From the NCBI RefSeq assembly GCF_900120375.1, contig NZ_LT635480.1, forward strand, positions 434,001 to 498,000: a DNA stretch of 64,000 bases, in the 5' to 3' direction. Below the pieces are notes generated by a model. That model saw nothing but the letters and a program-made list of their open reading frames with translations. It ran no database searches and had not been told where the DNA came from. A program made the position numbers and the translations under genes. Origin of the DNA: Ndongobacter massiliensis. Its GTDB lineage: Bacteria; Bacillota; Clostridia; Tissierellales; Peptoniphilaceae. Every line of letters starts with the position of its first letter. The stretch's first letter is position 1. Positions 1-64,000 of this stretch are shown here, in pieces.

Positions 1-300
1 ATCATCAACTTGGATGAGATGATCAATCGTAGAATGCCCATCCAATTAAACGGAAAAACGTATCATCTAAAGGAACTGACCATGCGTCAGTTCCGGCGCA
101 TGGTCGAAATCGAAGGGATGGAAAATACGAAAGGGGCCGCTGCGCAAATGGACTTTTTGGCAGAGGTGTTGTCCAACAACCAAGAGGGCGTGGCATTTAC
201 AGTCGATGCGTTGCTTGATTTGCAACGTACGGCGATTGTCCGGTTATGGACGGCGCTCATTGCGCGCACCTTGGAGGTGGCGAACGACCCAAACTCCTGA
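1..300 (+). CDS. Phage tail assembly chaperone, short (G) product; 5' end cut off
   Basis: This acidic protein of about 98 residues sits directly before the tape measure gene, the position of the lambda G-type chaperone that coats the tape measure protein while the tail is built. The frame is open to base 1 and none of the first ATG or TTG codons (10, 19, 34) has a ribosome binding site, so the true start is probably left of the window. The stop at 298-300 lies just after a CCCAAAC slippery heptamer. Most ribosomes should finish here and a minority shift -1 to make the longer GT-type protein. The family call rests on position, size and the frameshift, not on strong sequence similarity. Confidence 0.8.
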   Translation: MINLDEMINRRMPIQLNGKTYHLKELTMRQFRRMVEIEGMENTKGAAAQMDFLAEVLSNNQEGVAFTVDALLDLQRTAIVRLWTALIARTLEVANDPNS

Positions 301-318
301 TCCCTCTTCCGAGGGATC
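288..318 (+). promoter_or_regulatory. Programmed -1 ribosomal frameshift site with stem-loop
   Basis: CCCAAAC at 288-294 sits exactly in the X XXY YYZ register of the upstream frame (codons CCA AAC, re-pairing as CCC AAA). Four bases downstream a perfect 8-bp stem begins: GATCCCTC (299-306), loop TTCC, GAGGGATC (311-318). Slippage moves translation from the upstream frame into the frame that runs uninterrupted to 605. This is the conserved mechanism for making the long tail assembly chaperone of long-tailed phages. The 4-base spacer is slightly short compared with typical sites. Confidence 0.9.
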
Positions 319-605
319 CCAAAGTGCGGCGGGCAGTTGCCGCGAAATATTTTTCCAGCGAAGCATGGGAAGATGCCTACCAAATGGCAACGGCTGAAGA
401 AAACCGGATGGCAAAATATGCCGGGTGCAGCCTGTTAGCCTTGCAGGATCTTCCCTTGTCTTTGTACCTACTGATTAAAAAAGACTCGTGGATTGAATCC
501 ATGCATACCAGTGAAGAGAGTCGCGAGGTCTTAGCAACGCTATGGCGCTTACAACAGACCAAAGCAGACCTTAAAAAAATCCGAGAAAAGGAGGTGGAGA
601 AATGA
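294..605 (+). CDS. Frameshift extension (T part) of tail assembly chaperone
   Basis: About 103 residues are reached only by -1 slippage at 288-294; no start codon with a ribosome binding site opens this frame near its beginning. The conceptual fusion joins the upstream chaperone to a segment beginning LLIPLPRDPKVRRAV and ending in a charged helix (TKADLKKIREKEVEK). In lambda-like tails the T domain recruits the major tail protein to the chaperone-tape measure complex. The stop at 603-605 overlaps the tape measure ATG at 602 (ATGA), so the two are translationally coupled. Confidence 0.8.
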   Translation, partial: LLIPLPRDPKVRRAVAAKYFSSEAWEDAYQMATAEENRMAKYAGCSLLALQDLPLSLYLLIKKDSWIESMHTSEESREVLATLWRLQQTKADLKKIREKEVEK

Positions 606-3445
606 CCGAAGGCTTTATGTTGCCGCCCATTGAGACGCAAATTATTGTTCGAACCGACAAAATTCAAGAGGGCATGGAGGAAGCCGGCCGACGAGTCGAT
701 GAAGAAGCGAAAAAAATTGGCGGTCGTTTTTCTAATCTCGAAAAAACGGGAAAAAATCTTGAGAAATTCGGTAGCACGATGACCAAAGCGGTGACGCTGC
801 CCATTGCTGCTGCAGGTATCGCCAGCGGCAAGTTTGCAATGGACTATGAGTCGGCGTTTGCGGGTGTACGTAAGACGGTTGATGCCACCGAAGAAGAGTA
901 TGCGGCCCTGTCGGAAGGCATTCGCAATATGGCGAAAGAAATTCCTGCCTCTGCGGCGGAAATTGCCGGAGTTGCGGAAGCAGCCGGACAGCTTGGCATT
1001 GAAAAAGAGCATTTACTGGATTTTACCCGCGTTATGATCGACTTGGGCAATGCGACCAATCTATCGGCGGAGGAAGGGGCGACACAATTATCCAAGTTCG
1101 CAAATGTCACCCGAATGAGTCAGAACAAATTTTCGAACCTTGGATCGACGATTGTCGCCCTTGGAAATAACTTTGCGACGACAGAAGCGGATATCGTTGC
1201 TATGAGTACTCGTCTTGCAGGAACGGGAAGTCAGGTCGGATTAAGCGAAGCGCAGATCATGGGCTTTTCAGCGGCATTGTCCAGTGTGGGCCTGGAAGCA
1301 GAAGCCGGTGGATCTGCTTTTTCGCGCGTAATGACAGATATGCAACTGGCTGTTGAGACCAACTCTGAAATGCTCGTCGAGTTTGCTGATGTTGCGGGAA
1401 TGAGTGCGGAGGATTTCAAGGCGGCCTTTGAAGAAGATGCTGCCGGTGCGATCATTGCTTTCATTGATGGGCTTGGACGCGCCGAGGAAAAAGGAACCAG
1501 TGCAATCAAAATCTTAGACGACATGGGCATAAACGAGGTTCGCTTGCGTGATGCTTTACTGCGTTCTGCCGGGGCGTCAGATTTGATGACAGAGGCTGTA
1601 AAGTTAGGCACTGAAGCTTGGGAAGAAAACAATGCCCTGACGAAAGAAGCCGAGCAGCGTTATGATACGACGGAATCCAAACTGGAAATTGCAAAAAACC
1701 GATTGGTCGATGTAGGAATCAGTATCGGGGAAAAGCTCTTGCCGCAACTCGTTCCGCTTGTTGAAAAAGTCGGTGATCTTGTGACTTGGTTCAGCGAACT
1801 TGACGAAGGGACACAAAACACCATTGTTCAAGTTGGACTATTTGCCGCAGCAATTGGTCCGGTGAGCGGAACGGTTGGAAAGTTACTGTCAGTTGGCGGC
1901 AAAGTCGGTGGCTTTTTATCCGGTTTAGCCGGAGGTGCTGCAAAGGCTGCGCCGGCCGTCGCAAACGTTGGAAGCGCAGCAGCGGTAGCAGGCGGCGCAA
2001 CCGGTGTCGGCGGATTTTTAAGCACATTGGGTGGGGCCGCCGTAGCAGCGGCGCCATTTGTAGCCGGGGCAGCGGCCGTGGCTGGAGCAGGCTATCTGGT
2101 TTATAAAGGCTTTGAGCAACAGGCAACGCCTGCCGTCGACAAATTACGGGATGGCGTCGTCGTCACCGGTACGCGTATGCAGCAGGTCGGCGATCAAATG
2201 GTCGAGGTCGCAGAGACAACATCTGTGAAGGTGTCCGAAGAAACGAAAAAGCAAATGCAAGCCTACTATGATCTTTCGGACGGCGCACAACAAAAAACGA
2301 TGGATCTATACGCAGGGCTCGTGCCGATGACCGCTGAAAACACGGCTAAAATCACAGCAGACGTCAAAGAGATGGCGAATATGACCATCGCTGCGATTGA
2401 TGATCAAAAGCAACGTAATATCGAAGATTTTCAAACGCTATTTTCCACCTCTACATCCCTAACAGCCGAGGAAAAAGCGCAGGTTTTATCCGACGTTGAG
2501 ACCATGGCAGAAGATCGAAAAGAAAAAGTTAAAGGGATGCAGGAGCGCATCTGCGAATTGTACGAGATCATCAAAGACAAAGGCATTGAAAACGCGAGCG
2601 AAGAGAAGGAAGAACTCTCGCAGCTCTATGAGGATATGGCGATGGAACAAATTCGATCGGTCGCCCAAAGCGCCAATGAGCAGGAATTATTGATCAACAA
2701 CTTGGCAAGTTCACGGGAGCAGGTTACCCAAAAGATGGTTGAAGATACGATCATCAAGCTAAACACGGAACGGGATGAGGGAATCCGGCTGACAAATGAA
2801 AAGTATGATCAAATGATGAGCGCGGCGGCCTCCTACAAAACGGACATTGAATTATCCGGAAAACAGATGACTACGACCCAAAAAGGCATATACGACAAAA
2901 TGGTGAGCGATGCCAATCAATATCGCGATGAAACGACTCTTGCTTATCAGCAGATACGCGATAATGGCATTTATAAATTGAATCAGGCTTATTCGGATTT
3001 GACTCAGCAAGTCGATATCGAGACGGGGAAACAGCTATCGTTTTTTGACAAGTTGTTTGGCGGTGCTGACGAGAATGCGAAAAGAATCAATGCGATTAAA
3101 TACAACGACAAGTCCTATAAAGTCGTTGCAAACTACATCACCAACAATGTTACTCGTCACATCACTGAAACTGGGGACACCGCGGCCACGCGCAGCTCAC
3201 ATGGATATAGCTATCGTTCCAGTGGCTTGGATTATGTCCCCTACGATGGGTATCGTGCTCACCTGCATCGCGGCGAACGCATCCTGACCAAAGAAGAAAA
3301 CCAGCGGTATGCGAAGAAGGGCGGCGATGTCAATATCCGTATCGACAAGGTAGAAAACAATACTAAAGAAGATGTGCGGCACCTGGTGCGTCGCCTGGGA
3401 GAAGAAGCACAGCGTCAACGTCTTGCGAAAGGAGCTCTCGCATGA
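602..3445 (+). CDS. Phage tail tape measure protein (TP901 family)
   Basis: This 947-residue protein sets siphovirus tail length and is carried in the tail lumen. The N-terminal half carries the TP901-type core (around residues 80-350; for example DYESAFAGVRKTVDAT and AEAAGQLGIE). A Gly/Ala-rich hydrophobic stretch at about 405-505 looks like several membrane-insertion helices, followed by long charged helical repeats to about 830. The end is basic and helical (HLVRRLGEEAQRQRL). It starts on ATG 602, overlapping the chaperone stop. Size and neighbours agree with the assignment. Confidence 0.95.
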   Translation: MTEGFMLPPIETQIIVRTDKIQEGMEEAGRRVDEEAKKIGGRFSNLEKTGKNLEKFGSTMTKAVTLPIAAAGIASGKFAMDYESAFAGVRKTVDATEEEYAALSEGIRNMAKEIPASAAEIAGVAEAAGQLGIEKEHLLDFTRVMIDLGNATNLSAEEGATQLSKFANVTRMSQNKFSNLGSTIVALGNNFATTEADIVAMSTRLAGTGSQVGLSEAQIMGFSAALSSVGLEAEAGGSAFSRVMTDMQLAVETNSEMLVEFADVAGMSAEDFKAAFEEDAAGAIIAFIDGLGRAEEKGTSAIKILDDMGINEVRLRDALLRSAGASDLMTEAVKLGTEAWEENNALTKEAEQRYDTTESKLEIAKNRLVDVGISIGEKLLPQLVPLVEKVGDLVTWFSELDEGTQNTIVQVGLFAAAIGPVSGTVGKLLSVGGKVGGFLSGLAGGAAKAAPAVANVGSAAAVAGGATGVGGFLSTLGGAAVAAAPFVAGAAAVAGAGYLVYKGFEQQATPAVDKLRDGVVVTGTRMQQVGDQMVEVAETTSVKVSEETKKQMQAYYDLSDGAQQKTMDLYAGLVPMTAENTAKITADVKEMANMTIAAIDDQKQRNIEDFQTLFSTSTSLTAEEKAQVLSDVETMAEDRKEKVKGMQERICELYEIIKDKGIENASEEKEELSQLYEDMAMEQIRSVAQSANEQELLINNLASSREQVTQKMVEDTIIKLNTERDEGIRLTNEKYDQMMSAAASYKTDIELSGKQMTTTQKGIYDKMVSDANQYRDETTLAYQQIRDNGIYKLNQAYSDLTQQVDIETGKQLSFFDKLFGGADENAKRINAIKYNDKSYKVVANYITNNVTRHITETGDTAATRSSHGYSYRSSGLDYVPYDGYRAHLHRGERILTKEENQRYAKKGGDVNIRIDKVENNTKEDVRHLVRRLGEEAQRQRLAKGALA

Positions 3446-4125
3446 TCACATTAAATGGCATTCCTGCAGAAAGTCTTGGCGTTGTCTTTTCACCGATCAC
3501 GTCTTTCCCTGCTCCGCAGTTACGAAAAGAAGAGGTGATCGTTCCTGGGCGCGACGGGGTGCTCTGGCGCGATGATCACACGATGGCGCCCGTTGAGCTT
3601 TTGTTGGACGGACATGTTCTCGACGGTTCGCGGGCGGCTTTCTTTGACTGGTGCCGTGGGGGCGGAAAACTCATTTTTGATGAGCAACCGGACCGATATC
3701 GGAAGGCCTCTTTTTTATCATTGGACACATCATATCTATCAGGCGATGAGCGTTTGCTGTCTTTCCAACTCCGTTTTTCTGTGGATCCCTTTGCAAGGCT
3801 GTTCTCAGGAGATGTACCAACGACATATGGCAAGACTATCCAAATCGTCAATCCATATCCGCTGGACGCCTATCCGTCCTACACCATCACTGGAAGCGGC
3901 GAGATCACGATCAAGCAATCGGGGCGGACGGTTTTCAAGGTGGAAGATGTTATCGACCGCGTAGAGCTGGAGGCGGAATCGGATCTTGTACATCGCGAGC
4001 TGGTTTCCCTCGAAAAACAGGCGTCCGGAGAAATTCCGATTTTGCGAGCCGGAGAGACGACGGAGCTATCCGTAGAAGGTAATGTAACGGATGTCAAAAT
4101 TACGCCGCATTGGAGAGTGCTATGA
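3442..4125 (+). CDS. Distal tail protein (Dit-like)
   Basis: This 227-residue protein begins MITLNGIPAESLGVV and contains VPGRDGVLWR and a SFQLRFSVDPF segment, as expected of the siphovirus tail component (Dit) family. Dit forms the hexameric hub at the tail tip that joins the tube to the baseplate. The gene starts with ATG overlapping the tape measure stop (ATGA, 3442-3445) and ends overlapping the next start. Its place between the tape measure and the tail-endopeptidase gene is canonical. Confidence 0.88.
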   Translation: MITLNGIPAESLGVVFSPITSFPAPQLRKEEVIVPGRDGVLWRDDHTMAPVELLLDGHVLDGSRAAFFDWCRGGGKLIFDEQPDRYRKASFLSLDTSYLSGDERLLSFQLRFSVDPFARLFSGDVPTTYGKTIQIVNPYPLDAYPSYTITGSGEITIKQSGRTVFKVEDVIDRVELEAESDLVHRELVSLEKQASGEIPILRAGETTELSVEGNVTDVKITPHWRVL

Positions 4126-6827
4126 GGCTAACTTTATACGACAAAAATGAAACCACCTTTCAGTCGCGCGGCATTGGGACCTTGACGGATGCGGTCTCCG
4201 CGACGGTGCATGAGGAGATCAACGGCGTATACGACTTAACCGTCGTTTATCCATATAATGGCAAGTTGTCTTCTGAAATTACGCCAGAACGATTGATTAA
4301 GGCGAACACACCGCGTGGCGAGCAGATGTTTCGGGTAGCCTCCATCCAAAAAACAATGGATGAGATGACAATCCGCGCAAACCACCTGTTTTACGATCTG
4401 GCCGACTTTTTTATTGAAGATACCTTTGTGCGAAACGTGCCCTCTGAGACGGCGATCCAGCAAGTGCTTCAGAAAACAGCCTTGCCGAATCCGTTTTCAG
4501 CAACGAGTGAGCTTGCGGGCAGTGTATCGTCCCGCTTGGTACGTAAAAATGTAGTCGAGGCCCTTTTGGGGGATGAGGAAAATTCCCTGATCAGTCGTGC
4601 CGGCGGAGAATTGGACCGGAACAACTACAACATCACCTGGCGATCACGCTTGGGTAGCGATCGCGGCGTCAAAATTAAATACCGAAAAAATTTGCTGGGG
4701 CTGGATTTTACAGAGGACTATACCACCGTCATCACCCGACTGATGCCAGAAGGGTTTGACGGTATTTTTTTGCCTGAAAAGTACGTCGATAGTCCGCGTA
4801 TCGGACAATATCAACAGCCAAAGTACGGCGTAATTTATTATGAGTCGATCGCATCCAAGACCAAATCGCCCGATCAAGACGGTGCAGTCGACCACGAGCA
4901 GGCTATGCAGGCGTTAAGAGAGGCGGCACAAAAAGAGTTTGACGCGGGAGTGGATTTGCCGACGATTACTTGCGAGGTAAATTTTATCGACTTATCGCAG
5001 ACAGAAGAATACAAAGACTATGTAGATCTGCAACGAATTTATATTGGAGATACGTTGCGGGTAAGTCACCATCCCATCGGCGTCGAACTGTCACAGCGTC
5101 TTATCGCTTACGATTGGGACGCATTACGTGATCGCTACGACTACTTGCAACTGGGCAGTCCGACCAATGCGTTCTTTGGTGCCGTGCAATCGGCGACAAT
5201 CGCGTCTCAAAGTGCGCTGGAGATTGCAAAGTCGATTAACCAGTCCGTTTTTGACAAGGCGCGCGCGGCGGCCACAGAGCTGATTAAGCAGGGGTATGGC
5301 GGTCATGTGCGTATTTACCCGGATAAAATTTTGGTCATGGATACGGACGATGAGGCCACAGCAAGGCGGGTTTGGCAATACAACCTTAATGGCCAGGGCT
5401 ATAGTACACACGGTGTTAATGGACCGTACACGTATGCCTGGACGATGGACGGGGCTTTTAACACATCCTTTATCGCTGCAAACAGCATTACAGCAAACCA
5501 ACTTGCACCGGATGTTGGTCAGAACTTAAATATTGCTGGAAATGTCGCTTTTACTGGGGTGCTAAAAAGAGAGGATTTGCCGGACTTGAAAGGGGAGCCG
5601 GGGCAGCCTGGAAAAGACGGAGCAGACGGTGCGCCTGGAAAAGACGGACTGCAACCGAACCTACTTTGCGTCTCCACGATGGAAAAAGGAACTTTAGACG
5701 CGAACTATGGCACGATGTATCCGACCGAAAATACAGGTACATCAGACTACATTCCCATCGAAGAACCGGGCGAATACACGCTAACGCTTTTTGATGAAAT
5801 CACTTCGGAAGAGTCGAAACGACTCGGAAAAACAAACCGCCTTGTTGTCCTTAGCTACGATAAAGACAAAAAAATGCTGGACTGTCTCTCTTATCGGGAC
5901 GCGACCTACTGGAACAACATGCATGGGAAAATTACAGAAACGTACACGATCGGCGCGGGGGTAGCTTATGTACGAATTTCCACCGTGCTTCCGCAAACAC
6001 ACCGATATAAATTTGAGCGCGGGAAAGAAAGCACGGGGTGGATTCCCCATGCGCTGGACTTAGTTGGTCCGCAAGGTCCACCGGGTCCACGTGGCGAGCC
6101 GGGCGAAAAAGGCGTGAGCATTGCGTCCATAAAAGTGCAGTACGACCAACGGAAGGTTGGAACGCGTCCGGTCAGTGAAGAAGATCAGGGCGATCCACCG
6201 GAGCCGGTTACATGGAGCGATGAGGTTCCGTCATGGAAAAAGGGCTATATTGTATGGCGAAGATTTTCCATCACGTACAGCGACGGGATTGTCGTTCGCA
6301 CCGCGCCGGAAAGTTTGACCGAAGAGGCTGCGCGAGCGGCATTAGAAAGCGCGAAAGCCTATACGGACAGTTTAGAGGCAGCGATTGCTATACGAGACTA
6401 CGCGGACAAGGCCTATGCAGACGGTGCTGTGAGCAAGTCTGAAAAGGCAATTATGGACACCTTACAGCAGCTTCTTGACGCCACAAGGGCGCAAGTGCTT
6501 GATGAGGTGCAAAAAAACGTGCAGGGAACCTTTCGGGGAATGCTTGACCGTCTTGATGATTTAGAGGGTCTAATCTGGATGTCCAACGGCACGATTTATA
6601 TCGGGCGAAAAGGACAGTATGAAGCACTCACGCTGACAAATAGCGAAATTGCTTTTTTTGTGGACGCCATAAAGAAGGGGCGCTTGAATCCGGACGATCT
6701 TCTTGTCACCAATGCGCGCGCTGTTAAGTGGGAATTTATCAACGAAAAGGAAGTATCGCTATATCAGCAGACGACAAGACTTGTCGATGGGGTGCCGCAC
6801 TTGACGTGGTACTACGTGGGAGGATAA
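4122..6827 (+). CDS. Tail endopeptidase/tail-tip protein (Tal-like) with collagen-like repeats
   Basis: This protein of about 901 residues has an N-terminal region (about 1-370) that resembles the phage minor structural/endopeptidase tail family, the central spike beneath Dit that contacts the cell wall. Two collagen-like Gly-X-Y runs follow: six triplets starting GEPGQPGKDG (bases about 5593-5650) and five starting GPQGPPGPRG (about 6067-6111). The C-terminal part is probably a receptor-facing module. I place the start at ATG 4122, which overlaps the dit stop (ATGA), rather than an in-frame TTG at 4110. The collagen runs are typical flexible linkers in Gram-positive phage fibres. Confidence 0.85.
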   Translation: MRLTLYDKNETTFQSRGIGTLTDAVSATVHEEINGVYDLTVVYPYNGKLSSEITPERLIKANTPRGEQMFRVASIQKTMDEMTIRANHLFYDLADFFIEDTFVRNVPSETAIQQVLQKTALPNPFSATSELAGSVSSRLVRKNVVEALLGDEENSLISRAGGELDRNNYNITWRSRLGSDRGVKIKYRKNLLGLDFTEDYTTVITRLMPEGFDGIFLPEKYVDSPRIGQYQQPKYGVIYYESIASKTKSPDQDGAVDHEQAMQALREAAQKEFDAGVDLPTITCEVNFIDLSQTEEYKDYVDLQRIYIGDTLRVSHHPIGVELSQRLIAYDWDALRDRYDYLQLGSPTNAFFGAVQSATIASQSALEIAKSINQSVFDKARAAATELIKQGYGGHVRIYPDKILVMDTDDEATARRVWQYNLNGQGYSTHGVNGPYTYAWTMDGAFNTSFIAANSITANQLAPDVGQNLNIAGNVAFTGVLKREDLPDLKGEPGQPGKDGADGAPGKDGLQPNLLCVSTMEKGTLDANYGTMYPTENTGTSDYIPIEEPGEYTLTLFDEITSEESKRLGKTNRLVVLSYDKDKKMLDCLSYRDATYWNNMHGKITETYTIGAGVAYVRISTVLPQTHRYKFERGKESTGWIPHALDLVGPQGPPGPRGEPGEKGVSIASIKVQYDQRKVGTRPVSEEDQGDPPEPVTWSDEVPSWKKGYIVWRRFSITYSDGIVVRTAPESLTEEAARAALESAKAYTDSLEAAIAIRDYADKAYADGAVSKSEKAIMDTLQQLLDATRAQVLDEVQKNVQGTFRGMLDRLDDLEGLIWMSNGTIYIGRKGQYEALTLTNSEIAFFVDAIKKGRLNPDDLLVTNARAVKWEFINEKEVSLYQQTTRLVDGVPHLTWYYVGG

Positions 6828-6828
6828 A

Positions 6829-8634
6829 ATGGCACAATTTACGTACTATGGCTCTTGGGAAAACGTCGATGTGCGGTATAGCGTATCGCAAAATCAAGCG
6901 GCGAATACCACGACGATAACTGCCGACGCCTACCACCGCAGACCGGGTGCGGGCGGCGGTTCTTATGAGTACTCCGGCGTCAATTTCGCATTGACAATAG
7001 CTGGCAACACAAAATCTCGGTCATGGACGTGGGACAGGCTGCCATCCGGCGGCGAGCGGCTTATTTTGAGTCACAGCGTAACGATTCCGCATAACTCGGA
7101 CGGCTCTCATGCGCCCGTATCCATCGCCATCTACTGCGCAACCGGGAGTTCGTCTCTTGGTACGGTTTCGGCGTCACAGAGCATTTCTCTTGCTACAATT
7201 CCGCGCGCAGCGTCAACGAGCGTCGACAAAACAACGGTCACCATCGGAGAATACGGACCGATCGTTACGGTCGATCGTAAAAACGCGTCTTTTAAGCATA
7301 AGCTATTTTTGAACCTAAATGGCACGGATAAGAGATACTACTATCCATACGATATCCCGTCCGGGCTTGGAAAAACAACGATACAATTTAATCCGCCCAT
7401 ATGGCTCTGTGAGTGGGTGCCAAACGCGGAGTCGATGATGTGTACGCTTGGCGTGTACACCTATCAAGCGGATGGCAAAACGCCTGTCGGAGCGACGGGG
7501 GTAAATATCCGCCTCGATGTTCCGAAGGGCGTGCAGCCGACCATAAAATCTCACGAAGTAAAGCCGATTAAAAACGGAATGGACGGCAACTATTGGCAAA
7601 ACCACACGTTCGCCGGGGTATCTTTTACGTGGGGACTCTGGCGCGCAGACCAGCTTTTCGGCGCGCAGGTAGATACCGTGCAATTTTATGCGGACGGCGC
7701 TTTACAAACATTTACGCGATCAAAAAATGCGGCACTCTTTAAAGCGGATAGTACCGGGATTTCAGCAACATTTACTACCCATCAAGTTGGGCTTCGCGGG
7801 TACAAAATTGTTTTAACGGACACCCGCGGGCGTACGGCGGTGGCGGAAGGCACCTATCCGGTTGTGACCTATTTTCCTCCGCAGATTCTTTCGTGCACCG
7901 CGGAGCGCTCCGATTCCGCCGGGAACCCAGATCCATCTGGCGCATATGCGCGTCTTTCTTGCAAAATCCGTCTTTCAAAAACCTATGATAATTTTGGAAA
8001 ACTACGCGTTCAAAGGAGTGACGGAAATACGACGGAACAAGTGCTTTCTGAGTCAAATATAAAGATATGGGATTCGGACGCCTTTACAATAACGCGCGTT
8101 GATGTGAATGTCCTTTTGGACAAGACGTATACGTACACTTTTACACTATCGGATAAGGCAACAAAGGCAGAACCGAGAACGGCGCGCATTGGTCCCGGAG
8201 AAATTTTGATGGACTTATCGCCGCATGGATTTAGTGCGGGGTGTCCGGCAAAGGACTATGAGGCTTCCTTGCGACAAGGCAATTACATGCTGACCGTCGG
8301 AAAAAATTCGGGAATTCGCGCGAAAGAATATAACGGTGGAACGCCTCTTCGCGAGGTGGACTTACTTGGACTTGCAGGAATTCGCGGCATTAGGATAACA
8401 AAAACCATCAATAGCGGATTTATCAATCTGACAAATGACGACTTAGGCATTGGACAAGGGGAGGCGCTAAATTATACGTGGGGAATCCAGCCTGTCTATG
8501 AGCCGGACGCGGGAATCATGTATACGACAATTCAGCCAACGGTAAATGGTATGTACGTGTATATACGAAGCGAGTTGTCAAGCAAAAGACCGCCGGACGG
8601 ACTCAATATCACGCTGCACATTATGCGATTTTAG
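6829..8634 (+). CDS. Siphovirus tail/baseplate protein, DUF859-like
   Basis: This 601-residue protein begins MAQFTYYGSWENVDVRYSVS, and its early part (tyrosine- and serine-rich, with SRSWTWDRLPSGGE and IPHNSDGSHAPV) resembles the DUF859 family found in streptococcal and other Gram-positive siphophages. Genes of this kind lie between the tail endopeptidase and the lysis genes and are thought to contribute to host recognition. It starts one base after the upstream stop. The C-terminal third (after about 440) looks beta-rich and may be the variable host-contact part. Family assignment is from recall of its look, not a search. Confidence 0.75.
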   Translation: MAQFTYYGSWENVDVRYSVSQNQAANTTTITADAYHRRPGAGGGSYEYSGVNFALTIAGNTKSRSWTWDRLPSGGERLILSHSVTIPHNSDGSHAPVSIAIYCATGSSSLGTVSASQSISLATIPRAASTSVDKTTVTIGEYGPIVTVDRKNASFKHKLFLNLNGTDKRYYYPYDIPSGLGKTTIQFNPPIWLCEWVPNAESMMCTLGVYTYQADGKTPVGATGVNIRLDVPKGVQPTIKSHEVKPIKNGMDGNYWQNHTFAGVSFTWGLWRADQLFGAQVDTVQFYADGALQTFTRSKNAALFKADSTGISATFTTHQVGLRGYKIVLTDTRGRTAVAEGTYPVVTYFPPQILSCTAERSDSAGNPDPSGAYARLSCKIRLSKTYDNFGKLRVQRSDGNTTEQVLSESNIKIWDSDAFTITRVDVNVLLDKTYTYTFTLSDKATKAEPRTARIGPGEILMDLSPHGFSAGCPAKDYEASLRQGNYMLTVGKNSGIRAKEYNGGTPLREVDLLGLAGIRGIRITKTINSGFINLTNDDLGIGQGEALNYTWGIQPVYEPDAGIMYTTIQPTVNGMYVYIRSELSSKRPPDGLNITLHIMRF

Positions 8635-8642
8635 GAGGAAAC

Positions 8643-8876
8643 ATGGATATCCAAGAACTGAAAGATCAAAAAGAGCGCCTGAAAAAGACGCGCGAAGATG
8701 AGCAGGCGGCGCTATCCGATCTGTATGTGGAGGTTGCCGCCGCGGAAGCAAAAGCCGGGGAAGTGCGAAAAAAAGCGACGGCAAAAAGTGAGCGCATTGC
8801 AGCGATTGATCAGGCGCTTTTACGCTTACAAATTGCCGAGGAGGTGATGATCGCCCCGGCAGGAGAAGAGGTGTAG
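8643..8876 (+). CDS. Small coiled-coil phage protein
   Basis: Seventy-seven residues, rich in Glu, Lys and Ala, form one predicted coiled coil (residues about 3-60, heptad-like DQKERLKKTREDEQ and AAEAKAGEVRKK). A good ribosome binding site (AGGAGGAAAC) precedes the ATG. Small coiled-coil proteins are common between fibre and holin genes in Gram-positive phages, but I cannot assign a function. It lies 8 bases after the DUF859 gene and 1 base before the next gene, so it is co-transcribed. Confidence 0.7.
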   Translation: MDIQELKDQKERLKKTREDEQAALSDLYVEVAAAEAKAGEVRKKATAKSERIAAIDQALLRLQIAEEVMIAPAGEEV

Positions 8877-8877
8877 T

Positions 8878-9312
8878 ATGCAGGAATTAAGTACATTAGT
8901 CGGACTCGATCAGGCGATATCCACACTACTATCGCTGGCGTGGATTGTTGTGATTATCCTTATCGCCAAGCACGTCCCCGGATGGATTGAGCGCTTTATG
9001 GAAATCTCACAGGAGATGACACGCGCCTTAGAGCGTCAATCACAGGTTACAGAGCGCAACAGCACGCTCATGGAAAAGACCGAGGAAGCGCACGCGGGAA
9101 TGACTACCGTGATATCCGAGCAGACGCGCGAAGTGCAAGCGCTGCGGGAAGTTATACGGACGATGGAGGAGATCACTGCCCGCGTCGACAAAAAAGCGGA
9201 CGAGCTCCATGTGCAGGGAAACAGCATAAAGGATTTGAGCAAGGAGCAAACGCGAATCTTAAAGGAGCTGTACAAGGAATTTACTGGAAAACCCTACGCA
9301 GACTCTTTTTAG
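8878..9312 (+). CDS. Membrane-anchored coiled-coil phage protein
   Basis: A 144-residue protein has one N-terminal membrane segment (about residues 17-37, LLSLAWIVVIILIAKHVPGW) followed by a long charged helix to the end with heptad spacing. The architecture (one membrane helix plus cytoplasmic or external coiled coil) and place before the amidase suggest a lysis-module or tail-associated accessory. It could be a holin-like or spanin-like helper, but a separate two-helix holin is found at 10525. Function unassigned. Confidence 0.65.
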   Translation: MQELSTLVGLDQAISTLLSLAWIVVIILIAKHVPGWIERFMEISQEMTRALERQSQVTERNSTLMEKTEEAHAGMTTVISEQTREVQALREVIRTMEEITARVDKKADELHVQGNSIKDLSKEQTRILKELYKEFTGKPYADSF

Positions 9313-9483
9313 CGCGGACGCTAAAAAAAAAACGGCACTTCAGAATCAAAAATAAGGCGATTTTATGCGATTAGACGACCATTGATACCTTTTTACATGC
9401 AAAATGCAAGGATGAAGTCGTCAGACGCCGTAGCGGGCGAATCGCTGTTTTTGAGCGTGTGGACAAATGAAAAATCGGAAAAA

Positions 9484-9505
9484 AGGCGCTTTGGCGCCTA
9501 TTTTT
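9484..9505 (+). terminator. Intrinsic terminator between tail genes and amidase
   Basis: AGGCGC (9484-9489), loop TTTG, GCGCCT (9494-9499), then ATTTTT. It lies between the stop at 9312 and the amidase start at 9526. A second inverted repeat at 9306-9327 spans the upstream stop codon but has no T tract. Together they mark the end of the tail operon or an attenuation point before the lysis genes. Confidence 0.55.
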
Positions 9506-9525
9506 ATGCAAAAAAGGAGGCATAA

Positions 9526-10506
9526 ATGGCATATCAGTATATCGATAGCGGACGTGCGCGAAGTTATGACGTCGGACGCGGCGGAAAAAAGATTGACCGC
9601 ATTGTTATCCATCACTGGGGGACGCGCGGACAGCGTTTTGAGAATGTAGTGCGGTGGTTTTTGTATAGCGCGCCCACATCCGCACACTACGTCGCGGAGG
9701 CAGGACGCGTGCAAAAGGTCGTGGATGAGGCGGACACCGCATGGCACGCAGGGATCTATGATATCAATCAACGGAGTATCGGAATCGAATGCAGACCGGA
9801 GGCAACCGATGAAGACTACGAAACTATTGGAGAACTTGTCTGTGATATCTGGAGAAGACACGGAAAAATTCCGCTAACACCGCACCGAAGATATGTAGCA
9901 ACCGATTGTCCGGGTGTATATGACCTGGACCGCATTGCCCGTATCGCAGAAAAATACTATAGCGGACAGGCCCCGCGTGAGGAGCTTCCGCAAGACACTG
10001 TGCCAACACCTGATCTTTTACGCGTACAAGTCGGCGCCTACCGCGTACGGGAAAATGCCGCCGCCATGGAAAAAAAGCTGAAAGAGCGTGGATATGATAC
10101 CTATGTTACATCGTCCAACGGCTTGTATCGTGTGCAGGTGGGAGCCTATAAAAACGTACAAAACGCAGCAAAAATGGCAGAAAGCTTGCGCAATGACGGT
10201 TTTGATACCTATATCGTAGGGCATGGCATCCCCGAAAAAGAGACGGGCATTGACGGCGTATCAGGCTATCCTGAAACGGGGACTTTTTATCCGAACGACG
10301 TTATCAATGTGCGCAGATCGCCATCGACAGATGGGGAAGTCGTCGCACAGTACCATCCGGGCGAATCGGTGACCTATGACAGCGTGTATATCACGGGCGG
10401 CTATGTATGGATCAGCTACATCGGAGCAAGCGGCAAACGCAACTATCTGGCTTGTCGGACGTATCGGGACGGCAAACGCGGCGCGCTCTGGGGGCATATC
10501 GAGTAA
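9526..10506 (+). CDS. Endolysin: N-acetylmuramoyl-L-alanine amidase with SPOR and SH3-like domains
   Basis: The 326-residue lysin cuts the amide bond between muramic acid and the stem peptide. Residues about 20-150 form an Amidase_2 (PGRP-like) fold: the zinc-site start IVIHHWG, a middle TAWHAG and a TPHRRYVATDCPG segment holding His and Cys/Asp positions. Residues about 164-235 hold two tandem repeats each opening with RVQVGAY, typical of a SPOR peptidoglycan-binding domain. The C-terminal 70 residues (INVRRSPSTDGEVVAQY) look like a bacterial SH3 wall-binding domain. A strong AAGGAGG precedes the ATG. The next gene is the holin. Confidence 0.92.
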   Translation: MAYQYIDSGRARSYDVGRGGKKIDRIVIHHWGTRGQRFENVVRWFLYSAPTSAHYVAEAGRVQKVVDEADTAWHAGIYDINQRSIGIECRPEATDEDYETIGELVCDIWRRHGKIPLTPHRRYVATDCPGVYDLDRIARIAEKYYSGQAPREELPQDTVPTPDLLRVQVGAYRVRENAAAMEKKLKERGYDTYVTSSNGLYRVQVGAYKNVQNAAKMAESLRNDGFDTYIVGHGIPEKETGIDGVSGYPETGTFYPNDVINVRRSPSTDGEVVAQYHPGESVTYDSVYITGGYVWISYIGASGKRNYLACRTYRDGKRGALWGHIE

Positions 10507-10524
10507 AAAGGAGAGGAGGTAAAA

Positions 10525-10770
10525 ATGGAGCAGATCACAATGTTGGGACTCTCGGCAATTGTCGTCGGACTGGTCGAGGTGGTAAAGCGTGCTGGACTGC
10601 CTGATCGCGTGGCGCCAATAGCTGCGCTTGCGATCGGTATCGGTATCGCCTTTATCGGCAAAACATGGCTACCCACGCAAGGAGCGGCAGATATCATCCT
10701 GTATGGTCTCATCATGGGGCTGTCCTCGATGGGGCTGTACTCAGGCGGACGAGCAATCGTGGAAAAGTAG
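10525..10770 (+). CDS. Phage holin
   Basis: An 81-residue protein has two to three hydrophobic segments (about 7-20, 29-46 and 55-72) and a short charged tail. It follows the endolysin by 18 bases with a strong ribosome binding site (GGAGAGGAGG). Holins of this size and topology open the membrane at the lysis time and release the endolysin. The assignment rests on topology and position. Confidence 0.8.
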   Translation: MEQITMLGLSAIVVGLVEVVKRAGLPDRVAPIAALAIGIGIAFIGKTWLPTQGAADIILYGLIMGLSSMGLYSGGRAIVEK

Positions 10771-10822
10771 GAATGACACCATAGGCGAAACAGTCCGGGA
10801 TAAAAAAACTATACACAAAATC

Positions 10823-10850
10823 AGCCGCTCCTTGTGGGCGGCTTTTTTTT
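10823..10850 (+). terminator. Intrinsic terminator after the lysis genes
   Basis: AGCCGC (10823-10828) pairs with GCGGCT (10838-10843), followed by eight T. It closes the late transcript after the holin and separates it from the cargo genes. Confidence 0.85.
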
Positions 10851-10939
10851 GTATGGCATAGACAAATGAAAAAGTGTCCTTCGATATTTACGAAATATAA
10901 AATATTGGGTATAGTATGACCAGAAAGGAGGGAATGGCT

Positions 10940-11167
10940 GTGGAAAAAAAATACGAAAGTTATACGAATATATTGTTTCCAAAATTCAGCTTCTATAGAG
11001 GGGTAGGACGCGTTTTTGACCTTTTTGGAAGAACCAATAGCTATAATATATCGAAAACGCCGAAAGAAGCAGACGAAAAAGCCATTCGCTCGGATTGGCT
11101 AACCGTCGGAAATGATATTAGAAACGCGGAAAGTTCTTTGAGAAAAAAGTATGGTTCAAAAGGATAA
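10940..11167 (+). CDS. Small cargo protein upstream of the DUF2335 gene
   Basis: A protein of about 75 residues (MEKKYESYTNILFPKFSFY...), soluble and basic, without a recognised domain. I choose GTG 10940 because AGGAGG (10927-10932) is 7-8 bases upstream; the in-frame ATG at 10934 is only 1-2 bases from it. The gene overlaps the next one by 17 bases, so the two are coupled and probably act together. It lies between the phage lysis terminator and attR, where lysogenic-conversion genes usually sit. Confidence 0.65.
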   Translation: MEKKYESYTNILFPKFSFYRGVGRVFDLFGRTNSYNISKTPKEADEKAIRSDWLTVGNDIRNAESSLRKKYGSKG

Positions 11168-11699
11168 AAACAGAAACTCCGTCAGCTCCGCTTTTGGTGA
11201 GAATACAAAACTTTCGCCTAACCCGAAAGACATAGAAGAAGCTCGGCATTTTATAAAGGAACATCCGGATCGAGTTGCGCGTTATTTAGTTCAAATGGAG
11301 CGTATAGAAGAACGTGTAGAATACTTTAGCGGTCCGTTACCGCCGCCAAAAACCTTGGAGGCGTATAAAGCTATTGATCCTACGTTTCCGGATAGAATAC
11401 TTTCTATGGCAGAAAATCAAGCGGCTCACAGACAAAGCATCGAGAAGCAAGTCATCAGAAATGACAGCAAGAACGAAAGGCTCGGAACTATATTTGCGTT
11501 TCTTCTAATTTTCTTTTCTTTATTGATTTCCGCCTTTCTCCTATACCACGGAAAAGGGATTGAAAGTTTAGCAATTTTAATGAGTACGGTGGTTCCCGTT
11601 TTAATTGTTTTTATTACAGGGAAGAGTCAACAAGAAAAGAACTTAGCATCAAAAGACCAAGCAATGGAGGAAAACGAGCCTAAAAATAACGCTGAATAA
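11151..11699 (+). CDS. DUF2335-family membrane protein (prophage cargo)
   Basis: A 182-residue protein with a hydrophilic N-terminus, a conserved-looking core (GPLPPPKTLEAYKAIDP, then RILSMAENQAAHRQSIEKQ) and two membrane helices at about 118-136 and 140-157. This order matches the DUF2335 family of predicted membrane proteins, often found in prophages and islands, with no established function. It is coupled to the 75-residue gene before it and followed at once by an intrinsic terminator. A role in superinfection exclusion or phage defence is possible but only inferred from location. Confidence 0.75.
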   Translation: MVQKDKNRNSVSSAFGENTKLSPNPKDIEEARHFIKEHPDRVARYLVQMERIEERVEYFSGPLPPPKTLEAYKAIDPTFPDRILSMAENQAAHRQSIEKQVIRNDSKNERLGTIFAFLLIFFSLLISAFLLYHGKGIESLAILMSTVVPVLIVFITGKSQQEKNLASKDQAMEENEPKNNAE

Positions 11700-11706
11700 C
11701 TATCGT

Positions 11707-11734
11707 AGCCGCCTGAAATAGGCGGCTTTTTTTT
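11707..11734 (+). terminator. Intrinsic terminator after DUF2335 gene
   Basis: AGCCGCC (11707-11713), loop TGAAATA, GGCGGCT (11721-11727), then T tract to 11734. Confidence 0.88.
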
Positions 11735-11768
11735 GTTGGAAAAATTCAAACAAAATCGAAAATAATAG

Positions 11769-11797
11769 TTGACAGAATATAAACCATTGTATATAAT
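11769..11797 (+). promoter_or_regulatory. Perfect consensus sigma-A promoter
   Basis: TTGACA (11769-11774), 17-base spacer, TATAAT (11792-11797). Both hexamers match consensus exactly. The predicted transcript starts near 11804 and at once forms a small hairpin (GAGGTT 11805-11810, GAGAG loop, AACCTC 11816-11821) before the ribosome binding site of a 26-residue peptide. A promoter this strong driving a tiny membrane peptide is typical of type I toxin or small-RNA loci. Confidence 0.88.
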
Positions 11798-11846
11798 ATT
11801 AGCAGAGGTTGAGAGAACCTCAATACGAAAGAAAGGAGGAAAGGGA

Positions 11847-11927
11847 ATGAATATAGATACAATAATAGCTCTAATCCAACTGATAATCGGTGCAGCAACA
11901 CTGATAATAACAATCAGAAAGGATTAG
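11847..11927 (+). CDS. 26-residue hydrophobic peptide (type I toxin/holin-like toxin candidate)
   Basis: MNIDTIIALIQLIIGAAT is followed by LIITIRKD: one membrane helix with a short positive end. It has a strong ribosome binding site (AAAGGAGG, spacing 7) and a perfect promoter upstream. Size, topology and context resemble small holin-like toxins and other type I toxins of Firmicutes. Its end runs into two strong GC-rich hairpins. No antisense RNA could be confirmed by eye. It may also be a membrane signal peptide or a leader for the genes after it. Confidence 0.6.
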   Translation: MNIDTIIALIQLIIGAATLIITIRKD

Positions 11928-11937
11928 AGCCAATAGC

Positions 11938-11968
11938 GAGGGGCGAAAGCCCCTCCCCCTGATGGGGG
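11938..11968 (+). promoter_or_regulatory. Tandem GC-rich hairpins between two membrane peptides
   Basis: GAGGGGC (11938-11944) with GAAA tetraloop and GCCCCTC (11949-11955) abuts CCCCC (11955-11959), loop TGAT, GGGGG (11964-11968). Neither has a T tract, so they look like RNA stability or translation-control structures rather than terminators. In an otherwise AT-rich stretch they stand out and may regulate the poorly primed peptide at 11992. Confidence 0.6.
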
Positions 11969-11991
11969 TGTATCTATCATATACCCGAAAA

Positions 11992-12084
11992 ATGAAAATG
12001 ACAACATTACAAATCTTACTCATTGCGAACTTGGTTATTAGCACTATAAATTTGTTTATTCAAATTCAAGAAAGGAGAAAATAG
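11992..12084 (+). CDS. 30-residue membrane peptide coupled to the 66-residue gene
   Basis: It reads MKMTTLQILLIANLVIST then INLFIQIQERRK: one membrane helix with a basic end. There is no clear ribosome binding site before the ATG, but upstream hairpins suggest controlled translation. Its TAG stop overlaps the GTG start of the next gene (TAGTG, 12082-12086), so the two are translationally coupled. A membrane peptide plus charged protein arrangement recurs at 13243-13539. Confidence 0.5.
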   Translation: MKMTTLQILLIANLVISTINLFIQIQERRK

Positions 12085-12284
12085 TGGAGAAAAAAACCAG
12101 CGACGCTCAAATGCGTGCAACCAGAAAGTGGCAAGAAAAGAATCCGGAAAGACGACGATATAATTCTTATAAGTCCTCTGCTCGGTCTTTTATTCGCAAC
12201 CACGCTACGGAAGAAGATCTACAAGAACTTGAGTCTCTCATCCAGGAAAGGCGCCAAAAGTTGGAGGAAGAAGAGGGGGTATAG
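12084..12284 (+). CDS. Small charged KWQEKN-type phage protein
   Basis: A 66-residue, highly charged, helical protein with a core RKWQEKNPERRRY and ARSFIRNHATEEDLQELE. Start is GTG 12084, with AAAGGAG upstream inside the preceding peptide gene. I recognise this as a recurrent unnamed small protein near the ends of Gram-positive prophages. A second, frameshifted copy lies at 13349-13539. RNA or DNA binding is possible given the basic N-terminal half, but no function is known to me. Confidence 0.7.
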   Translation: MEKKTSDAQMRATRKWQEKNPERRRYNSYKSSARSFIRNHATEEDLQELESLIQERRQKLEEEEGV

Positions 12285-12303
12285 CTCCTCTTCTTTCCTT
12301 TCG
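12265..12303 (+). terminator. Terminator overlapping the end of the 66-residue gene
   Basis: GGAAGAAGAGG (12265-12275) pairs, with one bulge, with CCTCTTCTTTCC (12287-12298). A weak T-rich run follows. The stem includes the stop codon region of the gene. Confidence 0.5.
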
Positions 12304-12460
12304 TAAAAAAGCTTTCGACCGCAGTCATGTGTTGTACATAAAATTCTGTACATATTACCAAAAATAGCCCAAATGGTAAAAAATCAAAGTGCAGACGGAG
12401 TAGAAAATCCGCTTAAAAGCTTGGTTTCACGCATCTAAGGATGGCGGAAAACATGGGTTT

Positions 12461-12510
12461 TCTAACTTTTAATCAGGGTGTCCGGGGTTCGAATCCCCGA
12501 TGGGTCACCA
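12461..12510 (+). other. Prophage attachment site attR: 3' fragment of tRNA-Lys
   Basis: The segment has an anticodon loop CTTTTAA (UUU, Lys) at 12466-12472, a perfect T-arm with GTTCGAA loop, the acceptor 3' strand ATGGGTC and an encoded CCA ending at 12510. The 5' half is absent: upstream bases do not pair with the acceptor strand or the anticodon stem. A tRNA 3' fragment downstream of lysis and cargo genes is the usual mark of integrase-mediated insertion into a tRNA gene. The intact tRNA-Lys should be at the left end, outside this window. Confidence 0.85.
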
Positions 12511-12519
12511 ACGGAAAAG

Positions 12520-12557
12520 CCGCTTGAAATCAATGGTTTCAGGCGGTTATTTCTTTT
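12520..12557 (+). terminator. Terminator downstream of the original tRNA-Lys
   Basis: CCGCTTGAAA (12520-12529) pairs with TTTCAGGCGG (12537-12546; one G-U), then TTATTTCTTTT. It probably served the original tRNA gene before phage insertion. Confidence 0.7.
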
Positions 12558-12613
12558 GCGCATTTGTTCGAGTTTCTGTGTTTGTCCCCGTTTCAATAAT
12601 TTATTATTTTTCC

Positions 12614-12859
12614 ATGCCGCTTGTCGAAAGATTCGGCGAAGCGCTTGGCATTCGCCTGAACTATGATATGACTCAGTCATGGAATCGCTTAATTGAGGGG
12701 AAAAGCATTCAAGAGCATGATATGATACTATTACAGCACAAGCGACCGGAGCTTTATTATATGTATGAAAACAGATGTCGTATCAAGAGTCTCACGATAA
12801 AACATCGGAAACATATTTGTATAAACCGCCCGAGGAGAATAAATCATGTTAACATTTAA
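12614..12859 (+). pseudogene. Remnant C-terminal fragment of a phage or toxin-type protein
   Basis: About 81 residues read in frame (LVERFGEALGIRLNYDMTQSW, then IQEHDMILLQHKRPELYYMYE). The HDxxLLxHxxxEL pattern resembles C-terminal tails of phage head-morphogenesis or polymorphic-toxin proteins in Gram-positive bacteria. The later part loses that pattern. There is no ribosome binding site, and the frame runs backward through the tRNA terminator, so this is best seen as a decayed 3' end. It overlaps the next gene by 14 bases. Identity uncertain. Confidence 0.4.
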
Positions 12860-13073
12860 GTTAATAAGCATTATAGAAGAGTTCTACCATTATGAAATTT
12901 ATCCCGAAGGTGACGAGGATAAAAAAGGGTGGGTTATCTTTAATCCTGAGACGAAAGTCGTCAAAGAAAAAGTCAATCCAAAGAGTGCTTTCGATTGTAT
13001 CCCCAAATTCATAAGCGGGATGAAAGACAAAGATGGAAATTATAAAAAATCGGGCATGGTAGCCTGGTATTAA
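12846..13073 (+). CDS. 75-residue conserved-looking small protein
   Basis: An acidic protein (MLTFKLISIIEEFYHYEIYP start; EGDEDKKGWVIFNPETKVV; ending SGMVAWY) has a good ribosome binding site (GAGGAG, spacing 8) and its own terminator. I have the impression of similar small proteins encoded after phage head-morphogenesis or toxin genes, where they could act as immunity partners. That is inference from position after the 12614 fragment. It may be the surviving half of a lost pair. Confidence 0.6.
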   Translation: MLTFKLISIIEEFYHYEIYPEGDEDKKGWVIFNPETKVVKEKVNPKSAFDCIPKFISGMKDKDGNYKKSGMVAWY

Positions 13074-13077
13074 TATT

Positions 13078-13110
13078 AAGCACCTCTACAGGTTGGACGT
13101 GCTTTTTTTG
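13078..13110 (+). terminator. Intrinsic terminator after the 75-residue gene
   Basis: AAGCAC (13078-13083) pairs with GTGCTT (13099-13104), followed by a run of T. Confidence 0.65.
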
Positions 13111-13242
13111 TACCCGAAAGATAGTGGTAAAATGAAAAAAACTTCGCAAGATCGTACGGGAGCTTACGAAGCCGGTGCTTGAAATCAGCACTTTTCTATC
13201 GGTAATCAAGCCCATCTCTGTCCGGATAGTATCATCTGTTTC

Positions 13243-13335
13243 ATGGAATCGAATGGAAAAATCAGAAAGTTAGTATTTGAGAGTCTGCGCTTGGTTTTGA
13301 TTTGTGTTGGACTGCTTTATCTACTACTGAAATGA
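13243..13335 (+). CDS. 30-residue membrane peptide, second module
   Basis: The reading MESNGKIRKLVFESLRLVLI then CVGLLYLLLK gives a charged N-terminus and one membrane helix. There is no strong ribosome binding site. It lies 13 bases before the frameshifted KWQEKN-type gene, reproducing the peptide-plus-charged-protein layout at 11992-12284, although the two peptides are not obviously related in sequence. Confidence is modest because the frame is short. Confidence 0.4.
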   Translation: MESNGKIRKLVFESLRLVLICVGLLYLLLK

Positions 13336-13348
13336 AGAGGGAAACAAT

Positions 13349-13539
13349 ATGAAAAAAACGCACAAACAGAGGCAAATAAAAAATGGCAAGAAAAGAATAG
13401 AGAGCATACCAAATATCTGCGAAACCGTTCTACCGCAAGATCGTTTGTTAGAAAATGGGCGCAAGCAAAAGATCTACAAGAACTCGAGTTGCTAATCCAA
13501 GAAAGACGCGCTGTACTGGATAAAAAAACGGGGGAATAA
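13349..13539 (+). pseudogene. Frameshifted paralogue of the KWQEKN-type gene
   Basis: From ATG 13349 the gene reads out of frame after a run of seven A (13352-13358) and stops at 13495. With one more A the same DNA encodes a 63-residue protein with ANKKWQEKNREHTKYL and ARSFVRKWAQAKDLQELE, ending at 13539, clearly homologous to the 66-residue product of 12084-12284. So this is a single-base deletion in a homopolymer, or a slippage switch, or a sequencing error. A strong terminator follows. Confidence 0.75.
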
Positions 13540-13556
13540 TCCCCCCGTTCTTTTTT
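13528..13556 (+). terminator. Strong intrinsic terminator
   Basis: ACGGGGG (13528-13534), loop AATAAT, CCCCCCGT (13541-13548), then TCTTTTTT. It overlaps the end of the frameshifted gene and stops just before the tRNA-Pro on the other strand. Confidence 0.85.
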
Positions 13557-13632
13557 GGTCGGAGTGAGAGGATTCGAACCTCCGGCCTCCTGCTCCCGAA
13601 GCAGGCGCGCTACCGAGCTGCGCTACACCCCG
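13556..13632 (-). tRNA. tRNA-Pro (CGG)
   Basis: On the minus strand the 77-base sequence folds as a cloverleaf beginning CGGGGTGTAGCGCAGC. The anticodon loop TTCGGGA gives CGG, the T-loop is GTTCGAA and CCA is encoded. It separates the phage remnants from the PTS island. Confidence 0.95.
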
Positions 13633-13661
13633 TTAATACTTTTTCTTCAACAACTTTTACA

Positions 13662-13689
13662 ATTATACCATGCTCTGGGAAAATGTAAA
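13662..13689 (-). promoter_or_regulatory. Promoter of tRNA-Pro
   Basis: Minus strand: TTTACA (13689-13684), 16-base spacer, TATAAT (13667-13662), about 30 bases upstream of the tRNA 5' end. Confidence 0.6.
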
Positions 13690-13811
13690 GAGGGATGAAA
13701 ATAAAGAGGGGGATAAGGTCTGACATAACAACAAATGGTGGAAAGATTTTTTAGTCTACCTTGATTGATACGACAAGCATAGTAAGAATCTTTTCTGTTT
13801 TACATAAGCAA

Positions 13812-16295
13812 TCAAATATGATTCCTGCCCTCTCCATAATTAACGAACATTTCGATTAACATACCCATTTCAGATAGAGGAAGGTGAAAAGAGAAAGTTT
13901 CTTCAAGCGTAACAAAATTCTTTTCAATAGAATAAAATATCTCAGGGTGGTTTTTAATGGCGATTTTTGATTTGGTATCATTTAACGGTTCCTTTTTTAT
14001 GCATCGTTCGATAAGAAAAACTCCGTGATACAAAAAGCGGATTAGAATTTCATCGGATATTGTTAGATGCAAATCGCTCAGAATGCCGGTCAGTGATTTA
14101 TATAAAAATTGACAAGCCTTCCGCGCATTCAAAAAAACCAAAATATCATTGAAAGCATTCTCAGACAGATCTTTTAATAGATCTAATGTATGGCGATCTC
14201 CAGTCATGCTTTTTTTTGATTCTGTGGGTGTTGGTATATTAACCTTTAGTTCCGCTAATGTGCAATCCAGAGAGTTCATTTTTTCCAACAACCGTGCTAA
14301 TTGAGCCAGATTGAGACTAGGAATGATTAAAAGGTTTTTTGGTAATGGGTTTGGAAGTAATTGTTGTAATGTATCCACATTATCTGTTGCCAAAACCATA
14401 CCCTTGCCACGGTCGACTTCTTTCAAGAATTTGCTAAGGCTATCACAATTCTCTGCATTTTTTGATTCCGGATTACCATGGGATAGAAATTCGGTTTCTG
14501 TACTTGTGTTAGGTAGAGAAAAGCTGTGCGTGGTTACATTTTCATTTATATTGTTTAAATAAACTTTGTAATTTTGTAGCAGATCAGCGTCTTTTGACAA
14601 AAGGATCAGTTGAATATATACCTTATTAATCCATATGGAACTTAACTCCAAATAAACTTCAATATACTTAATTTCATACTCTGGTAAAGAAAGCATATAA
14701 CGAGAATGTAAGATTGAAGCAATTTTAAGCGCTATTTCCCTATACTTAGAAGTTGAAGCTTTTTCACAGGCAATCAACTCTTTTTTTAAATTCAGTTGCT
14801 CATTTTCTGCTGAAGGTGCAAGGTGATAGTCTTGAATATTTCCTTGTCGTATACTTCTTATGACGGAAGACAAGTGATACAGCAGCCCATATAAAAGTTT
14901 TTCATTTTTCAAGATATCCATGTCGTGAAAGCTGGGCAGCAAAGAAGCATAGATATCTTGAAGAAGCAAAGAATGAACAGCATTTAGTGGGAGTGTAGTT
15001 ATATGAGTGATGTACTCGCGACAATTTTTTTTAATCTCTCCGCTTACCTCTTGAAAATTTTGCAATTGGTGAAATGGTATATTGCGATTTAATCGATAAA
15101 TAAAATCCAGCTCTAGATTGTTCCGCAAAGCTGAAAAAGTAAGCGAATCGTTCTGAAATAGATTTAAGAACGCATCCATTTCATCTCGCCGAGAGGGTTC
15201 TAACTGAATACAGTTAAGAAGGCTCTCAGATAAATCATAGAGAGTTAATTCAATATATATGGAATTTCTATTACCGCTTTTATATAATGCTCGTGCACAA
15301 GCTCCCTGGATTTCGCTCTGAAGCTGTGCAATATTATTTTTATAGTGTGCCATTAAAAAACATTTCAAAACTTCTTTTGGAACGTGAATAGTTTTATTTA
15401 TCCGTTTTGTCTCCTGTTGAAAGATTTGTAAGGCAAGGACAAGTACTTCCTCAATGGAACGTTGGTCAAGGGCCGGAATGCAAGTTTTCACAGGAAACAT
15501 TTCCATCATTTCCTTTGGCAGACTTGAAGCGGTATAAATACCAATGATACGTGTTTTCTTGTAATTGCTCCATTTATTTGTGAGTAGTTGTAGGATTTTA
15601 TGTGGTAAAGATTCAATATGGTCTAAAATGAGAAATGAGTTTTTTGTTTGTTCTAATAATCCAACAGCTTCACTGGACTTGTTTTTATTCCCAAACAGCA
15701 ATGTTTTGGCATGATCAAAAGAGTCAAAATTATAAGTTGCACAATCAAATATTATGGGGGATTGTTGTTCGCTTATTACACCTGATTGTTGGGCAAAAAG
15801 CACTATATCTTTAGAAAAAGTACTTTTTCCTACGAATTTTGGCCCATAAAGTAGGACATTTAACCCAGCCGGGGGATATAAAATAGCGGCTTGGACTTCA
15901 GAAATAACCTTAGCCATGCGACTACGATCATTCATGATGTAATGTTCAAATGCGAGCTTCTTTTTTGGGAGGTCTTTTACAGTTGTGTTTTTAGTTGCTT
16001 TATAAAAAGCAAGCGTTTTGTTTTTCGGAAGGATTGAAGGCACATAAGATTCTGAGTCTGATAGTACTGAATTGACTAAGGACCTTAGCAGGAAGCGTGT
16101 GGGACGGCCTTCAGTTTTTACTAGGATGCCCGAACGGTGCAGGCGATTTAGTCGTCGGGAGAGATTTGCACGATCAATATGCAACTGCTTTGCTAAGTTA
16201 GTTGCATCGGTTTGAATTGAGGAAAAAGGTGTATTAATATCAAAATTTGCTAAATTTTTTCGTAATTGCTGAAGTATAAGTTCATCAGTGCTCAT
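13812..16295 (-). CDS. LevR-type PTS-regulated transcription activator, degenerate sigma-54 motif
   Basis: This 827-residue protein has an N-terminal winged helix (about 25-70, LAKQLHIDRANLSRRLNRL), an AAA+ domain (about 115-345) and PRD-like/EIIA-like regulatory parts to the end, including a final PRD-like block (NHPEIFYSIEKNFVTLEETF). Walker A is GPKFVGKST (151-159); Walker B is FLILDH, with Glu replaced by His. Where LevR proteins have LFGH..GAFTGA this one reads LFGNKNKSSEAVG, so the sigma-54 contact loop is missing. It diverges from the PTS operon that it very likely controls through PTS phosphorylation. Because the loop is lost, activation by the usual sigma-54 route is doubtful. Confidence 0.82.
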   Translation of the reverse strand: MSTDELILQQLRKNLANFDINTPFSSIQTDATNLAKQLHIDRANLSRRLNRLHRSGILVKTEGRPTRFLLRSLVNSVLSDSESYVPSILPKNKTLAFYKATKNTTVKDLPKKKLAFEHYIMNDRSRMAKVISEVQAAILYPPAGLNVLLYGPKFVGKSTFSKDIVLFAQQSGVISEQQSPIIFDCATYNFDSFDHAKTLLFGNKNKSSEAVGLLEQTKNSFLILDHIESLPHKILQLLTNKWSNYKKTRIIGIYTASSLPKEMMEMFPVKTCIPALDQRSIEEVLVLALQIFQQETKRINKTIHVPKEVLKCFLMAHYKNNIAQLQSEIQGACARALYKSGNRNSIYIELTLYDLSESLLNCIQLEPSRRDEMDAFLNLFQNDSLTFSALRNNLELDFIYRLNRNIPFHQLQNFQEVSGEIKKNCREYITHITTLPLNAVHSLLLQDIYASLLPSFHDMDILKNEKLLYGLLYHLSSVIRSIRQGNIQDYHLAPSAENEQLNLKKELIACEKASTSKYREIALKIASILHSRYMLSLPEYEIKYIEVYLELSSIWINKVYIQLILLSKDADLLQNYKVYLNNINENVTTHSFSLPNTSTETEFLSHGNPESKNAENCDSLSKFLKEVDRGKGMVLATDNVDTLQQLLPNPLPKNLLIIPSLNLAQLARLLEKMNSLDCTLAELKVNIPTPTESKKSMTGDRHTLDLLKDLSENAFNDILVFLNARKACQFLYKSLTGILSDLHLTISDEILIRFLYHGVFLIERCIKKEPLNDTKSKIAIKNHPEIFYSIEKNFVTLEETFSFHLPLSEMGMLIEMFVNYGEGRNHI

Positions 16296-16594
16296 TTATT
16301 CTCCTTTAAGGATGCGCGAGTTAACTTGGTTTTTTCAAAGTAAATAGCGTAATGTGTTCTTTAATACTTATTATTTAATCATATAAATATAGAGTGTAAA
16401 TTTCAAGCGGGATAGCGTGTTATTTATTCAGAAGATATAACACGAAAATAATAAAAAATAATATGTGGTGTGAGTACGAAAGAAAAAGTACGTAATAATA
16501 CAACACAAATTGAGGTGCGTGCTAAAACACCGTGAATATTCGATTTTATATTTTGTGTACTATAAACTGTAATCGTTAAAGAAAAGGAGTAGAT
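16296..16594. promoter_or_regulatory. Divergent control region between regulator and PTS operon
   Basis: A 299-base AT-rich region. An inverted repeat GTGTTAT (16417-16423) / ATAACAC (16437-16443), centre to centre 20 bases, is a candidate operator. A TATAAA box near 16560 could serve the operon. I could not find a -24/-12 (GG...GC) sigma-54 promoter with consensus TGGCAC-N5-TTGC upstream of the EIIA gene, in keeping with the missing GAFTGA loop of the regulator. Confidence 0.45.
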
Positions 16595-17011
16595 ATGGTT
16601 GGACTTATCACAGTAACACATGGCGATTTTGGAAGGGAACTGGCAAAAAGTGCAGAATTAATTGTGGGGGAGAGTAAATATGTAACTAGCATAGGATTGC
16701 ATTTAGGGGATACATTGGAAACTTTAACCAAAGAAATTGTTGATGCCGTAAGAAAGATGCATGAACAAACGAATGAAGGCGTGTTGATTCTTATCGATCT
16801 ATTTGGTGGAACCACTTCGAATGCAGCTGCGCAAGCGACCTACCAATTAGAAGCAGAAGTTCCCATTTATTGTTTAACAGGGCTAAACTTGCCGATGTAT
16901 TTAGAAATTATCATGCAAAGGGAATTTTCAACACTGTCAGAGTTAGTAAAAATTGGTAAAGAGGTTGGGGAAAAAAGCGTTGTTAGCTTACATGAAAAAA
17001 TTGGAATTTAG
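16595..17011 (+). CDS. PTS EIIA component, mannose family
   Basis: A 138-residue cytoplasmic protein receives phosphate from HPr and passes it to EIIB. The fold start MVGLITVTHGDFGRELA contains the phosphorylated His (residue 9), and ILIDLFGGTTSNAA is the conserved second motif. The length is that of a free-standing EIIA of the ManX type. AAAGGAG lies 7 bases before the ATG. First gene of the nine-gene operon; 9 bases separate it from EIIC. Confidence 0.93.
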   Translation: MVGLITVTHGDFGRELAKSAELIVGESKYVTSIGLHLGDTLETLTKEIVDAVRKMHEQTNEGVLILIDLFGGTTSNAAAQATYQLEAEVPIYCLTGLNLPMYLEIIMQREFSTLSELVKIGKEVGEKSVVSLHEKIGI

Positions 17012-17020
17012 GAGGGTATT

Positions 17021-17797
17021 ATGTCAATTTCAATAATTCAAGCAATTTGTATAGGTTTTGTGTATTACCTGACCAATAATGGTGTACCTTGGTTAACCGG
17101 ACTTGGTAGTGTATCTTTACGCCAGCCAATTGTTTCTGGAACGGTAGTAGGGATTATTCTCGGCAGACCGGTCGAAGGATGTATTATTGGCGCCACGATT
17201 AACACTTTGTACCTGGGATTTGTCAACGCAGGAGGAACTTTGCCAACGGATCCGGGTGTTGGAGGTGTAGTAGGTACTGCATTGGCACTTGCTTCCGGAG
17301 CGGATGCTCAAGTTGCAATGACAATCGCAGTCCCACTTGGTATTATGGGCACCATGGTATGGAACCTTCGACAAACCGTTAATATTTTCTTTGTGCATAA
17401 AATGGATCAATATGCCAAAGAAGGAGATATCGGAAAAATGGTGTTTTGGCAAATATGGCCGACGCAACTCTTCGGAGCATTGGTAACAGTAATTCCATGT
17501 GCATTGTTAGTGTATTTTGGAGCAGATGCTACACAAGCTGTTTTAGAAAAGCTGTCAGGAACACCTCTTCATATTTTGTCAGTCATTGGTGGCATTCTTC
17601 CTGCGTTGGGAATTGCTATGATTTTGCGCATGCTAAACACCCGTAGTGGTATTTTACTGTTTTTCATATTGGGATTTTTCATTCGCACTTTCTCTGGCTT
17701 AGGTATGCTGCCAATAGCGATTTTCGCAGCCATTATTGCGTATTTTTACAGTGACCTCAAGTTTCAAAAAGTTATTAAGGAGGAGGACGAACAATGA
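17021..17797 (+). CDS. PTS EIIC component, mannose family
   Basis: A 258-residue membrane protein with seven or so hydrophobic segments and the ManY-type core (SVSLRQPIVSGTVVGIILGR, then GATINTLYLGFVNAGG, and TLPTDPGVGG). With EIID it forms the sugar channel. It has a good ribosome binding site (TTAGGAGGG) and overlaps the EIID start by 4 bases. Confidence 0.93.
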   Translation: MSISIIQAICIGFVYYLTNNGVPWLTGLGSVSLRQPIVSGTVVGIILGRPVEGCIIGATINTLYLGFVNAGGTLPTDPGVGGVVGTALALASGADAQVAMTIAVPLGIMGTMVWNLRQTVNIFFVHKMDQYAKEGDIGKMVFWQIWPTQLFGALVTVIPCALLVYFGADATQAVLEKLSGTPLHILSVIGGILPALGIAMILRMLNTRSGILLFFILGFFIRTFSGLGMLPIAIFAAIIAYFYSDLKFQKVIKEEDEQ

Positions 17798-18660
17798 CTG
17801 AATATGCAGAGAAGGAAACAAATATGCTTGACAAGAAAACTACTCCTTCGGGACGGCTTTTGACAGACGCTGACCTGCGTAGATCATACTGGGCCTTTGA
17901 GGTATGGGCACAAGCCTGTTGTAGTTATGAACGGTTACAAGCACCCGGCTTTTTTATGGGTATGAGAAATGTAATTCACAAATTTTATAAGGATCAAAAA
18001 GAAGAGCGCATTGAAGCATGTCAAAGACACATGGAGTTTTATAATTCAGAATTTGCTTTAGTGGGTCCTGTGATATTAGGTTTGACCATTTCTTTAGAAG
18101 AACAAAAAAAAGCAGGTCAAGAAATTGATGGCTCCATGATTTCGGCCATTAAAACGTCTCTGATGGGGCCGCTTGCCGGGATTGGCGATACGCTTCGCCA
18201 AGGCACGTTGATTCCTATTATCGGATCTATTGCCATTTCACTCGGCGTTGAAGGAAATTTATTTGCTCCTATCTTTTATATGGTTGCGACCCTGGGATTA
18301 AACTTCGGTATTTCCTATTTCCTTTTTAAGAAGTCTTATTTTGCCGGACGAGAATTTGTTTCGGAGTTCTTTAGAGGAAATAAAATGGAAAGAATCATGA
18401 CTGGCGTCACAGCAATGGGGGCAATTACTATCGGGGCCTTGGCGTCGGGAACTGTTAAAGCAGCAACACCTCTGTCGATTCAATTGGGTGAGAATGTCCT
18501 CGAAATTCAACAACTGATCGACAAGATCTTGCCAAACCTACTGCCTTTGATCGTAGTATTTTTAACTTTACATTTGCTTAATAAGAAAATGAGCGTGAAT
18601 AAGGTGTTGGGATTGATGATTGTTGCTTCTATTGTGCTAGGATTTTTTGGGGTTTTGTGA
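17794..18660 (+). CDS. PTS EIID component, mannose family
   Basis: A 288-residue protein of the ManZ type: long amphipathic N-terminal part (SYWAFEVWAQACCSYERLQA), the conserved GPLAGIGDTLRQGTLIPII signature and C-terminal membrane segments. The start ATG overlaps the EIIC stop; a second ATG at 17824 is possible, since the first ten residues are not family-like. Confidence 0.93.
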   Translation: MTEYAEKETNMLDKKTTPSGRLLTDADLRRSYWAFEVWAQACCSYERLQAPGFFMGMRNVIHKFYKDQKEERIEACQRHMEFYNSEFALVGPVILGLTISLEEQKKAGQEIDGSMISAIKTSLMGPLAGIGDTLRQGTLIPIIGSIAISLGVEGNLFAPIFYMVATLGLNFGISYFLFKKSYFAGREFVSEFFRGNKMERIMTGVTAMGAITIGALASGTVKAATPLSIQLGENVLEIQQLIDKILPNLLPLIVVFLTLHLLNKKMSVNKVLGLMIVASIVLGFFGVL

Positions 18661-18669
18661 GGTGATGGA

Positions 18670-19614
18670 ATGGAATTACTGATTACATCGAACAGTTTTG
18701 GAAAAAATGATCCTTCTGCCCGGCAACGTTTGCGCGATGCCGGGTGGGATATTCGGGAAAACCCAAAAGGAACAATATTGAGCGAGTCTGACATGGTAGA
18801 AGCTGTAAGGGGCGTTGATGCGATTATTTTGGGCTCCGATCCCGTGACTTCCGCAGTACTAGACTCTGCCCCGGAATTGAAGTTAATATCTCGATATGGA
18901 GTTGGGATTGACAACATTGATATGGAAGCTGCTAAAAAACGGGGAGTGGATATTAGAGTGACTAGGGCAGCTAACGCGGAAGCTGTTGCTGACTTTACAC
19001 TGGGCTTAGTTTTGTCTTTGCTTCGTCACATTCCAAAAGCTAATGATGATTTACAAAATGGAACATGGAAAAAAAGGCGAGGATTTGATCTTTATCAAAA
19101 GACAGTGGGCGTGATCGGATGTGGAGCAATTGGAAGAAGGGTTATTTCACGTCTTAAAGGTTTTCAGTGTAAAATTTTAGGATATGATCTTAAGCCGGAT
19201 TCTAAATATTTTTTGGATAACAATATAAAACAAAGCAGCCTTGAGGAAATTCTTGAAAAATCTGACATCATTACTTTACATGTTCCGAATGCAAGCGGGG
19301 TGACGCTTATTGGCGAAAAAGAATTGGCAAAAATGAAACCGGATGCTGTTTTGGTTAATACAGCTCGCGGAGGCCTTGTCGATGAGCAGGCGGTTTTAAG
19401 AGCTTTAAAAAGTCGGAATCTATACGGATATGGTGCAGATGTGTTTTCTTCCGAGCCGGAAATACCCTCTTATTTTAATGGGTGCGAGGATTTAAATCTC
19501 GTATTAACGCCTCATATGGCTGCGGTAAGTGCTGAAGCTACGTCCGAAATGACCAGGATGGCCGTGGATAATGTTTTGGAATACTTTCAAAGAAAAGGAA
19601 ATGATGACCAATGA
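18670..19614 (+). CDS. D-isomer 2-hydroxyacid dehydrogenase
   Basis: A 314-residue NAD-dependent oxidoreductase of the SerA/GyaR-like family. The Rossmann motif is VGVIGCGAIGRRV; catalytic positions are Arg in VNTARGGLVDE, Glu in SSEPEIP and His in LTPHMAAVS. Its place inside the PTS operon, between EIID and EIIB, says that it handles an intermediate of the same pathway, perhaps interconverting a 2-keto and a D-2-hydroxy acid. It ends with ATGA overlapping EIIB. Confidence 0.88.
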   Translation: MELLITSNSFGKNDPSARQRLRDAGWDIRENPKGTILSESDMVEAVRGVDAIILGSDPVTSAVLDSAPELKLISRYGVGIDNIDMEAAKKRGVDIRVTRAANAEAVADFTLGLVLSLLRHIPKANDDLQNGTWKKRRGFDLYQKTVGVIGCGAIGRRVISRLKGFQCKILGYDLKPDSKYFLDNNIKQSSLEEILEKSDIITLHVPNASGVTLIGEKELAKMKPDAVLVNTARGGLVDEQAVLRALKSRNLYGYGADVFSSEPEIPSYFNGCEDLNLVLTPHMAAVSAEATSEMTRMAVDNVLEYFQRKGNDDQ

Positions 19615-20084
19615 AAAATATAGTTTGGACGCGCATCGATGATCGACTCGTTCATGGCCAAGTAATGACGCAGTGGGTTCAGTATACGAAGGCCAATGAA
19701 GTGTTGATTGTGGACGATGCTGTAGCAGAGGACTCTTTTTTGCAAATGGTAATGAAAGCCAGCATGCCAAGTTCGATTGCTTTAAAGGTTCAGAATGAAA
19801 AACAAGCAGTTAATTATTTAACCGAAACCTCAAAAGATGAAAAAATTATTTTGCTGGTAAAGACGCCGACTACTTTGGACCGACTTACTGATGCAGGCGT
19901 CGAATTATTGACGGTAAATGTCGGCGGGATTGGTTCAAAAGCTGGACGGAAGAAATTGTATAAAAACATTGCAGCCAGTGAAGAAGAGCGTGAGGCATTT
20001 CGCAATTTATTGAAAAAAGGCATTGATGTCTTTTTTCAGGTTATTATTACTGAATCAAGAGAAGATGTTAAGGACTATTTATAG
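19611..20084 (+). CDS. PTS EIIB component, mannose/fructose/sorbose family
   Basis: A 157-residue cytoplasmic protein beginning MKNIVWTRIDDRLVHGQVMT. The His in RLVHGQV (residue 15) is the phosphorylation site, and VNVGGIGSKAGRKKLYKNI is a conserved later segment. It completes the A-B-C-D set, unusually separated from EIIC/EIID by a dehydrogenase gene. ATGA overlap with the gene before. Confidence 0.92.
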   Translation: MKNIVWTRIDDRLVHGQVMTQWVQYTKANEVLIVDDAVAEDSFLQMVMKASMPSSIALKVQNEKQAVNYLTETSKDEKIILLVKTPTTLDRLTDAGVELLTVNVGGIGSKAGRKKLYKNIAASEEEREAFRNLLKKGIDVFFQVIITESREDVKDYL

Positions 20085-20096
20085 AAGGAGTTTTAT

Positions 20097-20753
20097 ATGA
20101 ACAAGGAGAATGTCTTAAACAATATTAAGGTTAACAAAGTTTTAACTATTTGCAGAGGGGTCTATGGAGATGCGCTCTATGATTTGGCAAAAGCCTTGTA
20201 TCTTGGTGGCATTCGAATGATGGAAGTAACCTTTGACCAAGGCGACCCGGAGGCTGTTACAAAAACTTCTACTGCTATCAAACAAATACGAGAGCAGTAT
20301 GATGATATGATGGTTGGTTCTGGTACGTGTTTGACCATTGAACAGGTTCACGCGACGAAAGAAGCAGGGGGCCTTTTTGTGTTATCTCCAAATGTAGACA
20401 AAGAAATTATTATGGAGACAAAGCGTTTGGGCATGGTATCAATTCCGGGAGCAATGACACCTACCGAGGTTTTACAAGCTCATACTTATGGTGCAGATTT
20501 AGTGAAAATTTTTCCTGCAGCTTGGTTAGGACTATCCTATCTAAAGGATTTGAAGGGGCCAATTAATAATGTAGATTTTTTAGCCACTGCAGGAGTGAAT
20601 GAAGAGAATTTTGCAGACTTTTTAAGTGCAGGATATGTCGGAGCTGGCATTAGTAGTCGCTTGGTAGATAAGAAACTGATCGCGGCAAAAGATTTTGCTG
20701 AATTGACAAGGCGTGCAAAAGTTTTTACCAAAATAGCAAAAGCTTATAACTGA
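20097..20753 (+). CDS. KDPG/KHG-type aldolase
   Basis: A 218-residue class I aldolase of the Eda/DgaF family, which splits 2-keto-3-deoxy sugar-acid phosphates to pyruvate and an aldehyde phosphate. Visible motifs: MMEVTFD (catalytic Glu), GSGTCLT, LSPNVDKEI, and the Schiff-base Lys in DLVKIFPAAWLG. Ribosome binding site AAGGAG. In known mannose-type PTS operons for glucosaminate a similar aldolase is the last step. The ammonia-lyase partner is absent here, so the substrate differs. Confidence 0.88.
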   Translation: MNKENVLNNIKVNKVLTICRGVYGDALYDLAKALYLGGIRMMEVTFDQGDPEAVTKTSTAIKQIREQYDDMMVGSGTCLTIEQVHATKEAGGLFVLSPNVDKEIIMETKRLGMVSIPGAMTPTEVLQAHTYGADLVKIFPAAWLGLSYLKDLKGPINNVDFLATAGVNEENFADFLSAGYVGAGISSRLVDKKLIAAKDFAELTRRAKVFTKIAKAYN

Positions 20754-20764
20754 GAGGAGCGGGG

Positions 20765-21937
20765 ATGAAGGCCCTTGTATTTGGTGCGGGTAAAATTGCT
20801 AGAGGATTTGTTGGACAACTCCTTTTCATGAATCATATAGACATCACCTTTGTAGATGCATCAAAGCGTCTTGTTGATGGTCTTAGACAACAATCGTACT
20901 ATCTGACATCTGTGTTAGGTAATCCAGAGAAAAATACAAGGGTCGATCGCTTTCGAATTTTGAACAACGAGGAGGTTGATCTTCTTTACCAAACTTTTCA
21001 ATGTGCAGATGCATTTTTCATCTCTGTTGGTGGAAACAACCTTGATCATGTAGCACCGCTTGTCGCTAAGTGTGTTGAGAACACATCTGTGATAAAAGAT
21101 CGCTCGTTCATTTTGTGTGAGAACCGAGTGCATGCTGCAGATGACTTTCGGAATATGGTGTACGCTTATTTATCGGAAAGTGGACAATCGAAGTGGAAAA
21201 ATCATTACGGAGTTACAGAGGCTGTGATATTAAGAACAGCGACTGATCCACCTAAAAATGCAGATGTGCCGCCATACACAGTATGTGTCCAGGATTATTG
21301 GAAAATGCCTGTTGATGCATCCCGATATATCGGGGAACGCCTTCCGATTCCTCAGATCCAATGGACAGAGCGCTTTGGGGATTTGATGACGCAAAAGATG
21401 TACACGAATAACACAAGTAGTGCGATCATCGCTTACAACGGTTACTTGAAGGGATATCGTATTTTTTCAGAAGCATCGATGAATTCGGAAATTAATGCAA
21501 AACTAAAAGAAGGATATCAAGAAATTAATGAAACCCTTATTCGGGCTTTAGGAGTTTCGGAGGCTGATCAACTACAATTTGCAAAAAGAGCTGAGGAAAA
21601 ATATACGAATCCTTTGATTATCGATTATGTGACTCGTCACGGAAGGGACCCGATCAGGAAGTTGGGGCCAAATGAAAGGCTTATCGGTCCGGCAACATTG
21701 GCGCTACGGCATGGTGTGGTTCCCAATGTTATTATTGATGCTATATCCCGTGCGCTTTATTTTGACCCCGAGGAAGATGAGTCAGCGCAAGAATTGAAAA
21801 AAATCCGGAGAAATTATGGGGTTCCTTATATTCTGAGACATATTTGTGGGCTATCAGAAGAGGATCCACTGTATCATTGTGTCTTAGCGCATGAAAAAAA
21901 GCTTAGAGAGGCGGGTGCTTTTCTTGGGCATGAATAA
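20765..21937 (+). CDS. Mannitol-1-phosphate dehydrogenase-like oxidoreductase (first copy)
   Basis: A 390-residue protein of the polyol-specific long-chain dehydrogenase superfamily (MtlD, UxaB, UxuB). The N-terminal NAD site is MKALVFGAGKIARGFVGQLL. The usual catalytic motif Lys-x4-Asn-x2-His is Lys211, Asn216 and Ser219 here: the His is replaced by Ser (KMYTNNTSS). The C-terminal domain has KLGPNERLIGPA, as in MtlD. Likely to oxidise a polyol phosphate or reduce a keto acid in this pathway, but activity cannot be assumed with the altered motif. Confidence 0.78.
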   Translation: MKALVFGAGKIARGFVGQLLFMNHIDITFVDASKRLVDGLRQQSYYLTSVLGNPEKNTRVDRFRILNNEEVDLLYQTFQCADAFFISVGGNNLDHVAPLVAKCVENTSVIKDRSFILCENRVHAADDFRNMVYAYLSESGQSKWKNHYGVTEAVILRTATDPPKNADVPPYTVCVQDYWKMPVDASRYIGERLPIPQIQWTERFGDLMTQKMYTNNTSSAIIAYNGYLKGYRIFSEASMNSEINAKLKEGYQEINETLIRALGVSEADQLQFAKRAEEKYTNPLIIDYVTRHGRDPIRKLGPNERLIGPATLALRHGVVPNVIIDAISRALYFDPEEDESAQELKKIRRNYGVPYILRHICGLSEEDPLYHCVLAHEKKLREAGAFLGHE

Positions 21938-22967
21938 TGTTGTAATTTTTGGAGCAGGGCAAACGGGAAGGGGATTTATTAATCATCTGCTAATGAAATC
22001 CGGATATAGAGCGACTTTTTTTGAAAAAAACAAAAATATTGTCGAGTCCCTGGCGAGTGGCGAATATAAAATATTTTCCATTGATGGTTCAGTTGCATCA
22101 ATTAAAAATTATGAGATTTTTTTGCCTGAAGAGCATACCGTTAAAAAAATTTTGGACTCGGCAAGTATATGCTTTATTTCGGTCGGACTGAACAACATTC
22201 CAGAAGTGAGTGTGACCTTACAAAAAGCGCTTGTAGGTAGACGAAAACCGCTTTGGATTATTACGGCTGAAAATGGGCAAAATCCATCCAAACCCCTCCA
22301 AGCTATAGCACAAGAAGGGTTGCCGGTATCGATTGCGGAGGGCATAGTTTTTTGCACCACTCTCGCCAAAGGTCGAGATATTATAAGTGAAGATTTGGAA
22401 TGGTTTCCCTATACACAGGGCGTGTTTTCTTCAAAGTTGCCTTTTGTTGGTTTTGTCGAAGCAGATGTTCCATTATTAATGAAAAGAAAATTGTATACTT
22501 ATAATTGTATTAGTGCGGCTATTGCCTATTTTGGTGCCTACAAAGGTTATCTGGATTACTATTCAGCGGCGACAGATCCGGAAATTGCAGACTTTATAGA
22601 AAAACTAAGGAAGGAAATTGACACTCCTTTGGCAGAACATTTTTTGATATCGATTGAGGAACAAATGGATTTTTCCCTTCGGGCGGTTCAAAAGTTTCAG
22701 AATAAAAATATACCGGACTCTATTGAGAGAAATGCTCATGATGTCAGACGAAAACTTGGGCCTTCTGAACGCTTATTAGGTCCACTTCTTCTTTTATTAG
22801 AAAAAAAACATGATGTTTCATATCTTGAAGAATGTATTGTCTATGCCTTAATCTATGGCATAAGTAGAGAGAAAATGAGCGACACAGAGGCGAAAAACCT
22901 TCTTCTCGATATTCCGGAGGAAAATCGGAATAATATTTTAAGAAAGGTTTATGAGTATAATGTTTAA
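21930..22967 (+). CDS. Mannitol-1-phosphate dehydrogenase-like oxidoreductase (second copy)
   Basis: About 345 residues; same superfamily as its neighbour but clearly diverged. The NAD motif is VVIFGAGQTGRGFI. The catalytic motif reads Lys187, Asn192, Ser195 (KLYTYNCIS), again Ser for His. KLGPSERLLGPL matches the C-terminal signature. I place the start at ATG 21930, which overlaps the stop of the first copy; an upstream in-frame ATG at 21891 adds a poor N-terminus. Two tandem paralogues sharing the same substitution suggest a dedicated subfamily, perhaps a heteromeric enzyme. Confidence 0.78.
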   Translation: MNNVVIFGAGQTGRGFINHLLMKSGYRATFFEKNKNIVESLASGEYKIFSIDGSVASIKNYEIFLPEEHTVKKILDSASICFISVGLNNIPEVSVTLQKALVGRRKPLWIITAENGQNPSKPLQAIAQEGLPVSIAEGIVFCTTLAKGRDIISEDLEWFPYTQGVFSSKLPFVGFVEADVPLLMKRKLYTYNCISAAIAYFGAYKGYLDYYSAATDPEIADFIEKLRKEIDTPLAEHFLISIEEQMDFSLRAVQKFQNKNIPDSIERNAHDVRRKLGPSERLLGPLLLLLEKKHDVSYLEECIVYALIYGISREKMSDTEAKNLLLDIPEENRNNILRKVYEYNV

Positions 22968-23613
22968 AATATATTTAGACAGTGCGGATCAAAGAATTGG
23001 CGAATGGATTGAGGCTTATTCCTTGGATGGTGCGACATCCAATCCGACAATTTTAGAGAAAGGAAAGTGTTCTGCGGAACAATTTGTGTCATACATCCCT
23101 GAAGGGAAGGCTTTTTTTATTCAACTTGTTTCAAGGAAGAAAGAAGAAATGATAGAAGAAGCCATAAAATTGAAAAAAAAACACCCTGGTGTCATTGTAA
23201 AAATACCTGTCACAAGGGAAGGTATTCAAGCAATTCCCTTCATTGAAGCACAAAAAATCCCTACACTTGCTACCGCGGTATACAGTTTGGAACAGGCCGC
23301 TCTTGCAATTCATAGTGGATGCTCTTACGTTGCCCCTTACGTTAATCGCATTTGCAATCTTGGTATTGATGGTGTGGAGGTTGCATTGAGCATTCAATCC
23401 TTTATTCGTCAACATGGTTATCCATGTCGGGTAGTTGCGGCAAGCTTTAAAAATCTATACCAGGTTCAGACTTTAATTGCCGGAGGCATTGACTCGATCA
23501 CTATTTCGCTGGAGTTGTTTGAAAAAATGGTTGATAATATTAATACCGATTTAGCTGTTCGTGTCTTTGAAGAGGATGCTAAAAAGCTTTCAAAAGTTAA
23601 AGGCTTTTCTTAG
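22960..23613 (+). CDS. Fructose-6-phosphate aldolase-like transaldolase
   Basis: About 217 residues of the small transaldolase/FSA family. DGATSNPTIL is the phosphate-side loop; the Schiff-base Lys is in IVKIPVTREG. Gln in FFIQLVS and Tyr in SYVAPYVNRI correspond to the residues that mark fructose-6-phosphate aldolase rather than true transaldolase. Predicted to cleave a ketose phosphate to dihydroxyacetone or a similar ketone and glyceraldehyde 3-phosphate. Start ATG 22960 fits the family; ATG 22951 is in frame too. Last gene of the operon. Confidence 0.85.
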   Translation: MFKIYLDSADQRIGEWIEAYSLDGATSNPTILEKGKCSAEQFVSYIPEGKAFFIQLVSRKKEEMIEEAIKLKKKHPGVIVKIPVTREGIQAIPFIEAQKIPTLATAVYSLEQAALAIHSGCSYVAPYVNRICNLGIDGVEVALSIQSFIRQHGYPCRVVAASFKNLYQVQTLIAGGIDSITISLELFEKMVDNINTDLAVRVFEEDAKKLSKVKGFS

Positions 23614-23737
23614 TATGGTGAATATACTCTTGATATAAGAGATGTAAAAGCTGGAAATTTTGACCTTTGAAATCAGAAGAATTGTCTCTATTCTTTTGAT
23701 TTCGCTAGCAACGATGATGGGACATGTTGGAGACACC

Positions 23738-23786
23738 AAATCGAAACAAAGGCGGAGGAAAGAACCCTTCGCCTTTGTTTCGATTT
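23738..23786. repeat. Perfect 17-bp inverted repeat after the PTS operon
   Basis: AAATCGAAACAAAGGCG (23738-23754) and its exact complement (23770-23786) flank a 15-base loop. It lies 125 bases after the last PTS gene. No T tract follows on either strand, so it may be a bidirectional or factor-assisted terminator, or the footprint of a small mobile repeat. The rest of 23614-23914 holds only the tRNA promoter (TTGCCT/TAGAAT, near 23872-23900). Confidence 0.75.
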
Positions 23787-23914
23787 AAAAATCCTATTCA
23801 CTATTTTGTTTGTCCTCTGAACACACTCGTTGAAATCAGATACTTGATGTCTCATTGCGTTTGCCTTTTTATAAAAATGTGGTAGAATCATTCCAGTCTT
23901 TATGAATACATTAT

Positions 23915-23988
23915 GCGAATGTAGTTCAATGGTAGAACGAGAGCTTCCCAAGCTTTAAACGCGGGTTCGATTCCCGTCATTCGCTCCA
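23915..23988 (+). tRNA. tRNA-Gly (CCC)
   Basis: Seventy-four bases beginning GCGAATGTAGTTCAATGG fold as a cloverleaf. The anticodon loop TTCCCAA gives CCC, the T-loop is GTTCGAT, CCA is encoded. It borders the right side of the AT-rich PTS island. Confidence 0.93.
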
Positions 23989-23993
23989 AGATG

Positions 23994-24030
23994 CAGGAAG
24001 GTTGGTTCACCAATGTTCCTGTTTTTTTTT
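23994..24030 (+). terminator. Terminator of tRNA-Gly
   Basis: CAGGAA (23994-23999) pairs with TTCCTG (24016-24021), with an inner TTGG/CCAA pairing, followed by nine T. Confidence 0.8.
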
Positions 24031-24183
24031 GCTGCGAAAGCGGCAAGGAGCAATGGGAAAAGAAACGTACGTCGCAACGCGGCAGGGGCAGGTGCGCTTT
24101 TTTTTGAATTGCGTTATACTATAAAAAGAGTCCTCATCCGAACAGGGCGGGTGAAGTTTGTTAGAAAGGGAAAGGAAAAATCC

Positions 24184-24552
24184 ATGAAAACAATTGAAAC
24201 GAAAAATGCGCCCGGTGCCATCGGCCCTTATACACAGGCGAAGGTGGTAGGAAATCTCCTCATTACTTCGGGACAGATCCCGGTCGATCCAAAGACGGGT
24301 GAAATGCCGAAAGATATCGCTGCACAGGCGGAGCAGAGCTGCAAGAACGTGAAGGCGATTATTGAGGCAGCGGGCGGCAAAATTGAAAACACTGTGAAAA
24401 CCGTTTGCTTCCTGTCGGATATCAATAATTTCGGACCTTTTAATGAAGTGTATGCCAAATACTTCACCGGGAAACCGGCACGCTCCTGTGTGGCCGTTCG
24501 TGATATTCCGAAGGGCGCATTGGTAGAAATTGAAGCGATTGTTGAACTGTAA
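24184..24552 (+). CDS. ridA: RidA family enamine/imine deaminase
   Basis: A 122-residue protein (MKTIETKNAPGAIGPYTQA) that hydrolyses reactive 2-aminoacrylate-type enamines. The conserved pieces TSGQIPVDPKTGEMP and the active-site Arg in ARSCVAVRDIPKGALVEIE are present and the length is standard. The start at ATG 24184 follows AAAGGGAAAGG; the frame upstream is open but not protein-like. It ends 7 bases before mutY. Confidence 0.93.
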   Translation: MKTIETKNAPGAIGPYTQAKVVGNLLITSGQIPVDPKTGEMPKDIAAQAEQSCKNVKAIIEAAGGKIENTVKTVCFLSDINNFGPFNEVYAKYFTGKPARSCVAVRDIPKGALVEIEAIVEL

Positions 24553-24559
24553 TACAGCG

Positions 24560-25774
24560 ATGGAAAAGAAGCGCACCGGGGAGGGGCTGACACTTTCCGG
24601 TGCGCTTTTCGCATGGTACGACAAAAATGGTCGCACGCATCTGCCTTGGCGCAAAAGCCCAAGCCCGTATCACGTATGGGTGTCGGAAATTATGTTGCAG
24701 CAGACCCGGGTGGAAACCGTGATTCCTTATTATACGCGCTGGATGGAAGCCTTGCCCGATCTGCAGGCGTTGGCAGACTGCCCGGAAGAACGGCTGCTGA
24801 AGCTGTGGGAGGGACTGGGTTACTATTCGCGTGCGCGGAATTTGAAAAAAGCGGCGCAGCAGGTGCAAGAGCAGTGGGGCGGGATGTTGCCGTCGAATGC
24901 GGCGCAACTGCGCACGCTTTCCGGAATCGGCCCCTACACGGCCGGAGCCATCGCATCAATTGCTTTTGGAGAACAAGAGATTGCTGCCGATGGAAATGCC
25001 TATCGCATTGCTGCGCGCTTGTTGCGCGAAGAGGAACCGGTGGAGAAGGGGGCGACCCGAAAACGTCTGGAAGAGTTTTTGCGCGCGCAGCTGTCTGCAG
25101 AACGTCCGGGTGATTTTAATCAAGCCCTTATGGATTTGGGTTCTGGGTTATGTTTATCCAACGGAAAGCCGCTCTGTGGCGGATGTCCGCTGCGGGAATT
25201 TTGTGCGGGGGCCGAGGTGGGCGATGCCCGGAGATTTCCGATCCGCCTGCCAAAAAAGGCGCGTCGCATCGAAAAAAAGACCATTTTCACCATCTGGAAA
25301 AAAGACCATATCCTCCTGCACAAACGTCCGGAAGACGGTTTGTTGGCGGGAATGTGGGAACTGCCGAACCAAGAGGGCTTTTTGTCGAAAGCGGCGGTAG
25401 AACAATGGGCGAGGGCGGCCTTCGGTCCTGTTTTTGTGGTTGATTTGGGGCGGAAGAAACACATTTTCAGCCATATCGAGTGGCATATGCGCGGCTTTTT
25501 GATTCGCGTTGGCGCGAAAAAGACGGATACACCCGACGAAGGTAAGGACTCCTATGCGCAGATGTCCATGCCGGAATTGCCGGCAGAGTCGGAAAAACCG
25601 AAAGATTTTGCGGATGTGTTTGCGGAAATAGCAAGCAACAATTTGCAGCAACGTTGGGTGAGTCGTGACACATTGCGCCAGGAAGTGTCAATTCCCAGCG
25701 CATTTTCCGCCTATGTCGTGGAGTCACCGCAGGTGCGGCGACGCAAGACATTGGAGAAAGAAGAGGAGGAATAA
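24560..25774 (+). CDS. mutY: A/G-specific adenine glycosylase MutY
   Basis: A 404-residue base-excision repair enzyme removing A opposite 8-oxoG. Visible: the catalytic Glu region LQQTRVETVIPYY, helix-hairpin-helix LSGIGPYTAGAIASI, the catalytic Asp in AADGNAYRIAAR, the 4Fe-4S ligands in CLSNGKPLCGGCPLREFC (C-x6-C-x2-C-x5-C), and a C-terminal NUDIX-like 8-oxoG recognition domain (HILLHKRPEDGLLAGMWELP). ATG 24560 is chosen over an upstream ATG that overlaps ridA. The stop overlaps pepF by one base. Confidence 0.95.
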   Translation: MEKKRTGEGLTLSGALFAWYDKNGRTHLPWRKSPSPYHVWVSEIMLQQTRVETVIPYYTRWMEALPDLQALADCPEERLLKLWEGLGYYSRARNLKKAAQQVQEQWGGMLPSNAAQLRTLSGIGPYTAGAIASIAFGEQEIAADGNAYRIAARLLREEEPVEKGATRKRLEEFLRAQLSAERPGDFNQALMDLGSGLCLSNGKPLCGGCPLREFCAGAEVGDARRFPIRLPKKARRIEKKTIFTIWKKDHILLHKRPEDGLLAGMWELPNQEGFLSKAAVEQWARAAFGPVFVVDLGRKKHIFSHIEWHMRGFLIRVGAKKTDTPDEGKDSYAQMSMPELPAESEKPKDFADVFAEIASNNLQQRWVSRDTLRQEVSIPSAFSAYVVESPQVRRRKTLEKEEEE

Positions 25775-27522
25775 TGGAAGAAATTCGTTGGCGAATCGGG
25801 GAGATGTACCCCGATGAACAAAAAACGCAGGAAGATATGAAAAAAATTCGGGAAGCAGCGACAGAAATGCGTCGCCTTTCAGAAGATCCGCAGGGAAATT
25901 TGAAAGAAATTCTAGCACTTTACGAAGAAACGCAGCGTTTGGCGGAACATCTGTTGGTCTATGCGGAAATGCGCCGCGACGAAGACAGTCGCGTTTCTGA
26001 ATCACAGAAATTGCAGATGGCATCGGAGATGGCGGCGGTTGACTTTCAAACCGCAACCGCGTTTTTGCAGCCGTATTTAACGGGGCTTTCCAAGGAACAA
26101 CACACGGCTTTACTGGAAAATGAGGAATATGCGCCGTATCGTCTCTTTTTATCGCGCATTTTCCGCTTCAGCAATCACACGCTTTCACCGAAAGAAGAAG
26201 AATTGCTGTCGAAGTTTTCTTTTGTAATGGAAGCGCCAGCGAATATTGCATATTACCTGACCAATGCCGATCTTACCTTTCCGACCATTGATGCGCTCGA
26301 CGGAAAACAACTGACGGGTGAAGCATTCACCTTGCATCAGAAAAATCCGGATGTTGCGGTGCGCAAAGAAGTGTTTGAAAAGTACTACGAGACCTATCGC
26401 TCTTTTGGGAACACGCTGGCAGCGACCTATTACAATAATGTCAAGGCATTGGCAACCGAGGCACAGCTGCGCGGCTACGACTCCTGTCGGCAACAGGCAT
26501 TGTTCCGAGACGACGTCTCCGAGGAGGTCTATGATGCGCTTCTGGAGAGCATTTATCGAAATTTACCGGTTATCCATCGTTATTATGCTGCGAAAAAATC
26601 ATTGCTGGGGCTGAAAGAACAACATATGTATGATGTCTATCTGCCGATTGCAGGATCATCGGGTAAAACATACACCTTTGAAGAAGCGCGCGACTTATGC
26701 ATCGCTTCCGTTGCGCCCCTCGGAGAGGAATATGGGAAGATTTATCGCCGTGCCTTTGAGGAAGGGTGGATCGATGCCTATCCGCGTCCGGGAAAACGCG
26801 GTGGCGCCTATTCCAGCGGTTCGTACGACGGAAAGCCGTATGTCTTGATGAATTTTGACGGCACGCTGGACTCCGTCTTTACCATGGCCCATGAGATGGG
26901 GCATTCTATGCACAGCTATCTTTCACGGCAAGCGAATGATTACCTGGAGTCGCACTACACGATTTTTGTTGCGGAAGTTGCTTCGACCTTTAATGAAAAC
27001 TTGCTATTGCATTATTTAATGGAGCGTGCCGAGACGCCGGAAGAACGCCTGGCTCTACTGGATCATCATCTGGACAGTTTCAAATCCACCGTATTTCGCC
27101 AAACGATGTTTGCGGAGTTTGAAAAAATCGTCCATGCGCGCGTGGAAAAGGGCGAAGCACTCACGGCGAAAGAATTTGATGAGATCTATTATTCTCTGAA
27201 TCAACAGTACTTCGGTGCGGCGATGATCTCCGATCCGCTCATTGCGCATGAGTGGATGCGCATTCCGCATTTTTATGAAGATTTTTATGTCTATAAATAC
27301 GCCACGGGGTATTGCGCGGCAACGGCGTTGGCGCAAGGCGTTTTGGACGGAAAAACCCATGCAGTTGAGAATTATTTTGCATTTTTGCGGGATGGATGTA
27401 AGCATTTTCCGATTGAACAACTGCGTATTGCCGGTTGCGATATGGCGGACCCGGCAAGTGTCGACGCCGCGCTCAGCGTTTTTGAGAAACGCGTAGGGGA
27501 GTTGGAAGCGCTGGTTAAATAA
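25774..27522 (+). CDS. pepF: Oligoendopeptidase F
   Basis: A 582-residue M3B zinc metallopeptidase that trims oligopeptides in the cytoplasm. The zinc motif is in FTMAHEMGHSMHSYL (HExxH), and the third ligand region is FVAEVASTFNENLL. The C-terminal IAHEWMRIPHFYEDFYVYKY is typical. Length is a little under the usual 600. The ATG overlaps the mutY stop (TAATG). Confidence 0.95.
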   Translation: MEEIRWRIGEMYPDEQKTQEDMKKIREAATEMRRLSEDPQGNLKEILALYEETQRLAEHLLVYAEMRRDEDSRVSESQKLQMASEMAAVDFQTATAFLQPYLTGLSKEQHTALLENEEYAPYRLFLSRIFRFSNHTLSPKEEELLSKFSFVMEAPANIAYYLTNADLTFPTIDALDGKQLTGEAFTLHQKNPDVAVRKEVFEKYYETYRSFGNTLAATYYNNVKALATEAQLRGYDSCRQQALFRDDVSEEVYDALLESIYRNLPVIHRYYAAKKSLLGLKEQHMYDVYLPIAGSSGKTYTFEEARDLCIASVAPLGEEYGKIYRRAFEEGWIDAYPRPGKRGGAYSSGSYDGKPYVLMNFDGTLDSVFTMAHEMGHSMHSYLSRQANDYLESHYTIFVAEVASTFNENLLLHYLMERAETPEERLALLDHHLDSFKSTVFRQTMFAEFEKIVHARVEKGEALTAKEFDEIYYSLNQQYFGAAMISDPLIAHEWMRIPHFYEDFYVYKYATGYCAATALAQGVLDGKTHAVENYFAFLRDGCKHFPIEQLRIAGCDMADPASVDAALSVFEKRVGELEALVK

Positions 27523-27529
27523 AGAAACG

Positions 27530-27556
27530 CGGCGGCTCGGCAAGAGCCGCCGTCTT
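27530..27556. terminator. Bidirectional terminator between pepF and pepT
   Basis: CGGCGGCTC (27530-27538), loop GGCAA, GAGCCGCCG (27544-27552). It lies between convergent genes; the T tract is weak on both strands. Confidence 0.65.
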
Positions 27557-27577
27557 CATGTTCCGGTGTATTTCGAT

Positions 27578-28789
27578 TTATTGTGCAAAGGATGCGGCAA
27601 GATGCACCAAAACGTCTACCGCCTGGTCCATCCACCGCGTGGGGATCAACTCATAGGGACCGTGGAAATTCATGCCGCCGGTGAAAAGATTCGGTGTCGG
27701 AAGGCCCATATACGACAGCTGGGAACCGTCCGTTCCGCCGCGAACGGGAACGAGCAAGGGCGCAATTCCAAGCGATTCCATCACGCGGCGAGCCCGGTCA
27801 ATGAGTTCCGGCGTTTGATCGATGATTTCACGCATATTGTAGTACGTGTCTTCGAGGACAAGTGTCAGGCGATTGCCGTATTTTTCATTCAAAAAAGCAA
27901 CCGCTTTTTCGAGAAGCATTTTTTTATTCGAAAAAGCATCGCGGTCGAAATCGCGAATAATATATTCGAGGCTTGCTTTCTCGACACAACCTTGGAAATG
28001 GGTCAGCAGGAAAAAGCCCTCGTATCCTTCCGTGTGTTCCGGGCGGGCAAAAACAGGAAGCATGGCCTGCAACTCCATGCCGATCAACGCGGCATTGACC
28101 AGCTTGTTTTTGGCGCTGCCGGGATGAATGCTTTTCCCGCGGATTTTTACGGTTGCGGCAGCTGCATTAAAGCTTTCGTACTGCAGTTCCCCTAAGCGGC
28201 CGCCGTCCATTGTATAGGCAAAATCGGCACCGAATGCATCCACGTCAAAACGATGCGGACCGCGTCCGATCTCCTCATCCGGCGTAAAGCCAATGCGCAG
28301 TTTTCCGTGTTTGATTTCCGGGTGCGCCAGTAAATATTCCATCGCCGTCATAATCTCTGCAATACCCGCCTTGTCGTCGGCACCGAGCAGAGTATCTCCG
28401 CGCGTTGTCAGAAGTTCTTCGCCGACGAGCTCATTCAGGTCGGGAAATTCCTGCGGATCGATTTGCAGCGTATCATTGAGTACAATGGGACCTCCCTCAT
28501 AGATCAGGCGCTGCGGGTTTATACAGGCACCCGGATAGTCCGGACTGGTGTCCATATGGGCCAAAAAACCGATGGTAGGGACGGTTTGCTCGGTATTGGC
28601 GGGCAGCGTCGCAAAAACATATCCATTTTCATCCAATGAAATGTCTTCCAAACCGATCGCTTGCATTTCATCGACCAGCAAACGGGCAAGCTGCCATTGC
28701 CCTTCGGTGCTCGGGCAGGTGTTGCTCGTCGGATCCGATTGGGTATCCACTGCGGCATAGCGCAATAATCTTTCGTAAGCTCTTTCCAT
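27578..28789 (-). CDS. pepT: Peptidase T (tripeptide aminopeptidase)
   Basis: A 403-residue M20B zinc aminopeptidase. Metal and catalytic motifs: FLAHMDTSPDYPG, LLGADDKAGIAE, FTPDEEIGRG, MDGG, RGGTDGSQLS and a final NFHGPYE. Start taken at the ATG (28789-28787) beginning MERAYERLLRYAAVDTQSD, with AAAGGAG 5 bases upstream; the frame continues 58 codons further but without family sequence. Convergent with pepF. Confidence 0.95.
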   Translation of the reverse strand: MERAYERLLRYAAVDTQSDPTSNTCPSTEGQWQLARLLVDEMQAIGLEDISLDENGYVFATLPANTEQTVPTIGFLAHMDTSPDYPGACINPQRLIYEGGPIVLNDTLQIDPQEFPDLNELVGEELLTTRGDTLLGADDKAGIAEIMTAMEYLLAHPEIKHGKLRIGFTPDEEIGRGPHRFDVDAFGADFAYTMDGGRLGELQYESFNAAAATVKIRGKSIHPGSAKNKLVNAALIGMELQAMLPVFARPEHTEGYEGFFLLTHFQGCVEKASLEYIIRDFDRDAFSNKKMLLEKAVAFLNEKYGNRLTLVLEDTYYNMREIIDQTPELIDRARRVMESLGIAPLLVPVRGGTDGSQLSYMGLPTPNLFTGGMNFHGPYELIPTRWMDQAVDVLVHLAASFAQ

Positions 28790-28996
28790 GGAGGCTCCTT
28801 TCAGCTTCATGTTTGCCTTTTTCCCGCGGCAAACTGAACTTTTATCTTTTCCGTATTGTACCGCTTTTGCAGGCCACTGTCTCTTTTTTTTGCTGCATAA
28901 ACAGGGTATACTTATTATCAAAGCGGTTCGAAAAGTTGTATTTATAGGCTTCACCGCGGCCAATCGGGAAAATAGATCATAAAGAAAGTGAAAAAC

Positions 28997-29779
28997 ATGA
29001 AGAAACGGATTTTACAACTGATTCAGTTGATTCTGGTCGGCGTGATTTTATTCAGCGGCTACCGCATCGTGGACTATTTTTTGCAACGGAAGCGCTCGGA
29101 TGACCAATTTTCCGCCGTCAATAAAAGTATTCAGGAATTTCAGCAAATAGTGCCAAAGGAAGATGGGAACAAAAATGAACAGCAGGACAATAAAACCGTT
29201 GACTACCGAGGCATGATGGCACGGTTGAAAGAAGCCAATGCGGACAGCATCGGCTACATCGACATTGCCGGAACGGAGTGTCACTATCCGGTGGTGCTCG
29301 GTCCGGACAACGACTACTATTTATACCGTGGGCTGGATGAGGAGTGGAGTATTCAGGGAACGCCTTTCCTGGATGTGGCGAATCATCCGGATTTATCCGA
29401 TCGCAATACCGTTATTTACGCGCATATGATGTATACCGGGGAGACGATGTTCAGCAGTCTGCGTCATTTTTTGGAGCAGGAATATACGGATGCTTCTCCG
29501 AAAACCTTTACGATCACCAACGAAGAAGGGGTGCACCATTACCGGATTATAGCGGCGTATCGCGTATCGGCCGATGCGGCCTATCGTACACCGAATCCGT
29601 CGGATGAAGAATGGCTTAACTTCTTGAACGACGCGTATCAAAATTCGACGACAAAATTTTGTGATCCGCCGGCATTTCAAATGACGGATCGAATCGTAAC
29701 CCTTTCGACCTGTACGCCGGAGCACGATGCTTCGTTGCGCGTTGCCGTGGTGGGACTCTACGAAAAAACTGAGAAGTAG
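28997..29779 (+). CDS. srtB: Class B sortase
   Basis: About 260 residues with an N-terminal membrane anchor (about 4-24) and an extracellular sortase domain. Catalytic His in VIYAHMMYTG, Cys in VTLSTCTPEH, and Arg in ASLRVAVVG. The GYIDIAGTECHYPVV strand and overall layout match class B (pilus polymerising or haem-protein anchoring) enzymes. No LPxTG or NPQTN substrate gene lies nearby in the window, so this is an orphan sortase. ATG 28997 preferred to GTG 28988. Confidence 0.9.
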   Translation: MKKRILQLIQLILVGVILFSGYRIVDYFLQRKRSDDQFSAVNKSIQEFQQIVPKEDGNKNEQQDNKTVDYRGMMARLKEANADSIGYIDIAGTECHYPVVLGPDNDYYLYRGLDEEWSIQGTPFLDVANHPDLSDRNTVIYAHMMYTGETMFSSLRHFLEQEYTDASPKTFTITNEEGVHHYRIIAAYRVSADAAYRTPNPSDEEWLNFLNDAYQNSTTKFCDPPAFQMTDRIVTLSTCTPEHDASLRVAVVGLYEKTEK

Positions 29780-29820
29780 TGGACCGCTGACACGAAGCAT
29801 CATTCTTTTCCCGACGCACC

Positions 29821-29849
29821 TTGCATTTTATTGAACAATGTGCTATTAT
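29821..29849 (+). promoter_or_regulatory. Promoter of ribU leader
   Basis: TTGCAT (29821-29826), 17-base spacer, TATTAT (29844-29849), just upstream of the FMN riboswitch. Confidence 0.6.
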
Positions 29850-29857
29850 ACAATTGT

Positions 29858-29970
29858 CTTCAGGGCAGGGTGCAATTCCCTACCGGCGGTACAGTCCGCG
29901 AACCCCGTTCCTTTCGGGGCCGATTCGGTGCAACTCCGAAACCGACAGTATAGTCTGGATGAAAGAAGGC
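29858..29970 (+). promoter_or_regulatory. FMN riboswitch (RFN element)
   Basis: The conserved aptamer pieces occur in order: TCTTCAGGGCAGGGTG, AATTCCCTACCGGCGGTA, AGTCCGCGA, a variable hairpin (CCCCG...CGGGG), GATTCGGTGCAACTCCGA, ACCGACAGTATAGTCTGGATG. FMN binding should favour the terminator just downstream and shut off ribU. Confidence 0.96.
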
Positions 29971-29978
29971 GGTGTCCG

Positions 29979-30000
29979 TGCCCCGAAGTGGGCATTTTTT
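29979..30000 (+). terminator. Riboswitch-controlled terminator
   Basis: TGCCC (29979-29983), loop CGAAGT, GGGCA (29990-29994), then six T. It forms the expression platform of the FMN riboswitch. Confidence 0.85.
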
Positions 30001-30037
30001 GTTGCCCCGACGGACCGCCGAAAGAAAGGAAAGGGTT

Positions 30038-30700
30038 ATGGAGAGAACAAAAACGAATCAAAGCAATCCGAACGTTGTAGTAGCAGCGCCGCGGAGTTTC
30101 GCACAGCAGGTGAAGGATTGTGCGAAAGTGAAGAACTTGGTGAAAATCAGTGTGTTGGGTGCACTGGGTTTTGTGCTGATGCAAATCATTCATGTACCCA
30201 TGCCGTTTGCGCCGTCCTTTATGGACGTCGATTTCGGGGATGTGCCGACGTTGATTGGCGGTTTTGCCATGGGTCCGGTCGCCGGCGTGTTAATTCAGCT
30301 GGTAAAAAACTTATTGAAGCTGATGACGACCCATACGGTCGGTGTGGGGGAACTGTCGAATTTTATTTTAGGCGCCTCATTTGTTTTGGTCGCAGCGTCG
30401 TACTACTGGCGCCATCGTACCATTCGCGGTGCGGTGGTCTCCCTTTTACTCGGTTCATTGACGATGACTGCGATGGGCTTTCTGTCGAACGCCTTTGTGA
30501 TTTTCCCGGCCTTTGCCAAAGCGACCGATTTGGACTTGAATGCCTTGGCGCTTCAGGTCGGCAGCGCCAACCCGTTGGTGACCGATTATTGGAGTTTGAT
30601 GGCATTTGCAGTTATCCCGTTCAACTTGGTAAAAACGACATTGGAGTCCGTGGCATGTCTGTTGCTGTATAAGCGAATCTCACCGATTCTGCACAAATAG
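30038..30700 (+). CDS. ribU: Riboflavin ECF transporter substrate-binding subunit RibU
   Basis: A 220-residue membrane protein with about six helices, including ISVLGALGFVLMQIIHVPMP and DFGDVPTLIGGFAMGP, typical of RibU S components. It works with the shared ECF ATPases and EcfT, not encoded here, to import riboflavin. The FMN riboswitch upstream confirms the substrate. ATG 30038 follows AAAGGAAAGGG; the longer frame would cross the riboswitch terminator. Confidence 0.95.
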   Translation: MERTKTNQSNPNVVVAAPRSFAQQVKDCAKVKNLVKISVLGALGFVLMQIIHVPMPFAPSFMDVDFGDVPTLIGGFAMGPVAGVLIQLVKNLLKLMTTHTVGVGELSNFILGASFVLVAASYYWRHRTIRGAVVSLLLGSLTMTAMGFLSNAFVIFPAFAKATDLDLNALALQVGSANPLVTDYWSLMAFAVIPFNLVKTTLESVACLLLYKRISPILHK

Positions 30701-30720
30701 ACGCCGGTATGTAAGGTTCG

Positions 30721-30748
30721 GAAGGCTCGCATCGCGAGCCTTCTTTTT
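30721..30748 (+). terminator. Terminator after ribU
   Basis: GAAGGCTCGC (30721-30730), loop ATC, GCGAGCCTTC (30734-30743), then TTTTT. Confidence 0.92.
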
Positions 30749-30780
30749 CGCTTTATGCTATAATCGGTGCGAGGTGAGGG

Positions 30781-31320
30781 ATGTTTGTTGCAACGAAAAT
30801 TGAGACGAGACAATTTGCCCGCGCAATTGCGGCGTGGCTCCGACCGGGCGATGTGATTCGTCTGGACGGCGGCTTGGGCGCGGGGAAAACCACTGTAGTA
30901 CAGTGGATTGCAGAAGCATTAGGCGTGCACGACGAAGTGACATCGCCTACTTTTTCATTGATTCACTGTTATGAATCACCGCATTTCATGCTCTATCATC
31001 TGGATTTGTATCGTCTGGAAGACCCTCAGGAGCTGGAAGTGATCGACATCGATGAAGTATTTACGCCGCTGAACGCCGTTACTTTTATCGAGTGGGCGCA
31101 GCGCGCTGAAGAAGAGTTGCCTCCCCATGCTTTTCGGTTGTCTCTGACCCCTTCGGTTCCGAAGGTTGCTGGGGGAGCCGTGGCAAGCGATGCCGCGGAG
31201 CAAGCACGGGAAATTCATTTCGAAGCATCGCCGGAGGATGCAGAAGGGTGCCGGCGTGTGGCAGATTTTTGGGCGCATTTCCGATCTTCGGAATCGCGAA
31301 AAGCAGAAGAGAAAGGATGA
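30781..31320 (+). CDS. tsaE: tRNA t6A biosynthesis ATPase TsaE
   Basis: A 179-residue P-loop protein (GGLGAGKTTVVQWIA) that works with TsaB-TsaD in adding threonylcarbamoyl to A37 of ANN-decoding tRNAs. VTSPTFSLIHCYE and LYHLDLYRLEDPQEL are family motifs. The C-terminal 40 residues extend beyond the usual 150-155. A TATAAT box at 30759-30764 lies just upstream. First gene of a four-gene t6A/ribosome modification operon. Confidence 0.93.
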   Translation: MFVATKIETRQFARAIAAWLRPGDVIRLDGGLGAGKTTVVQWIAEALGVHDEVTSPTFSLIHCYESPHFMLYHLDLYRLEDPQELEVIDIDEVFTPLNAVTFIEWAQRAEEELPPHAFRLSLTPSVPKVAGGAVASDAAEQAREIHFEASPEDAEGCRRVADFWAHFRSSESRKAEEKG

Positions 31321-31323
31321 CGC

Positions 31324-32106
31324 ATGCGAATTCTTGCGATTGATACTTCGACAAAGGCGTCCGGCCTTTGTCTTCTTTGTGCGGGGGAACAGGAAGCTTG
31401 CCATATTGTGGAACAAGAGCGCACGCGCGCGGAAAACCTGCTCCCGGAAATGGCAGCGCTTTTTCAACGGCAAAACATCACTTTCAATCAGGTCGATGCC
31501 CTTGCAGTAGCGATCGGACCCGGTTCCTTTACCGGCTTGCGCATCGGCGTTACCGTAGCCAAGACGCTGGCACAGTTTTCCGGAAAGTCGCTTTGCGGAA
31601 TTTCCACGCTGGAGGCGCTGGCAGCAGGTGCGTGGGATGAAACGACGGTGTTTCGCGCGGCTAATGAGCCGGCTGCCGACGCGATACCGTATACACCAGT
31701 AGAAAAAGAACTACGCAAAATGCTTATCGTTCCCATCGTGGATGCGCGGGCGGATCGCATTTTTGCCGCCGGATTCTTACAAAACAAAGAGGTATTGGCA
31801 CGGGGGCTTATGACGGAGCGCGTGTTGCGCGAGCGCGTGGAGACATTGGTGCAAAAGCATGCCCTTCAAGCCCTCTTATTCGTTGGGGCGGGCATGGGAG
31901 CGCACGGCGCATTGTTGTGCGGGTTTTCCATTCCCGTATTTATTGCCGAAGGGTTGTTTACAAAATCCCCAGTACAGTGGATTGCGCGGCTGGCAGAAAA
32001 ACGACTGGAAGCGGGGAAATCGGACAGCGCACTGGATTTGAAACCGCAATATTTGCGAAAATCGCAGGCGGAACTGCAGGCGGAAGAACGGGCGGTATTA
32101 CGATGA
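31324..32106 (+). CDS. tsaB: tRNA t6A biosynthesis protein TsaB
   Basis: A 260-residue ASKHA-fold protein beginning MRILAIDTSTKASGLCLL, with IGPGSFTGLRIGVTVAKTLA. It dimerises with TsaD and lacks the TsaD metal site. The segment between about 100 and 135 is longer than in many TsaB proteins. It lies 3 bases after tsaE, and its stop overlaps the rimI start (ATGA). Confidence 0.93.
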   Translation: MRILAIDTSTKASGLCLLCAGEQEACHIVEQERTRAENLLPEMAALFQRQNITFNQVDALAVAIGPGSFTGLRIGVTVAKTLAQFSGKSLCGISTLEALAAGAWDETTVFRAANEPAADAIPYTPVEKELRKMLIVPIVDARADRIFAAGFLQNKEVLARGLMTERVLRERVETLVQKHALQALLFVGAGMGAHGALLCGFSIPVFIAEGLFTKSPVQWIARLAEKRLEAGKSDSALDLKPQYLRKSQAELQAEERAVLR

Positions 32107-32657
32107 AAAAGAAAACACAAGCGCTCTCTGCGCTTTTTCTGCGCCGTATGACGACGGCGGATATTGAAGAATGTTATGCGATTGAGTGCGATCAGACGGG
32201 GCAGTTGTGGTCGAAAGAGTCTTTTTTCGGTGAATTGGAGACGGCGCTCAGTGAGGGATACGTTCTGGTGCGCGAGGATGCGATCATCGGCTTTTATTTC
32301 GCTTGGCATACCCATGGCGAATCGAGCTTAAATAATATTGTGGTGAAGCGCAAGGAACGTGGATGCGGGTATGGACGGCTTTTGCTGACCCACTTTTTGC
32401 AACGCAGTCGGCTGCACGGTTCGGAAGACTTGTTTTTGGAAGTATCCGTTCATAATTTCGCGGCGTTAGCGCTGTACGCATCGGTTGGATTTCGCAAGGT
32501 GGCGCTTCGTAAAAATTATTATTCGCTCACGCACGAGGATGCGTATGTGATGAAAAAAGAGCAGACCTTTGCGACGCGGCCCCTGCGCGTTGCGCACGAA
32601 CTGTGGGAAACGCGAGAACAGCGGGCGATTGGGAAGGAGAGGCTGTGTACGAATTAG
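32103..32657 (+). CDS. rimI: Ribosomal protein S18-alanine N-acetyltransferase RimI
   Basis: A 184-residue GNAT acetyltransferase. IECDQTGQLWSKESFFGELE near the start and the acetyl-CoA loop RKERGCGYGRLLL, then VSVHNFAALALYASVGF, are characteristic. RimI is often encoded between tsaB and tsaD. The start overlaps the tsaB stop; about 30 C-terminal residues are extra relative to the usual 150. It overlaps tsaD by 13 bases. Confidence 0.9.
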   Translation: MKKKTQALSALFLRRMTTADIEECYAIECDQTGQLWSKESFFGELETALSEGYVLVREDAIIGFYFAWHTHGESSLNNIVVKRKERGCGYGRLLLTHFLQRSRLHGSEDLFLEVSVHNFAALALYASVGFRKVALRKNYYSLTHEDAYVMKKEQTFATRPLRVAHELWETREQRAIGKERLCTN

Positions 32658-33640
32658 CCATTGAGTCCTCCTGTGATGAAACAAGCGTTGCCATTTTGCA
32701 GGACGGGCGCACGATTTTGTGCAATCTGATTTCTTCACAAATTGATATCCATGCGCGTTTTGGCGGCGTCGTTCCGGAGATTGCTTCCAGAAAACACTTG
32801 GAAACCATCAATCGCATTCTAGCGATGGCCTTTGAGGAAGCAAAACTTTCGGTCTCAGATATAGATCTTGTCTGTGTGACGCGGGGACCGGGGCTTTTGG
32901 GGGCGCTTTTGGTCGGCGTGTCGGCGGCAAAGGCAATTTCTTTTGCCAGAAATATTCCCATTGTAGGCGTCAACCACATGGAAGGGCATATATGCGCCAA
33001 TTTTCTTGCACATCCGAACCTCGAACCGCCCTTTTTAACCTTGGTGGTTTCTGGCGGGCATACCTATTTATGTGATGTTGCAGATTATACAGACTATCAC
33101 GTTCGTGGAACGACGCGGGATGATGCTGCCGGGGAGAGCTTTGACAAAGTGGCTCGCGTTCTCGGGCTGTGCTATCCGGGCGGTCCCGCCATTCAAGCAT
33201 TGGCAGAAAAAGGAAGAGTCACCGTCGACTATCCGCGGGCGCTTTTGGACGGTTCTTATGATTTCAGTTTTAGTGGACTGAAAACTGCCGTGATCAATGA
33301 TGTGCACGCTCGAGAACAGCGTGGACAGTCTTATAACAAGGCGGACATTGCGGCAAGCTTTCAACAGGCGGTCATTGACGTTCTTGTACAAAAATCGGAA
33401 AAACTGCTCCGGGAAACGGGACGCCGAAGGTTCTGTCTGTCGGGGGGCGTTGCGGCAAATCACCCCTTACAGGAGGCTTTGCGCTCGATGTGTGCCGAGC
33501 ATGATGTCGAATTCTATGTTCCGCCGACCGTTTTATGTACGGACAATGCGGCGATGATCGGTTGTGCGGGGCATTATCAATACCTTGCCCGCGGTGCGGA
33601 TGACTTATCCTTTGCTGCGGAAGCAAATTTATCGCTATAG
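32645..33640 (+). CDS. tsaD: tRNA N6-adenosine threonylcarbamoyltransferase TsaD
   Basis: A 331-residue enzyme that moves threonylcarbamoyl to tRNA A37. It opens with the ASKHA phosphate loop LAIESSCDETSVAIL; the metal-binding His pair is in VNHMEGHICAN, followed by VSGGHT, FDKVARVLGLCYPGGP and LSGGVAANHPL. GTG 32645, with AAGGAGA 4 bases upstream and overlapping rimI, is the sensible start; the longer frame has no family sequence. Confidence 0.95.
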   Translation: MYELAIESSCDETSVAILQDGRTILCNLISSQIDIHARFGGVVPEIASRKHLETINRILAMAFEEAKLSVSDIDLVCVTRGPGLLGALLVGVSAAKAISFARNIPIVGVNHMEGHICANFLAHPNLEPPFLTLVVSGGHTYLCDVADYTDYHVRGTTRDDAAGESFDKVARVLGLCYPGGPAIQALAEKGRVTVDYPRALLDGSYDFSFSGLKTAVINDVHAREQRGQSYNKADIAASFQQAVIDVLVQKSEKLLRETGRRRFCLSGGVAANHPLQEALRSMCAEHDVEFYVPPTVLCTDNAAMIGCAGHYQYLARGADDLSFAAEANLSL

Positions 33641-33679
33641 CAGGCATGGAATATTGTAGCCTGCAAAGAGGAGGCAAGC

Positions 33680-34399
33680 GTGAAGTTTTTAATGGATTTA
33701 CATACGCATACGGTGGCGAGTATACACGCCTATTCGACGCTGACCGAAAATGCGGTTGCAGCAAAACAACGCGGTCTGCAAATTTTAGGGGTATCGGACC
33801 ACGGGTACGGCATGGCGCAGACGACGCAGCGTACGTACTGGCTCAACCTGCAGGCGTTGCCGAATTACTTGGAAGGGGTGCGCCTGTTGAAGGGCATGGA
33901 AGCGAATATTATGGACGACGAAGGGCGACTTGCCGAAGAAAAAGATTTTAAGCACGTCGATTATGTAATCGCCAGTCTTCATGGGAATTGCTATTACGAC
34001 ACAACACAGGATCAGGATGCGTATACGCAGGCCGTGTGTCGGGCAATGGCAAATGAAAGTGTGAAAATTCTCGGGCACCCGGATGACGGGCGCTATCCGC
34101 TGGATTATGCGCAGGTTGCCCGCGTCGCTGCCGAGCAGGGTGTTGCACTGGAAGTCAACAATTCTTCTTTGCAGCCGGACTCTTCGCGTATTCAGGCACG
34201 GGAGAACATGCAAAAGCTTCTGCAGGCTGCAAAAAAAGAATCCTGCCGCGTCATTGTCAATTCCGATGCGCATATGTCGACGGCGGTGGGCGATTTTTCG
34301 CTGGCACAGGAAGTATTGGAAGAGGCCGGCTATCCGCCGGAACTGATCGTCAACTTTTCCTGGAAGTCGTTGGAAGAACTGCTTGGGTTTTCCTTGTAG
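33680..34399 (+). CDS. PHP-domain phosphatase (YcdX-like)
   Basis: A 239-residue protein with the PHP metal-site motifs MDLHTHTVAS, GVSDHGYGM, VDYVIASLHG, KILGHPDDGRYP and VNSDAHMS. The trinuclear metal site and length match the YcdX-type phosphoesterase family. GTG start with GAGGAGG 5 bases upstream. It stands between the t6A operon and pcrA; the substrate is unknown. Confidence 0.88.
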   Translation: MKFLMDLHTHTVASIHAYSTLTENAVAAKQRGLQILGVSDHGYGMAQTTQRTYWLNLQALPNYLEGVRLLKGMEANIMDDEGRLAEEKDFKHVDYVIASLHGNCYYDTTQDQDAYTQAVCRAMANESVKILGHPDDGRYPLDYAQVARVAAEQGVALEVNNSSLQPDSSRIQARENMQKLLQAAKKESCRVIVNSDAHMSTAVGDFSLAQEVLEEAGYPPELIVNFSWKSLEELLGFSL

Positions 34400-34411
34400 G
34401 CGGGAGGGAAT

Positions 34412-36658
34412 ATGGATCTGAAAACGCTCAATCCCGAACAAAAAGAAGCCGTTCTTTTCGGAGACGGTGCATTGCTTCTGTTAGCTGGCGCAGGCTCCGG
34501 AAAAACACGCGTCTTAACCTCCCGTATTGCATATCTCATTGAAGAACGCGGGGTGGCACCCGGAGAGATTCTTGCCTTCACTTTTACAAATAAGGCGGCG
34601 GGGGAAATGAAGGAACGCGTTGCACAGGCACTGCATCGTTCCGTCAACGGTCTGTGGATCGGAACCTTTCATTCCGTCTGTGCACGTTTGTTGCGCCGGG
34701 AAATTGATGCTTTGGGCTATGACGCCAACTTTGCCATTTATGACACGTCGGACCAACGCACTTTGATCAAACAAATTTTGCGTGAGGACGGAAAAGGCGA
34801 ACAATCCGCCAGTCCGGCCGCCTTGCTGCATGCCATTTCAACCTGGAAAAATGAAGGAGTTTCCGCGGAAACGGCAGAAACATCGGCATCCGATCCAGTG
34901 GAGCGGGAAGCGGCGCGCGTGTATGCCCGCTATGAACGAGCAAAAAAAGCGAATAATGCCTTGGATTTTGATGATTTAATCCTCAAAGTGTTGGAGCTTT
35001 TCCAAAAATTCCCTGATCGTCTTGCGCCCTATTCACAACGGTTTCGCTACGTATTTGTTGATGAATATCAGGACACCAACCGGGTGCAATATGACTTAAT
35101 TCGCGCTTTTGCCGCCGCACATGGCAATCTTTGCGTGGTGGGCGATGCGGATCAGTCGATTTACGGTTGGCGCGGCGCGGATATTCACAATATTCTTGAC
35201 TTTGAAAAAGATTATCCTCGGGCGAAAACGATACTTCTGGAGCAAAATTATCGGTCCACCAAGCGAATCTTGCAGGCATCGAATACCTTGATCGCCTGCA
35301 ATGAAGAGCGCAAGAAAAAGAATTTGTGGACATCCAACCCGGAAGGCGACGCTATTCTTTACCGCCGTGCGCATAGTGAGTTTGAAGAAGCGCAGATTGT
35401 ACTGCAGTGGATGGAGCAGGAACGGTATCGGGGGCGGAAATACGCCGACATGGCGGTTTTATATCGAACGAATGCGCAGTCACGTCCCTTTGAAGAAGCA
35501 CTGGTGCGCGAGGGCATTCCGTATCGCGTGGTCGGCGGATTGAAATTTTATGATCGTGCAGAAATCAAGGATCTGATTGCCTACATGAGCTTGGTTGTAA
35601 ATCCGGCGGATGATGTGGCTTTTCGGCGCGTGGTGAATCAGCCAAAGCGCGGTATTGGAATTACGAGTCTCGATCGTTTGGCAGAGGCGGCGCGTGCAAA
35701 GAATCTGTCGCTTTTGGAAGCGGCGGGTTGTGAAGCGGCGTTAAAAGAACTTCCGAAGGCGGCGCGTGAAAAATTTGCCGCATTTTCCGCACTTCTTGAC
35801 GGCTGGCGTAAGACTTTGAGCGGCTCTTTGTCGGATTTTGTAAAAAAAGTCTACCGCGAGTCGGGCTACGAAGCGATGCTCGCGCAGAGCCGAGCGATCG
35901 AAGATCAGAGTCGGATTGAAAACATTGATGCTTTTACCGGAGCGATGGCGCAGTATGAAGAGGAGCACCCTGATGCGGATCTTGTCGCATATCTGCAAAA
36001 CCTTAGTTTGATGAGTGATGTGGATAAAACGGAAGAATCGAAGAGCGGTGTCAGTCTGATGACCATTCACGCAGCGAAGGGGCTGGAATTTCCCGTCGTC
36101 TTTGTCGCCGGTCTGGAAGACGGACTTTTTCCCAGCGGTCGTACAATGGACGAGGGAAACCTGGAGGAAGAACGCCGCCTGTTTTATGTGGCGATGACGC
36201 GCGCCGAAGAGAAACTTTACCTGAGTGCGGCGACAACGCGCCGGATTTTCGGAAAGGCGATGCCGCAGCGCGAGTCGCGTTTTTTGGAGGAACTGCAGGA
36301 TACCATCCGACGGGAAGATGAACCGATTTCCGAAGAGGCGGCGTATCGGCGAGGTGATCAATACAAGGGGACGCAGGACCGCTTTCGCCCGCCGCGTTTT
36401 TCCGATCCGAAGGCGCGCGCCGAGTACGATGCCCGCCGACAGCGGATTCGCAAATTGGTGCAGGAAGCGACCGGTAAGGAGCTCGCCAAAGAGGGAGCGC
36501 CCTATCGCGTGGGTGATCGTGTGGAACATCGCAAGTTCGGCGCCGGTATGATCGTGGCGGTGGAAAATCGTCCAGGAGGCGATGAAATTACCGTGGCATT
36601 TGAAAAGAAGGGCATAAAGCGATTGAATGCAGCGCTGGCGCCTTTGAAGCGAAAATAG
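34412..36658 (+). CDS. pcrA: ATP-dependent DNA helicase PcrA/UvrD
   Basis: A 748-residue superfamily 1A 3'-5' helicase. Motif I AGAGSGKTRVL, motif II VDEYQDTN, motif III GDADQSIYGWRGAD, motif IV QNYRST, motif V TIHAAKGLEFPVVFV, and motif VI region FYVAMTRAEEKLYL are all present. The C-terminal PcrA Tudor-like RNA polymerase-interacting domain (GDRVEHRKFGAGMIVAVEN) is complete. pcrA-ligA adjacency is typical of Firmicutes. Confidence 0.97.
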   Translation: MDLKTLNPEQKEAVLFGDGALLLLAGAGSGKTRVLTSRIAYLIEERGVAPGEILAFTFTNKAAGEMKERVAQALHRSVNGLWIGTFHSVCARLLRREIDALGYDANFAIYDTSDQRTLIKQILREDGKGEQSASPAALLHAISTWKNEGVSAETAETSASDPVEREAARVYARYERAKKANNALDFDDLILKVLELFQKFPDRLAPYSQRFRYVFVDEYQDTNRVQYDLIRAFAAAHGNLCVVGDADQSIYGWRGADIHNILDFEKDYPRAKTILLEQNYRSTKRILQASNTLIACNEERKKKNLWTSNPEGDAILYRRAHSEFEEAQIVLQWMEQERYRGRKYADMAVLYRTNAQSRPFEEALVREGIPYRVVGGLKFYDRAEIKDLIAYMSLVVNPADDVAFRRVVNQPKRGIGITSLDRLAEAARAKNLSLLEAAGCEAALKELPKAAREKFAAFSALLDGWRKTLSGSLSDFVKKVYRESGYEAMLAQSRAIEDQSRIENIDAFTGAMAQYEEEHPDADLVAYLQNLSLMSDVDKTEESKSGVSLMTIHAAKGLEFPVVFVAGLEDGLFPSGRTMDEGNLEEERRLFYVAMTRAEEKLYLSAATTRRIFGKAMPQRESRFLEELQDTIRREDEPISEEAAYRRGDQYKGTQDRFRPPRFSDPKARAEYDARRQRIRKLVQEATGKELAKEGAPYRVGDRVEHRKFGAGMIVAVENRPGGDEITVAFEKKGIKRLNAALAPLKRK

Positions 36659-39299
<2,641 letters not shown>

Positions 39300-39303
<4 letters not shown>

Positions 39304-39785
39304 GCACAAAAATTTTAGTCCTCTCCGACACGCATGGGCATGTGGAGGAGATTGTTGATATTATCAACCAAGCGAAGGGGATTGATCGGATCATTCACTT
39401 AGGTGATTTGACCGTTGATGCGGAGGAAATTGAAGCGCGCACCGGACGGCGCGTCCTTTGGGTACGCGGCAATAATGATATTTTGGATCGGGATTCTTCG
39501 GATGAGCGCTTGCTTACGATTGAAGGATTTCGCCTTCTATTGATTCACGGCCATTTTTTAGGCGTCCGTTTGGGTCCGGCACGCGCTTGTGATTATGCAA
39601 AAGAAAACCATGCAAATATGGTGCTCTACGGGCATACGCATCGCTTTGAATACGGGGAGCGGGAGGGCATCTATTATTTGAATCCGGGGGCGCTTTCTTG
39701 GCCGCGCGACGGACATCGGGGGTATGCTTATTTGACACTTTCCCGTGGGGGACGTCCAAAGGTGGAGCGCATTCTGCTTGATTGA
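39300..39785 (+). CDS. YfcE/MJ0936-type metallophosphoesterase
   Basis: A 161-residue calcineurin-like phosphodiesterase: LVLSDTHGHVEE, IHLGDLTVDAEE, VRGNNDI, LLIHGHFLGV and LYGHTHRFEY give the full dinuclear metal site. Start ATG 39300 overlaps the rdgB stop. Often encoded after rdgB in Firmicutes. The tRNA promoter -35 box overlaps its stop codon. Confidence 0.92.
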
Positions 39786-39810
39786 CAACCTCCGACCATT
39801 CCTGTATACT
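39782..39810 (+). promoter_or_regulatory. tRNA-His/Leu promoter overlapping the yfcE stop
   Basis: TTGACA (39782-39787) contains the TGA stop of yfcE; 17-base spacer; TATACT (39805-39810). The tRNA-His starts about 16 bases further on. Confidence 0.85.
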
Positions 39811-39825
39811 AAACAAGTATTTTGT

Positions 39826-39903
39826 GGTGGGTGTGGCCTAGCTGGTTAGGGCGCCAGGTTGTGGCCCTGGAGATCGAGGGTTCGAATCCCTTCACTCACC
39901 CCA
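39826..39903 (+). tRNA. tRNA-His (GTG)
   Basis: A 78-base cloverleaf including the extra G at position -1 that pairs with discriminator C73, a mark of tRNA-His. Anticodon loop TTGTGGC, T-loop GTTCGAA, CCA encoded. One base separates it from tRNA-Leu. Confidence 0.96.
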
Positions 39904-39904
39904 T

Positions 39905-39987
39905 GCGGGAATGGCGGAATTGGCAGACGCGCCGGATTTAGGATCCGGTTCTCACGAGTGGGGGTTCAAGTCCCTTTTCCCGCACCA
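39905..39987 (+). tRNA. tRNA-Leu (TAG)
   Basis: An 83-base cloverleaf with a long variable arm (TTCTCACGAGTG). Anticodon loop TTTAGGA gives TAG; acceptor GCGGGAA pairs with TTCCCGC; CCA encoded. Confidence 0.96.
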
Positions 39988-40062
39988 TCTGAAGAAATTC
40001 GGATTGCGGCAGCAAAATTGCTTTCCGGAAGACGGAGTGGCGTAAAATATACGAATTTCTTA

Positions 40063-40093
40063 AAGCGGACATGATGGGTCATGTCCGTTTTGC
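40063..40093 (+). terminator. Terminator of the tRNA-His/Leu transcript
   Basis: AAGCGGACATGA (40063-40074), loop TGGG, TCATGTCCGTTT (40079-40090), then TGCTTT. Confidence 0.75.
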
Positions 40094-40187
40094 TTTGTAG
40101 GGATATTTTTTGCATACACAAAGAGCACGCGGCGTTCACCGTGTGCCCTTTGTGTGTTCAATGTCAATATCTAAGAGGAATGTTCTA

Positions 40188-41189
40188 CTATTTTCCGGAG
40201 CTTTCGCTCGAATAGGGAACGGTTTTATCCTGATCTTTTTCCAAGACTTCCTGAATGCGCTTTTGCAGGACTTCTTTTTGCTTTCCTTCCGCAACAGACC
40301 CGAGGATGGGATCCCCGACGATGTTGCCGTCGCGATCGACCACGCAGGTGCACGGGAAAGCAGTAATTTTTTCTACATATTTTCCGGCTTCGCTGTCGGA
40401 AGGAAAGGTGATGTTCGTATAGGACGCACCTTTTTTCTGAAGAATTTCCTTTGCTTGGGCGATGGCATCTTGGTTGTCATCCATCGTAAAGGAGTTGATG
40501 CCGATGACGGAACCGTCTTTTTCTTCCAAATCTTTATTCAGAGCGTCCAGATCGCCCAATTCGGCAACGCAGGGGCCGCAGGTGCTGAACCAGAAATTCA
40601 CGACGGTGACGGCGCGTTTGCTGAAATAGCTGTTGTCAATTTCATTGCCGTCGAAATCTTTTCCTTGGAAGGCGGGGAATTTCTGCATCGTCTGCGTGGC
40701 CCCTTCCTGTGGATTGATCTCTTTGCCGGAAGCGTCTTTTTCCGGAGCCTTTGGCGCATTTTTCTCCAATTCCTGCATCTTCGCATCAATTTCACGAATC
40801 TTTTCGGCGCCTTCCCGGAGTGTTTTCAACTCATCTTCCGTAAATTCATCTTTTGCACTTTCAATAGTTTGGAGCAGAAAATCGCCGTAGTTCGTGCCGT
40901 CGGAGATCATGGCCGAGCTTTTATTCGCTGCCAAAAACACCTTGTCCCAGAGTTTCTGGTTGGCTGCAAAAATTTCATTTTCCTGATCCGTCAGTTTCTG
41001 CAACTCCGGGTCGACATCGCCATTGCCGGGGGCGGCATCCGAAGCGGGTGCGCTCATGCCGGCATCGGCAGCGGGGACACTTTCCCCGGATTCACTTTGT
41101 TCTGCATCTTTTTTTTGTCCGCAGGCACTGAGCCCGGCAATCAAGCTGAGCGCCAATACCAGCGCAGTCCATTTCTTACGATTCATCAT
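40188..41189 (-). CDS. TlpA/thioredoxin-like lipoprotein
   Basis: About 333 residues. A lipoprotein signal peptide ends in a GLSAC lipobox (Cys about residue 23), then comes a Ser/Ala-rich linker, a helical region (about 65-165) and a TlpA-type thioredoxin domain whose active site is FWFSTCGPCVAELG (CxxC), with a cis-Pro region ITAFPCTCVVD holding two extra cysteines. It should work outside the membrane in thiol transfer. The start (MMNRKK) lies in ATGATGA overlapping the stop of the upstream ferredoxin gene, with AAAGGAGGAG before it. Third gene of a redox operon. Confidence 0.9.
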   Translation of the reverse strand: MMNRKKWTALVLALSLIAGLSACGQKKDAEQSESGESVPAADAGMSAPASDAAPGNGDVDPELQKLTDQENEIFAANQKLWDKVFLAANKSSAMISDGTNYGDFLLQTIESAKDEFTEDELKTLREGAEKIREIDAKMQELEKNAPKAPEKDASGKEINPQEGATQTMQKFPAFQGKDFDGNEIDNSYFSKRAVTVVNFWFSTCGPCVAELGDLDALNKDLEEKDGSVIGINSFTMDDNQDAIAQAKEILQKKGASYTNITFPSDSEAGKYVEKITAFPCTCVVDRDGNIVGDPILGSVAEGKQKEVLQKRIQEVLEKDQDKTVPYSSESSGK

Positions 41190-42097
41190 TTCTCCTCCTT
41201 TAAAGGTTCACAGAATTCTTTGTTTTTGGCTTCGGTACCGAATCCGTATTGAAAATGCAGAGCGTTTGTCGGACACGCATGTATGCACATACCGCAGCGA
41301 ATACATTCCGTATGATTCGGTGTTTTGAGCACATCGACATCCATTTTACATGCCTTTTGGCAGCGACCGCAAGAGACACATTTGTCTTGCGCAACCCGGA
41401 TCTTTAACAGCGAGACGCGATTCAAGAGTGCGTAGAAGGCGCCCAAGGGACAGATCCACTTGCAGAACGGGCGGAAAAACAGGATGCTCAAGGTGACGGT
41501 CGTCAGCAAGACGCCCAATTTCCAGCTGAACAGAGGTCCCAAGGCAGCGCGAATGCCGCTGTTAGCGAGCGAAAGCGGAATGGCTCCTTCGAGCACGCCC
41601 TGCGGGCAGAGGTACTTGCAGAAGTACGGATCGCCCATGCCGATCTCATTCGTCAGGAGCACGGGAAGCAGGAAGACCATTCCCAAAAGAATCACGTATT
41701 TCAGATACGTGAGCGGGCGCAGGCGACGCGTAGAAAATTTTTTCGTCGGAATTTTATGCAGCAATTCCTGCAACCACCCGAAGGGACAGAGGAACCCGCA
41801 AATAAAACGCCCCAAAAGCACACCCAACAGGATCAGAAAACCGGTAATGTAATAGGAAAAGCGAAACTTGGATGAGCCGACAACGGCTTGAAATGAGCCG
41901 ATGGGACAGGCGCCGGCCGCTCCCGGACAGGAATAGCAGTTCAAGCCCGGTATACAGACCATTTTCCCGTTGCCCTGGTACAATTCACCTTTTAGGAAAT
42001 TTGGCAGGTGTACATTGGTTAATAACGTGGCGCCCGCTTGGATCCATCCGCGAAAGCGTGCCAGTCGTTTTGATTTGTTTGTGTTTTTTTCAGCCAA
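41186..42097 (-). CDS. NapH/YccM-like 4Fe-4S membrane protein
   Basis: A 303-residue membrane protein with about five helices and many cysteines. An N-terminal CIPGLNCYSCPGAAGACPIG motif, then CGFLCPFGW and CKWICPLGA on the membrane, and a C-terminal double ferredoxin domain (CVSCGRCQKACKMD; CIRCGMCIHACPTN). Such proteins carry electrons across the membrane from cytoplasmic donors to external acceptors. Placed between a CXXC peptide and the TlpA-like lipoprotein, it likely powers reduction of external thiols. Confidence 0.9.
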   Translation of the reverse strand: MAEKNTNKSKRLARFRGWIQAGATLLTNVHLPNFLKGELYQGNGKMVCIPGLNCYSCPGAAGACPIGSFQAVVGSSKFRFSYYITGFLILLGVLLGRFICGFLCPFGWLQELLHKIPTKKFSTRRLRPLTYLKYVILLGMVFLLPVLLTNEIGMGDPYFCKYLCPQGVLEGAIPLSLANSGIRAALGPLFSWKLGVLLTTVTLSILFFRPFCKWICPLGAFYALLNRVSLLKIRVAQDKCVSCGRCQKACKMDVDVLKTPNHTECIRCGMCIHACPTNALHFQYGFGTEAKNKEFCEPLKEEK

Positions 42098-42236
42098 TTC
42101 CTACACACTCCATGCATAATTTGATCGCCTTTGAGAGAACCGTCTGCACTTCTCCACGAAAAGCCCCATACCCGATCATCACAACGGCAAGGACGAGCAG
42201 GAAAACTTGCAGCGATCCCTTGTTCTTTCGCAACAT
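42090..42236 (-). CDS. Small membrane CXXC protein (CD1871A-like)
   Basis: Forty-eight residues: one membrane helix (about 9-27) and a C-terminal KLCMECVGIG with a CxxC pair. The start ATG (42236-42234) has AAAGGAG 7 bases upstream; the longer frame to 42281 lacks a site. It overlaps the next gene by 8 bases and is the first gene of the redox operon. Resembles the CD1871A type of short CXXC proteins, which I recall next to similar ferredoxin genes in clostridia. Confidence 0.75.
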   Translation of the reverse strand: MLRKNKGSLQVFLLVLAVVMIGYGAFRGEVQTVLSKAIKLCMECVGIG

Positions 42237-42356
42237 CACATACTCCTTTCTATCGAACAAAGCCATGATACAATACCGCATATAAAGATGGTGTTAAGAT
42301 GAAAAGGCAACAAGAAAATTTTTCCATCTGCTATACTTTTATCGAAAGGAGAAACC

Positions 42357-43034
42357 ATGCGTCTATTACTTGTAGAGGATGAAAAGCTTTTGTGTGATTC
42401 CATTGCGAAGCGCCTGCGGCGGGTCGGCTATAGTGTTGATGTCTGCTATGACGGCGCGCAGGCGCTGGACTTTCTTTCCGTGGAGCCGTATGATCTGGTG
42501 CTTTTGGATTTGAATTTGCCTGAAGTGGACGGCATGACGGTACTTCGAACGCTGCGCGAGACGGACTGGGAAACGCCGGTGTTGATTCTTTCCGCGCGGA
42601 GTGAAATTGCAGATAAAGTGGACGGATTGGATGCCGGCGCCAACGATTATCTTTCCAAGCCCTTTCATCTGGAGGAATTGGAAGCACGCGTGCGCAGTTT
42701 GGTGCGACGGCGCTTTATTCAAAAGGAAGTCTGTCTTCGGTGCGGGGAGCTGTCTTTTGACACGCGAACGCGCGCTGCGACAGCGTGCGGCAATGAAATT
42801 CCTTTGACGAAGAAGGAAAGTGGCATTCTGGAGTATCTGCTTTTGCATCAGGGGCGTCCGATCAGCCAAGAAGAACTCATGGAGCACGTTTGGGATGGAA
42901 ATGTCGACAGCTTCAGTAATGCGATTCGCGTTCATATTTCCGCGCTGCGTAAAAAATTGCGTGCCGCGCTGGGGTACGATCCCGTGCGCAATCGCATCGG
43001 GGAAGGCTATTTGATTGGAGGTCCGGATGCATAG
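42357..43034 (+). CDS. OmpR/PhoB-family response regulator
   Basis: A 225-residue regulator: receiver domain with acidic pocket VEDEK, phospho-acceptor Asp51 in VLLDLNLPEVDG, Thr/Ser switch ILSARSE and Lys in YLSKPFHLEE; then a winged helix (about 128-223; AIRVHISALRKKLRAAL). Strong AAAGGAG. It overlaps the kinase gene. It diverges from the redox operon across 120 bases, so that operon is a candidate target. Confidence 0.95.
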   Translation: MRLLLVEDEKLLCDSIAKRLRRVGYSVDVCYDGAQALDFLSVEPYDLVLLDLNLPEVDGMTVLRTLRETDWETPVLILSARSEIADKVDGLDAGANDYLSKPFHLEELEARVRSLVRRRFIQKEVCLRCGELSFDTRTRAATACGNEIPLTKKESGILEYLLLHQGRPISQEELMEHVWDGNVDSFSNAIRVHISALRKKLRAALGYDPVRNRIGEGYLIGGPDA

Positions 43035-44256
43035 GCGACGCTCGTTACAATGGCGGATTACGCTATTAACCGCCTTATTGATTGCCTTGAGCTGCATCGC
43101 CATGATGGTGTTGCTTGGCGGCTCCGGTCTGCGGCGGATGGATGAAATCGGACGCGCCGTGCAGGCCTTTGAAACGCCGGGGGCGGGGGAATCGGGAGCG
43201 GACCAATCGCATACGCCACAGGCGACGATGTCGTCGGAAAGTGGGGATGTGGCATCTTTTGATCCGCAAATGGCGGGGCGCAGCGAACAGATTACGATTG
43301 TAATTGGCGAGGCGCAGGAACGTTTCACGTTCGCCAGTTGGTGCGCGACGGCGGCCGTAACGATTTTGAGCGCCGTCATCGCCTATTTTGTGAGCGGTCG
43401 CGCGCTACAACCGCTTCAAGATTTTTCGGAACAGGTTGCAAAAGTCCGATCCACGAATTTGGGCGATGTGCATGTCGACACGGAGACCTTTGTGGAATTT
43501 CAGCCCATGGCACGCTCATTTAATGAGATGTTGGATCGTTTGCACCGCGCCTTTGCTGCGCAGCGGCAGTTTACAGGCAATGCTGCGCATGAACTGCGTA
43601 CACCGCTGGCGCTCTTGCAGATGCAATTGGACCTTTTTGCAGAGGAACACCCGCAACGAGACGCGGAAACGGAGGAATTGCTTCAGTTTCTGCGTGAGCA
43701 GACACAGCGCCTGACCGAAACGGTGAAGACCTTGTTGGAAATGAGCGGACTGCAGAACATTCGGCGGACGGACCACATCGCGCTGTTGCCTATGGTGGAG
43801 GAAATTCTCACTGATCTGACGCCATTTGCAGAAAAAAAGCAGGTGGCGCTGTCCGCTTCCGGGGAGGACCTTATCCTGACGGGCAGTGATACGCTGCTTT
43901 CCCGCCTGTTTTTCAATTTGGTGGAAAATGCCATCAAATATAATCATGCGGGTGGAACGGTGCACCTCACGCTGCAGAAGCAGGATTCGTGGGCGGTCAT
44001 TCGCATCGAAGATACGGGGCGTGGCATTCCGGCGGAGTGCGTGGCGTCGATTTTTCAACCGTTCTTTCGTGTGGAATCGTCGCGGAGTCGTGAACAGGGA
44101 GGCGTCGGTTTGGGCTTAGCGCTCGCTTGGGAAATTTGCCGCTTGCACAGCGGACAGATTTGCGTCGAGAAGACTTCCTCGACGGGAACCGTGATGGTGG
44201 TTTCTTTGCCGCTTTCTGAAGCAGAGGGTGGACAAAATAATGAAAAGAGGAAGTAG
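43027..44256 (+). CDS. Sensor histidine kinase
   Basis: About 409 residues with two membrane helices (about 10-35 and 98-120) flanking a short outside domain of about 60 residues, a HAMP segment, the H box NAAHELRTPLALL, and ATPase motifs NLVENAIKYN (N), DTGRGIP (G1) and GGVGLGLALAWEI (G2). The ATG at 43027 lies inside the regulator's last codons, so the pair is coupled. No sensory domain of known type is visible outside. Confidence 0.94.
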   Translation: MHRRRSLQWRITLLTALLIALSCIAMMVLLGGSGLRRMDEIGRAVQAFETPGAGESGADQSHTPQATMSSESGDVASFDPQMAGRSEQITIVIGEAQERFTFASWCATAAVTILSAVIAYFVSGRALQPLQDFSEQVAKVRSTNLGDVHVDTETFVEFQPMARSFNEMLDRLHRAFAAQRQFTGNAAHELRTPLALLQMQLDLFAEEHPQRDAETEELLQFLREQTQRLTETVKTLLEMSGLQNIRRTDHIALLPMVEEILTDLTPFAEKKQVALSASGEDLILTGSDTLLSRLFFNLVENAIKYNHAGGTVHLTLQKQDSWAVIRIEDTGRGIPAECVASIFQPFFRVESSRSREQGGVGLGLALAWEICRLHSGQICVEKTSSTGTVMVVSLPLSEAEGGQNNEKRK

Positions 44257-44257
44257 A

Positions 44258-44501
44258 ATGTTTCGAAGGGCAGAGCAAAAGGATATCGATGCGGTGGCGG
44301 ACGGATATGGAACCTTGCTTATAGAGGAAGAAACAAGCGGTCCGCGCACTAATTGGGCGCGCGGGTTGTATCCGACGCGTGAGACTGCGGCGCGCTTTCT
44401 CTGAAGGCTTGGGCTACCGTTATGCCGGGTTCTATCCCTCGTTATTAGAGGGGCTCATTGAAGAGGTGCTGGTTTTTTACGAAAAGCGTCTGATCGAGTA
44501 G
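44258..44501 (+). pseudogene. GNAT acetyltransferase remnant with internal deletion and frame change
   Basis: The first 48 codons (MFRRAEQKDIDAVADGYG, then SGPRTNWARGLYPTRETAA) look like the start of a GNAT acetyltransferase and stop at 44404. Immediately after, another frame reads a GNAT-like C-terminus (GLGYRYAGFYPSLLE). The central acetyl-CoA binding part, expected to be about 80-90 residues, is gone. This is best explained by an internal deletion that also shifted the frame. Confidence 0.7.
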
Positions 44502-44580
44502 GCATGTGATTCCGACCGATCGGCTTTTTGACTTTCGGGACGCTGTGCGATGGTGCCAAAAGTTTACCAATTTTCCGATA

Positions 44581-44608
44581 AAAAAAGACTTCACACGAAA
44601 GTGAAGTC
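44581..44608 (-). terminator. Terminator of the minus-strand tRNA cluster
   Basis: Minus strand: GACTTCAC (44608-44601), loop TTTCGT, GTGAAGTC (44594-44587), then six T. Confidence 0.85.
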
Positions 44609-44616
44609 ATGAGCCT

Positions 44617-44693
44617 TGGTGGGCCATCAGGGACTCGAACCCGGGACCGACCGGTTATGAGCCGGCTGCTCTAACCAACTGAGCTAATGGCCC
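44617..44693 (-). tRNA. tRNA with CAT anticodon (Met or Ile2)
   Basis: On the minus strand 77 bases starting GGGCCATTAGCTCAGTTGG form a cloverleaf with anticodon loop CTCATAA. The CAT anticodon may be elongator Met or lysidine-modified Ile2; GGCTCATAACC in the anticodon arm is seen in both. CCA encoded. It is not the initiator, which has three G-C pairs next to the loop in a different context. Confidence 0.92.
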
Positions 44694-44733
44694 AAAGGGG
44701 CAAAAATAGAAGAACCGACTCACCGAATGGAAA

Positions 44734-44824
44734 TGGCGGAGAAAGAGGGATTCGAACCCTCGCACGCCGCAAAGCGCCTACTCCCTTAGCAGGGGAGCCC
44801 CTTGAGCCTCTTGGGTATTTCTCC
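44734..44824 (-). tRNA. tRNA-Ser (GCT)
   Basis: On the minus strand 91 bases starting GGAGAAATACCCAAGAGG. Anticodon loop CTGCTAA gives GCT; there is a long class II variable arm; T-loop GTTCGAA; CCA encoded. Confidence 0.95.
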
Positions 44825-44829
44825 ATTCG

Positions 44830-44918
44830 TGGCGGAGAGAGAGGGATTCGAACCCTCGTGGGCGTGAACCCAAACGGTTTTCAAGACCGCCTCGTTATGA
44901 CCGCTTCGATATCTCTCC
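44830..44918 (-). tRNA. tRNA-Ser (TGA)
   Basis: On the minus strand 89 bases starting GGAGAGATATCGAAGCGG. Anticodon loop CTTGAAA gives TGA; long variable arm; CCA encoded. Likely first of the three-tRNA transcript. Confidence 0.95.
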
Positions 44919-45049
44919 CAAACGACAATCCGGCGAACGGATGTCTTGAAGTAGTGTATAAAATGCCGTCGTATTTGTCAAGACGACAGCGCTTCCGGCA
45001 ATAAAAAAGTGGAGACCGGCAAGCGGGATGTCCGTTATTGGGCGAAAAT

Positions 45050-45871
45050 TTATAGCATTTCTCGGCGCTTCAAAAAGGGGATAAATTCTGCCGGAAGAAG
45101 TGACAGGGCATGCTGCGCCAATGAGCGCATAGATTTCCTTGCATCGCTGGATCGTATGTAATAAGACCATGCCACCGCGCCCGTAATGGCGCCGAGAGTA
45201 TCCGAATCTCCGCCGAGCGAGACGGCGTTTCGGAGGGCGTCCTCAAAATCGGTGGCTTCAAAAAAGGCGGCCAGTGCCTGTGGAACGGTACCCTGGCAGG
45301 AAGGATCGAAGCGGTAGCTCGGTCGAATTTCTTCAATGGATGGAATGAAGGTATAAAAAGTATTTTGCACATATTCCCGTATGGCCGCTTTGGATTTGCC
45401 AATTTTCGCAAGGTAGACCGCCGCAGCGGTTGCCTGTGCGCCTTTTATACCTTCCGGATGGTTGTGACTTACGAGGGCGCTTTGGCGAGCAAAGAAGAGC
45501 GCCTGTTCCAAACTGTCGGCAAAATCGCCGCATGGGGAGACCCGCATGGCGGCACCATTGCCCCAGCTGTTGTAGGGGGTAGGATTCGCACTCTGCAGCC
45601 ATTGAAAAAAGGAAGCCCCATAGCCGCCCGTTGGATGCGGATACCGCCGTCCAATCATCTGCATCGAGCGCATAAACTGCGCCTGTAGGAAATCGGTATC
45701 CAATTCTTTTTGTGTGCGCTGTGCGTTTTCTAATGCCATTCCGACCGCCAGCGTCATCAGGGAATCATCTGTGTAGTCAGAATGGGGAGAAAACAGTGGA
45801 AAATCCTTTGTTTTAATCGGAGAAAATTCGAAGGCCGAACCGACGATGTCGCCTAAGATAGCACCAATCAT
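45050..45871 (-). CDS. ADP-ribosylglycohydrolase family protein
   Basis: A 273-residue protein that removes ADP-ribose from proteins or related targets. Magnesium-site motifs: MIGAILGDIVGSAFEF, HSDYTDDSLMTLAV near the start, and SLGGDSDTLGAITGAVAWSYY near the end. Start ATG at 45871 with AAGGGGG upstream. No ADP-ribosyltransferase gene is adjacent. Confidence 0.93.
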   Translation of the reverse strand: MIGAILGDIVGSAFEFSPIKTKDFPLFSPHSDYTDDSLMTLAVGMALENAQRTQKELDTDFLQAQFMRSMQMIGRRYPHPTGGYGASFFQWLQSANPTPYNSWGNGAAMRVSPCGDFADSLEQALFFARQSALVSHNHPEGIKGAQATAAAVYLAKIGKSKAAIREYVQNTFYTFIPSIEEIRPSYRFDPSCQGTVPQALAAFFEATDFEDALRNAVSLGGDSDTLGAITGAVAWSYYIRSSDARKSMRSLAQHALSLLPAEFIPFLKRREML

Positions 45872-46210
45872 GATTGCCCCCTTGTATAAGCTTCTTTTGC
45901 ACCAATTTTATCATAGAAGTGCGCGCTCTCGCTCGAATTCCATTTCGGAAGACCTACTCTAAGGAAGGAAATCCTTTTTCATCGAGAGCAAGAAAAATGA
46001 GAAAAAAATAATTATGTTGAAATCCGACTAATATTGTAGTATTTTAGAAAAAAGATAAGCAGCGAGTGAAAAGAGGCATAAGGAGGGTGCATTTTTTGAG
46101 ACATGTGCCTTTTCATTCGTTCAGCAGAAGATAAAAAACGTTTGCAAATTCGTGCGATGGGTACAAATAATGCGGTACCCGGGTGGAAGCGGATACTAAA
46201 GGAGGAAACA
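45872..46210 (+). promoter_or_regulatory. Intergenic control region, acyl-CoA dehydrogenase promoter and long leader
   Basis: No gene is seen in these 339 bases. A plausible promoter TTGAAA (46017-46022), 17-base spacer, TATTTT (46040-46045) points toward the dehydrogenase fusion and predicts a leader of about 160 bases. The leader holds one small hairpin, GGGTAC (46159-46164) / GTACCC (46175-46180). I could not match it to a known riboswitch or T-box. Confidence 0.5.
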
Positions 46211-48139
46211 ATGTTCAAAACTACACAGGAACACGATGAGCTCCGTAGAAAAGTACGCGAGTTCGCAGAGAACGAGGTAAAGCCGATCGCTTTTCAACTC
46301 GATCAAAACGCCGAATTTCCGACCGATGCCATAAAAAAGCTCGGTGAAATGGGCCTGATGGGCATTCCGTACGAAAAAGAATACGGCGGGGCCGGACTGG
46401 ATGTCATTAGCTATGCCATTGCCGTGGAAGAACTTTCCCGTGTGGATGGCGGCACCGGCGTTATTTTGTCGGCGCATACTTCGTTGGGATCGTATCCGAT
46501 TGCCGCCTATGGCACGGAAGAACAGAAGAAAAAATATCTTGTGCCGTTGGCAAAGGGTGAAAAAATCGGTGCATTCGGTCTGACCGAAGAAAATGCCGGC
46601 AGTGATGCAGGCGGAACGGAAACGACGGCGGAATTGGACGGCGACTACTACATCCTCAACGGCGGAAAAATCTTTATTACGAATGCGCCGGTTGCGGATA
46701 CCTATGTGGTCTTTGCAGTAACAACGCCGGGCATCGGTACGAAGGGCATCAGCGCCTTTATCGTGGAAAAGGGCTGGGAAGGCTTCAGTTTCGGCGATCC
46801 GTATGACAAATTAGGCATTCGTTCCTCCAAGACGGCGGAATTGATTTTCAACAATGTCAAAGTGCCGAAGGAAAACCTATTGGGACAGGAAGGACAGGGC
46901 TTCCGCATCGCTATGGCGACATTGGACGGCGGGCGCATCGGCATTGCGGCGCAGGCGCTCGGCATCGCACAAGGGGCCTATGAAGAGGCGCTGCAATATG
47001 CGAAAGAGCGCATTCAGTTCGGACGGCCGATCGCGCAGTTGCAGAGCATTTCATTCAAATTGGCGGATATGGCGACGAAGATCCGTGCGGCGCGCTTCAT
47101 GGTGTACAGCGCGGCGGAGATGAAGCAGGCGCATGAACGCTACAGTATGGAAGCCGCCATGGCGAAGATGTATGCTTCGGATATTGCACTGGAAGTTTGC
47201 AATGATGCGTTACAGATTCACGGCGGCAACGGCTTTATCAAGGGACTTGCGGTCGAACGTCATTACCGCGATGCGAAGATTACGACCATTTATGAAGGCA
47301 CGAATGAAATTCAGCGCGTGGTTATCGCTTCGCACATCGTCGGGCGTATTCCGAAGCGCGGCAGAGGGGTCAGCGCCGTGGTTTCGAAAAAGGGACCGAT
47401 CACCGGGGAACGCAAGCGCGTGATGATTAAGAAAGACACGCCGCAGGAAGAAGTGGACGAGCTGGTCGCACATCTGAAAAAAGACGGCTACGATTTCTCT
47501 ATCGGCATCGATCCGAATACGGCGATTTCCGATGCGGAGCGCGTCGTGAGCATCGGTAAGGGCATCGGGGCGGAAGAAAATGTCCAATTAGGTCGCGACT
47601 TGGCGCACGCCGCCGGCGGTGTTTTGGGTTGTTCCCGTCCGGTAGCAGAATCGCTGCATTACCTGCCTCTCGATCACTACGTCGGGATGTCCGGTCAGAA
47701 ATTTAACGGCAATCTTTACATTGCCTGTGGAATTTCCGGCGCGGTACAGCATCTGAAGGGCATTAAGAATGCCGCGACGATTGTCGCCATCAATAAGAAT
47801 CCGAATGCACCGATTTTCCGCAATGCCGACTACGGCATCGTAGGGGATGTGGAAGAAATTATGCCGCTTTTGACGCAAGCTTTCGGAACGGAAGAAAAGC
47901 AGCCGGCGCCGCCGATGAAGAAGGTGCGTCGCTCCAAACCGCGCAAGTTGGCCCCGAATTACGGCGTATACATCTGCACGGGCTGCGGATATGAGTACAA
48001 ACCGGATGAGGGAGATCCGGAGGGCGAGATTCTGCCGGGTACGCTGTTTGAACAGTTGCCGGACGGCTGGGTATGCCCGGAGTGCTCGAAGGAAAAACAA
48101 TTCTTTATTGAAGAAAACTTCCCGGAAGATCGCAAGTAG
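46211..48139 (+). CDS. Acyl-CoA dehydrogenase / ETF-alpha / rubredoxin fusion
   Basis: A 642-residue three-part electron-transfer protein. Residues about 1-380 are an acyl-CoA dehydrogenase with [34 protein letters not shown] and the catalytic Glu in [12 protein letters not shown]. Residues about 395-575 match the C-terminal FAD domain of ETF-alpha ([36 protein letters not shown]). The last 55 are rubredoxin, with Fe ligands CTGCGYEY and CPECSKE. ATG 46211 has GGAGG upstream. The partner is the flavodiiron protein 18 bases downstream. No EtfB-like domain is present. Confidence 0.92.
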
Positions 48140-48157
48140 GAAAGGTAGGAGGAGATT

Positions 48158-49453
48158 ATGAATTTTCACTTTGCCACCCGTAAAGTAACGGATGATTTAT
48201 ACTGGGTCGGATGTAACGACTATCGTCTCGCGCTGTTCGAGAATATTTTCCCGATTCCGCGCGGCGTATCCTACAATTCGTACCTGCTTTTGGATGAGAA
48301 GACGGTGCTGTTCGACTCCATCGACTGGTCCATGACCCGGCAGTACATCGATCACGTCGAAGCACTTTTGAATGGACGTCCGTTGGATTACCTCGTGATT
48401 CACCATATGGAGCCGGATCACTGCTCCGCGATTGAAGAGATGGTACTGCGTTATCCAGATGTGAAAGTCATCAGCAGCGCGCAGGGCTTTGATATGATGC
48501 ACCAATTCGGTCATCGGCTGCATGAGGATCGCCTGATTACGGTCAAAGAGGGCGACACGATGACCTTCGGCAAACACACTTTGGCATTTCTTGAAGCTCC
48601 CATGGTTCACTGGCCGGAAGTGCTGGTCAGCTTGGATGTGACCAATGGCGTACTCTTTTCCGCGGATGGCTTCGGTTCCTTCGGAACGCTGGACGGACGT
48701 CTGTTCAATGATGAAGTGGATTACGATCGCGATTGGCTGGACGAAGCGCGGCGCTATTACTGCAACATCGTCGGCAAATACGGTCCCTTTGTACAGGAAT
48801 TGCTGAAAAAGGCCGGTCCGCTGCTGCCGCAGGTGAAATTTATTTGCCCGCTGCACGGTTTGGTCTGGCGCAATAACTTCGGTTATATCCTCGACAAATA
48901 CGACAAATGGTCGAGCTATACGCCGGAAAAAGAGGGCGTGAACATCGTCTTCGGATCGATGTACGGAAACACGGAATATACAGCCCAGACTTTGGCAATC
49001 AAACTCTGCGAGCGCGGCATGACAGATGTCGTCATTCACGACGTATCGAGCACCGATGTTTCGTATCTCATTGCGGATACCTTCAAATACTCGCACTTGG
49101 TGCTGGCATCTCCGACGTACAATCTGCGCATTTATCCGCCCATGCACGACTTCCTCTACGATATGTTCGCGCTGAATGTCCAAAACCGCACCGTCGGCAT
49201 CATTGAAAACGGCACATGGGCCTGCACGGTCGGTGACCTGATGGAGGAATACATCGATGAGCATCTGAAATTGGTCGATGTGCTGAATGAGCGCGTGACG
49301 GTCAACTCCGCGTTGAATGAGGCGAACACAAGTGATATGGATGCACTTGCCGATGCAATCGTCGCCTCCATGAAAGGCTTCCAAAAAGAGGAGCCGGAAA
49401 GCGAGGCACCCGCACGGGAGTCTTCCAAAAGTGACAAGTCCAAAAGCAAGTAA
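48158..49453 (+). CDS. A-type flavoprotein (flavodiiron protein, FprA/ROO family)
   Basis: About 431 residues. The beta-lactamase-like part carries the diiron ligands HHMEPDHCS (HxExDH), MVHWPEV, SADGFGSFG and CPLHGLVWR. The flavodoxin part starts at about 262 with IVFGSMYGNTEYTA for FMN. Such proteins reduce oxygen to water or NO to N2O with electrons from rubredoxin. Rubredoxin is supplied here by the fusion protein just upstream. The C-terminal 35 residues are an extra Glu/Ser/Lys-rich tail (EEPESEAPARESSKSDKSKS). Confidence 0.94.
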   Translation: MNFHFATRKVTDDLYWVGCNDYRLALFENIFPIPRGVSYNSYLLLDEKTVLFDSIDWSMTRQYIDHVEALLNGRPLDYLVIHHMEPDHCSAIEEMVLRYPDVKVISSAQGFDMMHQFGHRLHEDRLITVKEGDTMTFGKHTLAFLEAPMVHWPEVLVSLDVTNGVLFSADGFGSFGTLDGRLFNDEVDYDRDWLDEARRYYCNIVGKYGPFVQELLKKAGPLLPQVKFICPLHGLVWRNNFGYILDKYDKWSSYTPEKEGVNIVFGSMYGNTEYTAQTLAIKLCERGMTDVVIHDVSSTDVSYLIADTFKYSHLVLASPTYNLRIYPPMHDFLYDMFALNVQNRTVGIIENGTWACTVGDLMEEYIDEHLKLVDVLNERVTVNSALNEANTSDMDALADAIVASMKGFQKEEPESEAPARESSKSDKSKSK

Positions 49454-49670
49454 GGATTCGGAGTCGGAAGAACCGTCCGCTGAATTGGAGAAGCCGGTGG
49501 AGGGAAAAGCAGTTATTGCGGATCCCGCCATCGAAGAGCCGGCAATCGAAAAACCGCATAACGAGGAATCGGTCATCGAAGAATCCGGCGCGAATGAGTC
49601 GCCGGAAGAAGCGGACGAAGAACGAGGATTTTTCTTCCGCCATCGTCGGCATCGCAAAAAGAAAAAATAA
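49431..49670 (+). CDS. Low-complexity acidic/basic small ORF after the flavodiiron gene
   Basis: Seventy-nine residues from a GTG overlapping the end of the flavodiiron gene: repeated Glu/Pro/Ala (VIADPAIEEPAIEKPHNEES), ending in a strongly basic FFFRHRRHRKKKK. It has no clear ribosome binding site. It could be a real small protein, or the original longer tail of the flavodiiron protein knocked out of frame by a single-base change, since both frames there are low-complexity and charged. A terminator follows. Confidence 0.4.
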   Translation: MTSPKASKDSESEEPSAELEKPVEGKAVIADPAIEEPAIEKPHNEESVIEESGANESPEEADEERGFFFRHRRHRKKKK

Positions 49671-49686
49671 GGAGTCATCACTCCAC

Positions 49687-49709
49687 GCCCCGCTTCGGCG
49701 GGGCTTTTT
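49687..49709 (+). terminator. Terminator after the flavodiiron locus
   Basis: GCCCCGC (49687-49693), TTCG tetraloop, GCGGGGC (49698-49704), then TTTTT. Confidence 0.92.
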
Positions 49710-49762
49710 CTTGCGGGGGTAAGGGAGAAACGATATACTGTTCCAAAGAACAGGAGGATGCA

Positions 49763-50773
49763 ATGGAAAATCAGAAAAAGGAAGCGAAGCGCAAAGTCGT
49801 TTTGAGTCTGGTACAGCCGTCCGGAGATCTTACCATCGGCAATTATCTGGGTGCAATTCAGAATTTTGTACGGATGCAGGACGATTATGAATGCTTTTTT
49901 GGTCCGGCGGATCTGCACGCGATTACATTGACACAAAATCCGGCGGATTTGCGGCGCCGAACTCGTGAAATCATCGCTTACTATATTGCTTGCGGCATTG
50001 ATCCCCGGAAGGTGACGATGTTTGTGCAGTCTCAGGTGCCGGAGCACACCCAGTTGTACTGGGCGCTGAATTCCATCAGCTATATCGGGCAGCTTTCCCG
50101 CATGACCCAGTATAAAGAAAAGGCGGCCAAGCACGCGGACAATCTGAATGCGGCGCTTTTCACATACCCGGTGTTGATGGCAGCAGATATCCTCATTTAT
50201 CAGGCCAATTATGTACCGGTCGGCGTCGATCAGAAACAACACTTGGAATTGGCGCGCGATTTGGCGGAGCGTTTCAATAATCGCTATTCGCCGACCTTTG
50301 TGCTGCCTGAACCGTATACGGTGAAGGAAACGGCGCGCATCATGAGTCTGAAAGACCCGAGCATAAAAATGAGCAAATCGGATGAAGATCCGAATGCCTT
50401 TATTCTGATTAAAGATGAACCGGAATTGATTCGTCGAAAGATTGCACGTGCCGTCACGGATTCGAAAGCGAATATCTCCTATTCGGACGAACAGCCCGGT
50501 TTGCAGAACCTTTTGAATATTTACAGCGCCTACACAGAAGAGGATCCGCGTGCGATTGCACAGCGTTGGAAAGGGAAAACCTACGCAGAGTTTAAGACGG
50601 CATTGGCGGAAGTCATCGTGGCATGTATGGATCCGATTCGCCGGCGATTCTATGAGGTGTTGGAGAAACCGGAGGAACTTTCCCGTATTTTGGATGAAGG
50701 ACGTCAGGTGGCATCGCGCGTCGCGAGAAAGACGGTTTCGAAAGTTTATCGAAAAATCGGTTTTCTGCAATAG
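49763..50773 (+). CDS. trpS: Tryptophanyl-tRNA synthetase
   Basis: A 336-residue class I synthetase. The HIGH-like motif is PSGDLTIGNYLGAI and the KMSKS loop is SIKMSKSDEDPNAF. AMP and Trp-site segments (FFGPADLHAITL, VPVGVDQKQHLELARDLAERF) are present. The ATG follows AGGAGG. No T-box leader is seen in the 50 bases upstream. Confidence 0.97.
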   Translation: MENQKKEAKRKVVLSLVQPSGDLTIGNYLGAIQNFVRMQDDYECFFGPADLHAITLTQNPADLRRRTREIIAYYIACGIDPRKVTMFVQSQVPEHTQLYWALNSISYIGQLSRMTQYKEKAAKHADNLNAALFTYPVLMAADILIYQANYVPVGVDQKQHLELARDLAERFNNRYSPTFVLPEPYTVKETARIMSLKDPSIKMSKSDEDPNAFILIKDEPELIRRKIARAVTDSKANISYSDEQPGLQNLLNIYSAYTEEDPRAIAQRWKGKTYAEFKTALAEVIVACMDPIRRRFYEVLEKPEELSRILDEGRQVASRVARKTVSKVYRKIGFLQ

Positions 50774-50824
50774 CGGTTACAAGAATCTCTCAACCATCAT
50801 GCATAGAAATAAATTACATCGAAA

Positions 50825-50848
50825 AAGCCTCGCCGTGGCGGGGCTTTT
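50825..50848 (+). terminator. Terminator of trpS
   Basis: AAGCCTCGCC (50825-50834) pairs with GGCGGGGCTT (50837-50846) with one G-U pair, followed by a short T run. Confidence 0.75.
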
Positions 50849-50882
50849 CAAGTGCTACGATTTTACTTACTTCCTTTCACTT

Positions 50883-51002
50883 TTAGGATCCCATTGACTT
50901 TTTTGAGATAGGACGCGGCATCAGTATGTTCACGTCGTCTTCATCGGTATTCAGCAGATCCATCACAATATCGCCGTCGATCTCTATAGTTATGGGATAC
51001 TT
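50883..51002 (-). other. Short protein-like open frame, possible gene remnant
   Basis: On the minus strand 39 codons read KYPITIEIDGDIV then MDLLNTDEDDVNILMPRP and end in a stop at 50883. The residues look more protein-like than the surrounding AT-rich spacer and upstream is a stop codon with no start or ribosome binding site, so it may be the 3' end of a lost gene. The rest of 50774-51099 holds only the trpS terminator and an AT-rich promoter region for the MarR gene. Confidence 0.25.
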
Positions 51003-51099
51003 CTATGAATTTTTACTTAACATTCGAAAAGAGACGATATACAATATAGTACGAAAATCGAACATTACGAGAAGAGGTACAATATAAAAGAGGTAAAAT

Positions 51100-51534
51100 A
51101 TGAAAAATACAGGATTATATGTAGCTCAAATATGGCACGAAGTTCTAATGAATAGCTCAAACGAAGAGGATGTGGTGCGATATTCTGAATTAATGAATCG
51201 GTCTCCGATTGAGATTCAGATCATACTTATGACCGGGACAAACAATGAATTACTTTTGCGCGATTATGCAAATAGGTTGCATATTTCAAAAAGCACTTTA
51301 ACAAGCATCATTAACCGGCTTGAAAAACAAGGTTATATTCACCGTACGATTAGCAGTAAGGATAAGCGTTCCTATTGTCTAACCCTGGATTCAAGGGGAA
51401 AGACATTTTTGAATTCCTATATTTCATATCAAACAGACATCGGAAACAGGATTATTCGTGGTCTTGATGAAAATGAAAAACAGCAGCTCGTTATGTTTTT
51501 GGGAAAAATATCTTCTTACATGGTTAGGAGGTAG
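51100..51534 (+). CDS. MarR-family transcription regulator
   Basis: A 144-residue winged-helix repressor. Helix-turn-helix and wing: YANRLHISKSTLTSIINRLE, then GYIHRTISSKDKRSYCLTL, which is the MarR signature. Two bases separate it from the SDR gene, so it likely controls that gene and itself in response to a small molecule. Confidence 0.9.
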   Translation: MKNTGLYVAQIWHEVLMNSSNEEDVVRYSELMNRSPIEIQIILMTGTNNELLLRDYANRLHISKSTLTSIINRLEKQGYIHRTISSKDKRSYCLTLDSRGKTFLNSYISYQTDIGNRIIRGLDENEKQQLVMFLGKISSYMVRR

Positions 51535-51536
51535 GC

Positions 51537-52706
51537 ATGATTGTATTAAACCATACTATGTTGGAGGGGAAAACTGTATTATTAACCGGTGCGGGCGGTG
51601 GTATTGGCTTTGAGGCCGCAAAAGCATTTGCTGAAATGGGTGCAAAAGTTCTACTTGCAGAAGTGGATCAAGAAAAAGGAGAAAAAGCGGCCACTTATAT
51701 CAATAGACAGTACGACAATGCTGCTGACTTTTTTCCTATAGACTTAGCCAATGAAACCGCTACCGAGCAATTGTGCGAAGATATCCTTTCAAAATATGGC
51801 TGCCCGGATATTCTGTTTAACAATGCTGCTATTGTTATCATTGGCGAAATCGGTGAGGTGAGTTTAGAAGAGTGGGACCGGAGTTATTCGGTGAATTTGA
51901 AAGCGCCCATTATACTAACGACATTTTTTTTGAAGAAAATGAGAAAAAGAGACAGCGGTTGCATCGTTTTTGTTTCTTCGTCAGGTGCAGCCCCCTATTT
52001 AGGTGCTTATGAGATATATAAAACAGCACAGGTTGAATTTTGCAGTGCGCTGTCTATGGAATTAGAAGGAACTCGCATTTACACATATACCATCGCGCCA
52101 GGGTTAGTAAAAACGGAAACAGCCGCAAGAAGTATTGAAACAGTAGCAAAAGCGATGGGGTTAACCACAGATGAATTTTACCATCAAAATGAAGCGCACA
52201 TGATCGATGCTCATGACGCTGGAATTGGTTTTGCGGTTTCTGTCTTAAAAGCAAGCGAATACCATGGACAAGAAATATCATCTATACAGGCAATAAATGA
52301 ATTCCATAGTTCCCCTAGACTTATTTCATCATCGTACGATAAAGAAGATAGAGAATTGTCCTCGATGGAGCTGTTCAAAAAAATAAAGAACACTTTTTTC
52401 GTTCAATACGACGGTTGGCGAAGCCGAAATATTTTTGAGCGCCAATGGGTGTTGCGAGACTTCAAAAAGCATATGGGTGTTCCGGCGGAAACAGTCAAGA
52501 AAGAGTTCGATAGGATGCAGAAAGAAATGGAAAGCGGAATGGGAGTAAAAAATATATCTCCAAAACTCTTTGAAAAGCTGCTTTCTTACTGGGAACATCA
52601 ATTACAGCTATTGCGGGGGTTTGAAAAAGATGAACGAAAGTTTGCTGAGTATAGCCAATCGATTTGGGAATGGATTTCTGATATTGAGACGCTACTAAAA
52701 AAATAG
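51537..52706 (+). CDS. Short-chain dehydrogenase/reductase with C-terminal extension
   Basis: A 389-residue protein. Residues about 1-255 are a classical SDR: NAD(P) loop LLTGAGGGIGFEAAKAF, NNAA, catalytic Ser in VFVSSSGAAPYLGAYEIYK and the YxxxK pair. The remaining 130 residues are an unusual helical, charged extension (SMELFKKIKNTFFVQYDGW; ...ERQWVLRDFKKHMGVP) that I do not recognise. GGAGG precedes the ATG. Substrate unknown; the MarR partner hints at a xenobiotic or lipid-related role. Confidence 0.85.
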   Translation: MIVLNHTMLEGKTVLLTGAGGGIGFEAAKAFAEMGAKVLLAEVDQEKGEKAATYINRQYDNAADFFPIDLANETATEQLCEDILSKYGCPDILFNNAAIVIIGEIGEVSLEEWDRSYSVNLKAPIILTTFFLKKMRKRDSGCIVFVSSSGAAPYLGAYEIYKTAQVEFCSALSMELEGTRIYTYTIAPGLVKTETAARSIETVAKAMGLTTDEFYHQNEAHMIDAHDAGIGFAVSVLKASEYHGQEISSIQAINEFHSSPRLISSSYDKEDRELSSMELFKKIKNTFFVQYDGWRSRNIFERQWVLRDFKKHMGVPAETVKKEFDRMQKEMESGMGVKNISPKLFEKLLSYWEHQLQLLRGFEKDERKFAEYSQSIWEWISDIETLLKK

Positions 52707-52805
52707 AGCATTGCGCATGAAAAAAAATAAATAGATACCCGTCCTGCGTGTGAAACAACTTGTGTAGGCGCTACTATCGTGAAAAAGGAACGCCGATGGA
52801 GATAA

Positions 52806-52838
52806 ATACGGTGAGGATGTCGAACATCCTCACCGTAT
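52806..52838. terminator. 15-bp perfect hairpin between convergent SDR and ppdK genes
   Basis: ATACGGTGAGGATGT (52806-52820), loop CGA, exact complement 52824-52838. It has no strong T tract but lies between convergent genes, so a bidirectional terminator is likely. Confidence 0.6.
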
Positions 52839-52877
52839 ACGATATGGTTATTCCGTTTTCCGCTGACGGGCGATTGT

Positions 52878-55499
<2,622 letters not shown>

Positions 55500-55539
55500 C
55501 TGTGACTCCTTTCTGAGTTGACAGGGCTGCGCTTCCGCG

Positions 55540-56358
55540 CTATTTTCTTTGCGCCAAATCCCGCAGAATAATTTCTGCGGTTTCCTCAATCGAGCGCGAT
55601 GTGACATCGATAATCGCACAGCCGATTTTTTTCATGATTTCCTGTGCATAGCCCAATTCACGGAGAATGCGCGATTGGGTGGCGTAGGGCGCCGTGTTGG
55701 GTAAACCCAACGACTTGAGACGCTCGCGACGAATAGCGGCGAGACTTTGCGCACTTGCAGTCAGCCCGAATACCTTGGATGGAGAAATTTCGAATAATTT
55801 CTGTGGCGGTTCGCTTTCCGGCACCAAGGGAACGTTGATGACGCGTAGATGCTTGTTCGCTAAGTAGATGGAAAGCGGCGTCTTCGAGGTGCGGGAAACG
55901 CCGATCAAACAAACATCAGCCAAGGCAAGGCCATGCGGATCTTTTCCGTCATCATACTGCAGGGCAAAATCCAGCGCATCCACGCGCCGTACGGGCGCAG
56001 AAGTTTCTTGCGGGGAAAGTGGATTCTGTTTTTCACATGCTTTTTCACAATTGCGCATATAGGTGCGGATGCGGTGGGCGAGCGACCCCAAGACATCGCA
56101 GGTGAGAAGCCCGTGAAAATCACAGAAGTTGCTCAGATAGGCAATGAGGTCTTCCCGCTGCATGGCGAAAAACACCAACGGCTCTTCCTTCGCATTGACA
56201 GATCGTAGCAAAATGCGCTCCAGATCCAATTGGTTATCCACATTATGAAACGTCCGCACGTCAAAGGCGCAGCTGGTGTTTGCAATCGCTTGCTTAACGA
56301 GCAATTCAACACCTTGTCCGTCTCCATCCGAAATGGCGTATAAAATGGGATGCTTCAT
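55540..56358 (-). CDS. PPDK regulatory protein (bifunctional kinase/phosphorylase, DUF299)
   Basis: A 272-residue protein. The P-loop-like GVSRTSKTPLSIYLA and the start LYAISDGDGQGVELL match the family that inactivates PPDK by ADP-dependent phosphorylation next to the catalytic His and reactivates it with Pi. It lies 40 bases upstream of ppdK in the same direction, which supports this target. Confidence 0.92.
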   Translation of the reverse strand: MKHPILYAISDGDGQGVELLVKQAIANTSCAFDVRTFHNVDNQLDLERILLRSVNAKEEPLVFFAMQREDLIAYLSNFCDFHGLLTCDVLGSLAHRIRTYMRNCEKACEKQNPLSPQETSAPVRRVDALDFALQYDDGKDPHGLALADVCLIGVSRTSKTPLSIYLANKHLRVINVPLVPESEPPQKLFEISPSKVFGLTASAQSLAAIRRERLKSLGLPNTAPYATQSRILRELGYAQEIMKKIGCAIIDVTSRSIEETAEIILRDLAQRK

Positions 56359-56431
56359 AACCCCTCCGGTTGCACTGAAAATCTGGATTTATTGTAACAC
56401 AAAGGCCGATAAAACGGGAACGGCGGTGTGG

Positions 56432-56437
56432 TATAAT
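56432..56437 (+). promoter_or_regulatory. Extended -10 promoter for small membrane protein gene
   Basis: TGGTATAAT (56429-56437) has the TGn extended -10 element; no clear -35 box. It faces the 46-codon gene at 56515. Confidence 0.5.
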
Positions 56438-56514
56438 TCAAAGAAAGAAACTGAAGTATGCCATTTTTGACAGACAAATGGTAAGCATAAGGTGGTATAA
56501 AAAGGAAGGGAACT

Positions 56515-56655
56515 ATGAAAAAGGAAAAAAGAAACGGCGGCGGAAAAAATGCGGCGAAAAACAGGAATTTCTGGATTCGCATCGGCGCACTTGTTCTGGC
56601 TGGCGCTATGGTCATCGGAATTGTGGCTTCTGTGATTGCGAGTTTTGCGTATTGA
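56515..56655 (+). CDS. 46-residue single-pass membrane protein
   Basis: A Lys/Asn/Gly-rich N-terminus (MKKEKRNGGGKNAAKNRNFW) and one membrane helix (about 22-44, IGALVLAGAMVIGIVASVIA). Ribosome binding site AAGGAAGGG and an extended -10 promoter upstream support expression. DUF4044-type small membrane proteins of Firmicutes look similar; function unknown. Confidence 0.6.
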   Translation: MKKEKRNGGGKNAAKNRNFWIRIGALVLAGAMVIGIVASVIASFAY

Positions 56656-56696
56656 TGGGCGCGAATTCTGAGAACTCGATATCAAATATCAAGACC

Positions 56697-57605
56697 TTAC
56701 TCAATCTCAAAATACTGAAGCATATGCTTGATTGTATCTTGTCCGTCATAACAAGTATCGATCAGATATCCGGGTTCATTCAAGAATTCTTTCAAACCAC
56801 GGTAATAGAAGTATTTCTTCCGATCTTCAATGATAAATGGAATTAATTTGTGATGAAGGCATTCTTTCAATGCAATAAGCCTGCCAACGCGACCGTTTCC
56901 ATCTTGGAATGGATGGATACGTTCAAATTTGAAGTGAAATTCTACAATATCTTCAAATGAAATCTTCTTTTTTTTATTATAAGAAGCAAGTAGATTTTTT
57001 ATATCTGCAGCTACATTTTTAGGAGCGGACGTTTCGATACCGCCTACTGTATTTGGACGAGTTTTATAATCTCCAACGTTAAACCAAGAAAGCGTTTCAT
57101 CTTTCGTTCCACTTTTTAATATGTAGTGAAGGCGTTTGATGATTTCTTCAGTCAAAGGCTCTTCAGCAATATCAATGCAGTAATCCATGGCACGGAAGTG
57201 ATTGACCGTTTCAATGATATCATCTACGGAAAGGCTATTATTACTGACAAGCGTATTCGTTTCAAAGATGCGCCTCGTTTGTTCTTCGCTTAATGAACTG
57301 CCTTCTATGTGGTTCGAATTATAAGTCATGCGTATTTGAAGCTCGTGGTAGAATCCGCCGGAGATCTTATGATTTTTCTCTTCTCTTAAGCGTTGGAGAA
57401 TGGGATTATCCGAGATTACTACATAAATATCGTCTACGGAGCAAGAAAAGAACTCGCATAACTTGTGGATCACAGAGGAAGAAATTTTTTCTCCCTTTGA
57501 AATTTTTGCAATGGTTCGTGAAGAAATATGAAGTGCCTTTGTTAAGTCAGATTTGTTCAAATGATTCTGTTGTAATAATTGCAAAAGCCCATTGTAGTTA
57601 TACAT
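56697..57605 (-). CDS. Fic-family protein with N-terminal helix-turn-helix
   Basis: A 302-residue protein. Residues about 5-62 are a Cro/CI-type HTH (LTKALHISSRTIAKISKG). The Fic core has HPFQDGNGRVGRLIALKE, the full HxFx(D/E)GNGRxxR motif, so AMP transfer should be possible. An inhibitory helix motif SNHIEG lies before it at about residue 95, as in auto-inhibited class II Fic proteins. Own gene with spacer on both sides. Confidence 0.92.
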   Translation of the reverse strand: MYNYNGLLQLLQQNHLNKSDLTKALHISSRTIAKISKGEKISSSVIHKLCEFFSCSVDDIYVVISDNPILQRLREEKNHKISGGFYHELQIRMTYNSNHIEGSSLSEEQTRRIFETNTLVSNNSLSVDDIIETVNHFRAMDYCIDIAEEPLTEEIIKRLHYILKSGTKDETLSWFNVGDYKTRPNTVGGIETSAPKNVAADIKNLLASYNKKKKISFEDIVEFHFKFERIHPFQDGNGRVGRLIALKECLHHKLIPFIIEDRKKYFYYRGLKEFLNEPGYLIDTCYDGQDTIKHMLQYFEIE

Positions 57606-57768
57606 AATCGCCCCTTTTCTTTACTTAATTATATAAAAGCAAGCTGAAAAGTAAAGATCAAGATAGCGGAAAGTAAAGATGCAGGAAGAGCAAGGGACAG
57701 TTAAAACCTATAGGAGGAATGCCCGGGAACGGTGGGTAGGGCAGGCATTTAATTCGAAGCGGCGTGTT

Positions 57769-58188
57769 TCATCGATGTTTCGAATTTTTTTCGCACTCCG
57801 CACAAACGCCGCGAATAACAATTTCAGCACTGTGAATCGGTGTATGTTCCAAGCCGTGCAATTGATGTAAATCATATGGAAACGGAATATCCTCGATATT
57901 ATGGCACATCTCACAGAGAAAGTGAGCGTGCGGCTCCAGAAGGGGGTCGTAGCGAACAATGTCCTCTGCGCCGCGCAGGGAAGTGAGAATGCCGTGTTCG
58001 ACAAAGGTGCGTACCGTATTGTAGATGGTGGCGCGGGAAATGGAGACATCCTGCTCGTGCAGGGCGCGATAAATATCGTCCACCGTCGGGTGATGGGGAT
58101 TCTCCTTTACAAATTCCCAAATTTGGGCGCGCGTCGCCGTCGGCGTAATATGGTGATCGCGTAAAAATTGTCGGGTTGTCGCTTGCAC
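57769..58188 (-). CDS. Fur/PerR-family metal-dependent repressor
   Basis: A 139-residue regulator: winged helix (TPTATRAQIWEFVKENPHHP; ISRATIYNTVRTFVEHGIL), regulatory metal residues around EPHAHFLCEMC, and two CxxC structural zinc pairs (CEMC, CAEC). I use GTG 58188-58186, with AGGAGG 7 bases upstream, not the longer frame. PerR-like is more likely than Fur because of the peroxide-relevant redox neighbours, but residues alone do not decide it. It diverges from valS. Confidence 0.88.
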   Translation of the reverse strand: MQATTRQFLRDHHITPTATRAQIWEFVKENPHHPTVDDIYRALHEQDVSISRATIYNTVRTFVEHGILTSLRGAEDIVRYDPLLEPHAHFLCEMCHNIEDIPFPYDLHQLHGLEHTPIHSAEIVIRGVCAECEKNSKHR

Positions 58189-58319
58189 GGAAGCGCCTCC
58201 TTTTGGAATCATTCTATTTTTGTAGTATATCATACTCCTCCACATCCCGAAAGGTGGCAGAACCATCGGATTCGTGATATGATCGAGAAACGAAGAAATG
58301 CAAAGAACGGGAGGCGCCC

Positions 58320-60971
58320 TTGAAAAATTTAGAAAAGACCTACGATCCAAAACTATTTGAGGATCGTATTTATCGTTCCTGGGAAGAATCCGGAGATTTT
58401 GTAGCGGATGCGAAGAGCGGCAAAGAGCCGTATACCATTGTCATGCCGCCGCCAAATGTGACGGGAAATCTTCATTTGGGTCATGCGTTAAACAATGCCA
58501 TTCAGGACCTGTTGGTGCGCTGGAAACGGATGAACGGGTACGAAGTTTTGTGGCTTCCGGGGACGGATCACGCCGCCATTTCAACGGAGGCGAAGGTTGT
58601 CGAAAAAATTAAAAGTGAAGGAAAAACGAAGGACGGCATCGGACGCGAAGCATTTTTGGAAGAAGCGTGGGCGTGGACGCGGGAATACGGTGGTAATATC
58701 AAGCACCAACTGCGTCGCCTGGGCGTATCCTGCGATTGGAGCCGCGAGCGTTTTACGATGGATGAGGGCATGAGCAGAGCTGTGCGGCGCGTCTTTCGCA
58801 GCCTGTATGACGAAGGACTCATTTACCGGGGGGATCGCATTGTCAACTGGTGTCCGCACTGCGTCACGGCGATTTCCGATGCCGAAGTTGAACATGAAGA
58901 CGAAAAGGGCCATCTTTGGTACATTCGCTATCCCGTCATCGGGACAAAAGAAGATGTTGTCATTGCGACGACGCGCCCAGAAACGATGTTGGGAGACCTT
59001 GCCGTAGCCGTTCATCCGGACGATGCGCGGTATACCGACTTGGTCGGAAAGAAAATCCGACTGCCGCTGGTCAATCGGGAAATTCCGGTCATTGCCGATG
59101 CTTATGTGGATCCGTCGTTCGGCAGCGGTTGTGTCAAGATTACGCCGAGTCATGATCCGAATGACTTTGAAGTCGGTGCGCGCCACGATCTTGGACAGTG
59201 CGTCGTGATTGATGAACAAGGACGAATCAAAGAGGGCTATGCTTATTCCGGCATGGATCGGTACGAAGCCCGTAAAAAAATCCTTGCGGACCTAGATGCC
59301 CAAGGCTTCCTGTTGCGCGTGGAAGAACACGAACATGCCGTGGGGCATTGTGAACGCTGCAAAACCGTAATTGAACCGCTGCTCTCCAAACAATGGTTTG
59401 TCGCCATGGAGGCGCTCGCAAAACCGGCACGCGAGGCGGTTGAGTCGGGAAAGCTCACGCTCATTCCGGAGCATTTCAAAAAACATTATGATCATTGGCT
59501 CGATGAGATTCACGATTGGTGCATTTCCCGCCAACTCTGGTGGGGGCACCGCATTCCCGTGTGGTATTGCGACGATTGCGGTGCGGAAATTGTCTGCGAG
59601 GAGGGTGAACCGTCGACCTGTCCGAAGTGCGGCTCCAAACACATCCATCAAGATCCGGATTGCCTGGACACGTGGTTCTCTTCCGCACTTTGGCCCTTTG
59701 CGACTTTGGGATGGCCCGAAGAAACCGATGACTACAAAAAATTCTATCCCACGGACCTCATCGTCACGGGGTATGACATTCTTTTCTTTTGGATTATTCG
59801 CATGGTATTCAGTGCGCTGCATCAAACCGGGGAGGTGCCGTTCCATCACGTCTACTTTACCGGATTGATTCGCGATGAGCAGGGACGCAAGTTCAGCAAG
59901 TCGCTCGGAAACGGCATCGATCCGCTGGAGGTCATTGAAAAATACGGGGCGGATGCGCTGCGCTTTACTCTCTATACGGGGACATCCCCCGGCAATGATT
60001 CGCGTTTTTACGATCAACGGGTGCAGGCCAACCGCAATTTTGCGAACAAGCTGTGGAATGCGACACGATTTGTCCTGATGAATGTGGACGAAGAAACGGA
60101 CTTTGCAGCACCCGAGCCGACACGCTTGGAAGATCGTTGGATTTTTTCTGCTTTGGAGCGCGTGAAAGAGCAGGTTGCCCGCAACTTAGAAAAGTACGAA
60201 GTGGGACTTGCCGCTGCCGCGCTGTATGAATTCACCTGGTTCCGTTTCTGCGATTGGTACATCGAATTTACGAAACCGCGCCTGTACGGTGAAGATGAAA
60301 ACGAGAAGAAACTTTGCCGGGCGATGTTGCTCACGGTGCTGAATGAGTTGATTCGCTTGCTGCATCCCTTCCTTCCGTTTATTACGGAAGAAATATGGGG
60401 CTATTTGCCGGGCACGGAGGGGCACGTCATTGCGGCAGTTTATCCGCAAACCGATCCTGCAAAACTCTTTCCGCGCGAGGAGCGGGGTGTTGAGATCGTC
60501 ATCGATGCGATTACCGCTGTGCGCAATGAGCGCGCGCAGCGTGATATTCGCCCCGGCAAGAAGAGTCAGCTTGTTCTCTACACGGCGGACGAAGACGTCG
60601 CAGCTTTGTTGGCGGAAAATGCCGAAAAATTTGAGCGCCTGGCCGATGCCGCTGCCGTGGAAGTTTGTTCGGAAGATCCTTTGATGGAAGACGCTGTATG
60701 CCTCGTACGCGAACAGGTAAAGATTTACATGCCTCTGGCGGGCTTAATCGATTATGACGAGGAAATTGCCCGCTTGGAAAAGGAAATTGCGCATTGTCGA
60801 GCGGAAATCCAGCGTGCTAAGGGGCTTCTGTCCAATGTCAACTTTACCGATCGGGCACCGGTCGCCGTCGTTGAAAAAGAACGTTCGAAATTGGCAGCTT
60901 CCGAACACATGGAAGAGGAACTGTGCGCGGCCATTGCCGATTTGCGTGCGAAAGCGGAAAACGCGCATTGA
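58320..60971 (+). CDS. valS: Valyl-tRNA synthetase
   Basis: An 883-residue class I synthetase. HIGH motif PPPNVTGNLHLGHALN, KMSKS motif GRKFSKSLGNGIDP, an editing domain (TTRPETMLGDLAVAVHP), zinc-like cysteines (CPHC, CERC, CDDCG, CPKCGS) and a C-terminal coiled-coil tRNA arm (EEIARLEKEIAHCRAEIQRA). TTG start at 58320 with GGGAGG 5 bases upstream. No T-box leader lies in the 130 bases before it. Confidence 0.97.
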   Translation: MKNLEKTYDPKLFEDRIYRSWEESGDFVADAKSGKEPYTIVMPPPNVTGNLHLGHALNNAIQDLLVRWKRMNGYEVLWLPGTDHAAISTEAKVVEKIKSEGKTKDGIGREAFLEEAWAWTREYGGNIKHQLRRLGVSCDWSRERFTMDEGMSRAVRRVFRSLYDEGLIYRGDRIVNWCPHCVTAISDAEVEHEDEKGHLWYIRYPVIGTKEDVVIATTRPETMLGDLAVAVHPDDARYTDLVGKKIRLPLVNREIPVIADAYVDPSFGSGCVKITPSHDPNDFEVGARHDLGQCVVIDEQGRIKEGYAYSGMDRYEARKKILADLDAQGFLLRVEEHEHAVGHCERCKTVIEPLLSKQWFVAMEALAKPAREAVESGKLTLIPEHFKKHYDHWLDEIHDWCISRQLWWGHRIPVWYCDDCGAEIVCEEGEPSTCPKCGSKHIHQDPDCLDTWFSSALWPFATLGWPEETDDYKKFYPTDLIVTGYDILFFWIIRMVFSALHQTGEVPFHHVYFTGLIRDEQGRKFSKSLGNGIDPLEVIEKYGADALRFTLYTGTSPGNDSRFYDQRVQANRNFANKLWNATRFVLMNVDEETDFAAPEPTRLEDRWIFSALERVKEQVARNLEKYEVGLAAAALYEFTWFRFCDWYIEFTKPRLYGEDENEKKLCRAMLLTVLNELIRLLHPFLPFITEEIWGYLPGTEGHVIAAVYPQTDPAKLFPREERGVEIVIDAITAVRNERAQRDIRPGKKSQLVLYTADEDVAALLAENAEKFERLADAAAVEVCSEDPLMEDAVCLVREQVKIYMPLAGLIDYDEEIARLEKEIAHCRAEIQRAKGLLSNVNFTDRAPVAVVEKERSKLAASEHMEEELCAAIADLRAKAENAH

Positions 60972-61049
60972 CTTTCTTGATGCTTCATGATATCTTCTCT
61001 ACTGTAATCAATTTCGATTACGAGCGAAATTTTGGAGGAAATGCAATTC

Positions 61050-61253
61050 ATGGTTAAAGGCACAGTGAAATGGTTCAATGCTACTAAGGGTTACGGCTTT
61101 ATTTCGACAGAGGAAGGCACGGATGTGTTTGTACACTACAGTGCGCTGCCCGATACGGGAGAATTCCGCACACTCGACGAGGGACAGGAAGTTGAATTCG
61201 ACATTGCTGACGGCGAAAAGGGTCCGCAGGCAACGAATGTGGTGAAACTTTAG
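61050..61253 (+). CDS. Cold-shock protein (CspA family)
   Basis: A 67-residue OB-fold RNA chaperone: [19 protein letters not shown] (RNP1) and DVFVHYSAL (RNP2). ATG 61050 fits the family start; an in-frame ATG at 61041 is closer to the GGAGG. Its own terminator follows. Confidence 0.94.
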
Positions 61254-61268
61254 TCACTTAATAGATCA

Positions 61269-61295
61269 AGGCCTTTCTTCGGAAAGGTCTTTTTT
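61269..61295 (+). terminator. Terminator of the cold-shock gene
   Basis: AGGCCTTTC (61269-61277), TTCG loop, GAAAGGTCT (61282-61290; one G-U), then TTTTT. Confidence 0.9.
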
Positions 61296-61396
61296 CTTTG
61301 CCCGGTTATAAAAATTTACAGCTACACAACCGGACGTTCCGTTGTCAAATTCGATATCATATCGTTCAAACGGAGTACGGCATCGCCTTTCGCCTG

Positions 61397-61425
61397 TTGG
61401 CGTGCTTTTTGAAAGTGTTTATAAT
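61397..61425 (+). promoter_or_regulatory. Promoter of the SurA/PrsA-like lipoprotein gene
   Basis: TTGGCG (61397-61402), 17-base spacer, TATAAT (61420-61425). It argues against the longer upstream reading of the lipoprotein gene. Confidence 0.7.
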
Positions 61426-61465
61426 ACCATTGAAGAAAGAAAAAAGGATCGGAAAGGGGTTGCCG

Positions 61466-62422
61466 GTGCAAAAAGAAAGAAGTGGATTACGGCTTACTAC
61501 AAAACTACTCCGGAAAAAACAAATTTGGATGGCAATTTGCTTGATGGTTACACTCGGCTTATGTACAGCTTGCGGCGTTTCAAGTACTATGGTGGCCAAA
61601 GTCGGCGACAGGACGATTACGCAGTCGGATGTGGAAGAAGCGGATCGTTTCTACCGCTTTGCTTTTCCGACGCAGGATGCCGAGGGAGAAGAAGCGCGCA
61701 AGCAAAAAGTGTTGGAGTTGCTTGCGTATGACGCGCTCATTGCGGAAGATACAGCGGACTATGACCCAACTTCGGATGTGGTGGCTATGTGGAATTCCTA
61801 TGAAGAAAAGTTGGGCGGGCGGGAAGGCCTTTTGGCACAGTTGAAGGGATACGGCTTGGACGAATCGTCCTTTCGTGCCTTGCTTGCATGTGAGGCCCGC
61901 GCTCGGGAGCATCGGCGGCGTTTTGATGCGGCGCAGGCGACGGCAAAGGAAACTCTGCAGCAGTTTTTTTCGGCGCATCGTGATGTCTGTGTTCTGATTT
62001 CTTTTACGGAATATGTCGTTCCCACACGCGATGAGGCAAAAGAAATCAAACGCCGGCTGGAAGAGTCCGAAGAAGCGAAAAAAGAATTGGAAAATGTCTA
62101 TAATACGGATGTTTTCGACTCGACCTATGTGAAACGGTACGATGAGGTGGGCAAGGAGGACGAAGCGGTTTTCGATGCCGATTTGCTGACACAGGAATCG
62201 GGCAGTGTGGAAATCTATGCCGCAGGAGATCTGTTTCACGTCGTTGTATTGGAAAAGCAGGAGGCAGATTTTTCCGTGCTGCAGGAGCGCATTCGCGAAC
62301 AGTACCTTACGAATGCCTATAAGAAAGAAATAGACCGAAAAGCGCGTGAGGCACAGCTGCAACTTTTTCCGGAAAATCTTTCATTTCGCGGAGAATCCGT
62401 AAAAAAGTCGGAGGAACCCTGA
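61466..62422 (+). CDS. SurA/PrsA-like lipoprotein
   Basis: About 318 residues. A lipoprotein signal ends in LGLCTACG (lipobox Cys about residue 36). The mature part begins VAKVGDRTITQSDVEEADRF, the strand-helix start of SurA_N/PrsA chaperones, and is then helical and acidic. A parvulin (rotamase) domain is not clear; the C-terminal half shows only scattered similarity. GTG 61466 (AAAGGGG upstream) is chosen; the frame is open 56 codons more but crosses the promoter. Confidence 0.75.
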   Translation: MQKERSGLRLTTKLLRKKQIWMAICLMVTLGLCTACGVSSTMVAKVGDRTITQSDVEEADRFYRFAFPTQDAEGEEARKQKVLELLAYDALIAEDTADYDPTSDVVAMWNSYEEKLGGREGLLAQLKGYGLDESSFRALLACEARAREHRRRFDAAQATAKETLQQFFSAHRDVCVLISFTEYVVPTRDEAKEIKRRLEESEEAKKELENVYNTDVFDSTYVKRYDEVGKEDEAVFDADLLTQESGSVEIYAAGDLFHVVVLEKQEADFSVLQERIREQYLTNAYKKEIDRKAREAQLQLFPENLSFRGESVKKSEEP

Positions 62423-62439
62423 AAAATCGGGGAATATGC

Positions 62440-62467
62440 TTGTAAATGGAAAGCCTTTTGGTATAAT
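62440..62467 (+). promoter_or_regulatory. Promoter of the HU gene
   Basis: TTGTAA (62440-62445), 16-base spacer, TATAAT (62462-62467) with a TGn extension. Confidence 0.7.
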
Positions 62468-62511
62468 GGGGGTACAGTTTTCAGCTGGAATCTCATCTTT
62501 AGGAGGAAACA

Positions 62512-62790
62512 ATGAATAAATCCGAATTGATTGCAAAAATGGCCGAGAAGAGCGGTCTGAGCAAAGCGGACGCAACGCGTGCACTGGAGTCTTTCGTGGG
62601 TTCCGTAGAAGAAGCATTGGTAAATGGCGACAAGGTACAGTTGGTTGGCTTTGGTACCTTTGAGACACGTGAGCGCAAGGCACGTGAGGGAAGAAATCCG
62701 AGAAATCCGGAACAGAGCATTCAGATTCCCGCATCCACTGCGCCGGTTTTCAAGGCAGGAAAAAGCCTGAAAGAAGCTGTCAATAAGTAA
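62512..62790 (+). CDS. hup: HU family DNA-binding protein
   Basis: A 92-residue histone-like protein: MNKSELIAKMAEKSGLSKAD, the dimer core VQLVGFGTFETRERKAREGR and the DNA-gripping arm RNPRNPEQSIQIPAS with its Pro tip. Strong AGGAGG site, own promoter and terminator. Confidence 0.97.
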   Translation: MNKSELIAKMAEKSGLSKADATRALESFVGSVEEALVNGDKVQLVGFGTFETRERKAREGRNPRNPEQSIQIPASTAPVFKAGKSLKEAVNK

Positions 62791-62795
62791 ACGAA

Positions 62796-62819
62796 AGAGG
62801 CCAGACGGCCTCTTTTTTT
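62796..62819 (+). terminator. Terminator of the HU gene
   Basis: AGAGGCC (62796-62802), loop AGAC, GGCCTCT (62807-62813), then seven T. Confidence 0.93.
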
Positions 62820-62917
62820 GTACAGAATTTTAGTGCAATTTTCAGAACATTGCCGGTACCGATTTCGTGCACAATTCCCATCGCTCGAGTATAATAAAGG
62901 AAAGAAAGGGGGGAAGC

Positions 62918-63286
62918 ATGCATAATGTGAAAGACTCTTCCGAGAATTATTTAGAAGCCATTCACGTTCTGACGCAGGAAATGGGCCATGTTCGGTCTGT
63001 TGACATTGCCAATCACCTCGATTTGAGTCGACCGTCCGTCAGCAAGGCAGTAAAAAAGCTGGAGGAAGGTGGGTATCTTGTGATGAAAGAAGATGGCGGG
63101 CTGCTTCTGACAGAAGATGGCGAACGTATTGGAGAAGAGATCTATGAGCGGCATCAGCTTTTCAAGGAATTGTTGGTCAAGGCGGGAGTGAGCGAAGCGA
63201 TCGCAGAAGAAGATGCCTGCAAGATGGAACATGCTATTCGGGAGTCCAGTTTTCAAAAGCTGAAAGCGTTTGTTGAGAGTCTTTGA
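62918..63286 (+). CDS. DtxR/MntR-family metal-dependent repressor
   Basis: A 122-residue regulator: winged helix (SSENYLEAIHVLTQEMGHVR; ANHLDLSRPSVSKAVKKLEE) and a dimerisation/metal part with IYERHQLFKELLVKAGV and CKMEHAIRESS. No C-terminal SH3-like domain, as in MntR. ATG 62918 follows AAAGGGGGG. Its stop overlaps the rsmE start. Confidence 0.9.
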   Translation: MHNVKDSSENYLEAIHVLTQEMGHVRSVDIANHLDLSRPSVSKAVKKLEEGGYLVMKEDGGLLLTEDGERIGEEIYERHQLFKELLVKAGVSEAIAEEDACKMEHAIRESSFQKLKAFVESL

Positions 63287-64000
63287 TGCAACAATATTTT
63301 CTGAAACGTGTATTGACCGTCGGACAAGAAGTAGAATTGTCGCAGGAAATCGCGCATCATTTGGGTCATGTCCTGCGCAAGAAGGAAGGCGCAGAAATTC
63401 GACTGGTGGACGCGCAAGGGCAGGTTTTTCGAGCCACCCTTTTTTGGCAGGAAAAGCGACTGTTTGCTCTTGTGTGCGAATCTTTGGCAGAAAACCGAGA
63501 AACGCCGGCGCCAATTACACTTTTTCTGGCTTTGATTAAGCGGGAAAAATGGGAATACGCGCTGCAAAAATGTACGGAATTGGGAGCGGAACGGTTGGTC
63601 GGTGTGACAACGGCACGCAGTGTGGTGTCGTTGGAAGCGATGAAAAAGCGTCGTGCGCGCTATGAAAAGATTTTGGAAGAAGCGGCGGAGCAATCGGAAC
63701 GGCACAAAGTTCCCGTACTTGATTTTGCAGCCGATTTTACGCAGTTGACCAATCCCCGTTGCACCGTGAATTTTATTTGTACGGAGCGCGCGGCAGGGGT
63801 GCCTCATTTGATTGAGGCTTTGCAAGAGGAGCTGCCTTTGGAGAAACAGATGCGGTCAGTCAGCGTCTTTGTGGGTCCGGAGGGCGGCTTTACGGTCGAG
63901 GAAATTGCGCAGGCAAAAGCGATGGGATTTCGCTCCGTTACGTTGGGGCCGCGCATATTGCGGGCAGAAACAGCGGCATCGACCGCTGTGGCATTGATTG
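63286..64000 (+). CDS. rsmE: 16S rRNA m3U1498 methyltransferase RsmE, 3' end beyond window
   Basis: The frame from ATG 63286 (TGATG overlap with the repressor stop) is open to the right edge, 238 codons. The N-terminal PUA-like part has HHLGHVLRKKEGAEIRLVD. The SPOUT methyltransferase part has LIKREKWEYALQKCTELGA, the FVGPEGGFTVEEI loop and LGPRILRAETAA, the SAM knot signature. Only the last few residues (about 5-10) should be missing. Confidence 0.93.
   Translation, partial: MQQYFLKRVLTVGQEVELSQEIAHHLGHVLRKKEGAEIRLVDAQGQVFRATLFWQEKRLFALVCESLAENRETPAPITLFLALIKREKWEYALQKCTELGAERLVGVTTARSVVSLEAMKKRRARYEKILEEAAEQSERHKVPVLDFAADFTQLTNPRCTVNFICTERAAGVPHLIEALQEELPLEKQMRSVSVFVGPEGGFTVEEIAQAKAMGFRSVTLGPRILRAETAASTAVALI

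Follow-up and report, generated by a model that had tools for sequence, protein, structure and literature searches.

Several described systems combine some of the activities considered here. The L-sorbose (sor) operon joins a mannose-family PTS to two oxidoreductases, the sorbose reductase SorE, an MDR enzyme, and SorD, an SDR, which isomerise a sugar phosphate by way of a hexitol phosphate. The mannitol operon combines a PTS with mtlD and thus with a dehydrogenase of the MtlD fold. A LevR-type regulator, a mannose-family PTS, a KDPG-type aldolase and D-glucosaminate-6-phosphate ammonia-lyase are found in the D-glucosaminate (dga) operon, and in the L-idonate/gluconate II (idn) pathway the redox pair IdnD/IdnO inverts one carbon of an unphosphorylated substrate, after which Edd is required ahead of KDPG aldolase. 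Each of these resembles a part of the locus described here, yet no characterised operon with its set of nine genes was found among the titles and abstract beginnings of the open-access PMC literature. To that extent the description of the locus in the first-pass annotation, as an unassigned pathway matching no described operon, stands. This is a conserved bacterial operon, apparently uncharacterised so far, and it seems to encode a carbon-source pathway that imports and phosphorylates a sugar-like compound and processes it with two aldolases and three dehydrogenases, two of the latter being unusual twins.

The operon occupies positions 16595-23613 on the plus strand of the window, the whole 64,000-nucleotide stretch of Ndongobacter massiliensis DNA that was analysed. 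All nine genes are intact ORFs, and each of the nine proteins passed a Pfam gathering score. The genes for mannose-family EIIA (16595..17011; PF03610, EIIA-man, 76.2 bits), mannose/sorbose-family EIIC (17021..17797; PF03609, EII-Sor, 229.7 bits) and EIID of the same family (17794..18660; PF03613, EIID-AGA, 285.7 bits) are followed by that for a D-2-hydroxyacid dehydrogenase, abbreviated HADH (18670..19614; PF02826, 2-Hacid_dh_C, 174.5 bits), and then by sorbose-family EIIB (19611..20084; PF03830, PTSIIB_sorb, 155.4 bits), which completes the PTS. Downstream are a KDPG/KHG-type aldolase (20097..20753; Pfam 124 bits), two MtlD-like proteins, MtlD1 (20765..21937; PF01232/PF08125, Mannitol_dh/Mannitol_dh_C, 73/69 bits) and MtlD2 (21930..22967; 35/56 bits for the same two domains, PF08125 being 56), and an FSA/TalC-type aldolase or transaldolase (22951..23613; PF00923, TAL_FSA, 140.3 bits). 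Intergenic gaps run from -17 to +12 nt when MtlD2 is started at 21930. Its ORF is open from 21891, but 21930 is the likely start; it gives an 8-nt overlap with MtlD1, a spacing seen more often than any other in the other loci. By eye, a Shine-Dalgarno-like stretch was clear for six of the nine genes, weaker for EIIB and FSA, and not seen close to MtlD2. An inverted repeat that may be a terminator (23738..23786; 21-nt arms, 95% complementary, 7-nt loop) begins 124 nt downstream of the FSA gene. Judged by this layout the nine genes are very likely co-transcribed, and the tight arrangement and the Pfam matches bear out the earlier claim of one operon with a full mannose-type PTS, dehydrogenases and aldolases.

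The grouping of these genes is beyond chance, since at three other loci (L060, L062 and L063), all in Bacillota (Breznakia pachnodae, Amedibacillus dolichus and a Eubacteriales MAG), the first eight keep this order and stand behind a divergent regulator of the same kind. The conserved co-occurrence that the first-pass annotation had proposed as a check was thereby found, and the operon is present in the named strains Breznakia pachnodae DSM 16784 and Amedibacillus dolichus DSM 3991. Identity to the window proteins across the three loci is 70-75% for EIIC, 66-67% for EIID, 52-54% for HADH and 41-45% for MtlD1, and 63-65% for the KDPG-type aldolase in L062 and L063. The FSA gene, part of the set as first described, is present in the window operon but is not a constant member: the flanks fetched for L060 and L062 showed none, and that of L063 is separated from the other genes by a further ORF.

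The regulator is a LevR-type PRD protein encoded divergently (13812..16295, minus strand; Sigma54_activat 23 bits), with PRD domains scoring 48.7 bits against a cut-off of 23 (PF00874). The GAFTGA motif is absent from its AAA-type domain in the window, L060, L062 and L063, and neither PF00309 nor PF04552, the sigma-54 families, had a match in the window genome. GAFTGA has been examined in Clostridiales activators (PMC6615313); the main text of that paper contains neither the word "aldolase" nor "mannitol".

The two MtlD-like proteins proved to be MtlD-related, as first described, but not of the ordinary mannitol type: they are a single tandem pair that is conserved across loci and whose motif is changed. 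Against the best MtlD equivalog models MtlD1 scored 231.2 (cut-off 356) and MtlD2 108.5 (cut-off 404). A profile scan of genome contigs returned 140 relatives, where a single-sequence scan gave no match, and the counts below refer to the best 80 of these 140, with neighbours identified by tblastn within the fetched flanks. In the motif K....N..H, whose residues have catalytic roles in MtlD, every MtlD1 and MtlD2 row from the best 80 of 140 retains the Lys and the Asn, and the His is found in none of 73 MtlD1 rows and none of 82 MtlD2 rows; both window proteins have Ser in its place. Two tblastn matches to MtlD1 that gave no usable ORF (the second in L110, and L127) stand outside these counts, and the MtlD2 rows exclude one from L075 that is a normal MtlD. 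The five-row MtlD reference set was mostly chosen by the same motif; 3h2z and 5jnm, both of which carry the His, provide a check independent of that choice. A shared H-to-Q change does not serve as a marker, as 5jnm already has Q at that position.

In a tree of 58 of the MtlD1 and MtlD2 rows from the best 80 of 140, one branch sets the MtlD2-type proteins apart with support of 100/99, and another does so for the MtlD1 proteins with weaker support (89/70). The window MtlD1 clusters with its counterparts in L060, L062 and L063 (99/96); the window MtlD2 is a long branch that is not close to the MtlD2 of these three loci. An AlphaFold model of MtlD2 (pLDDT 86.8; residues 1-14 below 50) has as its best Foldseek matches the MtlD structures 5jnm (TM 0.85) and 3h2z (0.82), so that the protein is predicted to have the MtlD fold; fructuronate reductase 4im7 was also matched. 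Mannitol catabolism was rejected as the role of the pair, given scores far below the MtlD models and the missing His. Of five host genomes searched, three (Oceanobacillus jeddahense and two Enterococcus) encode a further MtlD, of the NTGH type, and those of Breznakia and A. dolichus showed none; because of the former the role of the pair is more than plain mannitol catabolism, and it is probably not for mannitol.

We tentatively favour, at somewhat short of an even chance, the reading that the operon serves to break down a polyhydroxy carbon source, and that a PTS, a redox rearrangement by MtlD1 and MtlD2, aldol cleavage and an acid branch formed by HADH and the KDPG-type aldolase would act together in it. 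The likeliest substrates are C6 sugar acids and rare ketoses or hexitols. The reactions, the way in which each dehydrogenase runs and the kind of substrate are inferred, as follows. The PTS would import and phosphorylate the substrate, and MtlD1 and MtlD2 would carry out two successive NAD(P)-linked redox steps, each on another carbon of the substrate phosphate. The net result would be an isomerisation or epimerisation that is redox-neutral, as in the sorbose (SorE/SorD) and idonate (IdnD/IdnO) routes. The FSA-type enzyme would cleave the resulting ketose phosphate or transfer a C3 unit from it. HADH, coupled to the aldolase, would set or remove a 2-keto group, and the aldolase would release a pyruvate-like fragment and triose phosphate. 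Any of the three "dehydrogenases" (HADH, MtlD1 and MtlD2) may act as a reductase, and the net route may therefore be redox-neutral.

Among the best 80 of 140 relatives, MtlD1 lies directly upstream of MtlD2 in 73 loci. A PTS EIIC/MtlA or an FGGY kinase is present in 68 of these 73: 55 have the kinase and 14 a PTS EIIC or MtlA-type EII, L075 having both, and five have neither. In the seven loci of the 80 without MtlD1, the MtlD2-type protein adjoins an SDR (four) or a weakly IolO-like protein (three; best model 48.3, cut-off 300). The four SDRs are 54-64% identical to one from the window's own genome, which reaches 300.6 with the model of the sorbitol-6-phosphate dehydrogenase subfamily (cut-off 304). 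With MtlD1, SDR or IolO-like neighbours, all 80 of the best 80 loci thus have a possible redox or epimerising partner. The tandem pair recurs in many Bacillota beside kinases, PTSs and sometimes glycosidases. A search of plasmids gave eight records, all at about 28-31% identity, and those with a name are called mannitol-1-phosphate dehydrogenase. Genes of the pair are probably so named by homology, although both window proteins fall well short of the curated MtlD models; if a single example were worked out, a widespread module could be re-annotated and an unrecognised carbon source exposed.

The neighbours point to more than one class of substrate, and the class may differ between loci. In Erwinia a D-galactonate-family MFS transporter (406.8, cut-off 395) adjoins the pair, and the L076 cluster holds a galactarate/altronate dehydratase-family protein; both point to sugar acids. 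Proteins close to the mannitol PTS adjoin the pair in L066 and L078 (462.9 and 427.2, cut-off 468.4), and RPE/AlsE-like epimerases occur in L071, L072 and L074, which fits polyols or ketoses better than acids. The outline through polyol and ketose phosphates in the first-pass annotation may hold. The operon could serve a polyol or rare ketose only, the pair turning a hexitol or ketose phosphate into a ketose 6-phosphate that FSA cleaves, with HADH and the KDPG-type aldolase given over to side chemistry such as pyruvate or glyoxylate reduction. The modelled MtlD fold of MtlD2, the MtlD1-MtlD2-FSA set beside the L066 PTS, the PTS-MtlD1-MtlD2-RPE-like sets of L071, L072 and L074 (with FSA in L072) and the sorbitol-6-phosphate dehydrogenase-type SDR partner in the paralogous cluster of the window's own genome are consistent with such a route. 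We consider it somewhat unlikely, as it does not explain the position of HADH among the PTS genes or its linkage to the aldolase: HADH is present in all 10 pair-bearing loci, among the best 80 of 140, that have a KDPG-type aldolase.

That linkage lends support to the acid branch suggested by the first-pass annotation, as does the lack of Edd. The aldolase scores 161.1 against TIGR01182 (cut-off 156.05) and is the single PF01081 match in the window genome. The Schiff-base lysine and the glutamate of KDPG aldolase are conserved in 13 of 13 aligned sequences, and in the alignment its subclade has TFDQ after the conserved Glu. HADH, which is PGDH/glyoxylate-reductase-like with 1wwk as the nearest solved structure, reaches the cut-off of none of the 23 NCBIfam models listed. 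The pair can do without the aldolase, as 63 of the 73 pair-bearing loci (best 80 of 140) show none in the fetched flanks. FSA was found in three of those 73; the window enzyme has FSAs as its nearest solved structures (9lkp and 1l6w, for example) but reaches only 149.5 against the FSA equivalog TIGR00875 (cut-off 245.95).

Dehydratases were searched for as Edd/IlvD, PF04295 and PF13378. The nine genes include none. Edd (TIGR01196) is above cut-off in none of the four operon-bearing genomes, with no match in A. dolichus, and Gnd was not found in the window genome, which weakens a classical Entner-Doudoroff route. An ILVD/EDD-family member occurs in three of the four genomes, one being IlvD-type by model; the only one in the window genome scores 759 as IlvD (cut-off 618) and 272.8 as edd (cut-off 708.25). 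It adjoins a GntP permease. PF13378 gave weak matches in all four genomes, none above cut-off. PF04295 is absent from three of the four but has two matches elsewhere in the window genome, and these might supply a 2-keto-3-deoxy acid from outside the operon; genes of this family also lie within the clusters of L076 and L105.

KguD and GhrB reduce 2-keto groups, and HADH could do the same to a keto-aldonate brought in by the PTS, MtlD1 and MtlD2 inverting the configuration at C5 through a 5-keto intermediate to give 6-phosphogluconate for the Entner-Doudoroff pathway and KDPG aldolase. The families of HADH and the aldolase, the sugar-acid transporter and dehydratase-family neighbours of other loci and the 4im7 match of MtlD2 agree with this, but the missing Edd and Gnd and the lack of a dehydratase among the nine genes make it unlikely. 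Quite improbable is salvage of a C3-deoxygenated compound (a 3-deoxyhexonate, or 3-deoxyfructose from Maillard products), in which the phosphorylated acid would be oxidised by HADH at its 2-hydroxyl, giving a KDPG-type compound with no dehydratase needed: the constant company of aldolase and HADH, the dehydratase-free operon and the Edd, PF13378 and PF04295 results suit it, but the PF04295 genes of the window genome, L076 and L105, the ILVD/EDD members and the limited set of families searched argue against it, and MtlD1, MtlD2 and FSA would have no obvious role.

A bolder reading, which we regard as doubtful, would make MtlD1-MtlD2 a new two-protein phosphosugar redox isomerase/epimerase of Bacillota (many of them from the gut) and some Erwiniaceae, joined here to a dehydratase-free HADH/KDPG-type aldolase branch consuming 3-deoxy sugar acids or related compounds, for which we know of no described PTS pathway.

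Compared with the systems described at the outset, the operon differs from sor in that both oxidoreductases are MtlD-like and HADH, the KDPG-type aldolase and FSA are additional. From the mannitol operon it is set apart by a mannose-family PTS and by two MtlD paralogs with low equivalog scores and no motif His. Relative to dga, the ammonia-lyase is absent among the nine genes and the MtlD pair, HADH and FSA are extra. The idn pathway acts on unphosphorylated substrates and needs Edd, whereas the enzymes here come from other families.

The nine genes at window positions 16595-23613 (+ strand) are all intact and encode, in order, EIIA, EIIC, EIID, a D-2-hydroxyacid dehydrogenase (HADH), EIIB, a KDPG-type aldolase, two tandem MtlD-like proteins (MtlD1 and MtlD2) and an FSA-type aldolase. 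Every product scored above its respective Pfam gathering score, and neighbouring genes overlap or are spaced by 12 nt or less, bearing out the first-pass annotation of one operon that joins a full mannose-type PTS with HADH, two aldolases and two MtlD-like enzymes. A 21-nt inverted repeat lies downstream of the FSA-type gene, the last of the operon.

Searched by profile, the genome collection yielded 140 relatives of MtlD2, of which the best 80 loci were kept. The first eight genes were recovered in the same order, together with the regulator, in three of these 80: a Eubacteriales MAG (L060), Breznakia pachnodae (L062) and Amedibacillus dolichus (L063). Because the eight genes and regulator recur in order, the operon is real. 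FSA is its least constant member, since in L063 it is separated from the eight-gene set by one 206-aa ORF and it was not found in the fetched flanks of L060 or L062.

The LevR/PRD-type regulator (13812-16295, - strand) is divergent to the operon. GAFTGA, which PMC6615313 describes as required for contact with sigma-54, is absent from this protein and from the regulators of L060, L062, L063, L080 and L083, and is present in the homologues of L071 and L074. No sigma-54 match was obtained in the window genome. The window regulator presumably works with a different sigma factor.

The GC content of the operon (40%) and regulator (36%) is low compared with about 50% in window 1-11000 and 24000-64000. 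An MtlD2 match at E 1e-15 or better was found in 10 of 130 genomes of the family, counting the window genome, with identities in the others of at most 31%, except for 36% in one (G087). The scarcity of MtlD2 in the family and the AT-rich segment, located between a prophage-end-like region and a tRNA-Gly gene, suggest that the segment was acquired recently. By eye, 4110-10770 resembles a prophage right end (tail-like proteins, an amidase-like endolysin, a holin-like ORF), and a fragment at ~12460-12500 that looks like a tRNA 3' end may be an attachment site.

HADH and the KDPG-type aldolase would form an acid branch. Among the best 80 of 140 loci, HADH is present in all ten pair-bearing loci with a KDPG-type aldolase; L125 has HADH without the aldolase, and in L136 the aldolase occurs with neither HADH nor the MtlD1-MtlD2 pair. 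The operon's aldolase is the sole PF01081 protein of the window genome. After the conserved Glu, TFDQ is found in 5 of 13 aligned aldolases (window, L060, L062, L063 and one L105 copy), the remainder having SYTN (seven) or TLNT (one). Neither Edd nor PF13378 scored above cut-off in any of the four operon-bearing genomes, of which the three besides the window genome may be incomplete; PF04295 has two matches in the window genome and none in those three, and Gnd was not found in the window genome. Because of this distribution, the usual KDPG source appears to be missing or supplied by another operon. An ILVD/EDD-family member occurs in three of the four genomes, A. dolichus being without any match. 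The window genome also contains further sugar-acid-like operons: L140/L141 (GntP with an IlvD-type dehydratase), L143 (a KdgT-like gene and others resembling LarA, a kinase and PdxA, all by eye) and L144 (one of the two PF04295 matches, beside LarA-like and GntP-like genes, the latter two by eye).

MtlD1 lies directly upstream of MtlD2, on the same strand, in 73 of the best 80 loci. An FGGY kinase is present in 55 of the 73, 46 of these also having an MDR dehydrogenase, and PTS EIIC or MtlA-type EII in 14; L075 has both and is counted in both groups. The five with neither are L076, which has EIID and EIIA, and L073, L093, L107 and L127, which are interrupted by contig ends. In the seven loci without MtlD1, the MtlD2-type enzyme is accompanied by an SDR (four) or a weakly IolO-like protein (three). 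A UlaG-like metal-dependent hydrolase occurs in 39 of the 73 (including L077, L079, L084 and numerous further FGGY loci), and a glycosidase is also encoded in some loci (GH2 in L055, GH35 in L057). In Izhakiella (L075, 183-5150), a mannose-family PTS and an ordinary-looking MtlD (295.8 against a cut-off of 356, motif His kept) are encoded upstream of an FGGY-MtlD1-MtlD2-MFS cluster, along with an OMPdecase/HUMPS-family protein (PF00215) and, by eye, a SIS-like protein. The window genome's own paralogous cluster (L016, 6358-13412) comprises a mannose-family PTS, SDR, MtlD-like protein, DeoC and DeoR-type regulator, with FSA nearby; its PTS-SDR-MtlD part has relatives in L064, L065, L068 and L070.

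In the proposed pathway the PTS would phosphorylate the substrate, MtlD1 and MtlD2 would carry out two redox reactions in succession, and the product would then be cleaved. Neighbours in other loci point two ways. The Erwinia locus, with its D-galactonate-type MFS, and L076, with HpcH/HpaI and galactarate/altronate dehydratase-family proteins, suggest sugar acids. The near-mannitol PTS of L066 and L078, the RPE/AlsE-like epimerases and FSA suggest polyols or ketoses. The module may act on several phosphorylated substrates, related to one another, depending on the host. The earlier outline, in which a polyol- or acid-phosphate would be oxidised and cleaved, is a fair guess.

No matching operon was found in the open-access literature searched, and the operon centres on a conserved MtlD-like pair that is apparently unstudied. 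In a 58-row tree MtlD2 was set apart with support of 100/99 and MtlD1 with a weaker 89/70. Window MtlD1 clustered with MtlD1 of L060, L062 and L063 (99/96); window MtlD2 formed a long branch that did not group closely with their MtlD2. The predicted MtlD2 structure (8-row alignment) is of good confidence (pLDDT 86.8), and solved MtlDs are the best structural matches of this model. The catalytic roles of the motif residues, like the names SorE, SorD, IdnD, IdnO, KguD, GhrB and Dga, are general knowledge. The motif Lys and Asn are present in every MtlD1 and MtlD2 row. Both solved MtlDs (3h2z and 5jnm) have the His, but at its position all 73 MtlD1 rows have Asn, Val, Cys or Ser and all 82 MtlD2-type rows have Ser or Ala. 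The window proteins are among these rows, as are, on the MtlD2 side, the paralog from the window genome and the seven loci without MtlD1; two MtlD1 matches that gave no usable ORF and a normal MtlD of L075 that had been mis-assigned are excluded. Both window proteins scored far under the cut-off of the MtlD equivalog models, and, of five genomes examined for it, three (those of Oceanobacillus jeddahense and two Enterococcus) have a separate MtlD with NTGH. The absent His, the low scores and the separate NTGH enzyme argue that the pair is a distinct module, with a substrate that is probably other than mannitol-1-phosphate.
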